IMG/VR virus record: IMGVR_UViG_3300043468_001166
Span: 1-46,359 of that record
Source: a virus
Strand: one strand, 5' to 3'
DNA: 46,359 bases
In this document: positions 1 through 46,359 of the stretch, piece by piece
Position numbering within the stretch: the stretch's first letter is position 1
Layout of the letters: each line of letters starts with the position of its first letter
Made by a program: the position numbers and the translations under genes
Notes under the pieces: model-generated
Told to the model about the DNA's origin: nothing
Databases searched by the model: none
What the model saw: only the letters and a program-made list of their open reading frames with translations

Positions 1-2
1 CA

Positions 3-278
3 GCGCCAAATGCTGTTACCAGTTTGCCCGCTGGTTGGTCAGCCAGCATATCGTCGAATGACGTCACAATTACACACACTGTCGGCAAGCAGGTAAAAGA
101 CGTTACTTATTGGGGATATACGGCGTCTTCGGCGTTGTGGCACGCTCGCTACCCGACAGCTAGCAATGAATTAACTACAACAAACGCAGGAAAAACAACC
201 GCTTTTACGATTCGTATTTCTAACACGGTTGTGTCGTGCGACAGCGGCGGCACTGCTCGAATAGTTTGTTTCTTTTAA
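3..278 (+). CDS. 3' end of a virion-type protein (truncated by window edge)
   Basis: The frame is open from the window edge to a TAA at 276-278, so the real start lies upstream. The visible ~91 residues are rich in Ser, Thr and Val with few charged residues, as in beta-rich fibre or tail proteins, but I recognise no domain. It ends 17 bases before a collagen-like fibre gene, so it probably belongs to the same late operon. A TTG at 24 could be read as a start, but the frame stays open upstream and there is no clear ribosome binding site. Confidence 0.6.
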   Translation, partial: APNAVTSLPAGWSASISSNDVTITHTVGKQVKDVTYWGYTASSALWHARYPTASNELTTTNAGKTTAFTIRISNTVVSCDSGGTARIVCFF

Positions 279-295
279 TGGGGTGTTGTTGAGCC

Positions 296-3200
296 ATGAC
301 TCTCGCACCTCCAAAAATTCTTCAGATACGTATATTAAGCGTAACCGAGTTGCCGGATCGGCTATCCGGAAACTATTGGTCTAGCAGCGCTTATCGGTGG
401 ACAGCCACGTTAGCGGTTAATCCGCAAACTCACGGCGACCCGGCGTCTTCAACAGGCTTTTACTACACAGCCCGCGACATCAAAATCGGCGACTATGTCG
501 TAACCAGCGGCCGTGGTTTAATTCTTAAAGTAATTGCTGTAAATGCCGGTTCGGTTACAGACACGTCTATCCAGTGCACGCTTGAAGACGAAAATCAATA
601 CAACGCGTTTCTAAGCGAAAACTCAGACGGTGACGGTTTAATTCCGTCAAACAATACAGAAGGCGTACTGTTTGAAACAAAAAACGGCTGGCCTATTTTG
701 CATCCTTTACCGGACGCGTTGGCTGGTACGTTGCCGCCCTATTTTTCAGCTGACATTATTTCTCGGTTTATGTACACCCGGCCCGCCGACTCTGGCGGCA
801 GTGGGTCTGCAGGCCCTACAGGTGCTGCTGGTCCTACTGGTGTTGCAGGCCCAACCGGCGTTGCTGGAGCTACTGGTCCAACTGGCGCTGCTGGGCTAAA
901 CGGAGCTACTGGTCCAACCGGTGTTGCTGGAGCTACTGGTGTTGCTGGTCCAACTGGCGTTGCTGGGTTAGATGGCGCTACTGGTCCAACTGGGGCTGCG
1001 GGCGCTACTGGCGTCGCAGGCCCGACTGGCGTTGCTGGAGCTACCGGTGTTGCTGGGTTAGATGGCGCTACTGGTCCAACTGGGGCTGCTGGCCCAACTG
1101 GCGCTGCGGGCGCTACTGGCGCCGCAGGCCCGACTGGCGTTGCTGGAGCTACCGGTGTTGCTGGGTTAGACGGAGCGACGGGCCCAACCGGCGCTGCTGG
1201 GCTAAACGGAGCTACTGGTCCAACCGGTGTTGCTGGGCTAGATGGCGCTACTGGTCCAACTGGGGCTGCTGGTCCAACTGGCGTCGCGGGTGTTGTTGGG
1301 GCTACGGGCGTTATTGGCCCAATTGGCCCCGCTGGCGTCACCGGTCCAACTGGTCCTGTTGGAGCTACTGGTCCAACTGGGGCTGCTGGGTCGCAAGGTA
1401 TAGACGGAGCGACGGGCCCAACCGGCGCTGCTGGGCTAAACGGAGCTACTGGTCCAACCGGTGTTGCTGGAGCTACTGGTGTTGCTGGTGTTGCTGGATT
1501 AGACGGAGCTACTGGTCCAACCGGTGTTGCTGGTCCAACTGGTGTTACAGGCCCTACAGGTCCTGCTGGTCAGCAAGGTGTTGCTGGTCCTACTGGTGTT
1601 ACAGGTCCTACAGGTCCTGCTGGTGTTGCTGGGCCGCAAGGTATAGACGGAGCTACTGGACCTACAGGCCCCGCCGGGGTTGCTGGTCAGCAAGGTGTTG
1701 CTGGTCCAACTGGTGTCGCCGGGCCGCAAGGTATAGACGGAGCTACTGGACCTACAGGTCCTGCTGGTCAGCAAGGTGTTGCTGGTCCAACTGGTGTCGC
1801 CGGGCCACAAGGTATAGACGGAGCTACTGGACCTACAGGTCCTGCTGGTCAGCAAGGTGTTGCTGGTCCAACCGGTGTTGCTGGCGCTACAGGTGTTACA
1901 GGTCCTACAGGGCCTGCTGGTGTTGCCGGTGTTGCTGGTCCAACCGGTGTTGCTGGCGCTACGGGTGTTACAGGTCCTACAGGGCCTGCTGGTCAGCAAG
2001 GTGTTGCTGGTCCAACTGGTGTTGCTGGGCCGCAAGGTATAAATGGCGCTACCGGGCCTACAGGGCCTGCTGGTCAGCAAGGTGTTGCTGGACCAACTGG
2101 TGTTGCTGGCGCTACAGGTGTTACAGGTCCGCAAGGCTCGTCTTTAAATATTCGCGGGCAGCTTGTAGAGTGGCCGCCGTCGTGGCTGCCCGAGTTTGGC
2201 GATATGTGGGTGGCCGTCGATCCCGTGCCGCTTGACACGCCAGTTTATTTGAGCGTGCAACCCGGCGACGGCATCGCGTGGGTCGAGTCGGGCGATGGCG
2301 GAGATTGGTTAAATGTCGGGCCTTTCAGAGGACCTATTGGTCCGCAAGGTTTATTGGGCCCTAGCGGCCCAACGGGCGCACAGGGTATTCAAGGCATTCG
2401 CGGCGCGACCGGCGTACAGGGTCCGTCTGGCCTCGTCGGCGCAACAGGCCCGCAAGGACCGGCGGCAAGCAATATTGTGCTCAGCGTTAACTCTCAGACA
2501 GGGGTGGTTGTGTTGCAGTCTGACGACATCACGCTCGACACAGAATTTACGGTTTTAGCAGTCGACCAAGGCGACCTTGCAAATAATACAGTCATAGCAG
2601 CCGGTACGTCGTTGACGACGATTATCCGGCGCATGCTTCAAAAGCGCGTTCCGGCGACGTACTTAACGCCGACGCTCGTTATTGGTAGTACGACCGCCAC
2701 GGCCACAATTGAATACGGCTCTACTATAAATACGACGTTGTCATTGACGTGGACAAAAAGGGACGGCGGCGACCCAACACAGTTTAGATACCGGCAAAAC
2801 AATCAAACTATAAACACAATTTCAGGGGCCACGGCCGCCGATTTTACGGTCCCGACATTTAATTTAACCAGCACAGCGACATTCAACGCTGTTGCGGACT
2901 ACGCCGCGGGACCAGCAAAACCAGACAACTTTGGCGACGCTACGTTGCCGTCTTTGCCGGCAAGTACTGCTTCGTCTGGCAACGTGGTCCTAACGCCGGC
3001 GCATAAACGGTATTATGGTTGCACAGGCGCAGACACGCTAGACAACGATCTTGTGCTAGGGCTGCCGAATAGCGACTTACCAGCAAACAACGCCGTTTCG
3101 CCGCCGATCGGTTCCGGATCGGACTTTACAAATTCGCGTAGCATTGCTAGAAAATTTAATCCAGATGGGCAGTACATTTACTTTGCGTGGCCTAACTCGT

Positions 3201-3385
3201 TAGAGGGCAGCACCGCCCCGGTCTTCACCGTAGGCGGATTATCGACTAGCGGCTGGGTAAAAACGACGGTACAGTTACGAAACGAACAAATAACAGCGAA
3301 ATTATCAATTGCTGCGACTACCTACGCCGTGTACCGTAGTCCAAACAAAATTAACGGCACCGATGTTAATGTTCAGGTGACGTGA
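296..3385 (+). CDS. Collagen-like phage fibre protein
   Basis: 1029 residues. An N-terminal globular part (about 1-170) is followed by uninterrupted Gly-X-Y triplets from about 171 to 615, dominated by GPTG, GATG and GVAG. A short spacer containing [16 protein letters not shown] comes next, then a second shorter Gly-X-Y stretch (about 680-723), then a C-terminal domain of ~300 residues that starts with a [11 protein letters not shown] motif typical of phage fibre tips. Collagen-like repeats form a trimeric triple-helical stalk, so this is probably an elongated trimeric fibre with a receptor-facing C-terminus. The DNA of the repeat is itself nearly repetitive (GGTCCAACTGG, GTTGCTGG), which makes length change by recombination likely. 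The repeats also create long antisense frames that are not genes. Confidence 0.9.
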
Positions 3386-3675
3386 TGAGTAATCTACCCG
3401 GAACAAACATAATCGCGGCTATTGTTCCGTTTACAGAGCTCGACCAGTACGCTACCCATGACGCCAAATACGGTAAAGGCGGGTATCGGTCTGTAACGAA
3501 TGTTACCGCCCGCAACAATATTCCGCCTGACAGGCGCAGTATCGGCATGACAGTTCGGACAACTGATGATAATATAGTGTGGATTTTAACGTCAGATGAC
3601 GGCACTTTGAATTGTGTAAACTGCGTGTGGGTTAAAGAAGTCGATACGCTATCCATGGATGGCGGTGAGTTTTAA
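3385..3675 (+). CDS. Small hypothetical protein downstream of collagen-like fibre
   Basis: 96 residues. I place the start at ATG 3385, which overlaps the TGA of the collagen-like fibre gene (TGATG) and implies coupled translation. A GTG one codon earlier is possible. No domain is recognised. The middle contains RRSIGMTVRTTDDNIVWIL, resembling the short 'pre-collar' or fibre-accessory modules that follow phage fibre genes, so a fibre chaperone or connector role is an inference only. Confidence 0.7.
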   Translation: MSNLPGTNIIAAIVPFTELDQYATHDAKYGKGGYRSVTNVTARNNIPPDRRSIGMTVRTTDDNIVWILTSDDGTLNCVNCVWVKEVDTLSMDGGEF

Positions 3676-3706
3676 TCGTTTTTTTCGGTCGCTAGTTTTT
3701 TCTGGG

Positions 3707-3712
3707 TATACT
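3707..3712 (+). promoter_or_regulatory. Candidate -10 box (TATACT) before giant fibre gene
   Basis: TATACT preceded by TGGG lies 35 bases before the ATG of the 1839-residue fibre. Similar GTATACT boxes precede genes at 14885 and 31886. I see no convincing -35 box, so this is a weak call for a sigma70-like or phage late promoter. Confidence 0.3.
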
Positions 3713-3746
3713 GTACTCGGCGGTATCCCTTACTTGGAGTAGTCTC

Positions 3747-6700
3747 ATGCCTAATGTTATTCGGATTAAGCGTCGTCTTGTTGGTGCTGCGCTCGGCACA
3801 GCGGTTCCCACGCAGTTACGCAATGCCGAACTAGCGTTCAACGAGATCAACAATACGCTGTACATCGGGCGCCAAGGCGACACGACCGGAGCGACGGAAA
3901 ACGCCGCCGCCGTGGCGCTTGCCGGCGATGGCGTGGTGTGGACTGGTACCGCAACGTTTGGCAACGTTAAGACTACTGGATATTTCGCGGCCGGTGACGA
4001 AGCCTACGCATACACAAATACTTTTCCGCCGTCGGTTGATAGCGCGCAAGGCGGCAAGTTGCTGGCTAGCACTGAATATGTCGACAGCGCGCTGGCGCGG
4101 GGCACTGGAAGCGGTATGTCGCTTTTCCCTGTTGCCGCTGACGTCGCAACAACTGTGCCGATTGTTGCCGGCAGTTACTACGACAATCTTCAAGGGCTGG
4201 GCAGTGTAAGAGTCGCTATCCCGCAACCGTCGTCGGCTTCAGCGGGTCTGGCGCTATACGAGTTGAAGGGTACGCCGACAGTGCAAGGCGTTAACCTTGT
4301 CGCCAACGACCGCGTTTTAATCATGGGTCACTTGGACCCGACGAACATCGGCATTTGGACGATTCCGGCTGGCGCCGGTTCTTCCACGCCGTGGGTCCGC
4401 GAAACTGCTTTGAACGTCGCGCAGTCGTACACGTACGGCGCGCGTGTTTTTGTAACCGCTGGCGACTATGCAAATAAAACGTTTGCCGTAGCGAGTGACC
4501 CGCTAAATCCGACAAAGGATGTCGGCGGACCTAACTTCAATACGCTTAGTTTTATTCAGCATAGTTCTGGTGCGACAACAGTACCGGCTGGTGCCAGCAT
4601 AAAGTTCAAGCGCGTTGTCCGCGCCAAGAGCGACTATTACCAGATCATCAACGGTAAAGTCGTTGTTGACGGTATTGTGCTGAATCAAAACGACCGATTT
4701 ATTTGGACGCCTAAAAACGAGAATCCCGGCGGGCATAACATAATCGGCAGCACCTACACCCCCGGCTCGGTGCCCGGCGACGGCACCGGCGACGAATCCG
4801 GCGGTTACGACAGTTCGCGCGCTGGTATCTATCGCGTCAATTACGACAAAACACTGACTACGAACATTACGACGGGGTTACCGGATTTTTACAGCGTTGT
4901 ATCGCGCGCTGGTGATTTCAATGAAGACGCAGAAGCCGTCGCCGCGCACAACACTAAAGTGCTCGTTCGCGAAGGGCAGAACAACGCAAACAAAATATTC
5001 ACTATTACCACGAACGCGTCGAGTTTTATTCTTGCCGACGAGTTTCCCGGTGAAGTTGCGCTGTTTACATACGACTCAAATTGGAGCGGCGCGGGCGGGG
5101 CATTGTCTGGCACACCGATGATCGACGGCGTGCAAACTGTTTTCGAAGACCTTACCGCCAATCCGCCGCGTCTTGGCAGCGTTGTGCTGGTTAAAAACGA
5201 AGTCGATAAAACAACAAACGGCCTGTACTACATCAAAACAAATAGCACGTGGATTCGTCACCCGGCCGCTAACGAAACAGGTGAACTAACTTACGGAAGT
5301 TATATCCGCGTGAAATACGGCGCGATTAACAAGAACAGCGGCTTTGTGCAGGTTTCGAATTTTGATCCGCTTATTATCGGCACGAACCCCATTGTTTTTG
5401 AGTCGCCGCAGGCATTGCTGGACTTCCGCGCTGGTGTTGGCTTAGGGCGCGACGGGCGATCTTTTTACGTCAAAACAGCAGACGCTTCACGCATCAACGT
5501 CACAGAAGTCGGCGTCGACCTCGGGCTTGTTCCCAATGTCGAAACGACTCCCGCGACGCTTACTACGGCGTACATCAAAGTCCACGCTGACAAATATGGC
5601 CGCGTCACTGCAGATAGCCGCGAAACTATCACGGCCAGCGAATTGCGTGACTCCATTTATTCGGGAGTTACGCCAGACACTACTGGTACGAGTTATCTCG
5701 TGTTCTCCGAGAGCCCTGCCCTCACCGGCGTGCCGACAGCGCCAACTGCTACTGCTGGTGACAATTCAACGCAGATTGCCACTACAGCATATGTGCTGGC
5801 TAACGGTGGCAGCAGTATTTTAGGGACTAACAACGCGTTTACCGGCGCAAACACGTTTACCAACGCTACTGGGCAGACGTTCCGTACAGCCGAAACCGCT
5901 GACGCCATTATTGTTAAAGGTGGTGGCAATACAAACAGCCGGTCTATCACGCTGATTACAGATACGCTGAGCGCGAGCAGGACTGTCACGTTCCCCGACC
6001 ATACGGGTGACTACACGTTAGTCGGCGCTGGGACTACGCAAACGCTGACGAACAAGACGCTCACAGCGCCGAAGATGACCGGCACCTACATTGCTGACAC
6101 AAATAACAATGAGTTGATCAAGTTTCCAGCGGTCGTGGCCGGCGCTACGAACGAGATTACTGTAACCAATGCGAGTAACGGTTTGGCCCCTGAAATCTCG
6201 GCTACTGGCTCGGCCGACGCTAACATCGACCTCAAGTTAACTGCAAAGGGCACTGGCGCCGTTAATTCGACGAGCAACTTTACGGTGTCATCCGGTAAAT
6301 CGCTTAATCTATCCAACACTATTGTAACCGCAGGCACGAATGCGCAGGGGCAAGGAGCACTCACTAACGATATTAACATTGTTACGTCCGCGGCCACTGC
6401 ACCGTCCGGCGTAACGCTCCCAACAGGTACGGCTGGTCGTGTTGTGGTTATTGTTAATCGCAGCAGTCAAGCAAATACGGTAAACGTATACCCGGCTTCT
6501 GGCGGTACAATTAACGCCCTCTCCGCAAATGCTTTTTTTGCTGTTGCGGCAAATTCTACTGCTATTTTTCGCGCCTCCAGCGCCACCCAGTGGTATTCCG
6601 AAATAGTCGATCTTGTTAACGGCACGACCGGCACATTGGCTGTCGGCAGCGGCGGTACTGGCGCGACAACGTTTACTAACGGTGCAATTTTAAAGGGAGC

Positions 6701-9266
6701 CGGTACGAACGCGATAACGACGGCTACTTCCGGAACTGATTACGCGCCTGCAACACCGAACGGTACGGCTATTCTCAAGGCTAACAACTCTGGCGGATTT
6801 TCCAGCGCCGCCGCCGGAACTGATTACGCTCCCGCAACACCGTCCGGTACGGCTATTCTCAAGGCTAACAACTCTGGCGGATTTTCCAACGCCACCGCCG
6901 GAACTGACTACGTTGTTGGCGGCACGGCCACTTCCGGCAAGATTGTCACCCAAGCGGCGACGGCTACTAGCGGCACCTCGTCATTGTTAATTACCGCGTC
7001 TACGGGCACGCCTACGGCCGGACTTGTCTCCGGCGACCTCTGGAACACCTCTGGCGTTCTTAAGTTCTACAACGGCAGTGCCACTAAGGACATTGCGTTT
7101 ACTGATAGCGCGATGTCGGGTAACACAAGCGGCACGGCTGCTGGTTTGTCGGCCACGCTTGTTGCCACGTCTGGTGGCACGGGGCAGTCAGCGTACAGCA
7201 CGGGTGACTTTCTTTACGCTGGCAGCACGAACCCATCGTCTCTAACCAAACTCGCGAAAGCAAGTAGCGGCACAGTCGGCGCGTTAATTCAAGACGGCAC
7301 CACTGGCGTGCCATCGTGGCAGACTGTTACAGGCACCGGTAACGTCGTCCGCGCCACGTCGCCGCAACTCACGACAAGTCTTACGACTGATTCAGGCACG
7401 TTTGCGCTGCTCGACACAACGGCGACAACTATTAATGCGTTCCGCGCCGCAACTGCCATCACAATCGGCTCGGCGACGTCGGCTACAACTACTATTCAAA
7501 GCACACAGGCGTCGTCAAATTCGACTACTGGGGCGCTGGTCGTATCCGGTGGTCTTGGTGTGGCTAGCGCCTCTTTCTTTGGCGGCAATCTCACGGTCGC
7601 GAGCAACGGATCAATTGGCGGAGATTTAACCGTCACGGGCAACCTGACGATCAACGGTACAACGACTACTGTTAATACTAACACGTTAAGCGTTGAAGAT
7701 AAAAATATTGAAATCGGCAACGCTGCTGTGCTTTCAAACGTCAGCGGCACGTGCGGTTCCGGCGTGCCTCAGATATCGGTCTCAAGCACAAACGGCATGA
7801 TGGCCGGACAGGCTTTAACATATGTGTCCGGTTCAGGGAATTTTGCTGCAGGCACGCGCATCGCGTCTGTAGACAACGCGACCCAAATTACTTTAAACAC
7901 TAATCCAACGGCCGCCGGGCCGATTGTGTTTAACGTAGGCGGGGCTACCAATTTTACGGCTATCGGTGGCGGCGTTACGATTAAGGGTACTGTAGATAAA
8001 ACGTTTCAAATCACAACCAGCAACGTACTCGACTCTAGTTTATTCAACTTTACCAGTAGCGAACATATTAATGTTGTGACTGGTAAAACGTACAAAATCA
8101 ACGACACATTAGTTCTTTCGGCCACAACGCTTGGTAGCGGCGTTACAGCCTCTAGTCTTACAAGCGTCGGCACGATTGGAACTGGCACGTGGCAGGGCAC
8201 GGCTGTTGCGGTGGCCTATGGCGGCACCGGCGCCGCGAACGCTGCTGATGCCCGTACAAATCTTGGCCTCGTTATCGGAACGAACGTGCAGGCCTACGAT
8301 GCTGAACTTGCGGCTATTGCCGGATTAACAAGTGCGGCTGACCGTCTGCCGTACTTCACGGGTTCAGGTACAGCGTCGCTTGCGACGTTCACGACGTTTG
8401 GGCGTAGCCTCGTCGACGACGCCGACGCGTCTGCTGCGCGGACAACCCTCGGACTCGTTATCGGAACGAACGTGCAGGCCTACGACGCTGAACTTGCGGC
8501 TATTGCCGGTTTAACAAGTGCGTCTGATAAACTGCCGTACTTTACCGGTGCTGGCACCGCTTCAGTGGCTGACTTCACAACGTTTGGTCGTAGTCTCGTT
8601 GACGATGCCGACGCGGCTGCTGCGCGGACAACCCTCGGACTCGTTATCGGAACGAACGTTCAGGCGTACAACGCCACCCTCGGGCACGTCGCGGCCGGCA
8701 CGTACTCAGGCGATGATAGCATCACGACGGTTGGTACTCTTGCAAGCGGCGCGCTCGGCACGGGTTTTACGGCAGTCAACGTGGCGCAAGGCGGCACAGG
8801 TGCAACAACTCTTACCGGGCTTGTAAAAGGAAACGGCGCTTCTGCCTTCACAGCCGCCACTGCGGGTTCAGACTATGTTGTCGCCGGAACAGCAACTGTT
8901 GGCGGTTTGCTTCTTTCTACGACAACCGGGATATCGGCCGCCGGTACGGTTCAAGCAGACGCGACTGCTCTTACAAACGATATTAACGTAGTAACTACGA
9001 CGGCAAGTAATACGGGTGTTCGCCTGCCCGTGCCCGCTGCTGGTCGCGTTATCGCTGTAGTTAATCGCGGTGCAAACGCGCTCAAAGTTTATCCGGCCAC
9101 TTCGACCGCTATTAATGCGCTCGCTAACAATGCGGCGTTTTCGGTGGCCGCTAACGCTACGTTAACGTTGCGCGGAAGCAGTGCAACTCAGTGGTATGCA
9201 GAACTAACCGCGGAAAGCCCGTGCGCCCTTGTCGCGGACTGCACCCTCGACGGCGGCACGTTCTAA
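3747..9266 (+). CDS. Giant repeat-containing tail fibre protein
   Basis: 1839 residues, low in Cys and rich in Thr, Ala, Gly and Ser. The N-terminus ([18 protein letters not shown] then [16 protein letters not shown]) matches the generic phage-fibre start module 'rr..g.aP..L..GElAfNe.dg.LYiG', also seen at 9503. The middle and C-terminal parts carry YGGTGA-type triplets common in phage tail fibres. They include a 28-residue tandem repeat (bases 6732-6900 onwards, period 84) and a 62-residue repeat (bases 8268, 8454 and 8640, period 186) containing [22 protein letters not shown]-like sequence split by LPYFTG. Preceded by GGAG at 3737. It probably forms a long side or central fibre. Confidence 0.88.
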
Positions 9267-9276
9267 GGAATTAACA

Positions 9277-9435
9277 ATGCAATTTAACGTGTCCGTACAG
9301 GGCAGGCCGTATAAGACCATTGAAGCTCCCAATACCGGGGTTGCTTTATCTATGGTGGCGGAAGACATCGCGGCCGGGTTAGTCCCCGACCTCGACCCTG
9401 ACGCCGATCAGAATATTGCCATTGTTCCGGCCTAA
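9277..9435 (+). CDS. Small hypothetical protein (52 aa)
   Basis: Starts at ATG 9277 after AAGGA, 10 bases beyond the giant fibre stop. 52 residues, acidic at the C-terminal half (DLDPDADQN). No domain recognised. Its position between two fibre genes suggests a small virion or assembly protein. Confidence 0.65.
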   Translation: MQFNVSVQGRPYKTIEAPNTGVALSMVAEDIAAGLVPDLDPDADQNIAIVPA

Positions 9436-9454
9436 TCTGACTTGTCAGGTTTTT

Positions 9455-9497
9455 AGCCCGGGTGTAGTATAGCGGCGTCTATTCCGCTATACGGGCT
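9455..9497 (+). promoter_or_regulatory. Leader hairpin before fibre gene
   Basis: GTATAGCGG (9467-9475) pairs perfectly with CCGCTATAC (9484-9492), and AGCCCG (9455-9460) pairs with CGGGCT (9492-9497) across a bulge. The hairpin ends 5 bases before the ATG at 9503, where no Shine-Dalgarno sequence is visible. It could insulate transcription from the upstream gene or control initiation. Confidence 0.5.
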
Positions 9498-9502
9498 TTA
9501 TC

Positions 9503-10009
9503 ATGCCTAACACGATTCTTCTCAAAAAAAGCAGCACCGCAGCTGCCACGCCTACTGCCGGGCAACTTTCACCGGGCGAACTGGCTATCAATACAGCCGA
9601 CGGCCGGTTGTTCGCCAAGAACTCTGCCAACGCTGTGGTGAATCTCCCGGTGTCGAGCATTAGCGGGCAGGCTATTACGCCGTCTTCTGTCGGGGCTACC
9701 GGTAATGTTTCAGGCAGCACTTTAACTTCCACCGTGGCAACAGGCACTGCGCCGCTCAGTGTGACATCGACGACTGCCGTTACGAACTTAAATGCTGATA
9801 CCGTAGACGGCCAGCACGCGAGTGCATTTGCCACATCGGCCCATACGCACGGCAGCGTTACCAGCGACGGTAAAATCGGTTCGACCACCGGGCAGGTAAT
9901 TACAACGGGCGCGGCCGGTGTGCTGCAAGCCTCTGCGACCATACCAGCCGCAAACCTGCCCGCTCCGCAGCGGCTCTCTTCTTATTGCTCTGGCCTTTTC
10001 TTTGGGTAA
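9503..10009 (+). CDS. Short tail-fibre protein
   Basis: 168 residues. The N-terminus (MPNTILLKKSSTAAATPTAG, then LSPGELAINTADGRLFAKN) is the same fibre start module seen in the 1839-residue protein. Residues ~100-118 include DTVDGQHASAFATSAHTHG, a motif often found in phage fibre tips. It lacks an obvious Shine-Dalgarno site and follows a strong hairpin. It is probably a short fibre subunit or an adaptor sharing the same attachment domain as the giant fibre. Confidence 0.8.
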   Translation: MPNTILLKKSSTAAATPTAGQLSPGELAINTADGRLFAKNSANAVVNLPVSSISGQAITPSSVGATGNVSGSTLTSTVATGTAPLSVTSTTAVTNLNADTVDGQHASAFATSAHTHGSVTSDGKIGSTTGQVITTGAAGVLQASATIPAANLPAPQRLSSYCSGLFFG

Positions 10010-10012
10010 ACA

Positions 10013-10384
10013 ATGGCTGCACCAAATCTACAGGCTCCGACAACAGTCACTGGCAAAACGACGTATTTGTCTTTGTCCGCAACAACTGAAACGACGCTGC
10101 TGTCAAACGCGGCGGCAAGTAACAAAGCGTTGCGTATCGCTAACTTAACAGTGGCGAATAAATCTACTACCACAAGCGCGTCAATTGCAGCAAAAATCTA
10201 CACGGCTGCGAGCGCCGGTACGGGCTATTCTTTAGCCGCTACGGTGACTGTACCTGTAGGCGCTGTTGTTATCTTAATCGGCAAAGAAAATCCGGTGTGG
10301 CTGGAAGAAGACAAGCGCATCACAGTTACAGCCGGCACAGCAAATATTCTTGACGTTGTTTGCTCGTATGAAGAGGTTGCATAA
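10013..10384 (+). CDS. Small virion-associated protein, paralogue of the 16978 protein
   Basis: 123 residues beginning MAAPNLQAPTTVTGK and ending with NPVWLEEDKRI..VCSYEEVA. The protein at 16978 has the same plan (MAAPN, GK, NPLWLEEGDSI, CSYEIIS) and also follows a fibre gene, so the two are paralogues. The pattern resembles small phage proteins of the head/tail-fibre neighbourhood with a beta-sandwich of ~110 residues. Its 3' end overlaps the next gene (TAATG). Confidence 0.8.
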   Translation: MAAPNLQAPTTVTGKTTYLSLSATTETTLLSNAAASNKALRIANLTVANKSTTTSASIAAKIYTAASAGTGYSLAATVTVPVGAVVILIGKENPVWLEEDKRITVTAGTANILDVVCSYEEVA

Positions 10385-12363
10385 TGCCCCGCCCGTCTGG
10401 TGGTTATGCTGCTGGGTACGTGACGCCCGTACTGAGTTCTAATGCGGCTGTGGGAGTGTGGACGCCGCGCGATGTATACGCCAATCGAGCCGCCGGTACG
10501 TGGCCTGTTGAGGGCACGGCTACGCCAGCGTTCTCGACTGTTGGCTACACGCGACTGTGGGGTTTAACCACAAAATCTTCTGGGCTGGTCACGGGTACGG
10601 CCGCAACCGACACCGGTCGGTATAACGTGAAATGGTGGGACAACACTATTACAAACCATCTTTCCGGCGGCACATTTAGCAAAGCAGCCGCGGGTGGCTA
10701 TCGCGCGTTTGAGATTTATCCGGTGCGGCAAACACTCACTTCCGCGTCTAGCAATGCGGTTTTAGCCTACAAAAACGGCTATAACGTCACTATCGACACC
10801 GGGCAGAGTAAGTTCGGCGGCGCAAGCGCTTCTTTTGGCGGCAACGGCGACTATCTCAGGACATCTGTTGCGTTTAACTACTCATCAAACTTCACGATAG
10901 AGTTTTGGTTTCGGCGATATGCCTCGGGCAGCGGTCAGGCCCCTACGTTTTACGAAGCCGGTGATATTCAAGGCGGTCAGGGCGGCTTGCATATTTATTA
11001 TTTAAACGGTCAGATGCAGGTTAGCGACGGAATCGCCCCGGGCATCTCTGGCGGGTCAATTCCGGCGTTAAACACGTGGGTACATATTGCCCTAGTGCGG
11101 AACAACGGCACAAATACGTTGTACGTTGACGGCACCAGTGTTGGAACGAGCACGCAAGATTACGCGGCGCAGATAACAAATAACATCATCTCAATCGGCG
11201 GCGCCCCAAACTACAGTTTTTATATCCACGGCTGGATCGACGATTTTCGGCAAACGCAAGCCGCTGTTTACACAGCCAATTTTACGCCGCCTACGGCAGC
11301 CCTCACCGCGATTACTAACACAGCGCTCCTGTACAACTTTAATACAGACTTTGACTCTATACCGTTCGGACAGTTTGACGGCTTTGACGTGTCGTCTAAC
11401 AACATCACCAAGTTGCGAGGAGAAAGCCTCATAATCGACCGCGGACCGGGCTTCAATCAGTCGGTATACATGTATATCGGGTATCCGCATTATGGTTATG
11501 GGTATGTGCCACAGTGGGTTCCCGGTCCAGCAGAATTTGCAAGTTTGAAAAACAATGATCTTGCAGCCGCTGATTTGGACCAGTTCTACACAGACCTCGG
11601 CGCCAGCAACGCCGGTGTTTTGAGCGTGCAGGGCAACCCCGGCATATCAGCCGACACGCCATCTATAGCCACAGCGAAAGGCTATACGGTGTTTGGCAGC
11701 GTGCCTCCGGCTACGACATTGCTTTTAAATTGCGAGGGGGCAAATAACGGAACCACGATTACAGACTCTAGCGTAACAGCGCAGACTATTCGCCGCCTCC
11801 ACACCGGCAGCACTGCTCCCGTTACCAGCACAACGCAGTTTAAGTATGGTTCGTCTTCGGTTCTTTTTAACGGCAACAACTGGCTGGACAACTTAAACGG
11901 CAATTCGGCTAATGTCTTGGGTACCGATAATTTTACTGTAGAAATGTGGGTGTACTTAGCGTCTCGGGGAACGGTGACGCCAATCTTTGAGTTAGACCAA
12001 TACACTGCTGGTATTTTGTGGCGCGTAGGCAGCAGCGTAGATAGTCTTTGGATCAAAAACAACCAATACAACTGGTCGCCGGCTACGCACGTTCCTTTAA
12101 CGACATGGACGCACGTGGCGCTTGTCAGAGAGAACGATAATGTGCGCGTATACGCAGGTGGGGTGCAGCGGCTGTCTGTCAACTTACCTGCAAACACGTT
12201 AGTTGGCACAGCGGGCAAAATAGTTATCGGCGCGTCTACGCATGATAATTACACTACCCGTATGACCGCCAACAGTTATCTTGACGACATCCGGCTGACA
12301 CGCGGACTTGCTCTTTACACGGGCACCTTCACGCCGCCGACGGCGCAACTTACGGCACTATAA
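10384..12363 (+). CDS. Two-LamG-domain fibre/adhesin protein
   Basis: 659 residues. Two concanavalin/laminin-G-like (LamG_3 type) domains are visible at about 145-305 and 480-655. Each has the signature 'S..F.G..dyL', 'FTiEfWf', 'W.HIALVRnn' and a final 'IDDfR.tqa.vYtanFtPPta.L'. LamG domains of this type bind carbohydrates, so this is a likely receptor-binding or capsid-decorating adhesin. The ATG overlaps the upstream TAA and its own TAATGA overlaps the next start, placing it in one operon with its neighbours. Confidence 0.87.
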   Translation: MPRPSGGYAAGYVTPVLSSNAAVGVWTPRDVYANRAAGTWPVEGTATPAFSTVGYTRLWGLTTKSSGLVTGTAATDTGRYNVKWWDNTITNHLSGGTFSKAAAGGYRAFEIYPVRQTLTSASSNAVLAYKNGYNVTIDTGQSKFGGASASFGGNGDYLRTSVAFNYSSNFTIEFWFRRYASGSGQAPTFYEAGDIQGGQGGLHIYYLNGQMQVSDGIAPGISGGSIPALNTWVHIALVRNNGTNTLYVDGTSVGTSTQDYAAQITNNIISIGGAPNYSFYIHGWIDDFRQTQAAVYTANFTPPTAALTAITNTALLYNFNTDFDSIPFGQFDGFDVSSNNITKLRGESLIIDRGPGFNQSVYMYIGYPHYGYGYVPQWVPGPAEFASLKNNDLAAADLDQFYTDLGASNAGVLSVQGNPGISADTPSIATAKGYTVFGSVPPATTLLLNCEGANNGTTITDSSVTAQTIRRLHTGSTAPVTSTTQFKYGSSSVLFNGNNWLDNLNGNSANVLGTDNFTVEMWVYLASRGTVTPIFELDQYTAGILWRVGSSVDSLWIKNNQYNWSPATHVPLTTWTHVALVRENDNVRVYAGGVQRLSVNLPANTLVGTAGKIVIGASTHDNYTTRMTANSYLDDIRLTRGLALYTGTFTPPTAQLTAL

Positions 12364-13097
12364 TGATTTTCTATTACGGCACGCCAAAGTACTCTGTCGC
12401 GCTGAACGCTAAAGTCGGCTCAAGCAGTATGGCGCGGGCGATTATTGAGCAGTTTTATCCGCGGCAAGATTGGTTGATACGTACCGCGGCGTACCCAGAA
12501 GGCAAATCTCCTGAAACTGAACAGTGGCATTGGCTGTGCGGCGGCTCGCCCACGCCGCCAAAGCCTGTAGTGCTACTCGTGCGTGACCCGGTTGCTCGTT
12601 TTGTGTCCGCGTGCCAGCAAGTAAACATTAAACCCAGCAATGTCCAAAACGCTATAGACTCAATTATCGATGACGTCCAATGTCATCGCGTCAGGCCAGA
12701 AAATTTATCCGACGAGCAGTGGCGCAAACAGTTGGACTACGCGACACGCCAAAATACGCGGATGGGGCAGCAGATGATGGCTCAAGGAAAAAAGCCGCCT
12801 CGCCTTGGCTTCCTGCGCGACAACGTGCACTTTCTTCATCAGCACGAATACGCCGTAGGCCCGACGACTTGTTTTCGGTTTCCTCGGGATATGAAGGCCG
12901 CTTGGGAGTTTCTTGAGATCGCGGCGCCAATACCGGAAGCAAACAAAGCCCGGCGAAAAAAAGCCGTGTTAACAGAAGAACAAGAAACTGCTGTGCGGCT
13001 GTACTACTCGGCAGACCAGCAATTATTTGATAGCATTACTGCGCCGGGTTATGTGTTTACTCCGGACACGACGCCGGCAACAACCGCTGATCTTTGA
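12363..13097 (+). CDS. Sulfotransferase-like protein
   Basis: 244 residues. Residues 17-23 (KVGSSSM) fit the 5'-phosphosulfate-binding loop of PAPS-dependent sulfotransferases, and VVLLVRDPVARFVSA at 69-83 fits the 3'-phosphate-binding segment (R-D-P...R...S). Near C-terminal residues resemble the beta/alpha core of sulfotransferase family proteins. By family it would transfer sulfate from PAPS to a hydroxyl on sugar or protein. Encoded within fibre genes with a 4-base overlap, it may modify a fibre or the host glycan, which is inference. Confidence in fold is moderate to good, in substrate nil. Confidence 0.72.
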   Translation: MIFYYGTPKYSVALNAKVGSSSMARAIIEQFYPRQDWLIRTAAYPEGKSPETEQWHWLCGGSPTPPKPVVLLVRDPVARFVSACQQVNIKPSNVQNAIDSIIDDVQCHRVRPENLSDEQWRKQLDYATRQNTRMGQQMMAQGKKPPRLGFLRDNVHFLHQHEYAVGPTTCFRFPRDMKAAWEFLEIAAPIPEANKARRKKAVLTEEQETAVRLYYSADQQLFDSITAPGYVFTPDTTPATTADL

Positions 13098-13127
13098 TTT
13101 ACGCTATTTTTAAACAAAGGACTAACC

Positions 13128-13466
13128 ATGAGCGTTCTTGACCCAGAAACATCCCCGATTTTAGACCCGGCGACCCGCATTGCGAACCAACTTAAACAAA
13201 ACGCCCGCAATATATTTCGCAACATTACCGGTTCTTTTGCACAAAACGCCAAACTTTTTTGGCAGAACCCGCAAGCGACGCCGCAGGAAATCGCCGCGGC
13301 ACTAGGCACCGACGGCGTTGAACTTTTTCAGTTGCACGCCAAACTAGGCGAATTGCTGTACTCGATAAAACCCGAAGTCACTACTGCCACTATGGCTATC
13401 GTGGGCGACTCTACGTACAACGAGGACGGCTCTGTGACTATTCCGACCACGCCGCCCGCTGAGTGA
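13128..13466 (+). CDS. Hypothetical fibre-region protein (112 aa)
   Basis: Preceded by AAAGGA. 112 residues, with an N-terminal segment (RIANQLKQNARNIFRNITGS) predicted helical and a C-terminal stretch typical of small phage structural proteins. It includes the pattern FWQNPQATPQEIAAALGTDG.VELFQLH, which is common in phage proteins annotated as hypothetical near tail-fibre genes. Its stop overlaps the start of the next gene (TGATG). Confidence 0.7.
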   Translation: MSVLDPETSPILDPATRIANQLKQNARNIFRNITGSFAQNAKLFWQNPQATPQEIAAALGTDGVELFQLHAKLGELLYSIKPEVTTATMAIVGDSTYNEDGSVTIPTTPPAE

Positions 13467-14107
13467 TGTCGGCTAAGCCCCGCGTCCTCGGCGCGTTGTT
13501 TACAAAAGGTCTGCAACCAGACTCGCCGCCCCACCACGACCGTATGACACCAGAGATGGGGCGCGCGTGGGCGGAATCAGTAAACGACCACGGCTACGAA
13601 GCAATTCTGTTCACCGACGTTGACTGCAGTTTTTTACCGGTGACTGAAGTGCGAATTCCGTGCCGCGGTTTTCCGCACACGTATCGCTTTATCGCGATAG
13701 CCGATTATGTAAAAAAGCAAAACTTACGCGGCGAAATCTGGTGTACGGACGTGCGTGACGTAATCATGATCAACCGCCCGCGGCCACAACCCGGGTTTTT
13801 GTATGTCGGGTCTGAGCCTGATGGCCCCCGCTCGTGGCGTTGGATGTCGAGTGTGCAGGCTGGTTGCCCTTTTTGGACGTACACAAATTATCCGGGTATA
13901 AACTACAATTGCGGAATTGTAGGCGGCATTGATATTGGTGATTTTTTGCAGACGCTCGGTAAGTTAAATAAAATGTGCCGCGGCCTACATGACATGCACT
14001 CTTTTATTTATGCCCTGCAGTCGCAAAAAAACATTGTAACCGGCCCTTTGGTGCACAGTGTTTTTACGGCTAATACTCCTACTGACGCTTGGTTTGCGCA
14101 CAAGTAA
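13466..14107 (+). CDS. Glycosyltransferase-like protein
   Basis: 213 residues from ATG 13466 (a GTG three bases earlier is less likely). Hydrophobic strand YEAILFTDVD leads into the core, followed by a helix HTYRFIAIADYVKKQ and then EIWCTDVRDVIMI at about 90-102. This is a typical GT-A arrangement, with D95 and D98 as the likely metal/nucleotide-sugar DxD-like motif. Later NYNCGIVGG matches the strand that often lines the acceptor site. It probably glycosylates a virion or host surface component. The exact GT family is not assigned. Confidence 0.62.
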   Translation: MSAKPRVLGALFTKGLQPDSPPHHDRMTPEMGRAWAESVNDHGYEAILFTDVDCSFLPVTEVRIPCRGFPHTYRFIAIADYVKKQNLRGEIWCTDVRDVIMINRPRPQPGFLYVGSEPDGPRSWRWMSSVQAGCPFWTYTNYPGINYNCGIVGGIDIGDFLQTLGKLNKMCRGLHDMHSFIYALQSQKNIVTGPLVHSVFTANTPTDAWFAHK

Positions 14108-14214
14108 TCCCGTTGCCATTTTTGCGCGACGGCATTACATTACGTTAAAGCGCGCTAGCGTAAACCCGTTTTTGCGCTACAACGTAAACATTGCTTATTC
14201 ATCGGAGCATTACC

Positions 14215-14781
14215 ATGGCTGACCCGCAGATCATCGACGCCGTTTCAGAGCCGACCGATACCGCGCAAGTATCTCTTGATACGTCGGCGCTATCGAAAGC
14301 CATTCAGAACATTATCGCTAACAACACGCCAGTTGAGACGCGCACGGTTAACCCGGCTGAATACATTAACCGTGCTGGCAAGTCTATGGTGGAGCTCTAT
14401 GACTCCTACACCAAGCTGCGCACGATCGGCACACACCTAAACGGCAAACTTGTATCAGACCCCATCCCCGATACGCTGCGGATTGAAAACATCTCTATTC
14501 GTTTCCGCTCTGTTGAGAACGGGCAAGAATCCGAAGCGCAGACTGTAGAGCTAAAAAATCTGCAGTCAGTCGGAGACATATCGAATATTCTTTCTACGGA
14601 AATTGGCGCCGTCATCGTGCTGCTTCAGCAGGAAACAGCCGGCATCCTCGACATCGCCACCAAGACCAAAGAGCTTTGCGACAAGTCTCGGAAGGCGTGG
14701 GAAGAGTCGAACAAGGACAAGAAAATTCAAGAAATTGACGCGGACGGAAACGCCGTCACAGAAGAATCGACCCCCGAGTAA
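14215..14781 (+). CDS. Hypothetical protein, coiled-coil-like (188 aa)
   Basis: Starts at ATG 14215 after CGGAG, rather than at the upstream in-frame start without a ribosome site. Acidic and helix-rich, with an acidic lysine-mixed C-terminus (SNKDKKIQEIDADGNAVTEE). No domain recognised. Downstream of it comes the second collagen-like gene, so a structural or assembly role is plausible. Confidence 0.7.
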   Translation: MADPQIIDAVSEPTDTAQVSLDTSALSKAIQNIIANNTPVETRTVNPAEYINRAGKSMVELYDSYTKLRTIGTHLNGKLVSDPIPDTLRIENISIRFRSVENGQESEAQTVELKNLQSVGDISNILSTEIGAVIVLLQQETAGILDIATKTKELCDKSRKAWEESNKDKKIQEIDADGNAVTEESTPE

Positions 14782-14831
14782 GTTAACATTAACGTCGGCA
14801 ATACCGCAAAGAAAAATACCCGCTGGCGAGG

Positions 14832-14837
14832 TATACT
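14832..14837 (+). promoter_or_regulatory. Candidate -10 box (TATACT) before second collagen gene
   Basis: GGTATACT lies 48 bases before the ATG at 14885 in a 103-base gap. The preceding bases ATACC and GGTAT could form a small hairpin across the box. Weak promoter candidate. Confidence 0.3.
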
Positions 14838-14839
14838 AA

Positions 14840-16975
<2,136 letters not shown>

Positions 16976-16977
16976 TT

Positions 16978-17337
16978 ATGGCTGCACCAAACATTGCTGC
17001 AACGACAAACATTATCGGCAAGCTTGACACTGCGGCAGTGACAACGTCTATGCAGGTTATGGTGTCTAATCCGGCATCTAGCGGCAAAGTCTACAAAATA
17101 AACACGCTCTTTGCTGTGAACGTTACGGGCGCTACCGCGACGGACATGCACATATCGTTATTCAGAGGCAGCAGCGAAGTTCCGATTATTCGGTTTACAG
17201 CGGTGCCTGCCGATGCCACACTGGTTGTCATCAGCAAAGACAACCCGCTCTGGTTAGAAGAAGGCGACTCGATTAAGGCGCAAGCCGGTGCAAATGGTCG
17301 AACCGTAATTCTCTGCTCGTACGAGATTATTTCTTAA
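16978..17337 (+). CDS. Small virion-associated protein, paralogue of the 10013 protein
   Basis: 119 residues with GGAGG before the ATG, two bases after the second collagen-like gene. Same start (MAAPN), central GK and end (NPLWLEEGDSI, CSYEIIS) as the protein at 10013. Two copies each next to a fibre gene suggest a shared capping, tip or adaptor function. No named family is claimed. Confidence 0.8.
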   Translation: MAAPNIAATTNIIGKLDTAAVTTSMQVMVSNPASSGKVYKINTLFAVNVTGATATDMHISLFRGSSEVPIIRFTAVPADATLVVISKDNPLWLEEGDSIKAQAGANGRTVILCSYEIIS

Positions 17338-17347
17338 GGATTGCGTC

Positions 17348-18970
17348 ATGGGTAATCGATACTTCGGCGGTTGGTGGCCGGAAAATTTACCTGTCTTTCC
17401 GTCATCGGGCGAGACGTCAATTCCCGGCGTGTGGCACATTGACGATGTGCATATGCTGCTTGGAGAAGGCATGACGTCGGAGATAGACCCGACCGTATAC
17501 ATTTACAAACGTAGCCGCGGCGGTAGCTACCCTTACATAAGCTGGCCGCGCGCCACATTCACAGTTGGCGACATTGATGACGTCACTCTCGGATGTAAAT
17601 CATCTGTTGATTTTTTAGCCAGCGCAACAAAAGGCTCTTCGGCCAACTTTGGGCACGAGTTTAAATTTTATTGGGAAAAAAAAGCGCCGGGTAGCAGTAC
17701 GTGGGAGCCGTACTCAAGCCCACTTGATCTGATCACAAACAAAATCAAGCTCGGTCAAGAAGTGTTTACGACCGACACTAATGTTTTTCGCGGGTACATG
17801 GCGAATTTTCGTTACAGCTCGACTGCCCGGTATATGACCGGTTCAAACGACACGACGATCACCGTAGTGGCGGACCCGGTGTTTGACGGCAATACGCTTG
17901 CCCTGCTGAAATTTAATACGAGTTCTACAACGCCGAGTGTTCCGTGGACGTCATTAGACCCGGCCCCAACACCATTTGTGCAAAGTTTTTCAACGGTCAC
18001 AGACGGTGATTTACCGGGGCAGCAGTACGCGGCTTACACATACGCCGGTTTATACACGCTGTCACATAATACGGGCTTTACACGAAACGACGGCGACTTT
18101 TGTGTTGAGTTGTATTTCAGGACTATAGACAACTTAAACTGGGCTTACTCGAACGATCAATACGCCACGCTCGTTGACATGCGTGCTGGAAATACCACAA
18201 CCGGACCGATCAACGTCAACGCAATAGCTATAACATTATCAAAGCTAAACAAAGTGCAGGTCCGCCGCGGTGATGCGGTTATTATTGAAAGTGACACGTC
18301 GGTCGCAAGCAACACAATCAACCTTGAAAACTCGTGGTATCACGTAATTCTCAACAGCAAAGATGGCGTCTTGCGCTTATACCTGCGGCCAATTAGCGAC
18401 CCAAATCGGGCCGCTACGCTTGTCGGCGAGCCGTACGCCGGCGAACATATTAAAAGACTTCGTTTAACTGACCTCACAAGCGCCGACGACGATACGCAGT
18501 TTCGTGTGCGGGTTACATACGGCGCGCTACGAGAAGCGTACAGCGAGCCAGCAACGCTATCAGCGAATGCCCCCGACATTACGTGGAACGATCCGGATGG
18601 CGGCCCGGCACCGTACTTTACTGTATCGGGAAATTATTTTCCGCATCTGCTTGGTGCAAACGCGCTTCCAAACCCCGGAAATTTTACAATAAGCTCGGGT
18701 GTCGATCCCGGACCCGGGTTTGCCAATAATCAGTTAGATTTCAGGTGGGAATTCGCTACCGAGCGGCTTGACGGGACAGCCATCGAGTTCGACGACGCCG
18801 CAACGATACTGGCGTGGAACACGTTTGCCGGTGAAACAGACACAAGTTTTTCTTACAACCTTGTTTGGGCTGGCTCGGGTAACTACTTTGCTTTGCGCGC
18901 AGTAGCTATTTGCGGACAGGTCGCCACTGTGTATAGCCCCGTGGCATTTATCGAAAGAGCCGAAACCTGA
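17348..18970 (+). CDS. Large fibre-region protein with LamG-like module
   Basis: 540 residues preceded by AAGGA. Residues ~175-360 (TLALLKFN, then FCVELYFRTIDNLNWAY, later NSWYHVILNSKDGVLRLYL) follow the LamG/concanavalin pattern seen in the 10384 protein. Flanking parts are beta-rich. The N-terminus has an odd WW-containing start (YFGGWWPENLPVFPSSGE). It is probably a carbohydrate-binding fibre or tip component partnered with the collagen-like stalk at 14885. Confidence 0.72.
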   Translation: MGNRYFGGWWPENLPVFPSSGETSIPGVWHIDDVHMLLGEGMTSEIDPTVYIYKRSRGGSYPYISWPRATFTVGDIDDVTLGCKSSVDFLASATKGSSANFGHEFKFYWEKKAPGSSTWEPYSSPLDLITNKIKLGQEVFTTDTNVFRGYMANFRYSSTARYMTGSNDTTITVVADPVFDGNTLALLKFNTSSTTPSVPWTSLDPAPTPFVQSFSTVTDGDLPGQQYAAYTYAGLYTLSHNTGFTRNDGDFCVELYFRTIDNLNWAYSNDQYATLVDMRAGNTTTGPINVNAIAITLSKLNKVQVRRGDAVIIESDTSVASNTINLENSWYHVILNSKDGVLRLYLRPISDPNRAATLVGEPYAGEHIKRLRLTDLTSADDDTQFRVRVTYGALREAYSEPATLSANAPDITWNDPDGGPAPYFTVSGNYFPHLLGANALPNPGNFTISSGVDPGPGFANNQLDFRWEFATERLDGTAIEFDDAATILAWNTFAGETDTSFSYNLVWAGSGNYFALRAVAICGQVATVYSPVAFIERAET

Positions 18971-18972
18971 TC

Positions 18973-19503
18973 ATGCGCGTACCCATCAATCAGTTAACGC
19001 TACCCGAACAAGCAGCGGCGTACAATCCAGAATTTAAACGCGAGTGCATGCGTACCGGGAATCCCGTGTACGACAAAAATCGAAACATCGTCGCTTTAGA
19101 CATTGACCGCATTCCGCTGCAGCGGGCATTTCACAAATGCATGATGCGGCACATGGGCTACACCGGCGCAAAGATACCCCCGATGTCAATTGAAATGCCG
19201 CTGCCCAAAGAAATGCCGCCTCCACCTGTAGGCGCGTTAGACGCCGTCAAAAAAACAGGTGTCGGGACAGAGTTAAAAACTGTGTTAAATCAATACGGCT
19301 TTGTGCTCTCTCCAATTTACGACATTCTCATGTACAAGTTAAATGACAAGTCGATAACCGACTGCGCACAAAATATTGAAGGCATGCTAGACGTACTGGA
19401 AGACGAAGCATATCGCAACAAGGTAACCTTCGACCGGGACAAGACTGAGATCATGATCCGGCTCGCAATTCGTAACGCACGGAAAAATTCAAATGGCAGC
19501 TAG
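18973..19503 (+). CDS. Hypothetical protein (176 aa)
   Basis: Starts two bases after the previous gene and runs into the next, overlapping it by 11 bases. Mixed alpha character, with a Pro/Met-rich segment (PPMSIEMPLPKEMPPPP) in the middle. No recognisable domain. It belongs to the fibre operon by spacing. Function unknown. Confidence 0.68.
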   Translation: MRVPINQLTLPEQAAAYNPEFKRECMRTGNPVYDKNRNIVALDIDRIPLQRAFHKCMMRHMGYTGAKIPPMSIEMPLPKEMPPPPVGALDAVKKTGVGTELKTVLNQYGFVLSPIYDILMYKLNDKSITDCAQNIEGMLDVLEDEAYRNKVTFDRDKTEIMIRLAIRNARKNSNGS

Positions 19504-20884
19504 TGGCGCGTCTGGACCATCTTCTGGTTTGCTCACGAAGGGCAGCGCTTTGTTTTTGACAAACTGCCGCGACAAAAAACCTATTTTCGGCCCCAAGGAC
19601 GATCCTTGCAGTAAAACAGTCAACGAAGATTGTTGCGGCTGCGGCAAGAACCAGTGCGAGTGCGCGAACCCCACGTGCATGTTTAGTTATCCGGGAAACT
19701 CCTACACCGAGTGGGAAGACACCGAAACTTATCAGCAGCTATTTCTGTGCGATGCTGAGAACACCAGCGGCTACGGCATGACGGTTTTTTCTGGCGGCGT
19801 TAACAGCTGGTGGGGCTACTACGGCGGCTGGTGGGGCGGCTACGGATGGAACTGGTGGTGGGGCGGCGGATATTGGGGCGGCTGGGGTTGGGGCTGGGGT
19901 TGGGGCTGGGGCGGCGGATGGTATTGGGGTTGGGGAGGCCTTGCCCCTAACGAAGAAAACAAATCGTGCACGCCGGTAATTCGCTGGAAAGAAGATTTTT
20001 ACCGCAAATGGTTTTGCGGCTCAGAGTGTTATGTCTACATGTCGTGGGCCTACGATAGCTGCTCGACACCGTGGGGCGAGTATGAGGTCGTGGAAGCAGG
20101 CGAGGCGTGCAACAACAGATTTCGTGGTTGCTGCGCTAGCGCGCCTTCTAATCCGTGCGACTGCGTGTCTAATTGTTATGGCTGCGGTCCCTGCGGCGGC
20201 TCGTGGTACGGCTGGGGCTGGGGCGGCGGCTATTGGGGCGGCGGATGGTGGGGTTGGGGTGGTAATACTTTTGGCTGTCATTGTTACGAAAACACGGGCG
20301 AAAAAGAAGAAGGGCGCTGGGTGGATTGTTCGTCAGGTTGCGGCAGCGGGTGTCCTCCGTGCTGGTATGGGTACGTGGGCGGTTATGACATTTGGCAGGC
20401 TAAATACGGTTCGTGCTACAAGGGCAGCACAAATTCAAGTGTAGCGCGGCTGATCATGTGGGACTGCGAGTCGGGCACATGGAAAAACGTCACAGAAGAA
20501 GCGTATGAAATTGTGCCCGGCACCGCCGCGGGCCCGGGTCAGTGGATAGGTTTTTTCAAAACAACCACCGGCCCTGACGATGAAGGCTTTTACACCTGCG
20601 AAATGGCGCCGGAAGAAGAATGGGGCGGGCGCTGGAAAATGGAAATTGCCGACGGAGGTATTAAAACCTCGAATCAATATCGCCCGGGCTACTATACATG
20701 CGAGCAATGCGGCTCTAACCCAGATTGTAATCCGTACTGGGGCGACAATCCGTGCGGCTACTGTTGCGGAGACTGCCAGCCTATTACGTACTGCGCGTGG
20801 CCTGCAGAGTGTTCGCCGCGGGTCAAAGAAATTTCCGAATATCCTGTTACGTGCCCCGAAGAACCAAGCGGCCCTGATTGTTAG
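19493..20884 (+). CDS. Cysteine-rich protein with extreme Trp/Gly repeats
   Basis: 463 residues with two long low-complexity runs made mainly of W, G and Y: about 106-150 (GGWWGGYGWNWWWGGGYWG and continuing WGWGWG pattern) and about 238-262. The rest is packed with CC, CxC and CxxC pairs (for example CCGCGKNQCECANPTC), implying many disulfides or metal sites. I know no named family with this make-up. Gly-rich loops forming polyglycine-II sandwiches occur in phage adhesins such as gp38, but the Trp content here is far higher. A surface-exposed adhesive tip is an inference from context. Codons for Trp/Gly make the DNA a TGGGGC repeat. Confidence 0.8.
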   Translation: MAASGASGPSSGLLTKGSALFLTNCRDKKPIFGPKDDPCSKTVNEDCCGCGKNQCECANPTCMFSYPGNSYTEWEDTETYQQLFLCDAENTSGYGMTVFSGGVNSWWGYYGGWWGGYGWNWWWGGGYWGGWGWGWGWGWGGGWYWGWGGLAPNEENKSCTPVIRWKEDFYRKWFCGSECYVYMSWAYDSCSTPWGEYEVVEAGEACNNRFRGCCASAPSNPCDCVSNCYGCGPCGGSWYGWGWGGGYWGGGWWGWGGNTFGCHCYENTGEKEEGRWVDCSSGCGSGCPPCWYGYVGGYDIWQAKYGSCYKGSTNSSVARLIMWDCESGTWKNVTEEAYEIVPGTAAGPGQWIGFFKTTTGPDDEGFYTCEMAPEEEWGGRWKMEIADGGIKTSNQYRPGYYTCEQCGSNPDCNPYWGDNPCGYCCGDCQPITYCAWPAECSPRVKEISEYPVTCPEEPSGPDC

Positions 20885-20893
20885 TGTGCAACT

Positions 20894-21754
20894 ATGCCTG
20901 ACTGCAACTATTCAGCGTGCAATCCCTGTGGCCCGATGCCGTCGTGGAAAGACCCGCCAGCAGACAAAAGCGTTGACTGCGAAGATTTAACAGAAGAAGA
21001 TACGGGCGAAGAGCCTGAGCTAGAGTACGACAACTACGTGACTGATCCGGAAGATTGCCACATTGAAGGTAGCGTCACACCAGAGGTCACTGAATCATAC
21101 GGCCCGTGTGGCGGTCAAATCATCAAAATTTGGAAGTTCGAAGAAGACTGCGCAAAGGCCACCAATCCAAACGACCGGAAAATGGAGCATGTGCAAATCA
21201 TTACGGTTAATTACTCAGATAATCCTGAGTGGGTAGAGCCCCCAGCAGATTTGGAACTTGGGTGTGTTGCTGGGCTGGAGTACATTGAAGACGGTCCGCA
21301 AGAATTGTCGTATGAGAACCACGCGGAGGGCGATGTAGACGGTTGTCGGGTATCTGGCACGGCGACTGGCTACATTTGCGCGGCTGTCGGGTACTGCTCC
21401 GGCATGATCACTCAAACGTGGACTGCCGACGACGAGTGCCGGCGTGTAATTGATCATACGCAAATTGTTACGACGACGGCTGCCACGCAAGCTTCGTGGG
21501 TAAACCCGCCGCCTTCTCAGGGCATGACGTGCACGCAGGCGTATTTAACAACGCTGCAGCCATTGTCGGCGTTTCGGTTGCAGTACAAAAACAACTTGCG
21601 CGGGCCGTGCAAAATCGAAGGCTACATGGAGCCAAGAATCGAGGTAAATGTGCAGAATTGTACGGGAACTATTACGCGGACATGGGAATTTACCGACCTT
21701 TGCCTGCGGACAATTACGCATGTGCAGGTGCTGACCGTCACTCCCGACGTTTGA
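20894..21754 (+). CDS. Triple HYR-like repeat protein
   Basis: 286 residues with three copies of a ~85-residue unit following the pattern 'D.C.i.G...p.....C.G.I...W.F.D.C......H.QI.TV...W..PP'. Each has Cys pairs likely to form disulfides. This is the arrangement of HYR-like (hyalin-type) Ig-fold repeats of extracellular bacterial proteins. It follows the Cys-rich WG protein with a 9-base gap and is probably expressed with it as another disulfide-rich surface protein. Confidence 0.7.
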   Translation: MPDCNYSACNPCGPMPSWKDPPADKSVDCEDLTEEDTGEEPELEYDNYVTDPEDCHIEGSVTPEVTESYGPCGGQIIKIWKFEEDCAKATNPNDRKMEHVQIITVNYSDNPEWVEPPADLELGCVAGLEYIEDGPQELSYENHAEGDVDGCRVSGTATGYICAAVGYCSGMITQTWTADDECRRVIDHTQIVTTTAATQASWVNPPPSQGMTCTQAYLTTLQPLSAFRLQYKNNLRGPCKIEGYMEPRIEVNVQNCTGTITRTWEFTDLCLRTITHVQVLTVTPDV

Positions 21755-21818
21755 TTTTGATTGCTTGATGCTGCACTTGCTGTCGGCTATGATGCCCGCG
21801 AACAAGCGGAGCGCAAGC

Positions 21819-22463
21819 GTGGCAAAACTCTATTTCCGGCACGGCACTGTAGGCAGCGCAAAGACGTTAAATCTTCTTGCTGTAGCGCACAACTACCGAC
21901 AGCAAGGCAAACAAGTTCTGCTGCTCAAGCCGGAGTTTGACACGCGCTTCGGCGTTGGGGTGATTCAGACCCGGGCTGGTATTTCTATGCCGGCTGACGT
22001 CATTGTGGGTGACACGCTTAAAGTGCCAGATTTGACACATATCGTGTGTATTCTGGTGGATGAGTGCCAGTTCTTGCACCATACGCATATCGACCGTCTG
22101 CGGGAGATTACGAACACTCACGATATCCCTGTCATCTGCTACGGCCTGCGCACAGACTTCCGCACGAACCTGTTTCCAGCCGCCCGACGCTTATTTGAAC
22201 TGGCTGATAGCATTGAAGAGGTCAAAACCACGTGCAATTACTGCTTGCGAAAAGCCATCTTCAACCTTAAACTACTCGACGGTAAGCCAACCCTCAGCGG
22301 GCCATCTGCAGAATTAGGCTGTGAAGAAAAATACCTTCCTGTCTGTGCGGACTGTTTTGATGAACACCATCTTAATGCCGGCAATGTTAGTAGCTGGAAC
22401 TCTACTGTTAGCCGACGCAGCGCCTGTAACTGCGGAAGCGGCAGTTGCTGCTGTAAAAAGTGA
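21819..22463 (+). CDS. tdk: Thymidine kinase
   Basis: 214 residues from GTG 21819 (MAKLYFRHGTVGSAKT), placed by family alignment and GCGGAG upstream. The P-loop at 9-16 is GTVGSAKT (the usual form is G.M.SGKS/T), the DE motif is VDECQF at 80-85, and RTDF at 111-114 fits the lasso region. Zn-ligand Cys pairs are C139-C142 and C176-C179, as in class II thymidine kinases. It phosphorylates thymidine to dTMP, raising thymidine nucleotide supply. The final ~30 residues are an unusual Cys-rich tail (CNCGSGSCCCKK). The 3' end overlaps the next frame by about 100 bases, which is odd. Confidence 0.88.
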   Translation: MAKLYFRHGTVGSAKTLNLLAVAHNYRQQGKQVLLLKPEFDTRFGVGVIQTRAGISMPADVIVGDTLKVPDLTHIVCILVDECQFLHHTHIDRLREITNTHDIPVICYGLRTDFRTNLFPAARRLFELADSIEEVKTTCNYCLRKAIFNLKLLDGKPTLSGPSAELGCEEKYLPVCADCFDEHHLNAGNVSSWNSTVSRRSACNCGSGSCCCKK

Positions 22464-22911
22464 TCCGTCGGCGTCCCTGTGTTTTGCGATTACGTTTAGC
22501 GTGTGCGCCGCGATGCTCGCTATTGTTTTTGGCTTTATGACATTTGATGAAATAGCCAAGGTCCGCGCGCTAAAAAAGAAAAACGCGGATATCGAAGAAC
22601 GCTATCGCCAAGTGCGCGCAGATATGTTGCAAGAGCTCGACCGCCGGCACCAAGCGGAGCAGGTTATTCGCGCTGCTATGCCCGCGGCTACAACGACGAC
22701 TGCCTCAGCGGCTTTTCCTGTGACGTATGCTGTTAGCTCTACTTTTCCGCCGGGCACGTCAAGTAACGTTTTTCCATTACCGTTGACCAACATCGGCAAC
22801 ATCACGCTCCGTGCTTCAGATAGTCAATCAGCGGCTCCCACACCACCGCCGCACGACCAGAATCATTTTGAACGTATTGCCGTGCCCCGCCGTTTTATAC
22901 GCCTTGACTGA
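22360..22911 (+). CDS. Two-helix membrane protein, start uncertain
   Basis: From ATG 22360 the product is 183 residues. An in-frame GTG at 22321 and an ATG at 22378 are alternatives; none has a strong ribosome site. Two hydrophobic segments are visible (LVAGTLLLADAA and AMLAIVFGFMTF), followed by a helical charged region and a Pro/Ser-rich tail. The first ~104 bases lie inside the end of the thymidine kinase gene in another frame. No family is recognised. A phage membrane or spanin/lysis-linked role cannot be shown. Confidence 0.5.
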   Translation: MNTILMPAMLVAGTLLLADAAPVTAEAAVAAVKSDPSASLCFAITFSVCAAMLAIVFGFMTFDEIAKVRALKKKNADIEERYRQVRADMLQELDRRHQAEQVIRAAMPAATTTTASAAFPVTYAVSSTFPPGTSSNVFPLPLTNIGNITLRASDSQSAAPTPPPHDQNHFERIAVPRRFIRLD

Positions 22912-22920
22912 GGAGATTTC

Positions 22921-23106
22921 ATGGCAGGTCAGTATGTCACTGTTTCTTTTGGACCAGAAGAAAAGTATTCGTTATTTATTCCCGTCACAGCAGAAAACCA
23001 AGAACAGCTTGCGACGCAGTTAAAAAAAGCTGCGGTGACAGTTAAAACGATAGCTGCGGCATCCGCGGCGCCGCAGCAACGCGTGTTCGATTTTTGCACT
23101 AAGTAA
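22921..23106 (+). CDS. Small hypothetical protein (61 aa)
   Basis: GAGGAG upstream of the ATG. 61 residues with a basic, Ala-rich end (QQRVFDFCTK). No domain recognised. It sits between the membrane protein and the glycosyltransferase with short gaps, so it is probably co-transcribed. Confidence 0.62.
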   Translation: MAGQYVTVSFGPEEKYSLFIPVTAENQEQLATQLKKAAVTVKTIAAASAAPQQRVFDFCTK

Positions 23107-23119
23107 TTAGGTATTTCGC

Positions 23120-24235
23120 ATGGACGCCAAACCTACGCTGCACCTTATTGGTATCTTTCACACGATTCACAATCAGGAGTATTCGCATTGCGCGTTTACT
23201 GGTAAAGCGCTGCGTTTCTCCAAGATGATGCGGGCCTATGGCTACAACGTCATTGAGTATGCCAACGAGGGCAGCGAAAGCGAAGCCAATGAAAAAGTCG
23301 TCATGCTGCGCTCTGACGAATTTCAAACAATGCTGGGCCGCACATCCAAAACAGCGTTCCACGGTGACCACGCGTCTACAGGGACTAAGCATCACAGTAA
23401 GTTTGAAGAGCGCTTAATCCCCGAATTAAAGAAACGCGTTCAGCCAAGAGACATTATTTGCCACCCGTTTGGCCACTCTCACGCGTCTGCCTGCAATGAG
23501 TTCCAGAAACATCTGCATTGCGAGACCGGCATCGGGTATCCTACGACCATGCCGGGAACAATGAAGATTTTCGAGAGCTACGCGTGGCGGCACTTTCATT
23601 GCGGCAAAGATAATCGGCAGGGCACAAACTACGAGTGGGTAATCCCGAACTACTTTGAAATTGACGACTGGGACCCGCAGTACGAACCCGGCAAATACAT
23701 TGCGTTTATGGGGCGCATCACAGAGTCCAAGGGCCTGCCCACGATTAGCGAGCTCGCCAAGTATGTAGATAAAAAAATCATCCTGTGCGGGCAGGGCGAC
23801 CATAAGACCTACATGCGCCCGAACATCGAATACTGGGGCCCGCTTGAAGGCCGGCAGCGCAGTATGTTTATTGGTAATGCAATCTGTTCGCTTATGCCCA
23901 CGACGTTTATTGAGCCCTTCGGTGGTTCTGGGGTTGAAGGCATGCTATGTGGCACGCCGTTGATTGCGTCGGATTACGGCGCGTTTACAGAGACCGTGCT
24001 GGAGGGTGTGACCGGATATAGATGCAAAACCTTGTGGGATTGGATAGAAGCTATCGAACGCGTCGGCGAGCTAGACCGCAAAGTTATTGCTGATCGTGCC
24101 CGCGCGACATATAGCCTGCAGGCGTGCGGCAAGAAGTATGACAAAGCTTTTACGCAAATGTCGCAACTACACGATGACGGCTGGTACACGTTGCCCCCAA
24201 AATACCGAAAAGAACAGCTCCAAAAAAGCGCCTGA
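23120..24235 (+). CDS. GT4-type glycosyltransferase
   Basis: 371 residues. The C-terminal half shows a GT-B fold: YIAFMGRITESKGL at about 193-206, then ILCGQGD, and IEPFGGSGVEGMLCGTPLIAS at about 258-278. The latter contains the E-x7-E pattern (E of IEPF, E of GVEG) of retaining GT4 enzymes. The N-terminal half has the matching Rossmann strand (IIGIFHTIHNQ-like) and DIICHPFGHSHA. It transfers a sugar from a nucleotide-sugar donor, here probably to host surface, virion or DNA bases; the acceptor is unknown. Confidence 0.82.
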   Translation: MDAKPTLHLIGIFHTIHNQEYSHCAFTGKALRFSKMMRAYGYNVIEYANEGSESEANEKVVMLRSDEFQTMLGRTSKTAFHGDHASTGTKHHSKFEERLIPELKKRVQPRDIICHPFGHSHASACNEFQKHLHCETGIGYPTTMPGTMKIFESYAWRHFHCGKDNRQGTNYEWVIPNYFEIDDWDPQYEPGKYIAFMGRITESKGLPTISELAKYVDKKIILCGQGDHKTYMRPNIEYWGPLEGRQRSMFIGNAICSLMPTTFIEPFGGSGVEGMLCGTPLIASDYGAFTETVLEGVTGYRCKTLWDWIEAIERVGELDRKVIADRARATYSLQACGKKYDKAFTQMSQLHDDGWYTLPPKYRKEQLQKSA

Positions 24236-24240
24236 TAATA

Positions 24241-24275
24241 GCTAAATTGCTGTTAAATACAGGGCATATTCATTG
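24241..24275 (+). promoter_or_regulatory. Copy 1 of the 35-bp promoter-like element
   Basis: GCTAAAT, then seven bases, AAATACAGGG, CATATT and CATTG. Same spacing as six further copies downstream. It precedes the small membrane gene at 24332 by 57 bases and follows the stop of the glycosyltransferase gene. Confidence 0.7.
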
Positions 24276-24331
24276 GCCCCCGCAGTAGCGTATTGCGGGT
24301 TTTCGCCACCGCGTATTGGGAGGAAACTACT

Positions 24332-24511
24332 ATGTCCCCGCGGAGAATCATTGGTGAATGCGCGTTAGTGGTCGGCGTGCTCGGCGGAACGGTTGTCGGC
24401 TTTTTAGCCGGCAGTCATTTCGTCGAACCGCAGATACAACTCGTGTTCGCTTTTATCGGCATGGCTCTTGGTGGAGCTTTTGTCGATATATGCTTAAGAG
24501 GAGGACAGTGA
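24332..24511 (+). CDS. Two-helix membrane protein (59 aa)
   Basis: ATG 24332 is chosen because GGGAGG lies 8 bases upstream, and the product then starts MSPRRIIGECALVVGVLGGT. Two transmembrane segments fill most of its length. It could be a small holin or regulatory membrane protein, but no family is clear. The TGA overlaps the start of the next gene. Confidence 0.68.
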   Translation: MSPRRIIGECALVVGVLGGTVVGFLAGSHFVEPQIQLVFAFIGMALGGAFVDICLRGGQ

Positions 24512-25143
24512 TGTTTGCAAAGCTGTTGTTGATTGTCGTGTGCCTGACTGCCGTAGCTCACGGACAGAACCAGCCCACGCAGAAGGATATCGACCAGATG
24601 CGTGATTCGCTGGTCGCAAACTTCGACGCCCAGTCTCGCGAGGACGTCGATGCGATGATTGCGACGATCAGTCCGAAGGGTCAGCAGATGGCTGGCCCCA
24701 CCGAGATGGCCGAGCTTCGGGAAGAATCCTTGAAACTCTTCGAGGAAACAAACCTGAAGCTACGGTTGGTCAGCCTGCACGTGTACGACTACTCGCCACC
24801 CAGCGTCAGCGGCTGCGCGTACGCCGACGTCGTGCAGCTCACGCTGCCGTCGGAGCATTCGTACGCGGACTTGGAGGAGTACCCGGCCGACATGAGCTCG
24901 CTCTGGCGGCACCACTCGGGGGCCTTGCCCACATCGCAGCTGGTGAAGTATGTTCTTCGGTTCGACTACGACCCGAAGGACCGCACGTGGAAACCGACGC
25001 GGATCGTGGAGCCGCCGAAGCCCGTGAGCAACTGGCCTGAGAACACTCAGGAAGTGATGCACGGCAAAGTGGCGGACCCGACAAGTCGGACCGGGGTGTG
25101 TTCAAACGGCAGATGTTCGAACAGGCTTACCAACAACCGGTAA
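24511..25143 (+). CDS. Secreted protein, unknown function
   Basis: 210 residues from ATG 24511, which overlaps the previous stop. A signal peptide (MFAKLLLIVVCLTAVAHG) is cleaved near residue 18. The mature part has a SREDVDAMIATISPKGQQM pattern and a cystatin/NTF2-like alternation, but the fold is not certain. Ends with a Cys-containing tail (GVCSNGRCSNR). Third codon positions are more GC-rich than in most neighbours, which suggests a host or other bacterial origin. Confidence 0.7.
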   Translation: MFAKLLLIVVCLTAVAHGQNQPTQKDIDQMRDSLVANFDAQSREDVDAMIATISPKGQQMAGPTEMAELREESLKLFEETNLKLRLVSLHVYDYSPPSVSGCAYADVVQLTLPSEHSYADLEEYPADMSSLWRHHSGALPTSQLVKYVLRFDYDPKDRTWKPTRIVEPPKPVSNWPENTQEVMHGKVADPTSRTGVCSNGRCSNRLTNNR

Positions 25144-25187
25144 GCGGTCGACTGGGCGACCTAAAATAGGACTTAAGCCTAGTGCGT

Positions 25188-25314
25188 GGGGAGCGCTAAT
25201 CCGCTCCCCGATGTCTGCGTTCATAGTCGTTCATGATTGGCTGTGGCGTGGGTTATTGACACTCCTCGGCCTGCGTATGCCAACAGCCCTGCAAGGCTGC
25301 AAAAATACGTAGGC
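25188..25314 (+). other. Hairpin-rich leader of the tRNA-Lys region
   Basis: GGGGAGCG (25188-25195) pairs perfectly with CGCTCCCC (25202-25209). A second imperfect hairpin (CCTGCGTAT near 25270 with ATACGTAGG near 25306, inner CAGCC/GGCTG) follows. The T-run needed for an intrinsic terminator is missing. The rest of the 260-base gap before the tRNA shows no gene. Function unclear. Confidence 0.35.
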
Positions 25315-25403
25315 AGGCACGCCTGTGGTTGCAGCCGCAGTTTGGAAAGTCGCGCGCGTTATCGGGTTTCTCGGTGACGAAGTGTGGCGGCAGTGTCAGT
25401 CTC

Positions 25404-25477
25404 GCCCCTTTAGCTCAGTTGGTTAGAGCATCGGACTTTTAATCCGTTGGTCCTAGGTTCGAATCCTAGAAGGGGCA
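25404..25477 (+). tRNA. tRNA-Lys (TTT)
   Basis: 74 nt. Acceptor GCCCCTT pairs with AAGGGGC, D-stem GCTC/GAGC, anticodon loop CTTTTAA with TTT, T-arm CTAGG-TTCGAAT-CCTAG. The first anticodon-stem pair (27:43) is T-T. CCA is not encoded. Reads AAA (and AAG). Confidence 0.95.
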
Positions 25478-25515
25478 ATGGTTCAGTTGTTTTTTCACAT
25501 CAAGGAGGGCGTGAA

Positions 25516-25725
25516 ATGAACTGGTTAATTATGTTGCTGATGTCGATCGTTGTGCCGGTCGTCCAGCCTGTCGTTCAGCAAGGAGTGCAGAACGTTCAGG
25601 TCCGCGTTGCGCAACGCATGCAACAACAGGCGGTCAAGCCCGTACAGCCCGCGGTCGTTTTTCATAACGGTCAGTGGTGGAAGTACGAGCAGGGCCAATG
25701 GTGGGTGTGGCAGGAACGCAGATGA
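25516..25725 (+). CDS. Small membrane protein with WW-containing tail
   Basis: 69 residues from ATG 25516 (GGAGGGCG upstream). One N-terminal hydrophobic segment (NWLIMLLMSIVVPVVQPVVQ) is followed by a Gln/Val-rich stretch and a C-terminal FHNGQWWKYEQGQWWVW segment whose two copies of 'GQWW' look like a tandem motif. Unknown function. Ends overlapping the next gene. Confidence 0.66.
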   Translation: MNWLIMLLMSIVVPVVQPVVQQGVQNVQVRVAQRMQQQAVKPVQPAVVFHNGQWWKYEQGQWWVWQERR

Positions 25726-26006
25726 CGAACTTTGAGTATCCGGTGGAAGAGTGGTTCACCGGACAGTACGCAGACATCCCAATCCATATGCAGGAGACGA
25801 TCAAACGGTACGTGATTGAAAAAGTCAGGCCGGGTGATTTTCTTTCTGCTATCATCACGAACGATCTCCGCGGCGCCGTTAACTACGCGGACGCCGACAA
25901 CCTAGCCCGGATCAAGTTGTATGTGCAGTGGTTTTACAACCGCGCGCCAGCAATTTGCTCGGGTAGCAAGGAAGCGATGACCAACTGGCTTTCGGGTAAC
26001 GCGTAA
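25722..26006 (+). CDS. Hypothetical protein (94 aa)
   Basis: ATG 25722 overlaps the upstream TGA. 94 residues with amphipathic helices; the centre reads EWFTGQYADIPIHMQETIKRY. This resembles small phage proteins of unknown function between tRNAs. No domain is recognised. Confidence 0.7.
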   Translation: MTNFEYPVEEWFTGQYADIPIHMQETIKRYVIEKVRPGDFLSAIITNDLRGAVNYADADNLARIKLYVQWFYNRAPAICSGSKEAMTNWLSGNA

Positions 26007-26013
26007 ACCCGTC

Positions 26014-26098
26014 GGGGTTGTGGCGAAATGGCAGACGCAGCGGACTTAAAATCCGCTGGGAAGTAATTCCCGTGTGGGTTCGAGTCCCACCTCCCCCA
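26014..26098 (+). tRNA. tRNA-Leu (TAA)
   Basis: 85 nt. Anticodon loop CTTAAAA gives TAA, with stem GCGGA/TCCGC, a long variable arm (GGGA/TCCC) as in Leu tRNAs, and T-arm GTGGG-TTCGAGT-CCCAC. The acceptor GGGGTTG against CTCCCCC has two consecutive mismatches (5:68 and 6:67), which may need repair, editing or tolerance. Reads TTA. Confidence 0.88.
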
Positions 26099-26216
26099 AT
26101 GATGATGACGATACACCGAAGTCGCCGGTCTTGTGTTCTGCAGTTTACTTCCTGACCTGCGGAACACGAGCGTACGTTGCGCTCGCCGGCGATTTCTTTT
26201 TTCTATTGGAGCTCCC

Positions 26217-26471
26217 ATGAACAAGTGTCCGGAATGCAATGCCAGCCTCGACGGCGGCGGGATTTTTGAGACCTTGCGACCACAAGACTGGTGCGCACAC
26301 ATGGACGACGACGAATTGCGCAAATATGTGGAAGACCACTACGGCGCCGTCGATGCGCGATTCAGCCGGGTTATTGGTGTCGAGTACCGCGGGCGTTACG
26401 ACGGTGTGTGGGAATGGCGTTGCCCTGACTGTGCGGCAACGTGGCCTAGATTCGCGGAAGGGAAACGATGA
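26217..26471 (+). CDS. Zinc-ribbon-like protein (84 aa)
   Basis: ATG 26217 with GGAGC upstream. Two CxxC pairs (CPEC at residues 4-7 and CPDC at about 70-73) frame an acidic-rich interior (MDDDELRKYVEDH), suggesting a small zinc-binding protein. TGA overlaps the next ATG (ATGA). Confidence 0.68.
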   Translation: MNKCPECNASLDGGGIFETLRPQDWCAHMDDDELRKYVEDHYGAVDARFSRVIGVEYRGRYDGVWEWRCPDCAATWPRFAEGKR

Positions 26472-26767
26472 GTTTTTTACACCAGAAATACGCGTTTCGA
26501 GAAGGGTGCTGTACGACCACGCTGGTCGACGCAGAAACTACGCGCAACACGCTGCGTGTTGATGGCCCGTGTTTTTACTGCAAAGAGCCGCAATCTGTCA
26601 CGGTTCCGGCGGAAGCGCTTATTCGGTTTGGGCAGGGCGATTTCGCTCAAAACTGTTTTCCAAACCTAACCCCGGGACAGCGCGAGTTCTTGATATCCGG
26701 GATTTGTGACCCGTGCTGGGATCAGATGTTTGGAGCCGATGAAGAAGATGAGGAACCTGACGCCTAG
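26468..26767 (+). CDS. Zinc-binding-like protein (99 aa)
   Basis: Overlaps the preceding stop. CFYC at about 35-38 and CDPC near 80-83 are likely zinc ligands. A short helix (LTPGQREFLISGI) precedes the second pair, and an acidic C-terminus ends the protein. Pattern resembles small phage zinc proteins. Its partner upstream has the same plan. Confidence 0.66.
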   Translation: MSFLHQKYAFREGCCTTTLVDAETTRNTLRVDGPCFYCKEPQSVTVPAEALIRFGQGDFAQNCFPNLTPGQREFLISGICDPCWDQMFGADEEDEEPDA

Positions 26768-26776
26768 GAGATCGAC

Positions 26777-27154
26777 ATGGCAGAGGAAGAAACAGTTGAT
26801 CGGTTTGGATGGCGCAATTCCCACAAAGACTCGCCTGCAATGGGGCAGGAAGTCTACTATTTCGGTCCCAACATAGGGATCGGAATCGGTCGGTACTCAT
26901 ACGAGGAAAACCGGTCATTTCGGCCGTATTCTTACGATGAAGCCGGCGTAAAAGTATATGACGACAAAGAGGTCGGGCTTTGTCCGCACATATTTACCAA
27001 CAATAAATGGGGCGTGGTGGACGCGTGCGACGCCCCGCGATGGCAACCGTATGACCCAGAACGCGCCAAAAGCTGGTCGCCTATGCCGCCAGTCGGATAT
27101 ATCCGTCAAATCGTGCACGATCTCGACGCAATAACATATGTCGACGAGAAGTAA
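26777..27154 (+). CDS. Hypothetical protein (125 aa)
   Basis: ATG is preceded by AGGAG. A Tyr/Gly-rich part (EVYYFGPNIGIGIGRY) and Trp/Pro-rich sections (DAPRWQPYD, SWSPMPPVGY) suggest a small beta-rich protein. The pattern is like DUF551-type phage proteins, where 'G.v.yf...G.gig.y' and a W..mP are typical, but this is not certain. Function unknown. Confidence 0.65.
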   Translation: MAEEETVDRFGWRNSHKDSPAMGQEVYYFGPNIGIGIGRYSYEENRSFRPYSYDEAGVKVYDDKEVGLCPHIFTNNKWGVVDACDAPRWQPYDPERAKSWSPMPPVGYIRQIVHDLDAITYVDEK

Positions 27155-27172
27155 CAACAGAAAGAAGGTAAG

Positions 27173-27367
27173 ATGCCAGAAAATGTTTTTCTTTTTCAGC
27201 TGTTAACAGCGGCTGAAAAAAATATGCGCGAGGCTCTGGAGCCTTTGCAGAGTTTCGAGGCCGATGCTAAACAAAAAGATTCGCCGGCTGCGGTTCGTGG
27301 AAGGATCGCAGCAGACGCGATACGCGCGGCGTTGTTCGCGTTGCAGACAGTCAAGGCGGGAGCATGA
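27173..27367 (+). CDS. Small helical protein (64 aa)
   Basis: AGAAGGTAAG leads to the ATG. All-helical, charged, with no domain. The stop lies 4 bases before the tRNA-Val sequence, so the pair may share a transcript. Confidence 0.6.
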   Translation: MPENVFLFQLLTAAEKNMREALEPLQSFEADAKQKDSPAAVRGRIAADAIRAALFALQTVKAGA

Positions 27368-27371
27368 ACAA

Positions 27372-27445
27372 AGCCGCATAGCTCAATTGGTCAGAGCACC
27401 TCGTTTACACCGAGGGGGTTGGGGGTTCGAGTCCCTCTGCGGCTA
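27372..27445 (+). tRNA. tRNA-Val (TAC)
   Basis: 74 nt. Acceptor AGCCGCA pairs with TGCGGCT. D-stem GCTC/GAGC, anticodon stem CCTCG/CGAGG, loop TTTACAC with TAC, T-arm with TTCGAGT. CCA not encoded. Reads GTA. Confidence 0.95.
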
Positions 27446-27512
27446 TTAAACCCGGTGTGGGGCGCATCACGTGTTTTCAGGCACACCACTGAAAACAATC
27501 ATGGAGGATTCT

Positions 27513-27890
27513 ATGGTCCGCAGTTTGCTGTGTCTGTTTTTGGTGGTGTCTGCCTTCACGGTCGAAGCAGCGCCACGGCGTCGTAGTTACACCTACACAA
27601 CCCCGAGCACGTCATCGATGCCGCGCGTGTCAAGCTACACGTCAAGCTCGATGCCGGTTCATTCCAGTGGCGGCACTTCTTCCGCTCAGGGCGTTGCCGA
27701 GATGATGGCGTCTCGGGGCGTCATGCAGCATTTCGGAGGCAACTCCGGATATGAAGGGGTCGGCACCGGATCGACGCCGGAACAGGCACTCGGCAATTGC
27801 TGCTATTCCAATAGCGGCATGGCTGTTGTTGATCAGGGCGTAGCCTGCGGCCGCAACGGCCGCTGGTACGCCTGCAAGCGTTACCGCTAG
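27513..27890 (+). CDS. Secreted protein with conserved Cys C-terminus
   Basis: 125 residues from ATG 27513, which is 4-5 bases after GGAGGATT. A signal peptide (VRSLLCLFLVVSAFTVEAA) ends near 20. A Ser/Thr-rich linker follows, then a C-terminal motif (STPEQALGNCCYSNSG, ACGRNGRWYACKRY). Similar 'S.eqA..NCC....' C-termini recall small exported proteins of Planctomycetota, which is from memory and not a search. The role is unknown. Confidence 0.72.
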   Translation: MVRSLLCLFLVVSAFTVEAAPRRRSYTYTTPSTSSMPRVSSYTSSSMPVHSSGGTSSAQGVAEMMASRGVMQHFGGNSGYEGVGTGSTPEQALGNCCYSNSGMAVVDQGVACGRNGRWYACKRYR

Positions 27891-27897
27891 GCCCACT

Positions 27898-27936
27898 GGC
27901 GGGCGCTGGAGGAAGCCCAAGCCTCTGGCGCCCGCC
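27898..27936 (+). terminator. Stem-loop without strong T-run before tRNA-Ile
   Basis: GGCGGGCGC at 27898 pairs with GCGCCCGCC ending near 27936. This is a strong 9-bp stem between the secreted protein gene and the tRNA-Ile. Lacking a T-tract, it may stabilise the upstream mRNA end or separate the tRNA rather than terminate transcription. Confidence 0.4.
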
Positions 27937-27940
27937 TCAC

Positions 27941-28016
27941 GGGGCGTAAGGTAAGCCGGTTGCATCCAGCACTCTTATAAGGTGCCCATAGGTAGGTTCG
28001 ACTCCTACACGCCCTA
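27941..28016 (+). tRNA. tRNA-Ile (TAT)
   Basis: 76 nt. Acceptor GGGGCGT pairs with ACGCCCT (one G-T). Anticodon stem GCACT/GGTGC, loop CTTATAA gives TAT, T-arm GTAGG-TTCGACT-CCTAC. The D-stem is weak (only two clear pairs). Reads ATA, a codon rare in many GC-rich hosts. CCA not encoded. Confidence 0.85.
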
Positions 28017-28035
28017 CTCACACTCGGAGACTGCG

Positions 28036-28461
28036 ATGAGTGACGTTCTAGTCGACATTCAGGAAGAGTACGGCTACCAGCATTGGTGGCTGCTCTGCAC
28101 AGAAAAAGAATTTGCAGATATTTGCCGGCGCTGGCAGACTATGAAAAACCTATGCTGTTTGGTGCCGGTAGACCTCGTGTTTCCCGGCGCCCGTGGACAG
28201 TTTAATCAATGGCCGCCGGAGGCCGCCTGCAAATCACGGGTAGAAAATGCCCGCGTAGTCCGCGCGCATGTACATCAGCACGACGATTCGTGGCTGGATG
28301 GCGTCACGTACAACATACCGGTCAGCGCCGACGAAAATGACGACTCTTTCGAGATTGACGGCGTGGTGTACACTGGCGAGCAAATCATAGCGTTGCTCGC
28401 CGAGTCGCGCGCCAAGCGCACGGCAGACTATTTCGCGCTTCATCCGGAGGACGCGGGGTGA
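28036..28461 (+). CDS. Hypothetical protein (141 aa)
   Basis: ATG 28036 after CGGAGACTGCG. 141 residues, acidic, with WW and CC pairs (QHWWLLCTEKEF, KNLCCLVP) and an FEIDGVVYTGEQIIALL motif. No domain is recognised. The stop overlaps the next gene by 4 bases. Confidence 0.67.
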   Translation: MSDVLVDIQEEYGYQHWWLLCTEKEFADICRRWQTMKNLCCLVPVDLVFPGARGQFNQWPPEAACKSRVENARVVRAHVHQHDDSWLDGVTYNIPVSADENDDSFEIDGVVYTGEQIIALLAESRAKRTADYFALHPEDAG

Positions 28462-28736
28462 AACTCTTGCTTTGCCCGGAATGTTCTGACATATTCAACC
28501 TGCAAGCACACGTTAAAATGTGCAGCTGCGGGCAAACGCGTGGTCAGTACATTGACAATATAAATGCTGTCTACTCTGGGGGTATACCTCTGGGGTTCGC
28601 TAACACCACGTTTCTTGAGGCGGTTGCAAATCAGCCTCAAGCTGGTGACGGCAAAACGTTTACTGCGTTTGTGATTCCTGTTATGTGTCCCACTTTCAAG
28701 GAGCTACCCGATGGCCTTTCGAAGAGTGAACGCTGA
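28458..28736 (+). CDS. Zinc-ribbon protein (92 aa)
   Basis: GTG 28458 overlaps the previous TGA; GGAGG is nearby. CPEC at 6-9 and CSCG near 22-25 suggest a rubredoxin-like zinc ribbon, a frequent find in small phage proteins. The rest has an amphipathic tail. Its 3' end overlaps the next gene by 26 bases. Confidence 0.62.
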   Translation: MKLLLCPECSDIFNLQAHVKMCSCGQTRGQYIDNINAVYSGGIPLGFANTTFLEAVANQPQAGDGKTFTAFVIPVMCPTFKELPDGLSKSER

Positions 28737-28878
28737 GCAGTATGTCGAGCTGTGTAACTTCTGCATGGAGAATGACATCGCCTACGAGCTAAAAACGCTC
28801 GACAAGACGACGTTGCTCTTCGGGCTCGACCGACGATTCTGGCATGCGATTGACTACGGAGCGCTCGCGTGCGTGTAG
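28711..28878 (+). CDS. Small hypothetical protein (55 aa)
   Basis: AAGGAG lies 9 bases before ATG 28711, and the frame closes at TAG 28876-28878, 3 bases before the tRNA-Glu. 55 residues with helical start (FRRVNAEQYVELCNFCMEN). It overlaps the upstream gene. No family is recognised. Confidence 0.6.
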   Translation: MAFRRVNAEQYVELCNFCMENDIAYELKTLDKTTLLFGLDRRFWHAIDYGALACV

Positions 28879-28881
28879 TTA

Positions 28882-28954
28882 GGCCCCATCGTCTAGAGGC
28901 CTAGGACACCACCCTTTCACGGTGGATACTGGGGTTCGAATCCCCATGGGGTCA
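28882..28954 (+). tRNA. tRNA-Glu (TTC)
   Basis: 73 nt. Acceptor GGCCCCA pairs with TGGGGTC (one G-T), anticodon stem CCACC/GGTGG, loop CTTTCAC with TTC, T-arm with TTCGAAT. CCA not encoded. Reads GAA. Confidence 0.94.
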
Positions 28955-28988
28955 GTGGTTCGATTTTCTTTAACAACAAAGGTTTCCC

Positions 28989-29147
28989 GTGAAAAGCCAG
29001 TATTTTTTCATCGCTGCCGCAGGGCTGAGTTTTGTCTTCAGTGTTAGTCTCTGGTTTGCCGGAGAGACTGATTTGAATCGGCAGCAGGCCCTTTTCGTAG
29101 GGCTGTGGGTGCCTAGTATCTTGGGTCTGGGGACACTCTTAAAGTGA
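28989..29147 (+). CDS. Two-helix membrane protein (52 aa)
   Basis: GTG 28989 preceded by AAAGG. 52 residues with two hydrophobic segments (YFFIAAAGLSFVFSVSLWF and ALFVGLWVPSILGLG). Its stop overlaps the start of the next gene (AGTGA), so the two are translationally coupled. A holin-like or signalling-membrane role is a guess only. Confidence 0.58.
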   Translation: MKSQYFFIAAAGLSFVFSVSLWFAGETDLNRQQALFVGLWVPSILGLGTLLK

Positions 29148-29245
29148 CTAACTTCACGATTTTCATCGTCGGAATTATCGTGACACTGATAACAGGAATG
29201 GGCGTTCTGCTCAGTCTTGTGTCCATTGGGTACAAAAAAAAGTAA
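29144..29245 (+). CDS. Single-helix membrane peptide (33 aa)
   Basis: GTG 29144 overlaps the upstream TGA. 33 residues with one hydrophobic segment (TNFTIFIVGIIVTLITGMGV) and a basic end (YKKK). The tight overlap with the preceding membrane peptide is the best evidence that it is real. Function unknown. Confidence 0.5.
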   Translation: MTNFTIFIVGIIVTLITGMGVLLSLVSIGYKKK

Positions 29246-29259
29246 GTATCTTCTGGCGT

Positions 29260-29333
29260 GACTCGGTAGCCCAACTGGCAGAGGCGCAGGATTTAGGTTC
29301 CTGTTGTTGTGGGTTCGACTCCCACCCGGGTCA
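29260..29333 (+). tRNA. tRNA with TAG anticodon (Leu CUA-reading?)
   Basis: 74 nt. Acceptor GACTCGG pairs with CCGGGTC, anticodon stem CAGGA/TCCTG, loop TTTAGGT giving TAG, T-arm GTGGG-TTCGACT-CCCAC. The variable loop is only 5 nt (TTGTT). A TAG anticodon reads CUA (Leu), but bacterial Leu tRNAs normally have a long variable arm like the one at 26014. It could be a Leu tRNA of unusual shape or another isoacceptor with a changed anticodon. Not an amber suppressor, which would need CUA. Confidence 0.85.
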
Positions 29334-29359
29334 TTGGTCTTTTTCTATAGGAGCGCATT

Positions 29360-29671
29360 ATGCGTATTTGGCTCGATGACGTTCGGCCCATGCCGGCTGA
29401 GTGGGACGTATGGCTCAGGACAGCCGAACAAGCTATTCTGGCTATCAAGCTTGGCGGCGTGACGGCTATTTCACTGGACCACGATCTCGGCGACGAGTCT
29501 GCTAAGACCGGCTACGACGTGGCGAAGTTCATCGAAGAAGGAGCCTTTAAGGATACAATAGCTCCCATAGAAATCTACGTCCACACCGCAAACGCGGCGG
29601 GCAGACAAAACATCATCCGTTCGATTCGCAAAGCCGAGAAGTTTTGGCATGAGCGACTCACGCGGACTTGA
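29360..29671 (+). CDS. cREC-type receiver-like protein
   Basis: 103 residues after GGAGCGC. The pattern matches the 'cyclic-phosphate processing receiver' domain: IWLDDVRP at 3-10 (D6, D7), SLDHDLGD at 38-45 (D40, D42), TGYDV and VHTANAAGR near 74-82 (H75). These fit the family's acidic and His positions. The family has been linked by Burroughs and Aravind to RNA-end repair systems. It lies between a tRNA and the tmRNA, which suits that role. Function not shown directly. Confidence 0.75.
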   Translation: MRIWLDDVRPMPAEWDVWLRTAEQAILAIKLGGVTAISLDHDLGDESAKTGYDVAKFIEEGAFKDTIAPIEIYVHTANAAGRQNIIRSIRKAEKFWHERLTRT

Positions 29672-29794
29672 CGATTCGCTTCGGCAAAAACGGTGCTCTG
29701 ATAGTTGGTAGAGCTTAATTGCGTTCAGCCCTAGTCGGTGTGTTTTCCTCCTTTCTTAACACCGGCCAAAAAATGCAGCCGTTTTCTCTTACTC

Positions 29795-30141
29795 GGGGGC
29801 GTACTGGTATCGACAGGATAAAGAAGGTAAAGACTGCGTGTCGTGGTTGATCGGGTGGCCACGTTAAAACTCGATTATGTTTCTAGCTGGCGCACATGCA
29901 CCGGCCCTCGCTGCCTGACCTAGGTTAGGTGGTGAGTGGGGCGTCCTGAGCCCCATCGCCCAATCAGGATGACGCCGATAATCGGCTGATCTGGCCCAGC
30001 AAGAAAGGGCAAGATGGTGGTAGCCCACCTGACGCCGATAATCGGCTAACTTTGGCAGTAGTGTAAACAACAACTGCCTACACACGTAGACGTTTTTACT
30101 AGGCATATCTCTGGACGCGGGTTCGACTCCCGCCGCCTCCA
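29795..30141 (+). ncRNA. ssrA: tmRNA
   Basis: 5' GGGGGCG (29795-29801) pairs with CGCCTCC (30134-30140) to make the tRNA-like acceptor. The 3' GGACGCGGGTTCGACTCCCG is the hallmark tmRNA T-arm. The tag frame starts after TAGCT at GGC 29889 and reads GAHAPALAA to TGA at 29916-29918; the ALAA end is the classic degron. A pseudoknot or hairpin motif TGACGCCGATAATCGGCT is present twice (29972-29989 and 30030-30047). It rescues stalled ribosomes by trans-translation. No CCA is encoded. One-piece form. Confidence 0.95.
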
Positions 30142-30144
30142 CTG

Positions 30145-30205
30145 CACTACCGCGCTTTGACTGCATGGGTAAAACCCTAAGTCAAAGCGCGGTAGTGTTT
30201 TTTTT
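30145..30205 (+). terminator. Perfect 18-bp intrinsic terminator after tmRNA
   Basis: CACTACCGCGCTTTGACT (30145-30162) pairs without mismatch with 30180-30197, followed by eight T. Starts four bases after the tmRNA discriminator. Confidence 0.9.
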
Positions 30206-30210
30206 GTACT

Positions 30211-30241
30211 CCCATCGGCAACGTGCCGGTGGGTTTTTTTG
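30211..30241 (+). terminator. Second tandem terminator
   Basis: CCCATCGGCA (30211-30220) pairs with TGCCGGTGGG (30224-30233) with one T-G, then a T-run. It backs up the preceding terminator and insulates the next gene from tmRNA transcription. Confidence 0.85.
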
Positions 30242-30277
30242 TTGATTATCTTTCCCCAGCAGAAGGAGTTGCTGCAA

Positions 30278-30910
30278 ATGGCAACGAAGGCACGGAGTAA
30301 GAAGTCGCGGATTGCCAATAAGACCGCGATCAAGAAGAAGCAGACGGCCACGAGCGTGAGCCGTATCGATGTCACGAAGGTGGCGACAGGACTTGTGGCG
30401 CAGATCACCGCGGCGCTGAAGCGCTTCGGCAAGGTCGACCATCACAAGCTCCGGACGACTGTTTACGCTAACCGCGAGGTGGCGCTGAACATTCTGCCTG
30501 CGCACGTGCGAGGTGCTTCCAAGCGTGTGGACAACTCTTGTCCGGTCGCGAGGGCGCTGCTCGCGTCGCCGCTTGGTCAGTGGATCACCGACGCACATGT
30601 CGGTAATACCACTGTGCGTGTTTGGAACGCGGCTGTTCCAGACTTGGAGGTTAAGTTCCTGTTGTCCCCTGAGTTGATGTACGCTGTAAAGGCGTGGGAT
30701 CGGCCGAACGGAAAGTGGGAACTTGATCCCGGAGTGTACTGGCTGCACTCGTACCCGCGATCGCTCCGACGTGGTTACGTGGCGCGTGAGCCGCGGACCT
30801 ATTCAGAATCGGGTCCTCGTGTCCGCACGGCGATGCGGCATATCACGCGTCTCAACGACGTGCGGCGCGCGATGGCTTTGTCGGATGTCAAGATGACCAA
30901 GAAGCGCTAA
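30278..30910 (+). CDS. Basic hypothetical protein (210 aa)
   Basis: ATG 30278 chosen for GAAGGAG 9-10 bases upstream. The N-terminus is strongly basic (ATKARSKKSRIANKTAIKKK), and the body ends with MTKKR, consistent with nucleic-acid binding. The middle reads NREVALNILPAHVRGASKRV and later PELMYAVKAWDRPNGKW. No family is recognised. GC-rich codons resemble the genes at 33102 and 34133 rather than the fibre genes. Confidence 0.68.
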   Translation: MATKARSKKSRIANKTAIKKKQTATSVSRIDVTKVATGLVAQITAALKRFGKVDHHKLRTTVYANREVALNILPAHVRGASKRVDNSCPVARALLASPLGQWITDAHVGNTTVRVWNAAVPDLEVKFLLSPELMYAVKAWDRPNGKWELDPGVYWLHSYPRSLRRGYVAREPRTYSESGPRVRTAMRHITRLNDVRRAMALSDVKMTKKR

Positions 30911-30934
30911 ACTCTAGCGCACTGAAAACAAGCT

Positions 30935-31025
30935 CCGCTGCTGGAAAGCGACTCAGCCACCGAGTTGTCAGGTAAAATCGCCCCGTACAGGGGCACAGGG
31001 ACAACCAGCGGATACTTGTTTTTTT
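30935..31025 (+). ncRNA. Structured RNA or terminator with three-way junction
   Basis: CCGCTG (30935-30940) pairs with CAGCGG (31006-31011), and GTTGTC (30964-30969) pairs with the contiguous GACAAC (31000-31005). CCCC (30981-30984) pairs with GGGG (30990-30993), so the whole folds as a junction. A T-run (31018-31025) follows, so it also acts as a terminator. It is too elaborate for a plain terminator; a small ncRNA or cis-element is possible. Confidence 0.5.
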
Positions 31026-31042
31026 AACTACTGGAGCCAAGC

Positions 31043-31501
31043 ATGGACAAGCTGCTGTTTCTTGATGTCGATGGTGTGCTTAACAACGCCCGAATATTAC
31101 GCGCAGAAAGTATTTTTGGGCTCGGTTGCAAGCAATTGAGTCTTCTAAAGCTTATCGTAGCTAACACTTGTTGTGAAATCGTACTCTCGTCAACGTGGCG
31201 ACTGAACGACGAGCATAGAGAAGCGCTGCGTAACGCTTTTGAAGAACACTTAATACCTATGTGGATCGGGCAAACGCCTGATTTGGGCATTTGCATGCGT
31301 CGTGACGAGATACTTTCGTGGATGATTGGGCATGAGGCGCCGGCCAAAGTCGTTATTCTCGACGACGACAAGGACGCAATGCTGGTAAACGCGCCAGAAC
31401 GCTTCCGAGAACGGCTTTTTGTGCACACTAACTTCGATCATGGTCTTACGTTAGACCACGCGGAGGCGATTTTGGAGTTTTTTAAGGAGGACTGTAAGTG
31501 A
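31043..31501 (+). CDS. HAD-like phosphatase (SAK-type)
   Basis: 152 residues. Motif I is FLDVDGVLN with D8 and D10, motif II is IVLSSTWR with S50/T51, and motif III/IV is VVILDDDKD at 103-111. This matches the HAD subfamily called HAD_SAK (Swiss Army Knife RNA repair-like). It would hydrolyse phosphate esters. The family has been tied to RNA repair gene clusters, which fits with the cREC-like and 2H-like proteins here. Stop overlaps the next GTG. Confidence 0.72.
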   Translation: MDKLLFLDVDGVLNNARILRAESIFGLGCKQLSLLKLIVANTCCEIVLSSTWRLNDEHREALRNAFEEHLIPMWIGQTPDLGICMRRDEILSWMIGHEAPAKVVILDDDKDAMLVNAPERFRERLFVHTNFDHGLTLDHAEAILEFFKEDCK

Positions 31502-31710
31502 TTATGCGTCATTTAGAGGCAATGATTCTGCAAGAGCGCGGCGACAACCGAAATCTGCTCGCGGAAATCAAAGAAAAGCTGTCTCCTGAGTCGCAGGAAC
31601 GGCTTTTCCGCCTTTTCCAAGACCATGAGCACGAGATTGGCCGCCTGAAAAGGAAAGCCAGCATGACTTCGGCAGCAATCGCGAGTCATCTGGCTGGTTT
31701 TGGACGCTGA
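31498..31710 (+). CDS. Small helical protein (70 aa)
   Basis: GTG 31498, 7 bases after AAGGAGG and overlapping the previous TGA, is preferred over ATG 31504. 70 charged helical residues (AMILQERGDNRNLLAEIKE); coiled-coil tendency. No domain recognised. Co-transcribed with the HAD-like gene. Confidence 0.63.
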   Translation: MIMRHLEAMILQERGDNRNLLAEIKEKLSPESQERLFRLFQDHEHEIGRLKRKASMTSAAIASHLAGFGR

Positions 31711-31725
31711 AAAGCAGTGTTTTGA

Positions 31726-31805
31726 CGTAACTCCTTATCGCGCAGTAGTTTACGACCGCTGGCATATGCTATTTGTCGTAAATGTCTGTGCGGTAAGGAG
31801 TTACG
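31726..31805 (+). other. Long imperfect hairpin, ~80 nt
   Basis: CGTAACTCCTTA (31726-31737) pairs perfectly with TAAGGAGTTACG (31794-31805). CGCGCAG (31739-31745) pairs with CTGTGCG (31786-31792), and TTTACGAC (31749-31756) pairs with GTCGTAAA (31775-31782), giving 27 pairs. Ends ~30 bases before a T-run and box AGCTAATAGCGC. It may be an RNase III-type processing site or a small RNA. Confidence 0.55.
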
Positions 31806-31855
31806 CAAAATACACCAAACGCAACGATCCGTTTTTTTAGCTAATAGCGCCCCTG

Positions 31856-31861
31856 TATACT
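31856..31861 (+). promoter_or_regulatory. Candidate -10 box (TATACT) before short acidic peptide
   Basis: CTGTATACT lies 25 bases before the ATG at 31886, just after the box AGCTAATAGCGC at 31839-31850. Weak promoter candidate. Confidence 0.3.
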
Positions 31862-31885
31862 CATTTGTTTACACAGGAGGGCGCT

Positions 31886-31957
31886 ATGGATACCTGCAGC
31901 TTCGATTTTGAGGACATTATGTCCTTCCTGTTCGACGACGACTGGGACGCCGAATAG
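31886..31957 (+). CDS. Acidic peptide (23 aa)
   Basis: GGAGGGCGCT precedes the ATG. The 23 residues include CSFDFEDIMSFLF and an acidic end (DDDWDAE). Codon-by-codon it reads without interruption, and the strong ribosome site argues for translation, but with so few codons the call is modest. Confidence 0.42.
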   Translation: MDTCSFDFEDIMSFLFDDDWDAE

Positions 31958-31982
31958 CCCTAAATACCCCCTATGGCGAATA

Positions 31983-32017
31983 GCTAAATATAGGCCAAAA
32001 ACAGGGTATATGAATTG
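31983..32017 (+). promoter_or_regulatory. Copy 2 of the 35-bp promoter-like element, before RNA A
   Basis: GCTAAAT, seven bases, AAAAACAGGG, TATATG, AATTG. The first helix of RNA A (GACGGG at 32017) starts where transcription would begin, about 5-6 bases after the TATATG. Confidence 0.72.
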
Positions 32018-33024
32018 ACGGGGATAATAGGTATTGCCTATAGACCCGTCCCGGAACCCGCTACGGTGAAAGTGGGACCAGACCTGCAGCAGCAGTGTTC
32101 TGGGCTTAATACTGCGGGGAAGCGCCGCAGGGCTGATGATCGGCCGCCACAATCCGTCGGGTCCGTTGCAGTGGACCAGTGAGACGTTAAAACAGAATCT
32201 CGACTGCGCGGCCTAATACGCCGTAACGTTCTGGCTGTAAAGTCAGATCGTTATCCGCACCGCTACAGGTGTGGGTGAGCCGGCCCTTCTCGATGGGGTC
32301 TGGTTTCCCGATGGGGGTGTGCACTCATTAGAGCACCTCCATTAAGACGTTGTGGCGCCTCTTCTGCGCGACCAACGTACGGCCTGTGTCAATATAAGTC
32401 GTACCCAAGGTACGCTTTTGAAACAGGGTTTGCTGCTAATTCCTCCAGCGCAGCACACGGTTTTCGCAAGCCGTCCAATCGGGAGTCGATTCAGTGTAGG
32501 GAGACAAAGTAGCCATGGCGAAATGTTTCCAGCAGTGTTGACAGGGCGTAACGCACCCTGTGTGTGACACACTGCGATCTACAGCTGCAATCGGCTGCGA
32601 ACCCATCTTCGGTTCGTGAGTGGAGGACAATACACGCTAGCCGCAAGGCTGGCACGTCGTTTCTTCCGACGTAGCGGAAGAGGTTTGACCAACAAGCCTA
32701 ACTGTTGGTGATCGTATGTGGGTTAAACCACAAACGTTCGCGAGCCGCTCAGTCGCCAAAGTTCCAAGAGCCCTTAGTTGCGTTACGGAAGTGAAACGCA
32801 ACGGCTAGCCGTGTAGCAGGAACGTGTATTAAGACACGTACACGGCACAATAAACGCCTACCACCGGGCGATATGGCGTGGCTGCCGCACGAGGGAAGTA
32901 ACGTGCGTGGGGACCGGCACCTAGCCGGGGCTGTGGACGCACAGTTGACGCTTAAATGGAAGACGCGGCGAGGTGCACCTCAAAGCGAGCCGGGTTCGAT
33001 TCCCGGCATAGTGTCTAGTTTTTT
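32017..33024 (+). ncRNA. RNA A: ~1.0-kb structured non-coding RNA candidate
   Basis: No convincing reading frame covers this 1-kb gap. Perfect or near-perfect local helices cover it: GACGGG 32017/CCCGTC 32045, CCCGCT 32057/AGTGGG 32071, CTGCGG 32112/CCGCAG 32125, CCGCACC 32255/GGTGTGG 32268, ACGTTG 32347/CAACGT 32373, GCTAGCC 32636 with a GCAA tetraloop and GGCTGGC 32647, GTTGCGTT 32777/AACGCAAC 32795, GCCGTGT 32808/ACACGGC 32840. A long-range helix (ACCAGACC 32077 with GGTCTGGT 32297) closes a domain. A tRNA-type T-arm (GCCGGG/CCCGGC with loop TTCGATT) lies at 32989-33007, followed by a T-run. The nearest known type is GOLLD, which is not confirmed. Confidence 0.72.
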
Positions 33025-33101
33025 GGCAAGGTACCGTTCCCTGCCACCCCATCTGAGGGCTTTTGAACGGACGCGTGTCTCGAAAGAGAAAGGGGAGTGC
33101 T

Positions 33102-33974
33102 ATGAGCACTTTCAAGTCAGTTGTCGCCAGCCCGTTTTACGGGTTCGGCTGGGTCGCTGGTCAGATCAAGAACGGCTACGACAAGGCGGTGAACGCCACG
33201 TCGTCGGCCGCGTCGCAGGTGGCCACCGCCGCCACCTCGACGGCCAAGGCCGCCAAGGCCAAGGCCACCAAGGCGGGCAAGGCCGTGAAGGGCGGCGCCA
33301 AGGCGGCCAAGGCTGCTACGGTTAAGGCCGGCAGCTCGGCCAAGGCGAAGGTTGCGTCCTTCGCCCGCCACGCCGCCGCCGATGCCCGCGGGCTCGGCGC
33401 CATGCTGTTCGGCATGGTCAAAGTGGCCGCCGTGGGCGTTGTCACGATTGCCACCGCGGTTCTCCTCGGTGTCGTCAAGACGGTGGGCTTGGTGGCCCAC
33501 GCCGTGGGGCTGATTGCCCTCGGCGTGGCGGCGTTGGTGGTGACTAGCTTCTCGCTGGTTGCCATTGCAGCGTTCTGCGTGGCGTTTCTCGCAACGCTCG
33601 CCGTGGTGTTCATCGTCCGCGGAATCTTCACAGCGCTCGCGGCTGTGGGGCGGTTTCTGACCGGCGAAGGCGGCATGGTTATCGCGACCGTGTTGCACGA
33701 CCTGTCGGTGTTCTGCTGCTTCCTTGCCGCCGTTTACGCCTGCGTTGCGGTGGCGGCGGTGGCCATTCCGGCGCTCGGGATTGCCGCCGCCAATGCTGCC
33801 GCCGTGGCGGTGATCGCCACGTGGTGTGCCCTGCTGGGCGCGGGAACGGGGATTGCCGGCCTTCTGCTGGAGGCCGCCAACCGCCTCCCGGAGGTTGTGG
33901 TGTATGCGCCGCCCAGTCGGCGTATCCTGCCTAACGACGTCTATCCGGGCGTCATCGGCACCGCGACTGCCTGA
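33102..33974 (+). CDS. Lys/Ala-rich multi-pass membrane protein
   Basis: 290 residues from ATG 33102 after AAGGGGAGTGC. N-terminal ~95 residues are Ala/Lys-rich (AKAAKAKATKAGKAVKGGAK), like histone H1 tails. From about 105 onward, five or six hydrophobic segments (for example VAAVGVVTIATAVLLGVV) span the membrane. High GC at third positions sets it apart from most genes in the window. Possibly a nucleic acid- or membrane-linked shell protein; no family is assigned. Confidence 0.7.
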   Translation: MSTFKSVVASPFYGFGWVAGQIKNGYDKAVNATSSAASQVATAATSTAKAAKAKATKAGKAVKGGAKAAKAATVKAGSSAKAKVASFARHAAADARGLGAMLFGMVKVAAVGVVTIATAVLLGVVKTVGLVAHAVGLIALGVAALVVTSFSLVAIAAFCVAFLATLAVVFIVRGIFTALAAVGRFLTGEGGMVIATVLHDLSVFCCFLAAVYACVAVAAVAIPALGIAAANAAAVAVIATWCALLGAGTGIAGLLLEAANRLPEVVVYAPPSRRILPNDVYPGVIGTATA

Positions 33975-34052
33975 CTAAGGTCGGGTAGTAAACATTGACG
34001 CGCACACACGCGTGGAGGGCAGCAAGCCACCTCCTTACCAAAAAAGAATTGC

Positions 34053-34087
34053 ACGGGCCGGTCACGCCGACGCAGGCCCGTTTCTTT
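34053..34087 (+). terminator. Terminator hairpin downstream of the membrane protein
   Basis: ACGGGCC (34053-34059) pairs with GGCCCGT (34075-34081) and a T-rich tail follows (TTCTTTT). Confidence 0.75.
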
Positions 34088-34132
34088 TATCTATTCCCAA
34101 TCCCACATCCTTAAGAAAGGAACGCGTTAATT

Positions 34133-34759
34133 ATGGGAATTCTGGACACCAAGGCTGCCGTGGCGTGCACGGTTGCTCACGAGTCGATTCAGCAGATGCG
34201 GAAGTATGGCGACCGGCGCTATTACACGCACCCGCTGACGGTGGCCGCGCTCGTGCACACGCTGCCGGGCACGGACGAGGCGATGTTCGCTGCGGCGTGC
34301 CTCCATGACGTCATCGAAGACGTCTACCCGAAGAACCCCGCCTACGGCCCCGCGTGGGTTGCGAACAACTTCGGCGAGGAAGTGCTGCTGCTCGTTCATG
34401 AGCTCACCAACGAGTTCACGAAAGAGCGGTATCCCGACCTCAACCGCAACGAGCGGAAGCGGCGGGAGAGTCTGCGGCTCGCCGACATCTCCGACGCCGC
34501 GAAGGTTGTGAAGCAGGCAGACCTGTATCACAACAGCACGGAGATCAGCCCTGACACCCGCTTCTGGGGTCAATGGTTGAAGGAGAAGAACGAGCTCGAC
34601 GAGCTCATCGGCGCGTGGGAGGACCGCGAGTGCGGCTTCCTCACGGGTGGCGACGTCTGGAGTCTTGTCGGCTCTGGCGAGTTCAAGATGCTCGTCGCTA
34701 CGGCGCACGAGATCGACGAGTTCTACAAGGTCGCCGACTGGGGCCTTGTGACTGCGTAA
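34133..34759 (+). CDS. HD-domain hydrolase, RelA/SpoT-like
   Basis: 208 residues. H33 in RRYYTHPLTVA, H58-D59 in AACLHDVIED and D130 in KQADLYHNS match the metal-binding H...HD...D positions of HD hydrolases, and the layout most resembles the ppGpp hydrolase domain (SpoT/MESH1-like) in 'R..YI.HPl.VA' and 'LHDvvED'. It may degrade (p)ppGpp or another nucleotide. A phage-encoded alarmone hydrolase could relieve stringent response, which is inference. The ribosome site AAGAAAGGAACG precedes the ATG. Confidence 0.78.
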   Translation: MGILDTKAAVACTVAHESIQQMRKYGDRRYYTHPLTVAALVHTLPGTDEAMFAAACLHDVIEDVYPKNPAYGPAWVANNFGEEVLLLVHELTNEFTKERYPDLNRNERKRRESLRLADISDAAKVVKQADLYHNSTEISPDTRFWGQWLKEKNELDELIGAWEDRECGFLTGGDVWSLVGSGEFKMLVATAHEIDEFYKVADWGLVTA

Positions 34760-34770
34760 ACAATTGGCGC

Positions 34771-34800
34771 GGCAGGGAGTCCTGCCCTCCCGCACCTTTT
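34771..34800 (+). terminator. Weak terminator after HD gene
   Basis: GGCAGG (34771-34776) pairs with CCTGCC (34781-34786) with loop GAGT. A C-rich run and TTTTG follow, so this is a low-strength terminator just before the copy-3 box. Confidence 0.45.
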
Positions 34801-34819
34801 GTTTAGCTATTAGCGCGTA

Positions 34820-34854
34820 GCTAAATATACGACAAATAAACGGCATATCTAATG
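34820..34854 (+). promoter_or_regulatory. Copy 3 of the 35-bp promoter-like element
   Basis: GCTAAAT, seven bases, AAATAAACGG, CATATC, TAATG. The box AGCTATTAGCGC sits at 34805-34816. The gene at 34943 starts 89 bases downstream. Confidence 0.73.
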
Positions 34855-34942
34855 AGTACCGGGAATCATATTGCCACTGGTACTTGAGTTTTAAGCCGCA
34901 CATCCGGCTAGCTCCACAAGGCAATTCTGAAGGAGCCCACAA

Positions 34943-35365
34943 ATGGCATCTATCTACACCGCCGTCCTCCTGACCGAAGAGTCCCGCCAGAACCTGATCG
35001 CGTTCTACGGTCTCACGTCGTTCTACGCGGAGGGTTGGGTCATCAAGGCCCACCACATGACGATCGATACCAAGTCTGCGGATAAGGCCGGCGTCGCGGA
35101 CTTGGTCGGCAAAGAGTTCACGATGGACGTGACCGCCGTCGGCAGGCTCATGGTGGACGACACCCGCGGCATCGTCGCCGTGACTGTCGAGACTGCGGCC
35201 CCGTCGAAAAACGCCATCAAGCACGTCACGGTGGCGCACGCGGATGGCGTCAAGCCTATGATGTCTAACAACATCACCGACTGGCGGCCCGTCAAGCCGG
35301 GCACGCTCACGCTCACGGGCGTCGTGTGCATGCTTGAGTCGGCTCCCGTGCCGGCGAAGAGCTGA
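34943..35365 (+). CDS. 2H phosphoesterase-like protein
   Basis: 140 residues after AAGGAG. Two H-x-T motifs (H38-M-T40 and H94-V-T96) with hydrophobic neighbours (HHMTI, HVTVA) match the 2H phosphoesterase signature for 2',3'-cyclic phosphate or 2'-5' RNA ends. Short length fits a minimal single-domain 2H protein. It would process RNA ends, consistent with the HAD- and cREC-like genes upstream. Confidence 0.78.
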   Translation: MASIYTAVLLTEESRQNLIAFYGLTSFYAEGWVIKAHHMTIDTKSADKAGVADLVGKEFTMDVTAVGRLMVDDTRGIVAVTVETAAPSKNAIKHVTVAHADGVKPMMSNNITDWRPVKPGTLTLTGVVCMLESAPVPAKS

Positions 35366-35410
35366 ACACTCGCGGCGGCTTACAACGCCGCGCAGTAGGT
35401 CTGCATAGAC

Positions 35411-35445
35411 CAGCCCCCAAACCGAAAGGTGCGGGGGCTTTTTTT
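35411..35445 (+). terminator. Strong terminator after 2H gene
   Basis: AGCCCCC (35412-35418) pairs with GGGGGCT (35433-35439), then seven T to 35445. The box AGCTATCAGCGC begins at the next base (35446). Confidence 0.9.
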
Positions 35446-35459
35446 AGCTATCAGCGCGT

Positions 35460-35494
35460 GCTAAATATGGAACAAATGCGCGGCATATTGATTG
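35460..35494 (+). promoter_or_regulatory. Copy 4 of the 35-bp promoter-like element
   Basis: GCTAAAT, seven bases, AAATGCGCGG, CATATT, GATTG. Preceded by the box AGCTATCAGCGC at 35446-35457 and a terminator. The small gene at 35552 starts 58 bases after it. Confidence 0.75.
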
Positions 35495-35551
35495 TGCGCC
35501 AGTGATTTTTTGTTGGCGCGGGTTTGTTGACAACTGCAAAAGGACCTTGCG

Positions 35552-35653
35552 GTGTTTGAATTCTTTGACAACATGTCGCTCAGCTCCTTGATGGCGTTCG
35601 CGTTAAGTACGTCATGGGTGCTTAGTTCTTTGTGTGAATTGTTCGAGGAGTAA
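35552..35653 (+). CDS. Short peptide (33 aa)
   Basis: GTG 35552, 7 bases after AAAAGGA. 33 residues with a Leu/Ser-rich amphipathic part (SLSSLMAFALSTSWVLSS). It lies 58 bases after a promoter element, as do the genes at 24332 and 37313, supporting it as a real first gene. Confidence 0.5.
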   Translation: MFEFFDNMSLSSLMAFALSTSWVLSSLCELFEE

Positions 35654-35678
35654 CGCTCTTTAAGAAGGGAGTCGTCCG

Positions 35679-36176
35679 GTGGATATTTTTCTAGACATAA
35701 AAAGGCAGCAAGAATACGCGAAACAGCTGGAAGACGGCGACAGGCGTAACGTGGAAGACTGGGCCCGCAACCAAGAGCGCCGTAATGAGGCAAAGCGCCG
35801 CGGCCTTTTTCAGCGCGATAAGCCCAAAGAGCGCCGCATTGCTATTTTTCAGCGCTGGCAAAAAATGCGTAAAGCGAGTGCCATCAAGCTGCGCGCCCCG
35901 GACGGCGACTCTAGGTTTTGTTTATGTAAATGCGGTCGGCCCAAGGCGTGCGCACAAACGCACTGCTACGACTGTCAGGACATGATGTTTATTGTCCGGC
36001 ACAGGATACCAATGTCTGGCGCAGTAGAAGTCGAAAAGCGATATGGGCGAATATACGAAACGCCCCTGCTGCGCCACGACATCGACTACCGATCGTCTAG
36101 GTACGAGGACAGTGAGAACTTCGGTAGCCTCCACAATGTGATTCGGGCGATGGAAGACTCCCTAGCGTACGATTAA
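35679..36176 (+). CDS. Basic Zn-finger-like protein (165 aa)
   Basis: GTG 35679 with AAGGGA 10 bases upstream. N-terminal half is a charged coil rich in R, K, E and Q (KRQQEYAKQLEDGDRRNV). A Cys cluster (CLCKCGRPKACAQTHCYDC) near 81-99 probably binds zinc. It may bind nucleic acid. No family is assigned. Confidence 0.68.
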   Translation: MDIFLDIKRQQEYAKQLEDGDRRNVEDWARNQERRNEAKRRGLFQRDKPKERRIAIFQRWQKMRKASAIKLRAPDGDSRFCLCKCGRPKACAQTHCYDCQDMMFIVRHRIPMSGAVEVEKRYGRIYETPLLRHDIDYRSSRYEDSENFGSLHNVIRAMEDSLAYD

Positions 36177-36178
36177 AC

Positions 36179-36213
36179 GCTAAATAGTCTCCAAAAGCCT
36201 GACATATACAGAA
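36179..36213 (+). promoter_or_regulatory. Copy 5 of the 35-bp element (tandem, upstream)
   Basis: GCTAAAT, seven bases, AAAAGCCTGA, CATATA, CAGAA. The last pentamer departs from ATTG, making it the weakest copy. It starts 3 bases after the stop of the preceding gene and lies 53 bases before copy 6. Confidence 0.6.
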
Positions 36214-36231
36214 AATGCGGGTTTCTGCTGA

Positions 36232-36266
36232 GCTAAATATTCAGCAAAAACACGGCATATCTAGTG
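36232..36266 (+). promoter_or_regulatory. Copy 6 of the 35-bp element, before RNA B
   Basis: GCTAAAT, seven bases, AAAAACACGG, CATATC, TAGTG. RNA B's first hairpin starts at 36270, four bases downstream. Confidence 0.73.
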
Positions 36267-36267
36267 C

Positions 36268-36941
36268 TCAGCGCGCTAGCTGTCGACGGCTACGCGCTAA
36301 TTGACGTGAATTCGTTCTGAGCCTGCGCGGTGTACCATTGCTTGAACGGATGCTTCCGTGGTGATTCGAGCAGTGAGTAAAAGCTGCGCAGGCTTTTCCG
36401 TAAATACGTCCGCGGCAGGCAGTTAAGCCGCGTAGAAAACTGCCAATACACTCGACCTTCGCCTTGCGAGAATGCGGCGAACAGAATCTGCCGTCACGGG
36501 CACCATCTTTGGTGGCTCGAAAGTTGGGCGATCATCGGCCCAAAGGCGGGATAGGACGCACACTATCCGCGCTACGCGATTTGTAAATCCCAAAGTGGAA
36601 GGAGGAAATGTCGAATTCCCAAAGCAAGGAATTCCGTAGCAGGCTGTGTAAGACTGCGCAAAAAGCATTTCCAAGCGCCCCGGACCGCTAGCTCAAACAC
36701 AACGACGCTAGAAGAGGGTTCGGTACCGGATGGGCCGGTCGTGATTCATAGCATAAACCTGCGTTTGTTACTTTGGTCGGCCAACCAAATAATAAACAAA
36801 GGCGCTACTGCAGTCGGTCGTACAACTGACTGTAGAGTAATCGCGTGACTGATGAGGATAGCAAACACGTAGTTGGGGAACTCGTAGCAGGTTAGCGTCT
36901 GCTGCGATGCTTCTTCCCAAAGGTGGTGCCCGTGACGGCAG
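36268..36941 (+). ncRNA. RNA B: ~0.67-kb structured non-coding RNA candidate
   Basis: No gene fills this 800-base gap. A 5' hairpin (AGCGCGCTAGC 36270-36280 with 36289-36298) begins at the promoter exit. AGCCTGCGC (36320-36328) pairs with 36386-36394, with TGCTTGAA/TTCGAGCA and CGGA/TCCG inside. CGCGGC 36411/GCCGCG 36427 and GGCAGTT 36418/AACTGCC 36438 interleave as an H-type pseudoknot. The 18 bases 36488-36505 are exactly complementary to 36924-36941, and 36506-36508 extend the pairing to 36921-36923. Inside lie GGATAG/CTATCC, GAATTCC/GGAATTC, GTAGCAG 36884/CTGCTGC 36899 and others. A long RNA like ROOL or GOLLD is the closest analogy; family not confirmed. Confidence 0.75.
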
Positions 36942-36976
36942 TTGTTAGTTTAACCCCTAAGAAAGGATGGACTCTC

Positions 36977-37192
36977 ATGTTGTTTATTGGAATGCTCGGT
37001 GCGGTGTTCGTGCTCGGTGCGGTTGCTGGGACCATCAGCGACATGGTCAATACCGAAAAGCCTAAAATGGCCACCACGTTTACTCGTGTTTCGACCAAGG
37101 TCACGAGCGGTATCGTCGACGTGGACCCGAATGGCAACATCATCAGGATCACCGACGCCTCCGGGCGCGTGGTCTATGAGGAGGGGGCTTAA
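36977..37192 (+). CDS. Small membrane protein (71 aa)
   Basis: ATG 36977 fits GAAAGGA about 9 bases upstream and leaves the RNA B closing helix outside the gene. One hydrophobic segment (LFIGMLGAVFVLGAVAGTIS) is followed by a soluble tail (ITDASGRVVYEEGA). It lies right after RNA B, so RNA B may be its mRNA leader or processed from it. Confidence 0.66.
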   Translation: MLFIGMLGAVFVLGAVAGTISDMVNTEKPKMATTFTRVSTKVTSGIVDVDPNGNIIRITDASGRVVYEEGA

Positions 37193-37220
37193 CGCCCTTT
37201 CTTTTAGCTATCAGCGCCCA

Positions 37221-37255
37221 CCTAAATTAAACACAAAAGCCCGTCATATTTATTG
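37221..37255 (+). promoter_or_regulatory. Copy 7 of the 35-bp promoter-like element
   Basis: CCTAAAT (one change), seven bases, AAAAGCCCGT, CATATT, TATTG. Box AGCTATCAGCGC at 37206-37217 precedes it. Gene 37313 starts 58 bases downstream. Confidence 0.7.
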
Positions 37256-37312
37256 TTGTACGACATAGCTGCCAGTGTCGGCAGTTTATTTTCATCAAAG
37301 GAGGACCCGATC

Positions 37313-37759
37313 GTGTCAAAGACCGTTAAAAAAAAGCGCCCTGCTGAGTCGCTCCACGTACGCTATATGGGTGTCGATTCCCGTATCGCTGAAATTCGTG
37401 GCCACATCGTCAAAATGTGCGCTGCCATTGACGACATCGAGGCACGGCACAAGGAACACGGCGAAGTTCCCGACGAGCACTTGTCGTGGTTGAACTCGTT
37501 TATCGATAACCTCGATGACACGATGTACCATCACAAGCTGATCTCCGTTAAAAAGCCGCCTAGCCATGGTGTTATTGTCAAAAAGCGCACGGAATACTAC
37601 GACCGCCGCTGGAAGAAACGGATGGCCATGCTCACCAAGTCGCTCAACACGATGTCGCGGAAAATCAAAAGCGCCTTCGATAACTTCCCGCCCGAAATCG
37701 AATCGCGGCTCACCGCGCTTGAGAGCACTGTCCCTGACATCGATAACAGTGATGACTGA
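37313..37759 (+). CDS. Basic helical protein (148 aa)
   Basis: GTG 37313 chosen for AAAGGAGG 8 bases upstream. Helical and basic at the N-terminus (SKTVKKKRPAESLHVRYMG), with a middle amphipathic helix (IRGHIVKMCAAIDDIEARHK) and an acidic C-terminus. No domain is recognised. Followed by a strong terminator. Confidence 0.68.
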   Translation: MSKTVKKKRPAESLHVRYMGVDSRIAEIRGHIVKMCAAIDDIEARHKEHGEVPDEHLSWLNSFIDNLDDTMYHHKLISVKKPPSHGVIVKKRTEYYDRRWKKRMAMLTKSLNTMSRKIKSAFDNFPPEIESRLTALESTVPDIDNSDD

Positions 37760-37765
37760 TTTTTC

Positions 37766-37797
37766 GGGGGTGTGCAAACGCGCGCCCCCTTTTTTTA
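37766..37797 (+). terminator. Intrinsic terminator
   Basis: GGGGG (37766-37770) with inner GTGC/GCGC pairs with CCCCC (37785-37789), followed by seven T. Then box AACTATCAGCGC at 37797-37808. Confidence 0.85.
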
Positions 37798-37847
37798 ACT
37801 ATCAGCGCTCCGTTGCCATTCTATTCCCTTTTTGTCACAATATTCGT

Positions 37848-38921
37848 ATGCCATTCAAATCTGAAAAGCAGCGTCGTTTTCTCTGGGCCTCGCATCCCGA
37901 TATAGCGAAGCGGTGGGCGCACGAATACCCCGAATCAAACAAAGGCCTGCCTATGTACGCGCACAAGAAGAAAGACGAGAAAGAGGCCGCATTAACAGCA
38001 ATTCACAGTTACGTGAATAAACTTAACAATTTGTTAATATTGCCACATACCGTACAAAACAAGGCTTTTTCGAAAGTTGCCAATTCAAAGCAGACATATA
38101 TTGAGATTCCCCACAGCGAAAAGCCAACGTACGCTGGGGAAGAACGGGAGAAAAACCCCGAACATCGCCCAGACTTTGATGTCACGCAATCAGGCACAGA
38201 ACAGCCTAAAAAACGCCAAGAAAACGCAATTAACTCGCTTCTCAAGAAGATCGCTTTGGTCGTAGGGCCCAACATCAGAAAGATAAAAGAAGAGCAAGAC
38301 GCTGCGCTGGAAGGCCGCGAACCCGCCTACGTGCCGACAAACGCGGACGTAAAGCGCTATCCCGTCGCGACAACGGGAATTATGCCGCCCATGGGCTCGC
38401 AACCACAGCCACAACAGCAAGCGCCGGTCAAGCAACCGCAGTCTCGCCCTTCTGCGCCCCCTGTCGGAAACGGTAGCAGCACGCAATCTCGTCCCATTCA
38501 GTCTTTAGGCGGCTTGTCTGTAAAAAACGAACTCACCGGAAACTCGGGTTCTGCTGGCGGACGTAATCCGGGCGCAGGTATCAAAACGTCAAGCAGTCCA
38601 GCGTGGCAACGAAGCGCTGGTAAAAATGACGAAGGCGGCTTAAACGCCAAAGGTCGCGCCAGCTACAACAACGCTACGGGCGGCAATCTCAAAGCCCCCG
38701 TGACCGAGTCCAGCCCCAAAGGCGATCGGGCAAAGCGCCAGAACTCATTTTGTTCGCGGATGTGCGGTATGAAAAAACATGAGACTGGCAGCAAGACCAA
38801 GAAAGACCCCGATTCCCGCATCAATAAAGCTTTGCGTAAATGGAACTGCAAGTGCAGCAGTGTCAATGGTCTAGTTGAAATGCTGCGTAATTCGCGTTTT
38901 GCCGGCCCCCAATCCCGATAA
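37848..38921 (+). CDS. DUF6321-like phage protein
   Basis: 357 residues from ATG 37848. N-terminus (MPFKSEKQRRFLWASHPDIA, then RWAHEYP) is a common phage motif. The middle is Pro/Gln-rich and disordered. C-terminus has RAKRQNSFCSRMCGMKKH, then DPDSRINKALRKWNCKC, which matches the DUF6321-type Cys motif often seen in large-phage proteins. The N-terminal and C-terminal modules are joined by a long linker. Function unknown; possibly virion-packaged. Confidence 0.72.
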   Translation: MPFKSEKQRRFLWASHPDIAKRWAHEYPESNKGLPMYAHKKKDEKEAALTAIHSYVNKLNNLLILPHTVQNKAFSKVANSKQTYIEIPHSEKPTYAGEEREKNPEHRPDFDVTQSGTEQPKKRQENAINSLLKKIALVVGPNIRKIKEEQDAALEGREPAYVPTNADVKRYPVATTGIMPPMGSQPQPQQQAPVKQPQSRPSAPPVGNGSSTQSRPIQSLGGLSVKNELTGNSGSAGGRNPGAGIKTSSSPAWQRSAGKNDEGGLNAKGRASYNNATGGNLKAPVTESSPKGDRAKRQNSFCSRMCGMKKHETGSKTKKDPDSRINKALRKWNCKCSSVNGLVEMLRNSRFAGPQSR

Positions 38922-38993
38922 TTTGGTAATTGTTAACAATGCCTGTTATGTTAAATAGGCAAATACGGTAGCGATTACCCCGAGGACCGCGTC

Positions 38994-39338
38994 ATGCGTT
39001 ACTGGCTGGCATTCATTCTGAGCCTATTCGGCGCCCTAAGCTGGGCTGACGAACTAATCATCTTTCACATGCCCGGCTGCCGCCCCTGCGCGCAGCTTAA
39101 GCAGGTCCTAGACGAAAACCCTGAGCTTGTTCAGGGTTTTACTGTTTCACGCATTGATATTCTGGCGGATACCCAAAGCGCTGAGATATTTCGTGTCTCG
39201 TCTGTACCCACCGTGGTGCGACTAGACGCAAAAGACCGCGAAATCGCCCGCTCGGTTGGTTTCATGAACCGAAAAGAACTCGCCCACTGGCTTGATAATC
39301 CTTCGACGACCCGCAGTTTCCGTCGAACCCGCCGCTAA
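38994..39338 (+). CDS. Secreted thioredoxin-like protein
   Basis: 114 residues with a signal peptide (RYWLAFILSLFGALSWA). The active site PGCRPC (C29, C32) sits in a strand-helix context, and SVPTVV gives the cis-proline loop. It probably works as an exported disulfide oxidoreductase. This suits the Cys-rich fibre proteins at 19493 and 20894. Confidence 0.82.
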   Translation: MRYWLAFILSLFGALSWADELIIFHMPGCRPCAQLKQVLDENPELVQGFTVSRIDILADTQSAEIFRVSSVPTVVRLDAKDREIARSVGFMNRKELAHWLDNPSTTRSFRRTRR

Positions 39339-39411
39339 TTACGTGCTCGTAACTGCATGGAAAGTGAGTAGAACTGGCTTTATGTAAACACACTCTTGTT
39401 ATAGGTGACCC

Positions 39412-40329
39412 ATGCATGGACGCATTTTCACGGTACTCCTACGTACCTTTTTCTTTTTTTTAGCTATTAGCGCTGGTGTAAACATCTGCGCCGGCACTCG
39501 TGACCCCAATACGCCAGACGCCCGATACCTCGAATTCGGACAAAAGTTCCCGAATGTGGTGAGCGTCAAAGCCCTGCGTGTTGAAGGCGTTGACGATATT
39601 ATGCAAATTCAGGAGCTGGATTTAAGCCCTGATAGCAAAGAAAAAGGCATCAAAGTTTCTTTCCAATTCGGCTCGGCTGTCGTCATTCGGCCCAATTGGC
39701 TTCTGACCGCGGGGCATGTCGTCAAAGGCGCGCCGCTTGTGCTGGCTGTCACAGATGACAAGTCAGAGCACAAGCTGCACAAGATCATTGTCCACCCGCG
39801 CTTCGAAGACGAGGACTTTGGCTTTCACGATCTAGCGCTGTGCTACTCGGCTAAAGCATTTGAGATGGCGTTTTATCCTGAGCTGTACACCAAGCTGGAC
39901 GAGGTTGGCGCGGCTATTACTATTGCTGGCTATGGCACGACCGGGACTTTCAATACTGGCGCAACTGGCGAAGACCACCAAAAGCGTGGCGGCCATAACA
40001 GAATAGACTCCAGCGAGCGCACTATTCTTATCTGCACGCCCAGTATCCAGCACGATAAGTTTCCACTGGAGTTCATGATCGCCCCGGGAGATTCTGGCGG
40101 CGGTATGTTTATTGGTAACAAACTAGCTGGTATTAATTCGTTCCTAATGGCCCGGGATAAGAAACCTAATGGTTCTTACACGGACGAATCGGCTTTTACG
40201 CGAATTAGTCTGTACCACGAGTGGATTGAAGAACAGATTGCTTTGCACGAACTAGCCATTGCGAGCAAAAGCACCATGGCGCCTGACTTGGACAAGATCA
40301 CGCCGATTCTTACGGGAGTTGCGCCATGA
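39412..40329 (+). CDS. Secreted trypsin-like serine protease
   Basis: 305 residues with a signal peptide ending near residue 28 (FFFFLAISAGVNICAG). Catalytic triad: H102 in LLTAGHVV, D140 in GFHDLALC, S228 in GDSGGG. It would cleave peptides outside the cytoplasm, for example in cell-envelope breach or host-protein cleavage. Its signal-peptide DNA contains the box TTTTAGCTATTAGCGC found elsewhere in intergenic sites. Its stop overlaps the next ATG. Confidence 0.85.
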   Translation: MHGRIFTVLLRTFFFFLAISAGVNICAGTRDPNTPDARYLEFGQKFPNVVSVKALRVEGVDDIMQIQELDLSPDSKEKGIKVSFQFGSAVVIRPNWLLTAGHVVKGAPLVLAVTDDKSEHKLHKIIVHPRFEDEDFGFHDLALCYSAKAFEMAFYPELYTKLDEVGAAITIAGYGTTGTFNTGATGEDHQKRGGHNRIDSSERTILICTPSIQHDKFPLEFMIAPGDSGGGMFIGNKLAGINSFLMARDKKPNGSYTDESAFTRISLYHEWIEEQIALHELAIASKSTMAPDLDKITPILTGVAP

Positions 40330-40964
40330 AAAAGCCCGTCAAGCAGCTCGTATACGAACTTCGGCGCTGGGTGCACGCACCTAATGCAGTTTCAGCACAG
40401 GACATGCTGGACGAGGCTGCTGACAGGCTGGAAGAGCTTGCCCACGACAGCGACAAGTTCTGGCGCATGGCTGAACGCTGCAAAGAGAACTACATGGCGG
40501 CGACAAAAGAAAATGCGCAGTTTCGCCGGGCGCTGTACAGCCAGCCAGCGTTAATTCGTTTAGACGCCCCACAAGTAGCTGATTTGAACAAACTCATTGA
40601 ACTTCACAACGACGCTCGGGCTAAGAAGAGCTGGTTTCGGCCACTGCGGGCATTGACCAAAAGCGCGGCCCTGACTGAGTACGCCCAGCGCCACGCATTC
40701 AAGATGGCCGATGGCGGCTGGCTGCGGCACTCTTCTATGGACAATGTGCTCAAACTAGGATTTACAGCAGCCGGCGAGAATATTGCGTGGGGTCAGAATT
40801 CAGAAGAAAGCGTCTTAAATTCGTGGCTGTGGTCGTACGGGCACAGGGCCAATATTCTCAGCAGCAAATACGACAGTATCGGCTGTGGCGCACGCAAAGA
40901 TAAAGCTGGTCGGTTATACTGGTGCGTAGTGTTCGGCAAGTTAAAGCCGCAGTCCGCCAGTTAA
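40326..40964 (+). CDS. CAP-domain protein
   Basis: 212 residues. CAP (SCP/PR-1-like) core at about 85-205: LTEYAQRHAFKMA, LRHSSM, GENIAWGQ, VLNSWLWSYGHRANILS, GCG and YWCVVFGK. An N-terminal helical part (AADRLEELAHDSDKFWRMAE) precedes it. No signal peptide is visible, unlike its neighbours. CAP domains bind lipids or sterols or act as peptidase-like; the role in a phage is unknown. Confidence 0.8.
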   Translation: MKKPVKQLVYELRRWVHAPNAVSAQDMLDEAADRLEELAHDSDKFWRMAERCKENYMAATKENAQFRRALYSQPALIRLDAPQVADLNKLIELHNDARAKKSWFRPLRALTKSAALTEYAQRHAFKMADGGWLRHSSMDNVLKLGFTAAGENIAWGQNSEESVLNSWLWSYGHRANILSSKYDSIGCGARKDKAGRLYWCVVFGKLKPQSAS

Positions 40965-40992
40965 TTTACGCCGATTTAACGAGCTAGCGCCA

Positions 40993-41076
40993 ATGATGTA
41001 CCGAGACATACCCCGGCTAATTCGGCTCGTGATTCTTTTTGGGATACTGGTCTGGCTTGTGGGGGCGACTCTATGA
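40993..41076 (+). CDS. Single-helix membrane peptide (27 aa)
   Basis: Starts at ATG 40993 (a second ATG follows at 40996). 27 residues with one hydrophobic segment (LIRLVILFGILVWLVGA). The stop overlaps the start of the helicase gene by 4 bases, the best sign that it is real. Weak ribosome site. Confidence 0.42.
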   Translation: MMYRDIPRLIRLVILFGILVWLVGATL

Positions 41077-43019
41077 CCACAGCAGCAGGTATGTTCTATG
41101 GCGGCAGCGCGCTAAACAAAGCAGCCGAACTCGTACCAGACGTCCAGTTACAAGACCACCAGCAGCGCATTGCAGACCGTATCTCGGGCGATGACCCCAG
41201 ACTGCTTGTGTATCACGGACTGGGCTCTGGCAAGTCCCTGTCAGCTCTGGCAGCAGCTGAGAAAGCCCGCACAGAACAGGGCGGCGAATATGGCGTCGTC
41301 GTACCAGCCAGCCTCAAGGGCAACTTCGAGAAGGAGATCGCCAAGTTCACGCGCGACTCGAACCCGGAAGTCATGAGCTACACGGGCTTGGGCATGGGCA
41401 AGGATTTTACGAATAATCCCGACACGCTGGTGATGGACGAAGCAGCTCGGCTAAGAAATCCCACAGCCGCGAGCACATCTGCCGCTATGCGCGCAGCCCA
41501 GAAAGCCAAAAGACTGGTCCTGCTCACAGGCACGCCGATCACCAATGAGCCGAGTGATATCGCCAGCTTGCTGTCTATGCTGCACAACAAACAAATCACG
41601 CCGCAGCAATTTGATCAGCAGTTTGTAAGCGAGAAGAAAGTTCGGCCGGGTATCTTAGCGTGGTTGCGTGGCATAAAGCCCGGTATGAAGCCAGTTATCA
41701 AGAACGAAAGCAAGCTGCGCGCATTGCTAGAGGGCAAAGTCGATTACTTACCCAGCAAAACACCTGAAGGCGTAAACGTTAACGAAGAAGTCGTGCGTGT
41801 GCCGCTGTCAGCCGAACAGCAGCGTATCCAGAAGGCTATTCGGACCAAGATTCCGCCGGGCTTTCTCTGGAAACTGGACCAAGAGTTCCCGCTGTCGCGC
41901 GATGAGCTGGCGAAACTAAACAGCTTTATGACTGGTCTGCGCCAAGTGAGTCTAAGTACACAGCCGTTTCGAGCTGACAAAGACATGTACCGCGCGTATT
42001 CTCAGTCCAGCAAATTACAGAAAGCCATGGCAGACTTGCAGGAGACGCTCAAGAGTGATCCGCGCAAGAAGGCTATTATCTACTCTAACTTCATTGACGC
42101 TGGATTAAATCCATATGCTGCGGCGTTAGAGAAGAACAAGATTCCCCACGCGTTCTTCCACGGCGGCATGCCCGTCAAAGCGCGTCAGCAGGCACTCAAG
42201 CAGTACAACGAAGGCAAGCTCAAGGCGCTCTTGCTCGGCCCCGCAGCAGCCGAAGGTATCTCGACTAAGGGCACCAGTCTCATTCAGCTTCTGGACCCGC
42301 ACTGGAACGAAGCACGCAGTCAGCAAGCTCGTGGTCGTGGTCTGCGCTTTGACTCCCACGAGGGCCTGCCCGAAGAGCTGCGCAACGTAGCTGTCCGGCG
42401 ATATCTTAGCTCGTCAGAAAATCCGGGCATTGTTGGCAAATACTTGCTGGGCAGAAAGCGTGAACGCACCGGTGACGAAGTGCTGGAAAGACTCACGGCA
42501 GAGAAAGAACAGTTTAATGACGTGTTCCGCAACTTACTCCGCGAAGTCGGCAGCGAGAAGCAAAGTGACGAAGCGCCGCCAATAGCGAAAAAAAAGAAGC
42601 CGGTACCCGCGTTCACACCTGACTTTACGCCAGAACAGCTTGAAGAACTGGGCGTCTATAACTCGCTGTACCGCGGCATTGGCCCCCGTCTGGCTAGCTT
42701 GGGCGAATGGAAACCAGAGTGGGTGAATCCTGTCGACCCCAAAGGCTGGGCGCAGTGGTACAAGCGTTATTCTGGTGGCCGGAGATTAGGCGACGAAGAT
42801 GAGCGTCAAATCAAGCGCTGGGCCAATTTTAAGTCCCGTCACGGCGGCCCATTTGTTAAAAAACCCACGCCTCGCCGCGGTTGGGCGCTGCAGAACTGGG
42901 GGATTGATCCTAGCCTGCTCGTTCCCGAAGAAGAATCTGATAAAATCAAAACCATGCTGCAGAACTATGCTGTTAAACAAACGGCAAAGCATGTAGCGAA
43001 TACAACGCCGGAACAGTAA
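41073..43019 (+). CDS. SF2 helicase, SNF2-like, with C-terminal DUF5824-type module
   Basis: 648 residues. Walker A GLGSGKS at 49-55, motif II DEAA at 122-125, motif III TGTP at 152-155, and motif VI-like QARGRGLRFDS near 417. Between them a C-terminal helicase lobe (AIIYSNF, FFHGGMPVKAR). After ~510 a separate module reads LGEWKPEWVNPVDPKGWAQW, then RRLGDEDERQIKRW and RHGGPFVKKPT. This is seen in giant virus/phage proteins (DUF5824-like). It may remodel DNA or RNA during packaging or replication; fusion to the extra module is unusual. Confidence 0.85.
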   Translation: MTTAAGMFYGGSALNKAAELVPDVQLQDHQQRIADRISGDDPRLLVYHGLGSGKSLSALAAAEKARTEQGGEYGVVVPASLKGNFEKEIAKFTRDSNPEVMSYTGLGMGKDFTNNPDTLVMDEAARLRNPTAASTSAAMRAAQKAKRLVLLTGTPITNEPSDIASLLSMLHNKQITPQQFDQQFVSEKKVRPGILAWLRGIKPGMKPVIKNESKLRALLEGKVDYLPSKTPEGVNVNEEVVRVPLSAEQQRIQKAIRTKIPPGFLWKLDQEFPLSRDELAKLNSFMTGLRQVSLSTQPFRADKDMYRAYSQSSKLQKAMADLQETLKSDPRKKAIIYSNFIDAGLNPYAAALEKNKIPHAFFHGGMPVKARQQALKQYNEGKLKALLLGPAAAEGISTKGTSLIQLLDPHWNEARSQQARGRGLRFDSHEGLPEELRNVAVRRYLSSSENPGIVGKYLLGRKRERTGDEVLERLTAEKEQFNDVFRNLLREVGSEKQSDEAPPIAKKKKPVPAFTPDFTPEQLEELGVYNSLYRGIGPRLASLGEWKPEWVNPVDPKGWAQWYKRYSGGRRLGDEDERQIKRWANFKSRHGGPFVKKPTPRRGWALQNWGIDPSLLVPEEESDKIKTMLQNYAVKQTAKHVANTTPEQ

Positions 43020-43020
43020 A

Positions 43021-44292
43021 ATGCCGCCGTTTGTATACCGTAGTTTAAAAGACTTCATGCGCGCGTCAGCTACGGCTCAGACGCGCCAAGAGCTTTTACA
43101 AAAACTCATAACCACCGCCGCAAAACGTAAAGCCCAATTCCACGTCGACGCCACTGACGCACGACTTGTCACATCTCCGGAGACTTTTGGCATGAACCTC
43201 AGCAAACAAATCATGAATAAGCAAGCCAACATGGCCCTGCTTCGACAAATTCTCAGCCCGGCGATGAAGCAACTGCAAACAGGTGCCGCAAAAACAATGG
43301 GCGGCTTGAAGACTTACGGCAAACGGCTTATGGGCGATTCAACCGTGCGACCGATTCGTAACCGCATTAATGTAATAAAGGACGTAGAGCGTGATTTGGC
43401 GCATAATATTCCCAACCCAAAAAACGTAGCGGTAAACAGCTTGCGTTACAACCCGCGCGCGGTTGGTAATCCAACGCAAGCTGTGGCAGATGCGCGACGG
43501 GCCCGAAATATTGGCTTTGAAGCGTACAAAGATTTAAACACGCAAAGTTTGGACTCGTATGACGCGTTGTTTAAAGAATTGGAAGCTATCCGCAGGACAC
43601 GCCTGTATACAGGTGGCGCCGTTTCCGGGGCCACGCTTGGCGTTATTGGCGACGCGGCATTAAAGAACACTGCCGGCACCAAGCAATCCATGACTATGCC
43701 GCAGCCGTCGTCACGCGGCCAGACTAAGAAAGTACAAATGCCCGAAGCAAGCCTAACTAAACCGGACTGCGATCCGGAAGGAGTTCAGATGAGTAACAAC
43801 AAGCAAGCGTTTATGGGTCTCGGCGCATTAGCCGGTATGGCAACGGCCCCGAACAAAGAAGAAGAGGACCTCTCGATTGGCCGCGGTGCGTTGCGTGGTG
43901 CCGGCACAGCTTTAGGTGCTAGTGCTGGTGCTGGTATTGGCGGAATTGGCGGAGCTGGTATTGGCGCAATTGGTGGCGGGCTACTAGGCGCACTTGCAGG
44001 CGCATTTGGAAAGAAGCCAGTTGGACCCGGTCGTCATACCTTGTTGCCTTTAGGTCAACGTGTCGCCAATGGTGCGGTCGCCGGCGGTGGCCTCGGCGCT
44101 CTTGCTGGTATTCCCGCCGGCGCGATTTATGGGGGCATCAAGGGCAACAAGGCTACCAAAGCCCTGCTCGACAAGAGCGCCCCGATTAGCGAAAAGAAGA
44201 AAGACAAGAAAGACGACAAAGAAGACGACAAGGAAGTGAAAGAAGCTGCTGCTGTCGTACTTGCTCAGCTGAAACGCAATCACAACAAGTGA
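43021..44292 (+). CDS. Probable virion/internal protein with glycine zippers
   Basis: 423 residues. Residues ~57-72 (TFGMNLSKQIMNKQAN) carry an FG...Q..KQ motif shared with the proteins at 44300 and 46275. Two regions are Gly/Ala-rich (AGAGIGGIGGAGIGAIGGG near 305-325), suggesting glycine-zipper membrane segments. A highly charged Lys/Asp stretch follows (KKDKKDDKEDDKEVKE). An in-frame ATG at 43789 has GGAAGGAG upstream and may give a second shorter product (168 residues). Confidence 0.72.
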   Translation: MPPFVYRSLKDFMRASATAQTRQELLQKLITTAAKRKAQFHVDATDARLVTSPETFGMNLSKQIMNKQANMALLRQILSPAMKQLQTGAAKTMGGLKTYGKRLMGDSTVRPIRNRINVIKDVERDLAHNIPNPKNVAVNSLRYNPRAVGNPTQAVADARRARNIGFEAYKDLNTQSLDSYDALFKELEAIRRTRLYTGGAVSGATLGVIGDAALKNTAGTKQSMTMPQPSSRGQTKKVQMPEASLTKPDCDPEGVQMSNNKQAFMGLGALAGMATAPNKEEEDLSIGRGALRGAGTALGASAGAGIGGIGGAGIGAIGGGLLGALAGAFGKKPVGPGRHTLLPLGQRVANGAVAGGGLGALAGIPAGAIYGGIKGNKATKALLDKSAPISEKKKDKKDDKEDDKEVKEAAAVVLAQLKRNHNK

Positions 44293-44299
44293 GTTGACT

Positions 44300-44698
44300 A
44301 TGAACGCATTTCAATTCGGCCAGTCGGTCGCGCAGTTTATTAAACAAGCTGACGACATGTACAACAAATACCAGTCCAGCGGTCACGCGGGGACAATGTC
44401 GTACGAGGACTTTTTAGAGGCCCACGACGACGGGCCGACACCGCCCCAAGCCCCGACAACGCCAGAAATGCCCTCGACACCCGCAGCACCAGCCCAGCCG
44501 CAAGGCGGTTTCTTTTCTCGCATGGGCGCGAAAGCAGACGCCGCAGTAGCTTTACCCGGTCAAGTCGCCAAGGGTGTTTACAATTGGGGCACCCGGCCGC
44601 TTAATCAATCGTATCCCAACACCTTTAACTCGGCGCCAAAACCACCCAATCCGCAGTGGGAAGCCCAGCGTCAAAACTTCGAAGGGTCGATGTTTTAG
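44300..44698 (+). CDS. Hypothetical protein with N-terminal FGQ motif (132 aa)
   Basis: ATG 44300. Starts MNAFQFGQSVAQFIKQADDM, very like the partial gene at 46275 (TPFEFGCQCSQFEKQS). Pro-rich middle (APTTPEMPSTPAAPAQPQGG) suggests a disordered linker. The repeated N-terminal motif could target proteins to the same compartment, such as the capsid. Confidence 0.7.
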   Translation: MNAFQFGQSVAQFIKQADDMYNKYQSSGHAGTMSYEDFLEAHDDGPTPPQAPTTPEMPSTPAAPAQPQGGFFSRMGAKADAAVALPGQVAKGVYNWGTRPLNQSYPNTFNSAPKPPNPQWEAQRQNFEGSMF

Positions 44699-44748
44699 GC
44701 GTAAATTAACGCAAAAAAACCCTCTGCGACAACCTATAGTCATACCTG

Positions 44749-44754
44749 TATAAT
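44749..44754 (+). promoter_or_regulatory. Candidate -10 box TATAAT
   Basis: TGTATAATC is a perfect -10 consensus, 39 bases before the ATG at 44793. No good -35 is clear. A sigma70-like promoter is plausible. Confidence 0.4.
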
Positions 44755-44792
44755 CAAGCCCTGCTGGCAAGGACGCCACAGGGAGAGCAGGC

Positions 44793-45140
44793 ATGGCAGC
44801 CAAATTTTACAATTACAAGATTCTCCTGTCGGCGCTCAAAAAAAAGTGCCCCGCGGCGTACCCAGTTAGCGTTCGTCGCGTTAAATTAACGAATTTTGAA
44901 GGGCGTTGCTGGAAACACGGCAAGCACTTTCATATTCAGGTCGACAGCAAGCTTGACGAACATCGGGCGATTGGCGTGCTTTTACACGAATGGGCGCACG
45001 CCCGGGCTTGGAATCACCGGCTAGACGCTGCCGATACCGACGAGCTTTTTAATAGCCTCGCTCACGACGCAACGTGGGGTGTGGCGTATGCCGAAGTGTA
45101 CGTCGTTTACGAGCGTGCGTTGACGGTTGCGCCGCTGTAA
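44793..45140 (+). CDS. HExxH zinc metalloprotease-like protein
   Basis: 115 residues after GGAGAGCAGG. HEWAH at 65-69 (H65, E66, H69) is the zinc/catalytic motif, with a hydrophobic strand IGVLLHEW before it. Its short form suits small phage metallopeptidases of the SprT/ImmA-like HExxH kinds. TAATG overlaps the next gene. Confidence 0.78.
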   Translation: MAAKFYNYKILLSALKKKCPAAYPVSVRRVKLTNFEGRCWKHGKHFHIQVDSKLDEHRAIGVLLHEWAHARAWNHRLDAADTDELFNSLAHDATWGVAYAEVYVVYERALTVAPL

Positions 45141-45391
45141 TGAGTGCGCGAAATAACGGTTCAGAGCCGCTTTCTCGGCAAACTCTGCTGTCTTGGGGCC
45201 GGTGCTGCGGGCGCAAATGCGTCAATTGCCCGTATATTCCTCGGCACAAACGCGGCGCTACAGAAACAACATTGGCTTGTATATGTTACGTCTGTGCGGG
45301 TACACTAGTAGAGATTCGCGGGAAACAAATTTGTAGCCAATGCCGCACAATTAATGAGACCTGTTGTGACGGCGGGCAGTGTCATTTTTAA
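45140..45391 (+). CDS. Cys-rich DUF5522-like protein (83 aa)
   Basis: ATG 45140 overlaps the previous TAA. The segment LLSWGRCCGRKCVNCPYIPR matches the DUF5522-type Cys motif (CC..GC..CPY). Two more CxxC groups (CYVCAG, CSQC) and a CCDGGQCHF end imply several zinc or disulfide sites. Function unknown. Confidence 0.7.
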   Translation: MSARNNGSEPLSRQTLLSWGRCCGRKCVNCPYIPRHKRGATETTLACICYVCAGTLVEIRGKQICSQCRTINETCCDGGQCHF

Positions 45392-45405
45392 CAACGAGTC
45401 TGCTC

Positions 45406-46263
45406 ATGCCGCCAGCATTTACGGCGTTATCGCTTTACAAAATTGCCGTCATGGAAGGCGCCCCCAATGTTCCAGAGCGCACGTGGGGGCAGTTTGGCCG
45501 ACAACTAGCATTTGGAAAGGGCCTTTCGCACATTCTCGATGCCGACAATCGCGGCATGGTGGCGGACGCGGCGCTGTATTCAAACCCATTTACTGGCGTT
45601 CCCACAGCCGTCCTCGATACTGGCCGCCATCTCTGGAACGGGCGATTTGGTAGTGCGCTCGGCTCGGCCGCGATGGGCACCGTAAGTTTTCTCCCCGGAG
45701 CTGGTAGCGCTCTTGGTGTCGCTGGCCGTGGTGCGCTTGGTGCGGCAAAGGGTGTAGCCGGTGCTGCGGCAAAGGGCGTCGCTGGTCAAGCTGCGCGATC
45801 TGCCGCCCGGCAAGCTACCAGTAGCGGAGCACGCGCCGTCACGAATACACTGGCCTCCGCCGGTCGCCGAATGGGTTCCAGCTCGCTCGACAATGCAGCG
45901 CTGGCAGCTAACAACTACGCGCGTTCTGGCGCCCAAGCTGTTGGTAACGCGCAGCGCTCATTTGTTCAAGGCGCTGAACAAATACTTCCCGGCGGTTTCC
46001 AGTACAAATCGTGGCAACACGGACTCCAGAATCCGCTGTCTAATGGCGCAGGTGGTTGGGGTATGCGGTCGCCTGTAGCTGGCGGCCGCTATTTGCCGTC
46101 AATAAGCAAGTCAGTGCGCTCCGGCATTGACACTGTCGCGCAGAATCCGCTGAGCTCGGCTACGTTCTTCCATGATTACGGCGCTGGCGGCGCATTCGAC
46201 CCAACGAATACGCAAGCGTACGACGACGCGCACAGACAATGGCTTAACGAACAATTCAAGTAA
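45406..46263 (+). CDS. Ala/Gly-rich probable virion protein (285 aa)
   Basis: ATG 45406, weak ribosome site. Gly/Ala-rich middle (GRGALGAAKGVAGAAAKGVA) and a C-terminal part with YLPSISKSVRSGIDTV. A Tyr/Gly motif near the end (FHDYGAGGAFDPTN). The style resembles internal virion or ejection-type proteins of large phages. No domain. Confidence 0.65.
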   Translation: MPPAFTALSLYKIAVMEGAPNVPERTWGQFGRQLAFGKGLSHILDADNRGMVADAALYSNPFTGVPTAVLDTGRHLWNGRFGSALGSAAMGTVSFLPGAGSALGVAGRGALGAAKGVAGAAAKGVAGQAARSAARQATSSGARAVTNTLASAGRRMGSSSLDNAALAANNYARSGAQAVGNAQRSFVQGAEQILPGGFQYKSWQHGLQNPLSNGAGGWGMRSPVAGGRYLPSISKSVRSGIDTVAQNPLSSATFFHDYGAGGAFDPTNTQAYDDAHRQWLNEQFK

Positions 46264-46274
46264 GAGTACACACT

Positions 46275-46359
46275 ATGACACCATTTGAATTTGGCTGCCA
46301 ATGCAGCCAGTTTGAAAAGCAATCGTTAAATCCAATTCTGGGCGGCTTGCTTCACGGCG
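46275..46359 (+). CDS. 5' end of protein with FG...QFEKQ motif (truncated)
   Basis: Starts at ATG 46275 and runs off the window. The first residues (TPFEFGCQCSQFEKQS) repeat the N-terminal motif of the 44300 protein, so it is probably a member of the same internal or virion protein set. Confidence 0.6.
   Translation, partial: MTPFEFGCQCSQFEKQSLNPILGGLLHG

Follow-up and report, generated by a model that had tools for sequence, protein, structure and literature searches.

A predicted large structured RNA closed by a long-range helix in the tmRNA-to-DUF6321 slot of a ~200-kb phage

A large non-coding stretch in a ~200-kb phage (IMG/VR record IMGVR_UViG_3300043468_001166, a fragment of the virus, positions 1-46,359 of which are henceforth called the window) most likely holds a genuine large structured RNA, RNA B, that is predicted to be locked by a long-range helix. 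RNA B lies between the tmRNA (29795-30144) and the gene of a DUF6321 protein (37848-38918), and the same slot of related phages carries another RNA, henceforth called Family I, whose closing helix covaries. Because of this covariation in the relatives, the large helix-closed RNAs of the tmRNA-to-DUF6321 slot are held to be real, and they diverge fast.

Closing helix and predicted fold of RNA B

The closing helix of RNA B, P1, joins a 5' strand at 36488-36512 to a 3' strand at 36917-36941 (+ strand; inverted-repeat search, shuffles, and predicted pair probabilities). It consists of 25 unbroken pairs, 24 of them Watson-Crick and one a G.U (T36506/G36923), and encloses 404 bases. An earlier note, made from the letters alone, had described exact complementarity between 36488-36505 and 36924-36941, which the sequence search recovered as an exact 18-bp inverted repeat, and had let the helix extend over 21 bp to 36508/36921; this pairing is real, but its length was understated, as it reaches 36512/36917. 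That such a helix is very unlikely to arise by chance was borne out by dinucleotide shuffles of the 710-base stretch, none of which (0/2000) contained a repeat of at least 18 bp with arms at least 100 bases apart, the longest reaching 15. Besides that of RNA B, two inverted repeats of at least 16 bp within 1.2 kb were found in the window, namely the hairpin after the tmRNA and one in the gene at 33220. In a looser scan, the RNA B stem comprised 28 positions with 24 Watson-Crick pairs, and the stem in the gene at 33220 comprised 25 positions with 21.

The in silico fold that the earlier note had called for gave the same helix, with probabilities of 0.96-1.0 for all 25 pairs of P1. Inside it, the minimum free energy fold places a multibranched core (36513-36916) made of two hairpins, a large branched domain, and one further hairpin; the inner pairs are less certain, and those of the stem that closes the large domain have probabilities of 0.33-0.34. 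Folding energy corresponded to z = -7.8 for RNA B, -5.7 for a coding control stretch, and -4.4 for the opposite strand. Since coding DNA also reaches such a value, folding z-scores were not used as main evidence.

The core is preceded by a 5' domain. A hairpin directly at the promoter exit, already pointed out before, is present in the predicted fold at 36270-36298 (12 bp, apical loop UCGA, pair probabilities 0.97-0.99) and is followed by a second hairpin structure with stems of 13 and 10 bp (36303-36410, pair probabilities 0.87-1.0). The H-type pseudoknot proposed for 36411-36444 was recovered by exact search with two perfect stems, 36411-36416/36427-36432 (stem 1, 6 bp) and 36418-36424/36438-36444 (stem 2, 7 bp), and loops of 1/2/5. 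Among perfect pseudoknots of this size it is the only one on the + strand of the window, with none on the - strand, and one of 30 shuffled windows contained such a structure. Smaller pseudoknots (5/5 bp) are common, with 18 in the window compared to 8.2 in shuffles.

Promoter, coding content, and transcript end

A phage promoter motif, CTAAATA-N14-GGCATAT, was located at 36233-36260 on the + strand (PWM window beginning at 36225, 51.4 bits), with a predicted start near 36267. A weaker copy lies in tandem upstream (36180-36207, +; PWM window beginning at 36172, 13.3 bits) and has one mismatch to the motif in the identical 205-kb record of the same species. With a spacer of 14, 25 distinct strict instances of the motif were counted, and with spacers of 12, 13, 15, or 16 none. 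Seven PWM sites of at least 10 bits were found in the window, all on the + strand and including those of RNA A (31976), the neighbouring large non-coding stretch, and of RNA B (36225 and 36172), compared to an average of 0.1 in shuffled windows. Nine records of ~200 kb carried 7-13 motif sites on one strand and 0-1 on the other when up to two mismatches were allowed, and the reversed motif pattern appeared 0-3 times over both strands of these records. Judged from its sequence distribution, the motif looks like a phage-specific promoter class.

A matching promoter had been taken to suggest that RNA A and RNA B form a paired system. Both do carry the motif, but it also precedes ordinary genes (sites at 34813, 35453, and 37214), hence the promoter by itself does not link the two RNAs. 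For the 82 listed sites with a called gene downstream, the gene was at 30-140 nt in 55 and at more than 400 nt in 12; in RNA B, about 710 nt lie between the predicted start and the next ATG.

No gene was called in 36177-36922. The RNA B stretch has no open reading frame of at least 60 aa on the + strand; the - strand has a single one, of 83 aa (36423-36674). A protein-coding reading was rejected on the basis of the missing gene call and of Family I, in which open reading frames of at least 50 codons differ in frame and place between members.

Downstream of the helix, a 71-aa open reading frame (36977-37192, +) is preceded by the ribosome-binding site AAGAAAGGA (36959-36967), which ends 9 bases before the ATG. 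Matches of the encoded protein to PHROGs families reached E 0.049 at best, and a clear relative of it was not found. Between 36908 and the ATG at 36977 no terminator-like site was detected. The hairpin nearest to the start of the 71-aa gene is at 36947-36973 (probability 0.74), and a weak terminator-like hairpin lies within the RNA B core at 36882-36907, such sites numbering 6 in the region against 3.1 expected. As no clear terminator follows RNA B, the transcript most likely runs on into the 71-aa gene, which is probably the downstream gene in the transcription unit of RNA B. The RNA of ~0.67 kb ending at 36941 that had been put forward earlier is hence retained with respect to the helix, which does end there, but not with respect to the 3' end of the RNA, which is not established.

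Searches for homologues of RNA B

Over the RNA B region, the window does not differ from three records of its own species, which therefore give no pairing information; an exact search for the RNA B pseudoknot in IMG/VR returned these three records only. BLASTN of window positions 31900-37200 against 50,697 phage records found no relative. Comparison of RNA B with 25 diverged relatives (see below) gave short, chance-like matches in 14 of them (best E 0.018), and comparison with 46 further loci and regions, i.e., 32 new loci, 13 slot regions, and L010, gave no match. The latter is a distant HD-protein locus that, apart from the own species, was all that was retrieved when neighbouring proteins were used as bait, and it contained neither a promoter hit nor an RNA B match. 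When a covariance model built on a portion of RNA B was run on 64 sources, it recovered RNA B itself and then a weak match (E 0.12) in two near-identical loci; the broad covariance-model searches covered the collection except for L021, L022, L098, L099, L108, L111, L116, and L119. Against Rfam, positions 36180-37000 gave only chance-level miRNA and snoRNA matches at E up to 10, and none of the cis-regulatory (riboswitch or leader) models matched RNA B at the same threshold. Since no homologue was detected outside its species, RNA B is without covariation of its own. Among the open-licence PMC papers listed by literature searches, none describes RNA B or the Family I RNAs, judged by title and the beginning of the abstract.

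Family I RNAs in the same slot of related phages

Relatives were gathered via the helicase at 41073-43016, which gave 25 diverged relatives and, when used as an alignment, 32 further loci. A tmRNA above the Rfam cut-off was present in 15 of the 22 records searched, with 13 tmRNA-bearing records coming from relatives outside the species, and the slot comparison was carried out on the tmRNA-to-DUF6321 interval of 13 relatives. Gene content of the slot differs almost completely: when ten window proteins, including one taken out of frame, were tried on it, DUF6321 matched in all 13 relatives, and one other protein matched clearly in two. In several of the 13 intervals there are at least two long non-coding gaps, and the intervals have conserved non-coding blocks in common. 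Two non-coding gaps of at least 400 bases flanking one short gene were seen in six of the 13 relatives (L082, L085, L086, L089, L090, and L091), which partly agrees with the earlier idea of a paired system.

The Family I RNA (~450 nt) was found in eight of the 13 slot intervals (L081, L082, L084, L085, L086, L089, L090, and L091) and additionally in L122. In the eight slot members, the first 25 bases pair with a strand that ends 349-412 bases further on. Across all nine sequences, 13 of the 25 pairs of this closing helix (P1 of Family I) have changed on both sides, and 99.6% of the 225 cells are paired, a share that drops to 32-49% when the helix is slid. The covariation score was 0.418, compared to 0.197 in shuffles and at most 0.119 in slid helices; one of five covariation measures, the number of further pair types, was within shuffles for P1 (81/500) and likewise for the full structure (96/500). 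One pair of P1 is a G.U in eight of the nine members, and other wobbles are also present; the retention of this G.U speaks for pairing in RNA and not in DNA. Viewed as a long-range stem, the helix comprises 27-29 positions with at most one mismatch and 23-25 Watson-Crick pairs in eight members. The earlier idea of a large RNA closed by a long-range helix is thus supported within the window and, independently, by a covarying helix in the same slot of relatives.

Covariation extends beyond P1. The full Family I structure has 164 pairs, of which 31 have changed on both sides (22 of these outside P1), with 98.9% of cells paired; these counts are based on eight sequences, as the 3' part of L081 aligns poorly, while all nine were used for P1. 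The 3' domain contains an H-type pseudoknot, in which three of the five pairs of stem 2 and none of stem 1 are compensatory. By eye, a sigma70-like promoter with -35/-10-like elements (TTGAC...TACAAT/TAGAAT type) precedes the RNA in six of eight sequences viewed, and eight of nine are followed by a T-run terminator. One conserved Family I motif was found in ten IMG/VR contigs, each of which belongs to the helicase relatives, whereas the GTDB genomes searched did not contain it; a comparison of Family I with Rfam 15 gave no match above chance. In a tenth relative (L083), P1 is capped directly as a hairpin, and the 3' domain and terminator are kept in absence of the core, which is hence dispensable there. 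The remaining four of the 13 intervals (L087, L088, L092, and L093) had no Family I match, and their long-range stems have at most 16 Watson-Crick pairs, which is background-like.

A hairpin loop of Family I reads CCGUACA, with the palindrome GUAC, in eight of nine members, and CUGAUCA, with the palindrome GAUC, in L081. This switch is a single event and hints at oligomers of Family I, for which it is suggestive but no proof.

RNA B and Family I share the slot, a closing helix of 25 pairs, an H-type pseudoknot, and the lack of an Rfam match above chance, as well as the order of branches inside P1 (hairpin, hairpin, branched domain, hairpin). This order was found in seven of eight singly folded Family I members and in 6 of 200 shuffled RNA B cores, i.e., it is matched by chance in 3% of cases, in a comparison that was made after the folds had been seen. 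The two differ in the place of the pseudoknot, which lies on the 5' side in RNA B but on the 3' side in Family I, and in their boundaries, Family I having a sigma70-like promoter and a terminator, whereas RNA B has the phage motif and no clear terminator. No match between them was found with nhmmer. The Family I covariance model gave no hit on RNA B at default settings and 7.3 bits when unfiltered (E 0.16 for 5.4 kb; next best 6.3 bits), and when the search was turned round, the partial RNA B model did not hit any member of Family I. The hexamer CGUACA also occurs in a hairpin loop of RNA B (36819-36824), which chance could give. Two alignments of RNA B and Family I, one drawn by eye through this loop and one following the covariance match at UAAUAAAC, contradict each other, and neither is claimed. 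RNA B is here treated as an analogue of Family I that occupies the same slot, and possibly as a remote relative of it. A new RNA superfamily with a ~25-bp lock, a shared core layout, and an H-type pseudoknot, in which RNA B and Family I would be remote members, alike in architecture but no longer recognisably so in sequence, that form homo-oligomers via palindromic loops (GUAC/GAUC; CGUACA), is regarded as rather doubtful.

RNA A and surrounding genes

RNA A (31984-33050, +) is preceded by its own promoter motif (39.8 bits) and contains one weak 45-aa gene call on the - strand (32187-32324), made in one run. Its hairpin motif UAAUAC-N-GGGAAG-N-GGGC (32107-32133) also occurs in L088 (5996) and L093 (5009 of the reverse complement) and in no other of 71 sequences scanned, two further matches being the same records again. 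As the motif is common to long non-coding stretches of two relatives, RNA A may have relatives of its own. Its 3' end looks tRNA-like by eye (32955-33020), as it combines the perfect T arm GCCGGGTTCGATTCCCGGC with what may be an acceptor stem; ARAGORN calls no tRNA. Also by eye, a similar arm is present in the second-slot RNAs of L089, L091, L085, and L122.

Further large RNAs were observed among the relatives. The second slot of L086 (5403-5960) and L082 (6378-7050) holds a second large RNA that is 90% alike over 469 nt and ends in a terminator followed by AGCTATT; the L086 sequence matched nothing in Rfam beyond chance level at E up to 2. L106 (2194-2740) and L107 (2620-3160) share a promoter-driven non-coding stretch with a T-run terminator and a weaker closing pairing of 10-11 Watson-Crick pairs over a span of ~446 bases, possibly a third such RNA.

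Upstream in the window, a Pistol ribozyme (25146-25216, 58.1 bits) marks the start of a tRNA cluster, and six tRNAs together with the tmRNA, which has the tag GAHAPALAA, occupy 25404-30144. Beside the RNAs are encoded a HAD domain of Swiss Army Knife RNA-repair proteins (31043-31498), an HD_4 hydrolase (34133-34756), and a below-cut-off match to a tRNA-ligase phosphodiesterase domain (34943-35362); a possible reading of these three matches is an RNA-repair or counter-defence island. Elsewhere in the window, a 1029-aa open reading frame with collagen repeats (296-3382) and a 696-aa open reading frame matching collagen-like tail fibre families (14885-16972) were found.

Proposed role of RNA B and alternative explanations

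The leading explanation, given a probability of roughly 0.5, takes RNA B to be a real, large and structured RNA from a fast-diverging set that has a free-standing structural role and is freed by cleavage of P1. The ~200-kb phage group would make a set of such fast-diverging RNAs during infection, RNA B being one of them. Transcription, with its predicted start near 36267, would proceed through the 5' domain and the locked core into the 71-aa gene. The locked core would carry the function, not as a message but as a structural RNA that serves as scaffold or decoy, much as is supposed for GOLLD and ROOL. P1 as a long perfect duplex would be cut by a double-strand-specific nuclease, e.g., RNase III, by which the core would be released from the mRNA of the 71-aa gene. 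The surroundings of tRNAs, tmRNA, RNA-repair, and hydrolase genes would fit a role in sustaining translation under host defence.

The main rival, second to the free RNA and in our estimate somewhat unlikely, takes RNA B for a giant cis-acting leader, of riboswitch or leader type, that controls translation or stability of the 71-aa message. The stretch free of terminator-like sites from 36908 to the ATG at 36977 and the ribosome-binding site at 36959-36967 speak for it; moreover, RNA A is also followed by a gene (33102), and the L088 RNA with the RNA A hairpin motif leads into a called gene (6083). Leaders after this promoter are, however, usually short (55/82 at 30-140 nt), Family I has its own terminator in the same slot, and the weak terminator-like hairpin at 36882-36907 is situated inside the RNA B core. 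Nor was a competing pairing shown by which the start site of the 71-aa gene would be masked, the nearest hairpin being that at 36947-36973. That P1 is mainly a processing site, at which RNase III matures the operon and the enclosed sequence is a by-product, appears improbable: the 25 uninterrupted pairs in RNA B, the stems of 27-29 positions, mismatched at one position at most, in eight Family I members, and the directly capped P1 of the core-less L083 would all agree with it, but the core pairing of Family I is itself conserved, with 22 of 31 compensatory pairs outside P1.

Explanations that dispense with a structured RNA are very unlikely. A DNA-level element, i.e., a small MITE-like mobile element or a recombination site with 25-bp terminal inverted repeats, would account for an inverted repeat framing a 454-bp segment and for one relative without the Family I core. 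Yet the segment is present in single copy both in the window and in the 205-kb record of the same species, no direct repeat is visible by eye at its borders, most Family I members are directly flanked by promoter and terminator, and the arms of Family I keep a G.U in 8/9 along with other wobbles, which DNA repeats would not favour; the mobile element was rejected based on the single copy and the conserved wobble. Hardly any weight is likewise given to a chance inverted repeat in an untranscribed spacer of fast turnover. It would agree with the lack of a detected RNA B homologue, with the good folding of coding DNA (z -5.7), and with the long-range stem of 25 positions and 21 pairs that a gene in the window holds, but 0/2000 shuffles reach the repeat of RNA B, and the lock recurs with covariation in the slot.

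Comparison with known large RNAs

GOLLD is described by Kretsch et al. 2025 (PMC12286853) as a large, highly structured phage RNA that is often near tRNA genes and sometimes has tRNAs in its linker, and ROOL as a large phage RNA near tRNA islands with predicted pseudoknots; the functions of both remain poorly understood according to the same paper. The earlier note had suggested a search with the covariance models of these two RNAs, which gave no match in the window at E up to 5 (31800-37300) or up to 10 (36180-37000). Both models also matched none of 16 phage records at E up to 1; the control genomes gave no match to either model, and the tmRNA and tRNA models do match in the same cmscan pipeline.

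OLE, a large RNA mostly found in Bacillota (PMC12054373), forms a dimer via a symmetric kissing loop with a palindrome that is not the same in all homologues, and such switches in OLE and GOLLD are presented as support for symmetric kissing loops in PMC12286853. Family I has an OLE-like palindromic loop (GUAC in 8/9, GAUC in one) and no Rfam match above chance; compared to GOLLD, it is set apart by its length of ~450 nt and its own terminator.

GOLLD (RF02032) and ROOL (RF03087; Rfam model of 574 positions) resemble RNA B in that they are of similar size, come from phages, and lie near tRNAs. Large ornate RNAs have been described from phages in small number, and here one slot holds different large folded RNAs across related phages. 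Family I adds a covariation-supported structure without a match in Rfam 15, and its core-less variant shows which module can go, making the function of such RNAs testable within one phage group.
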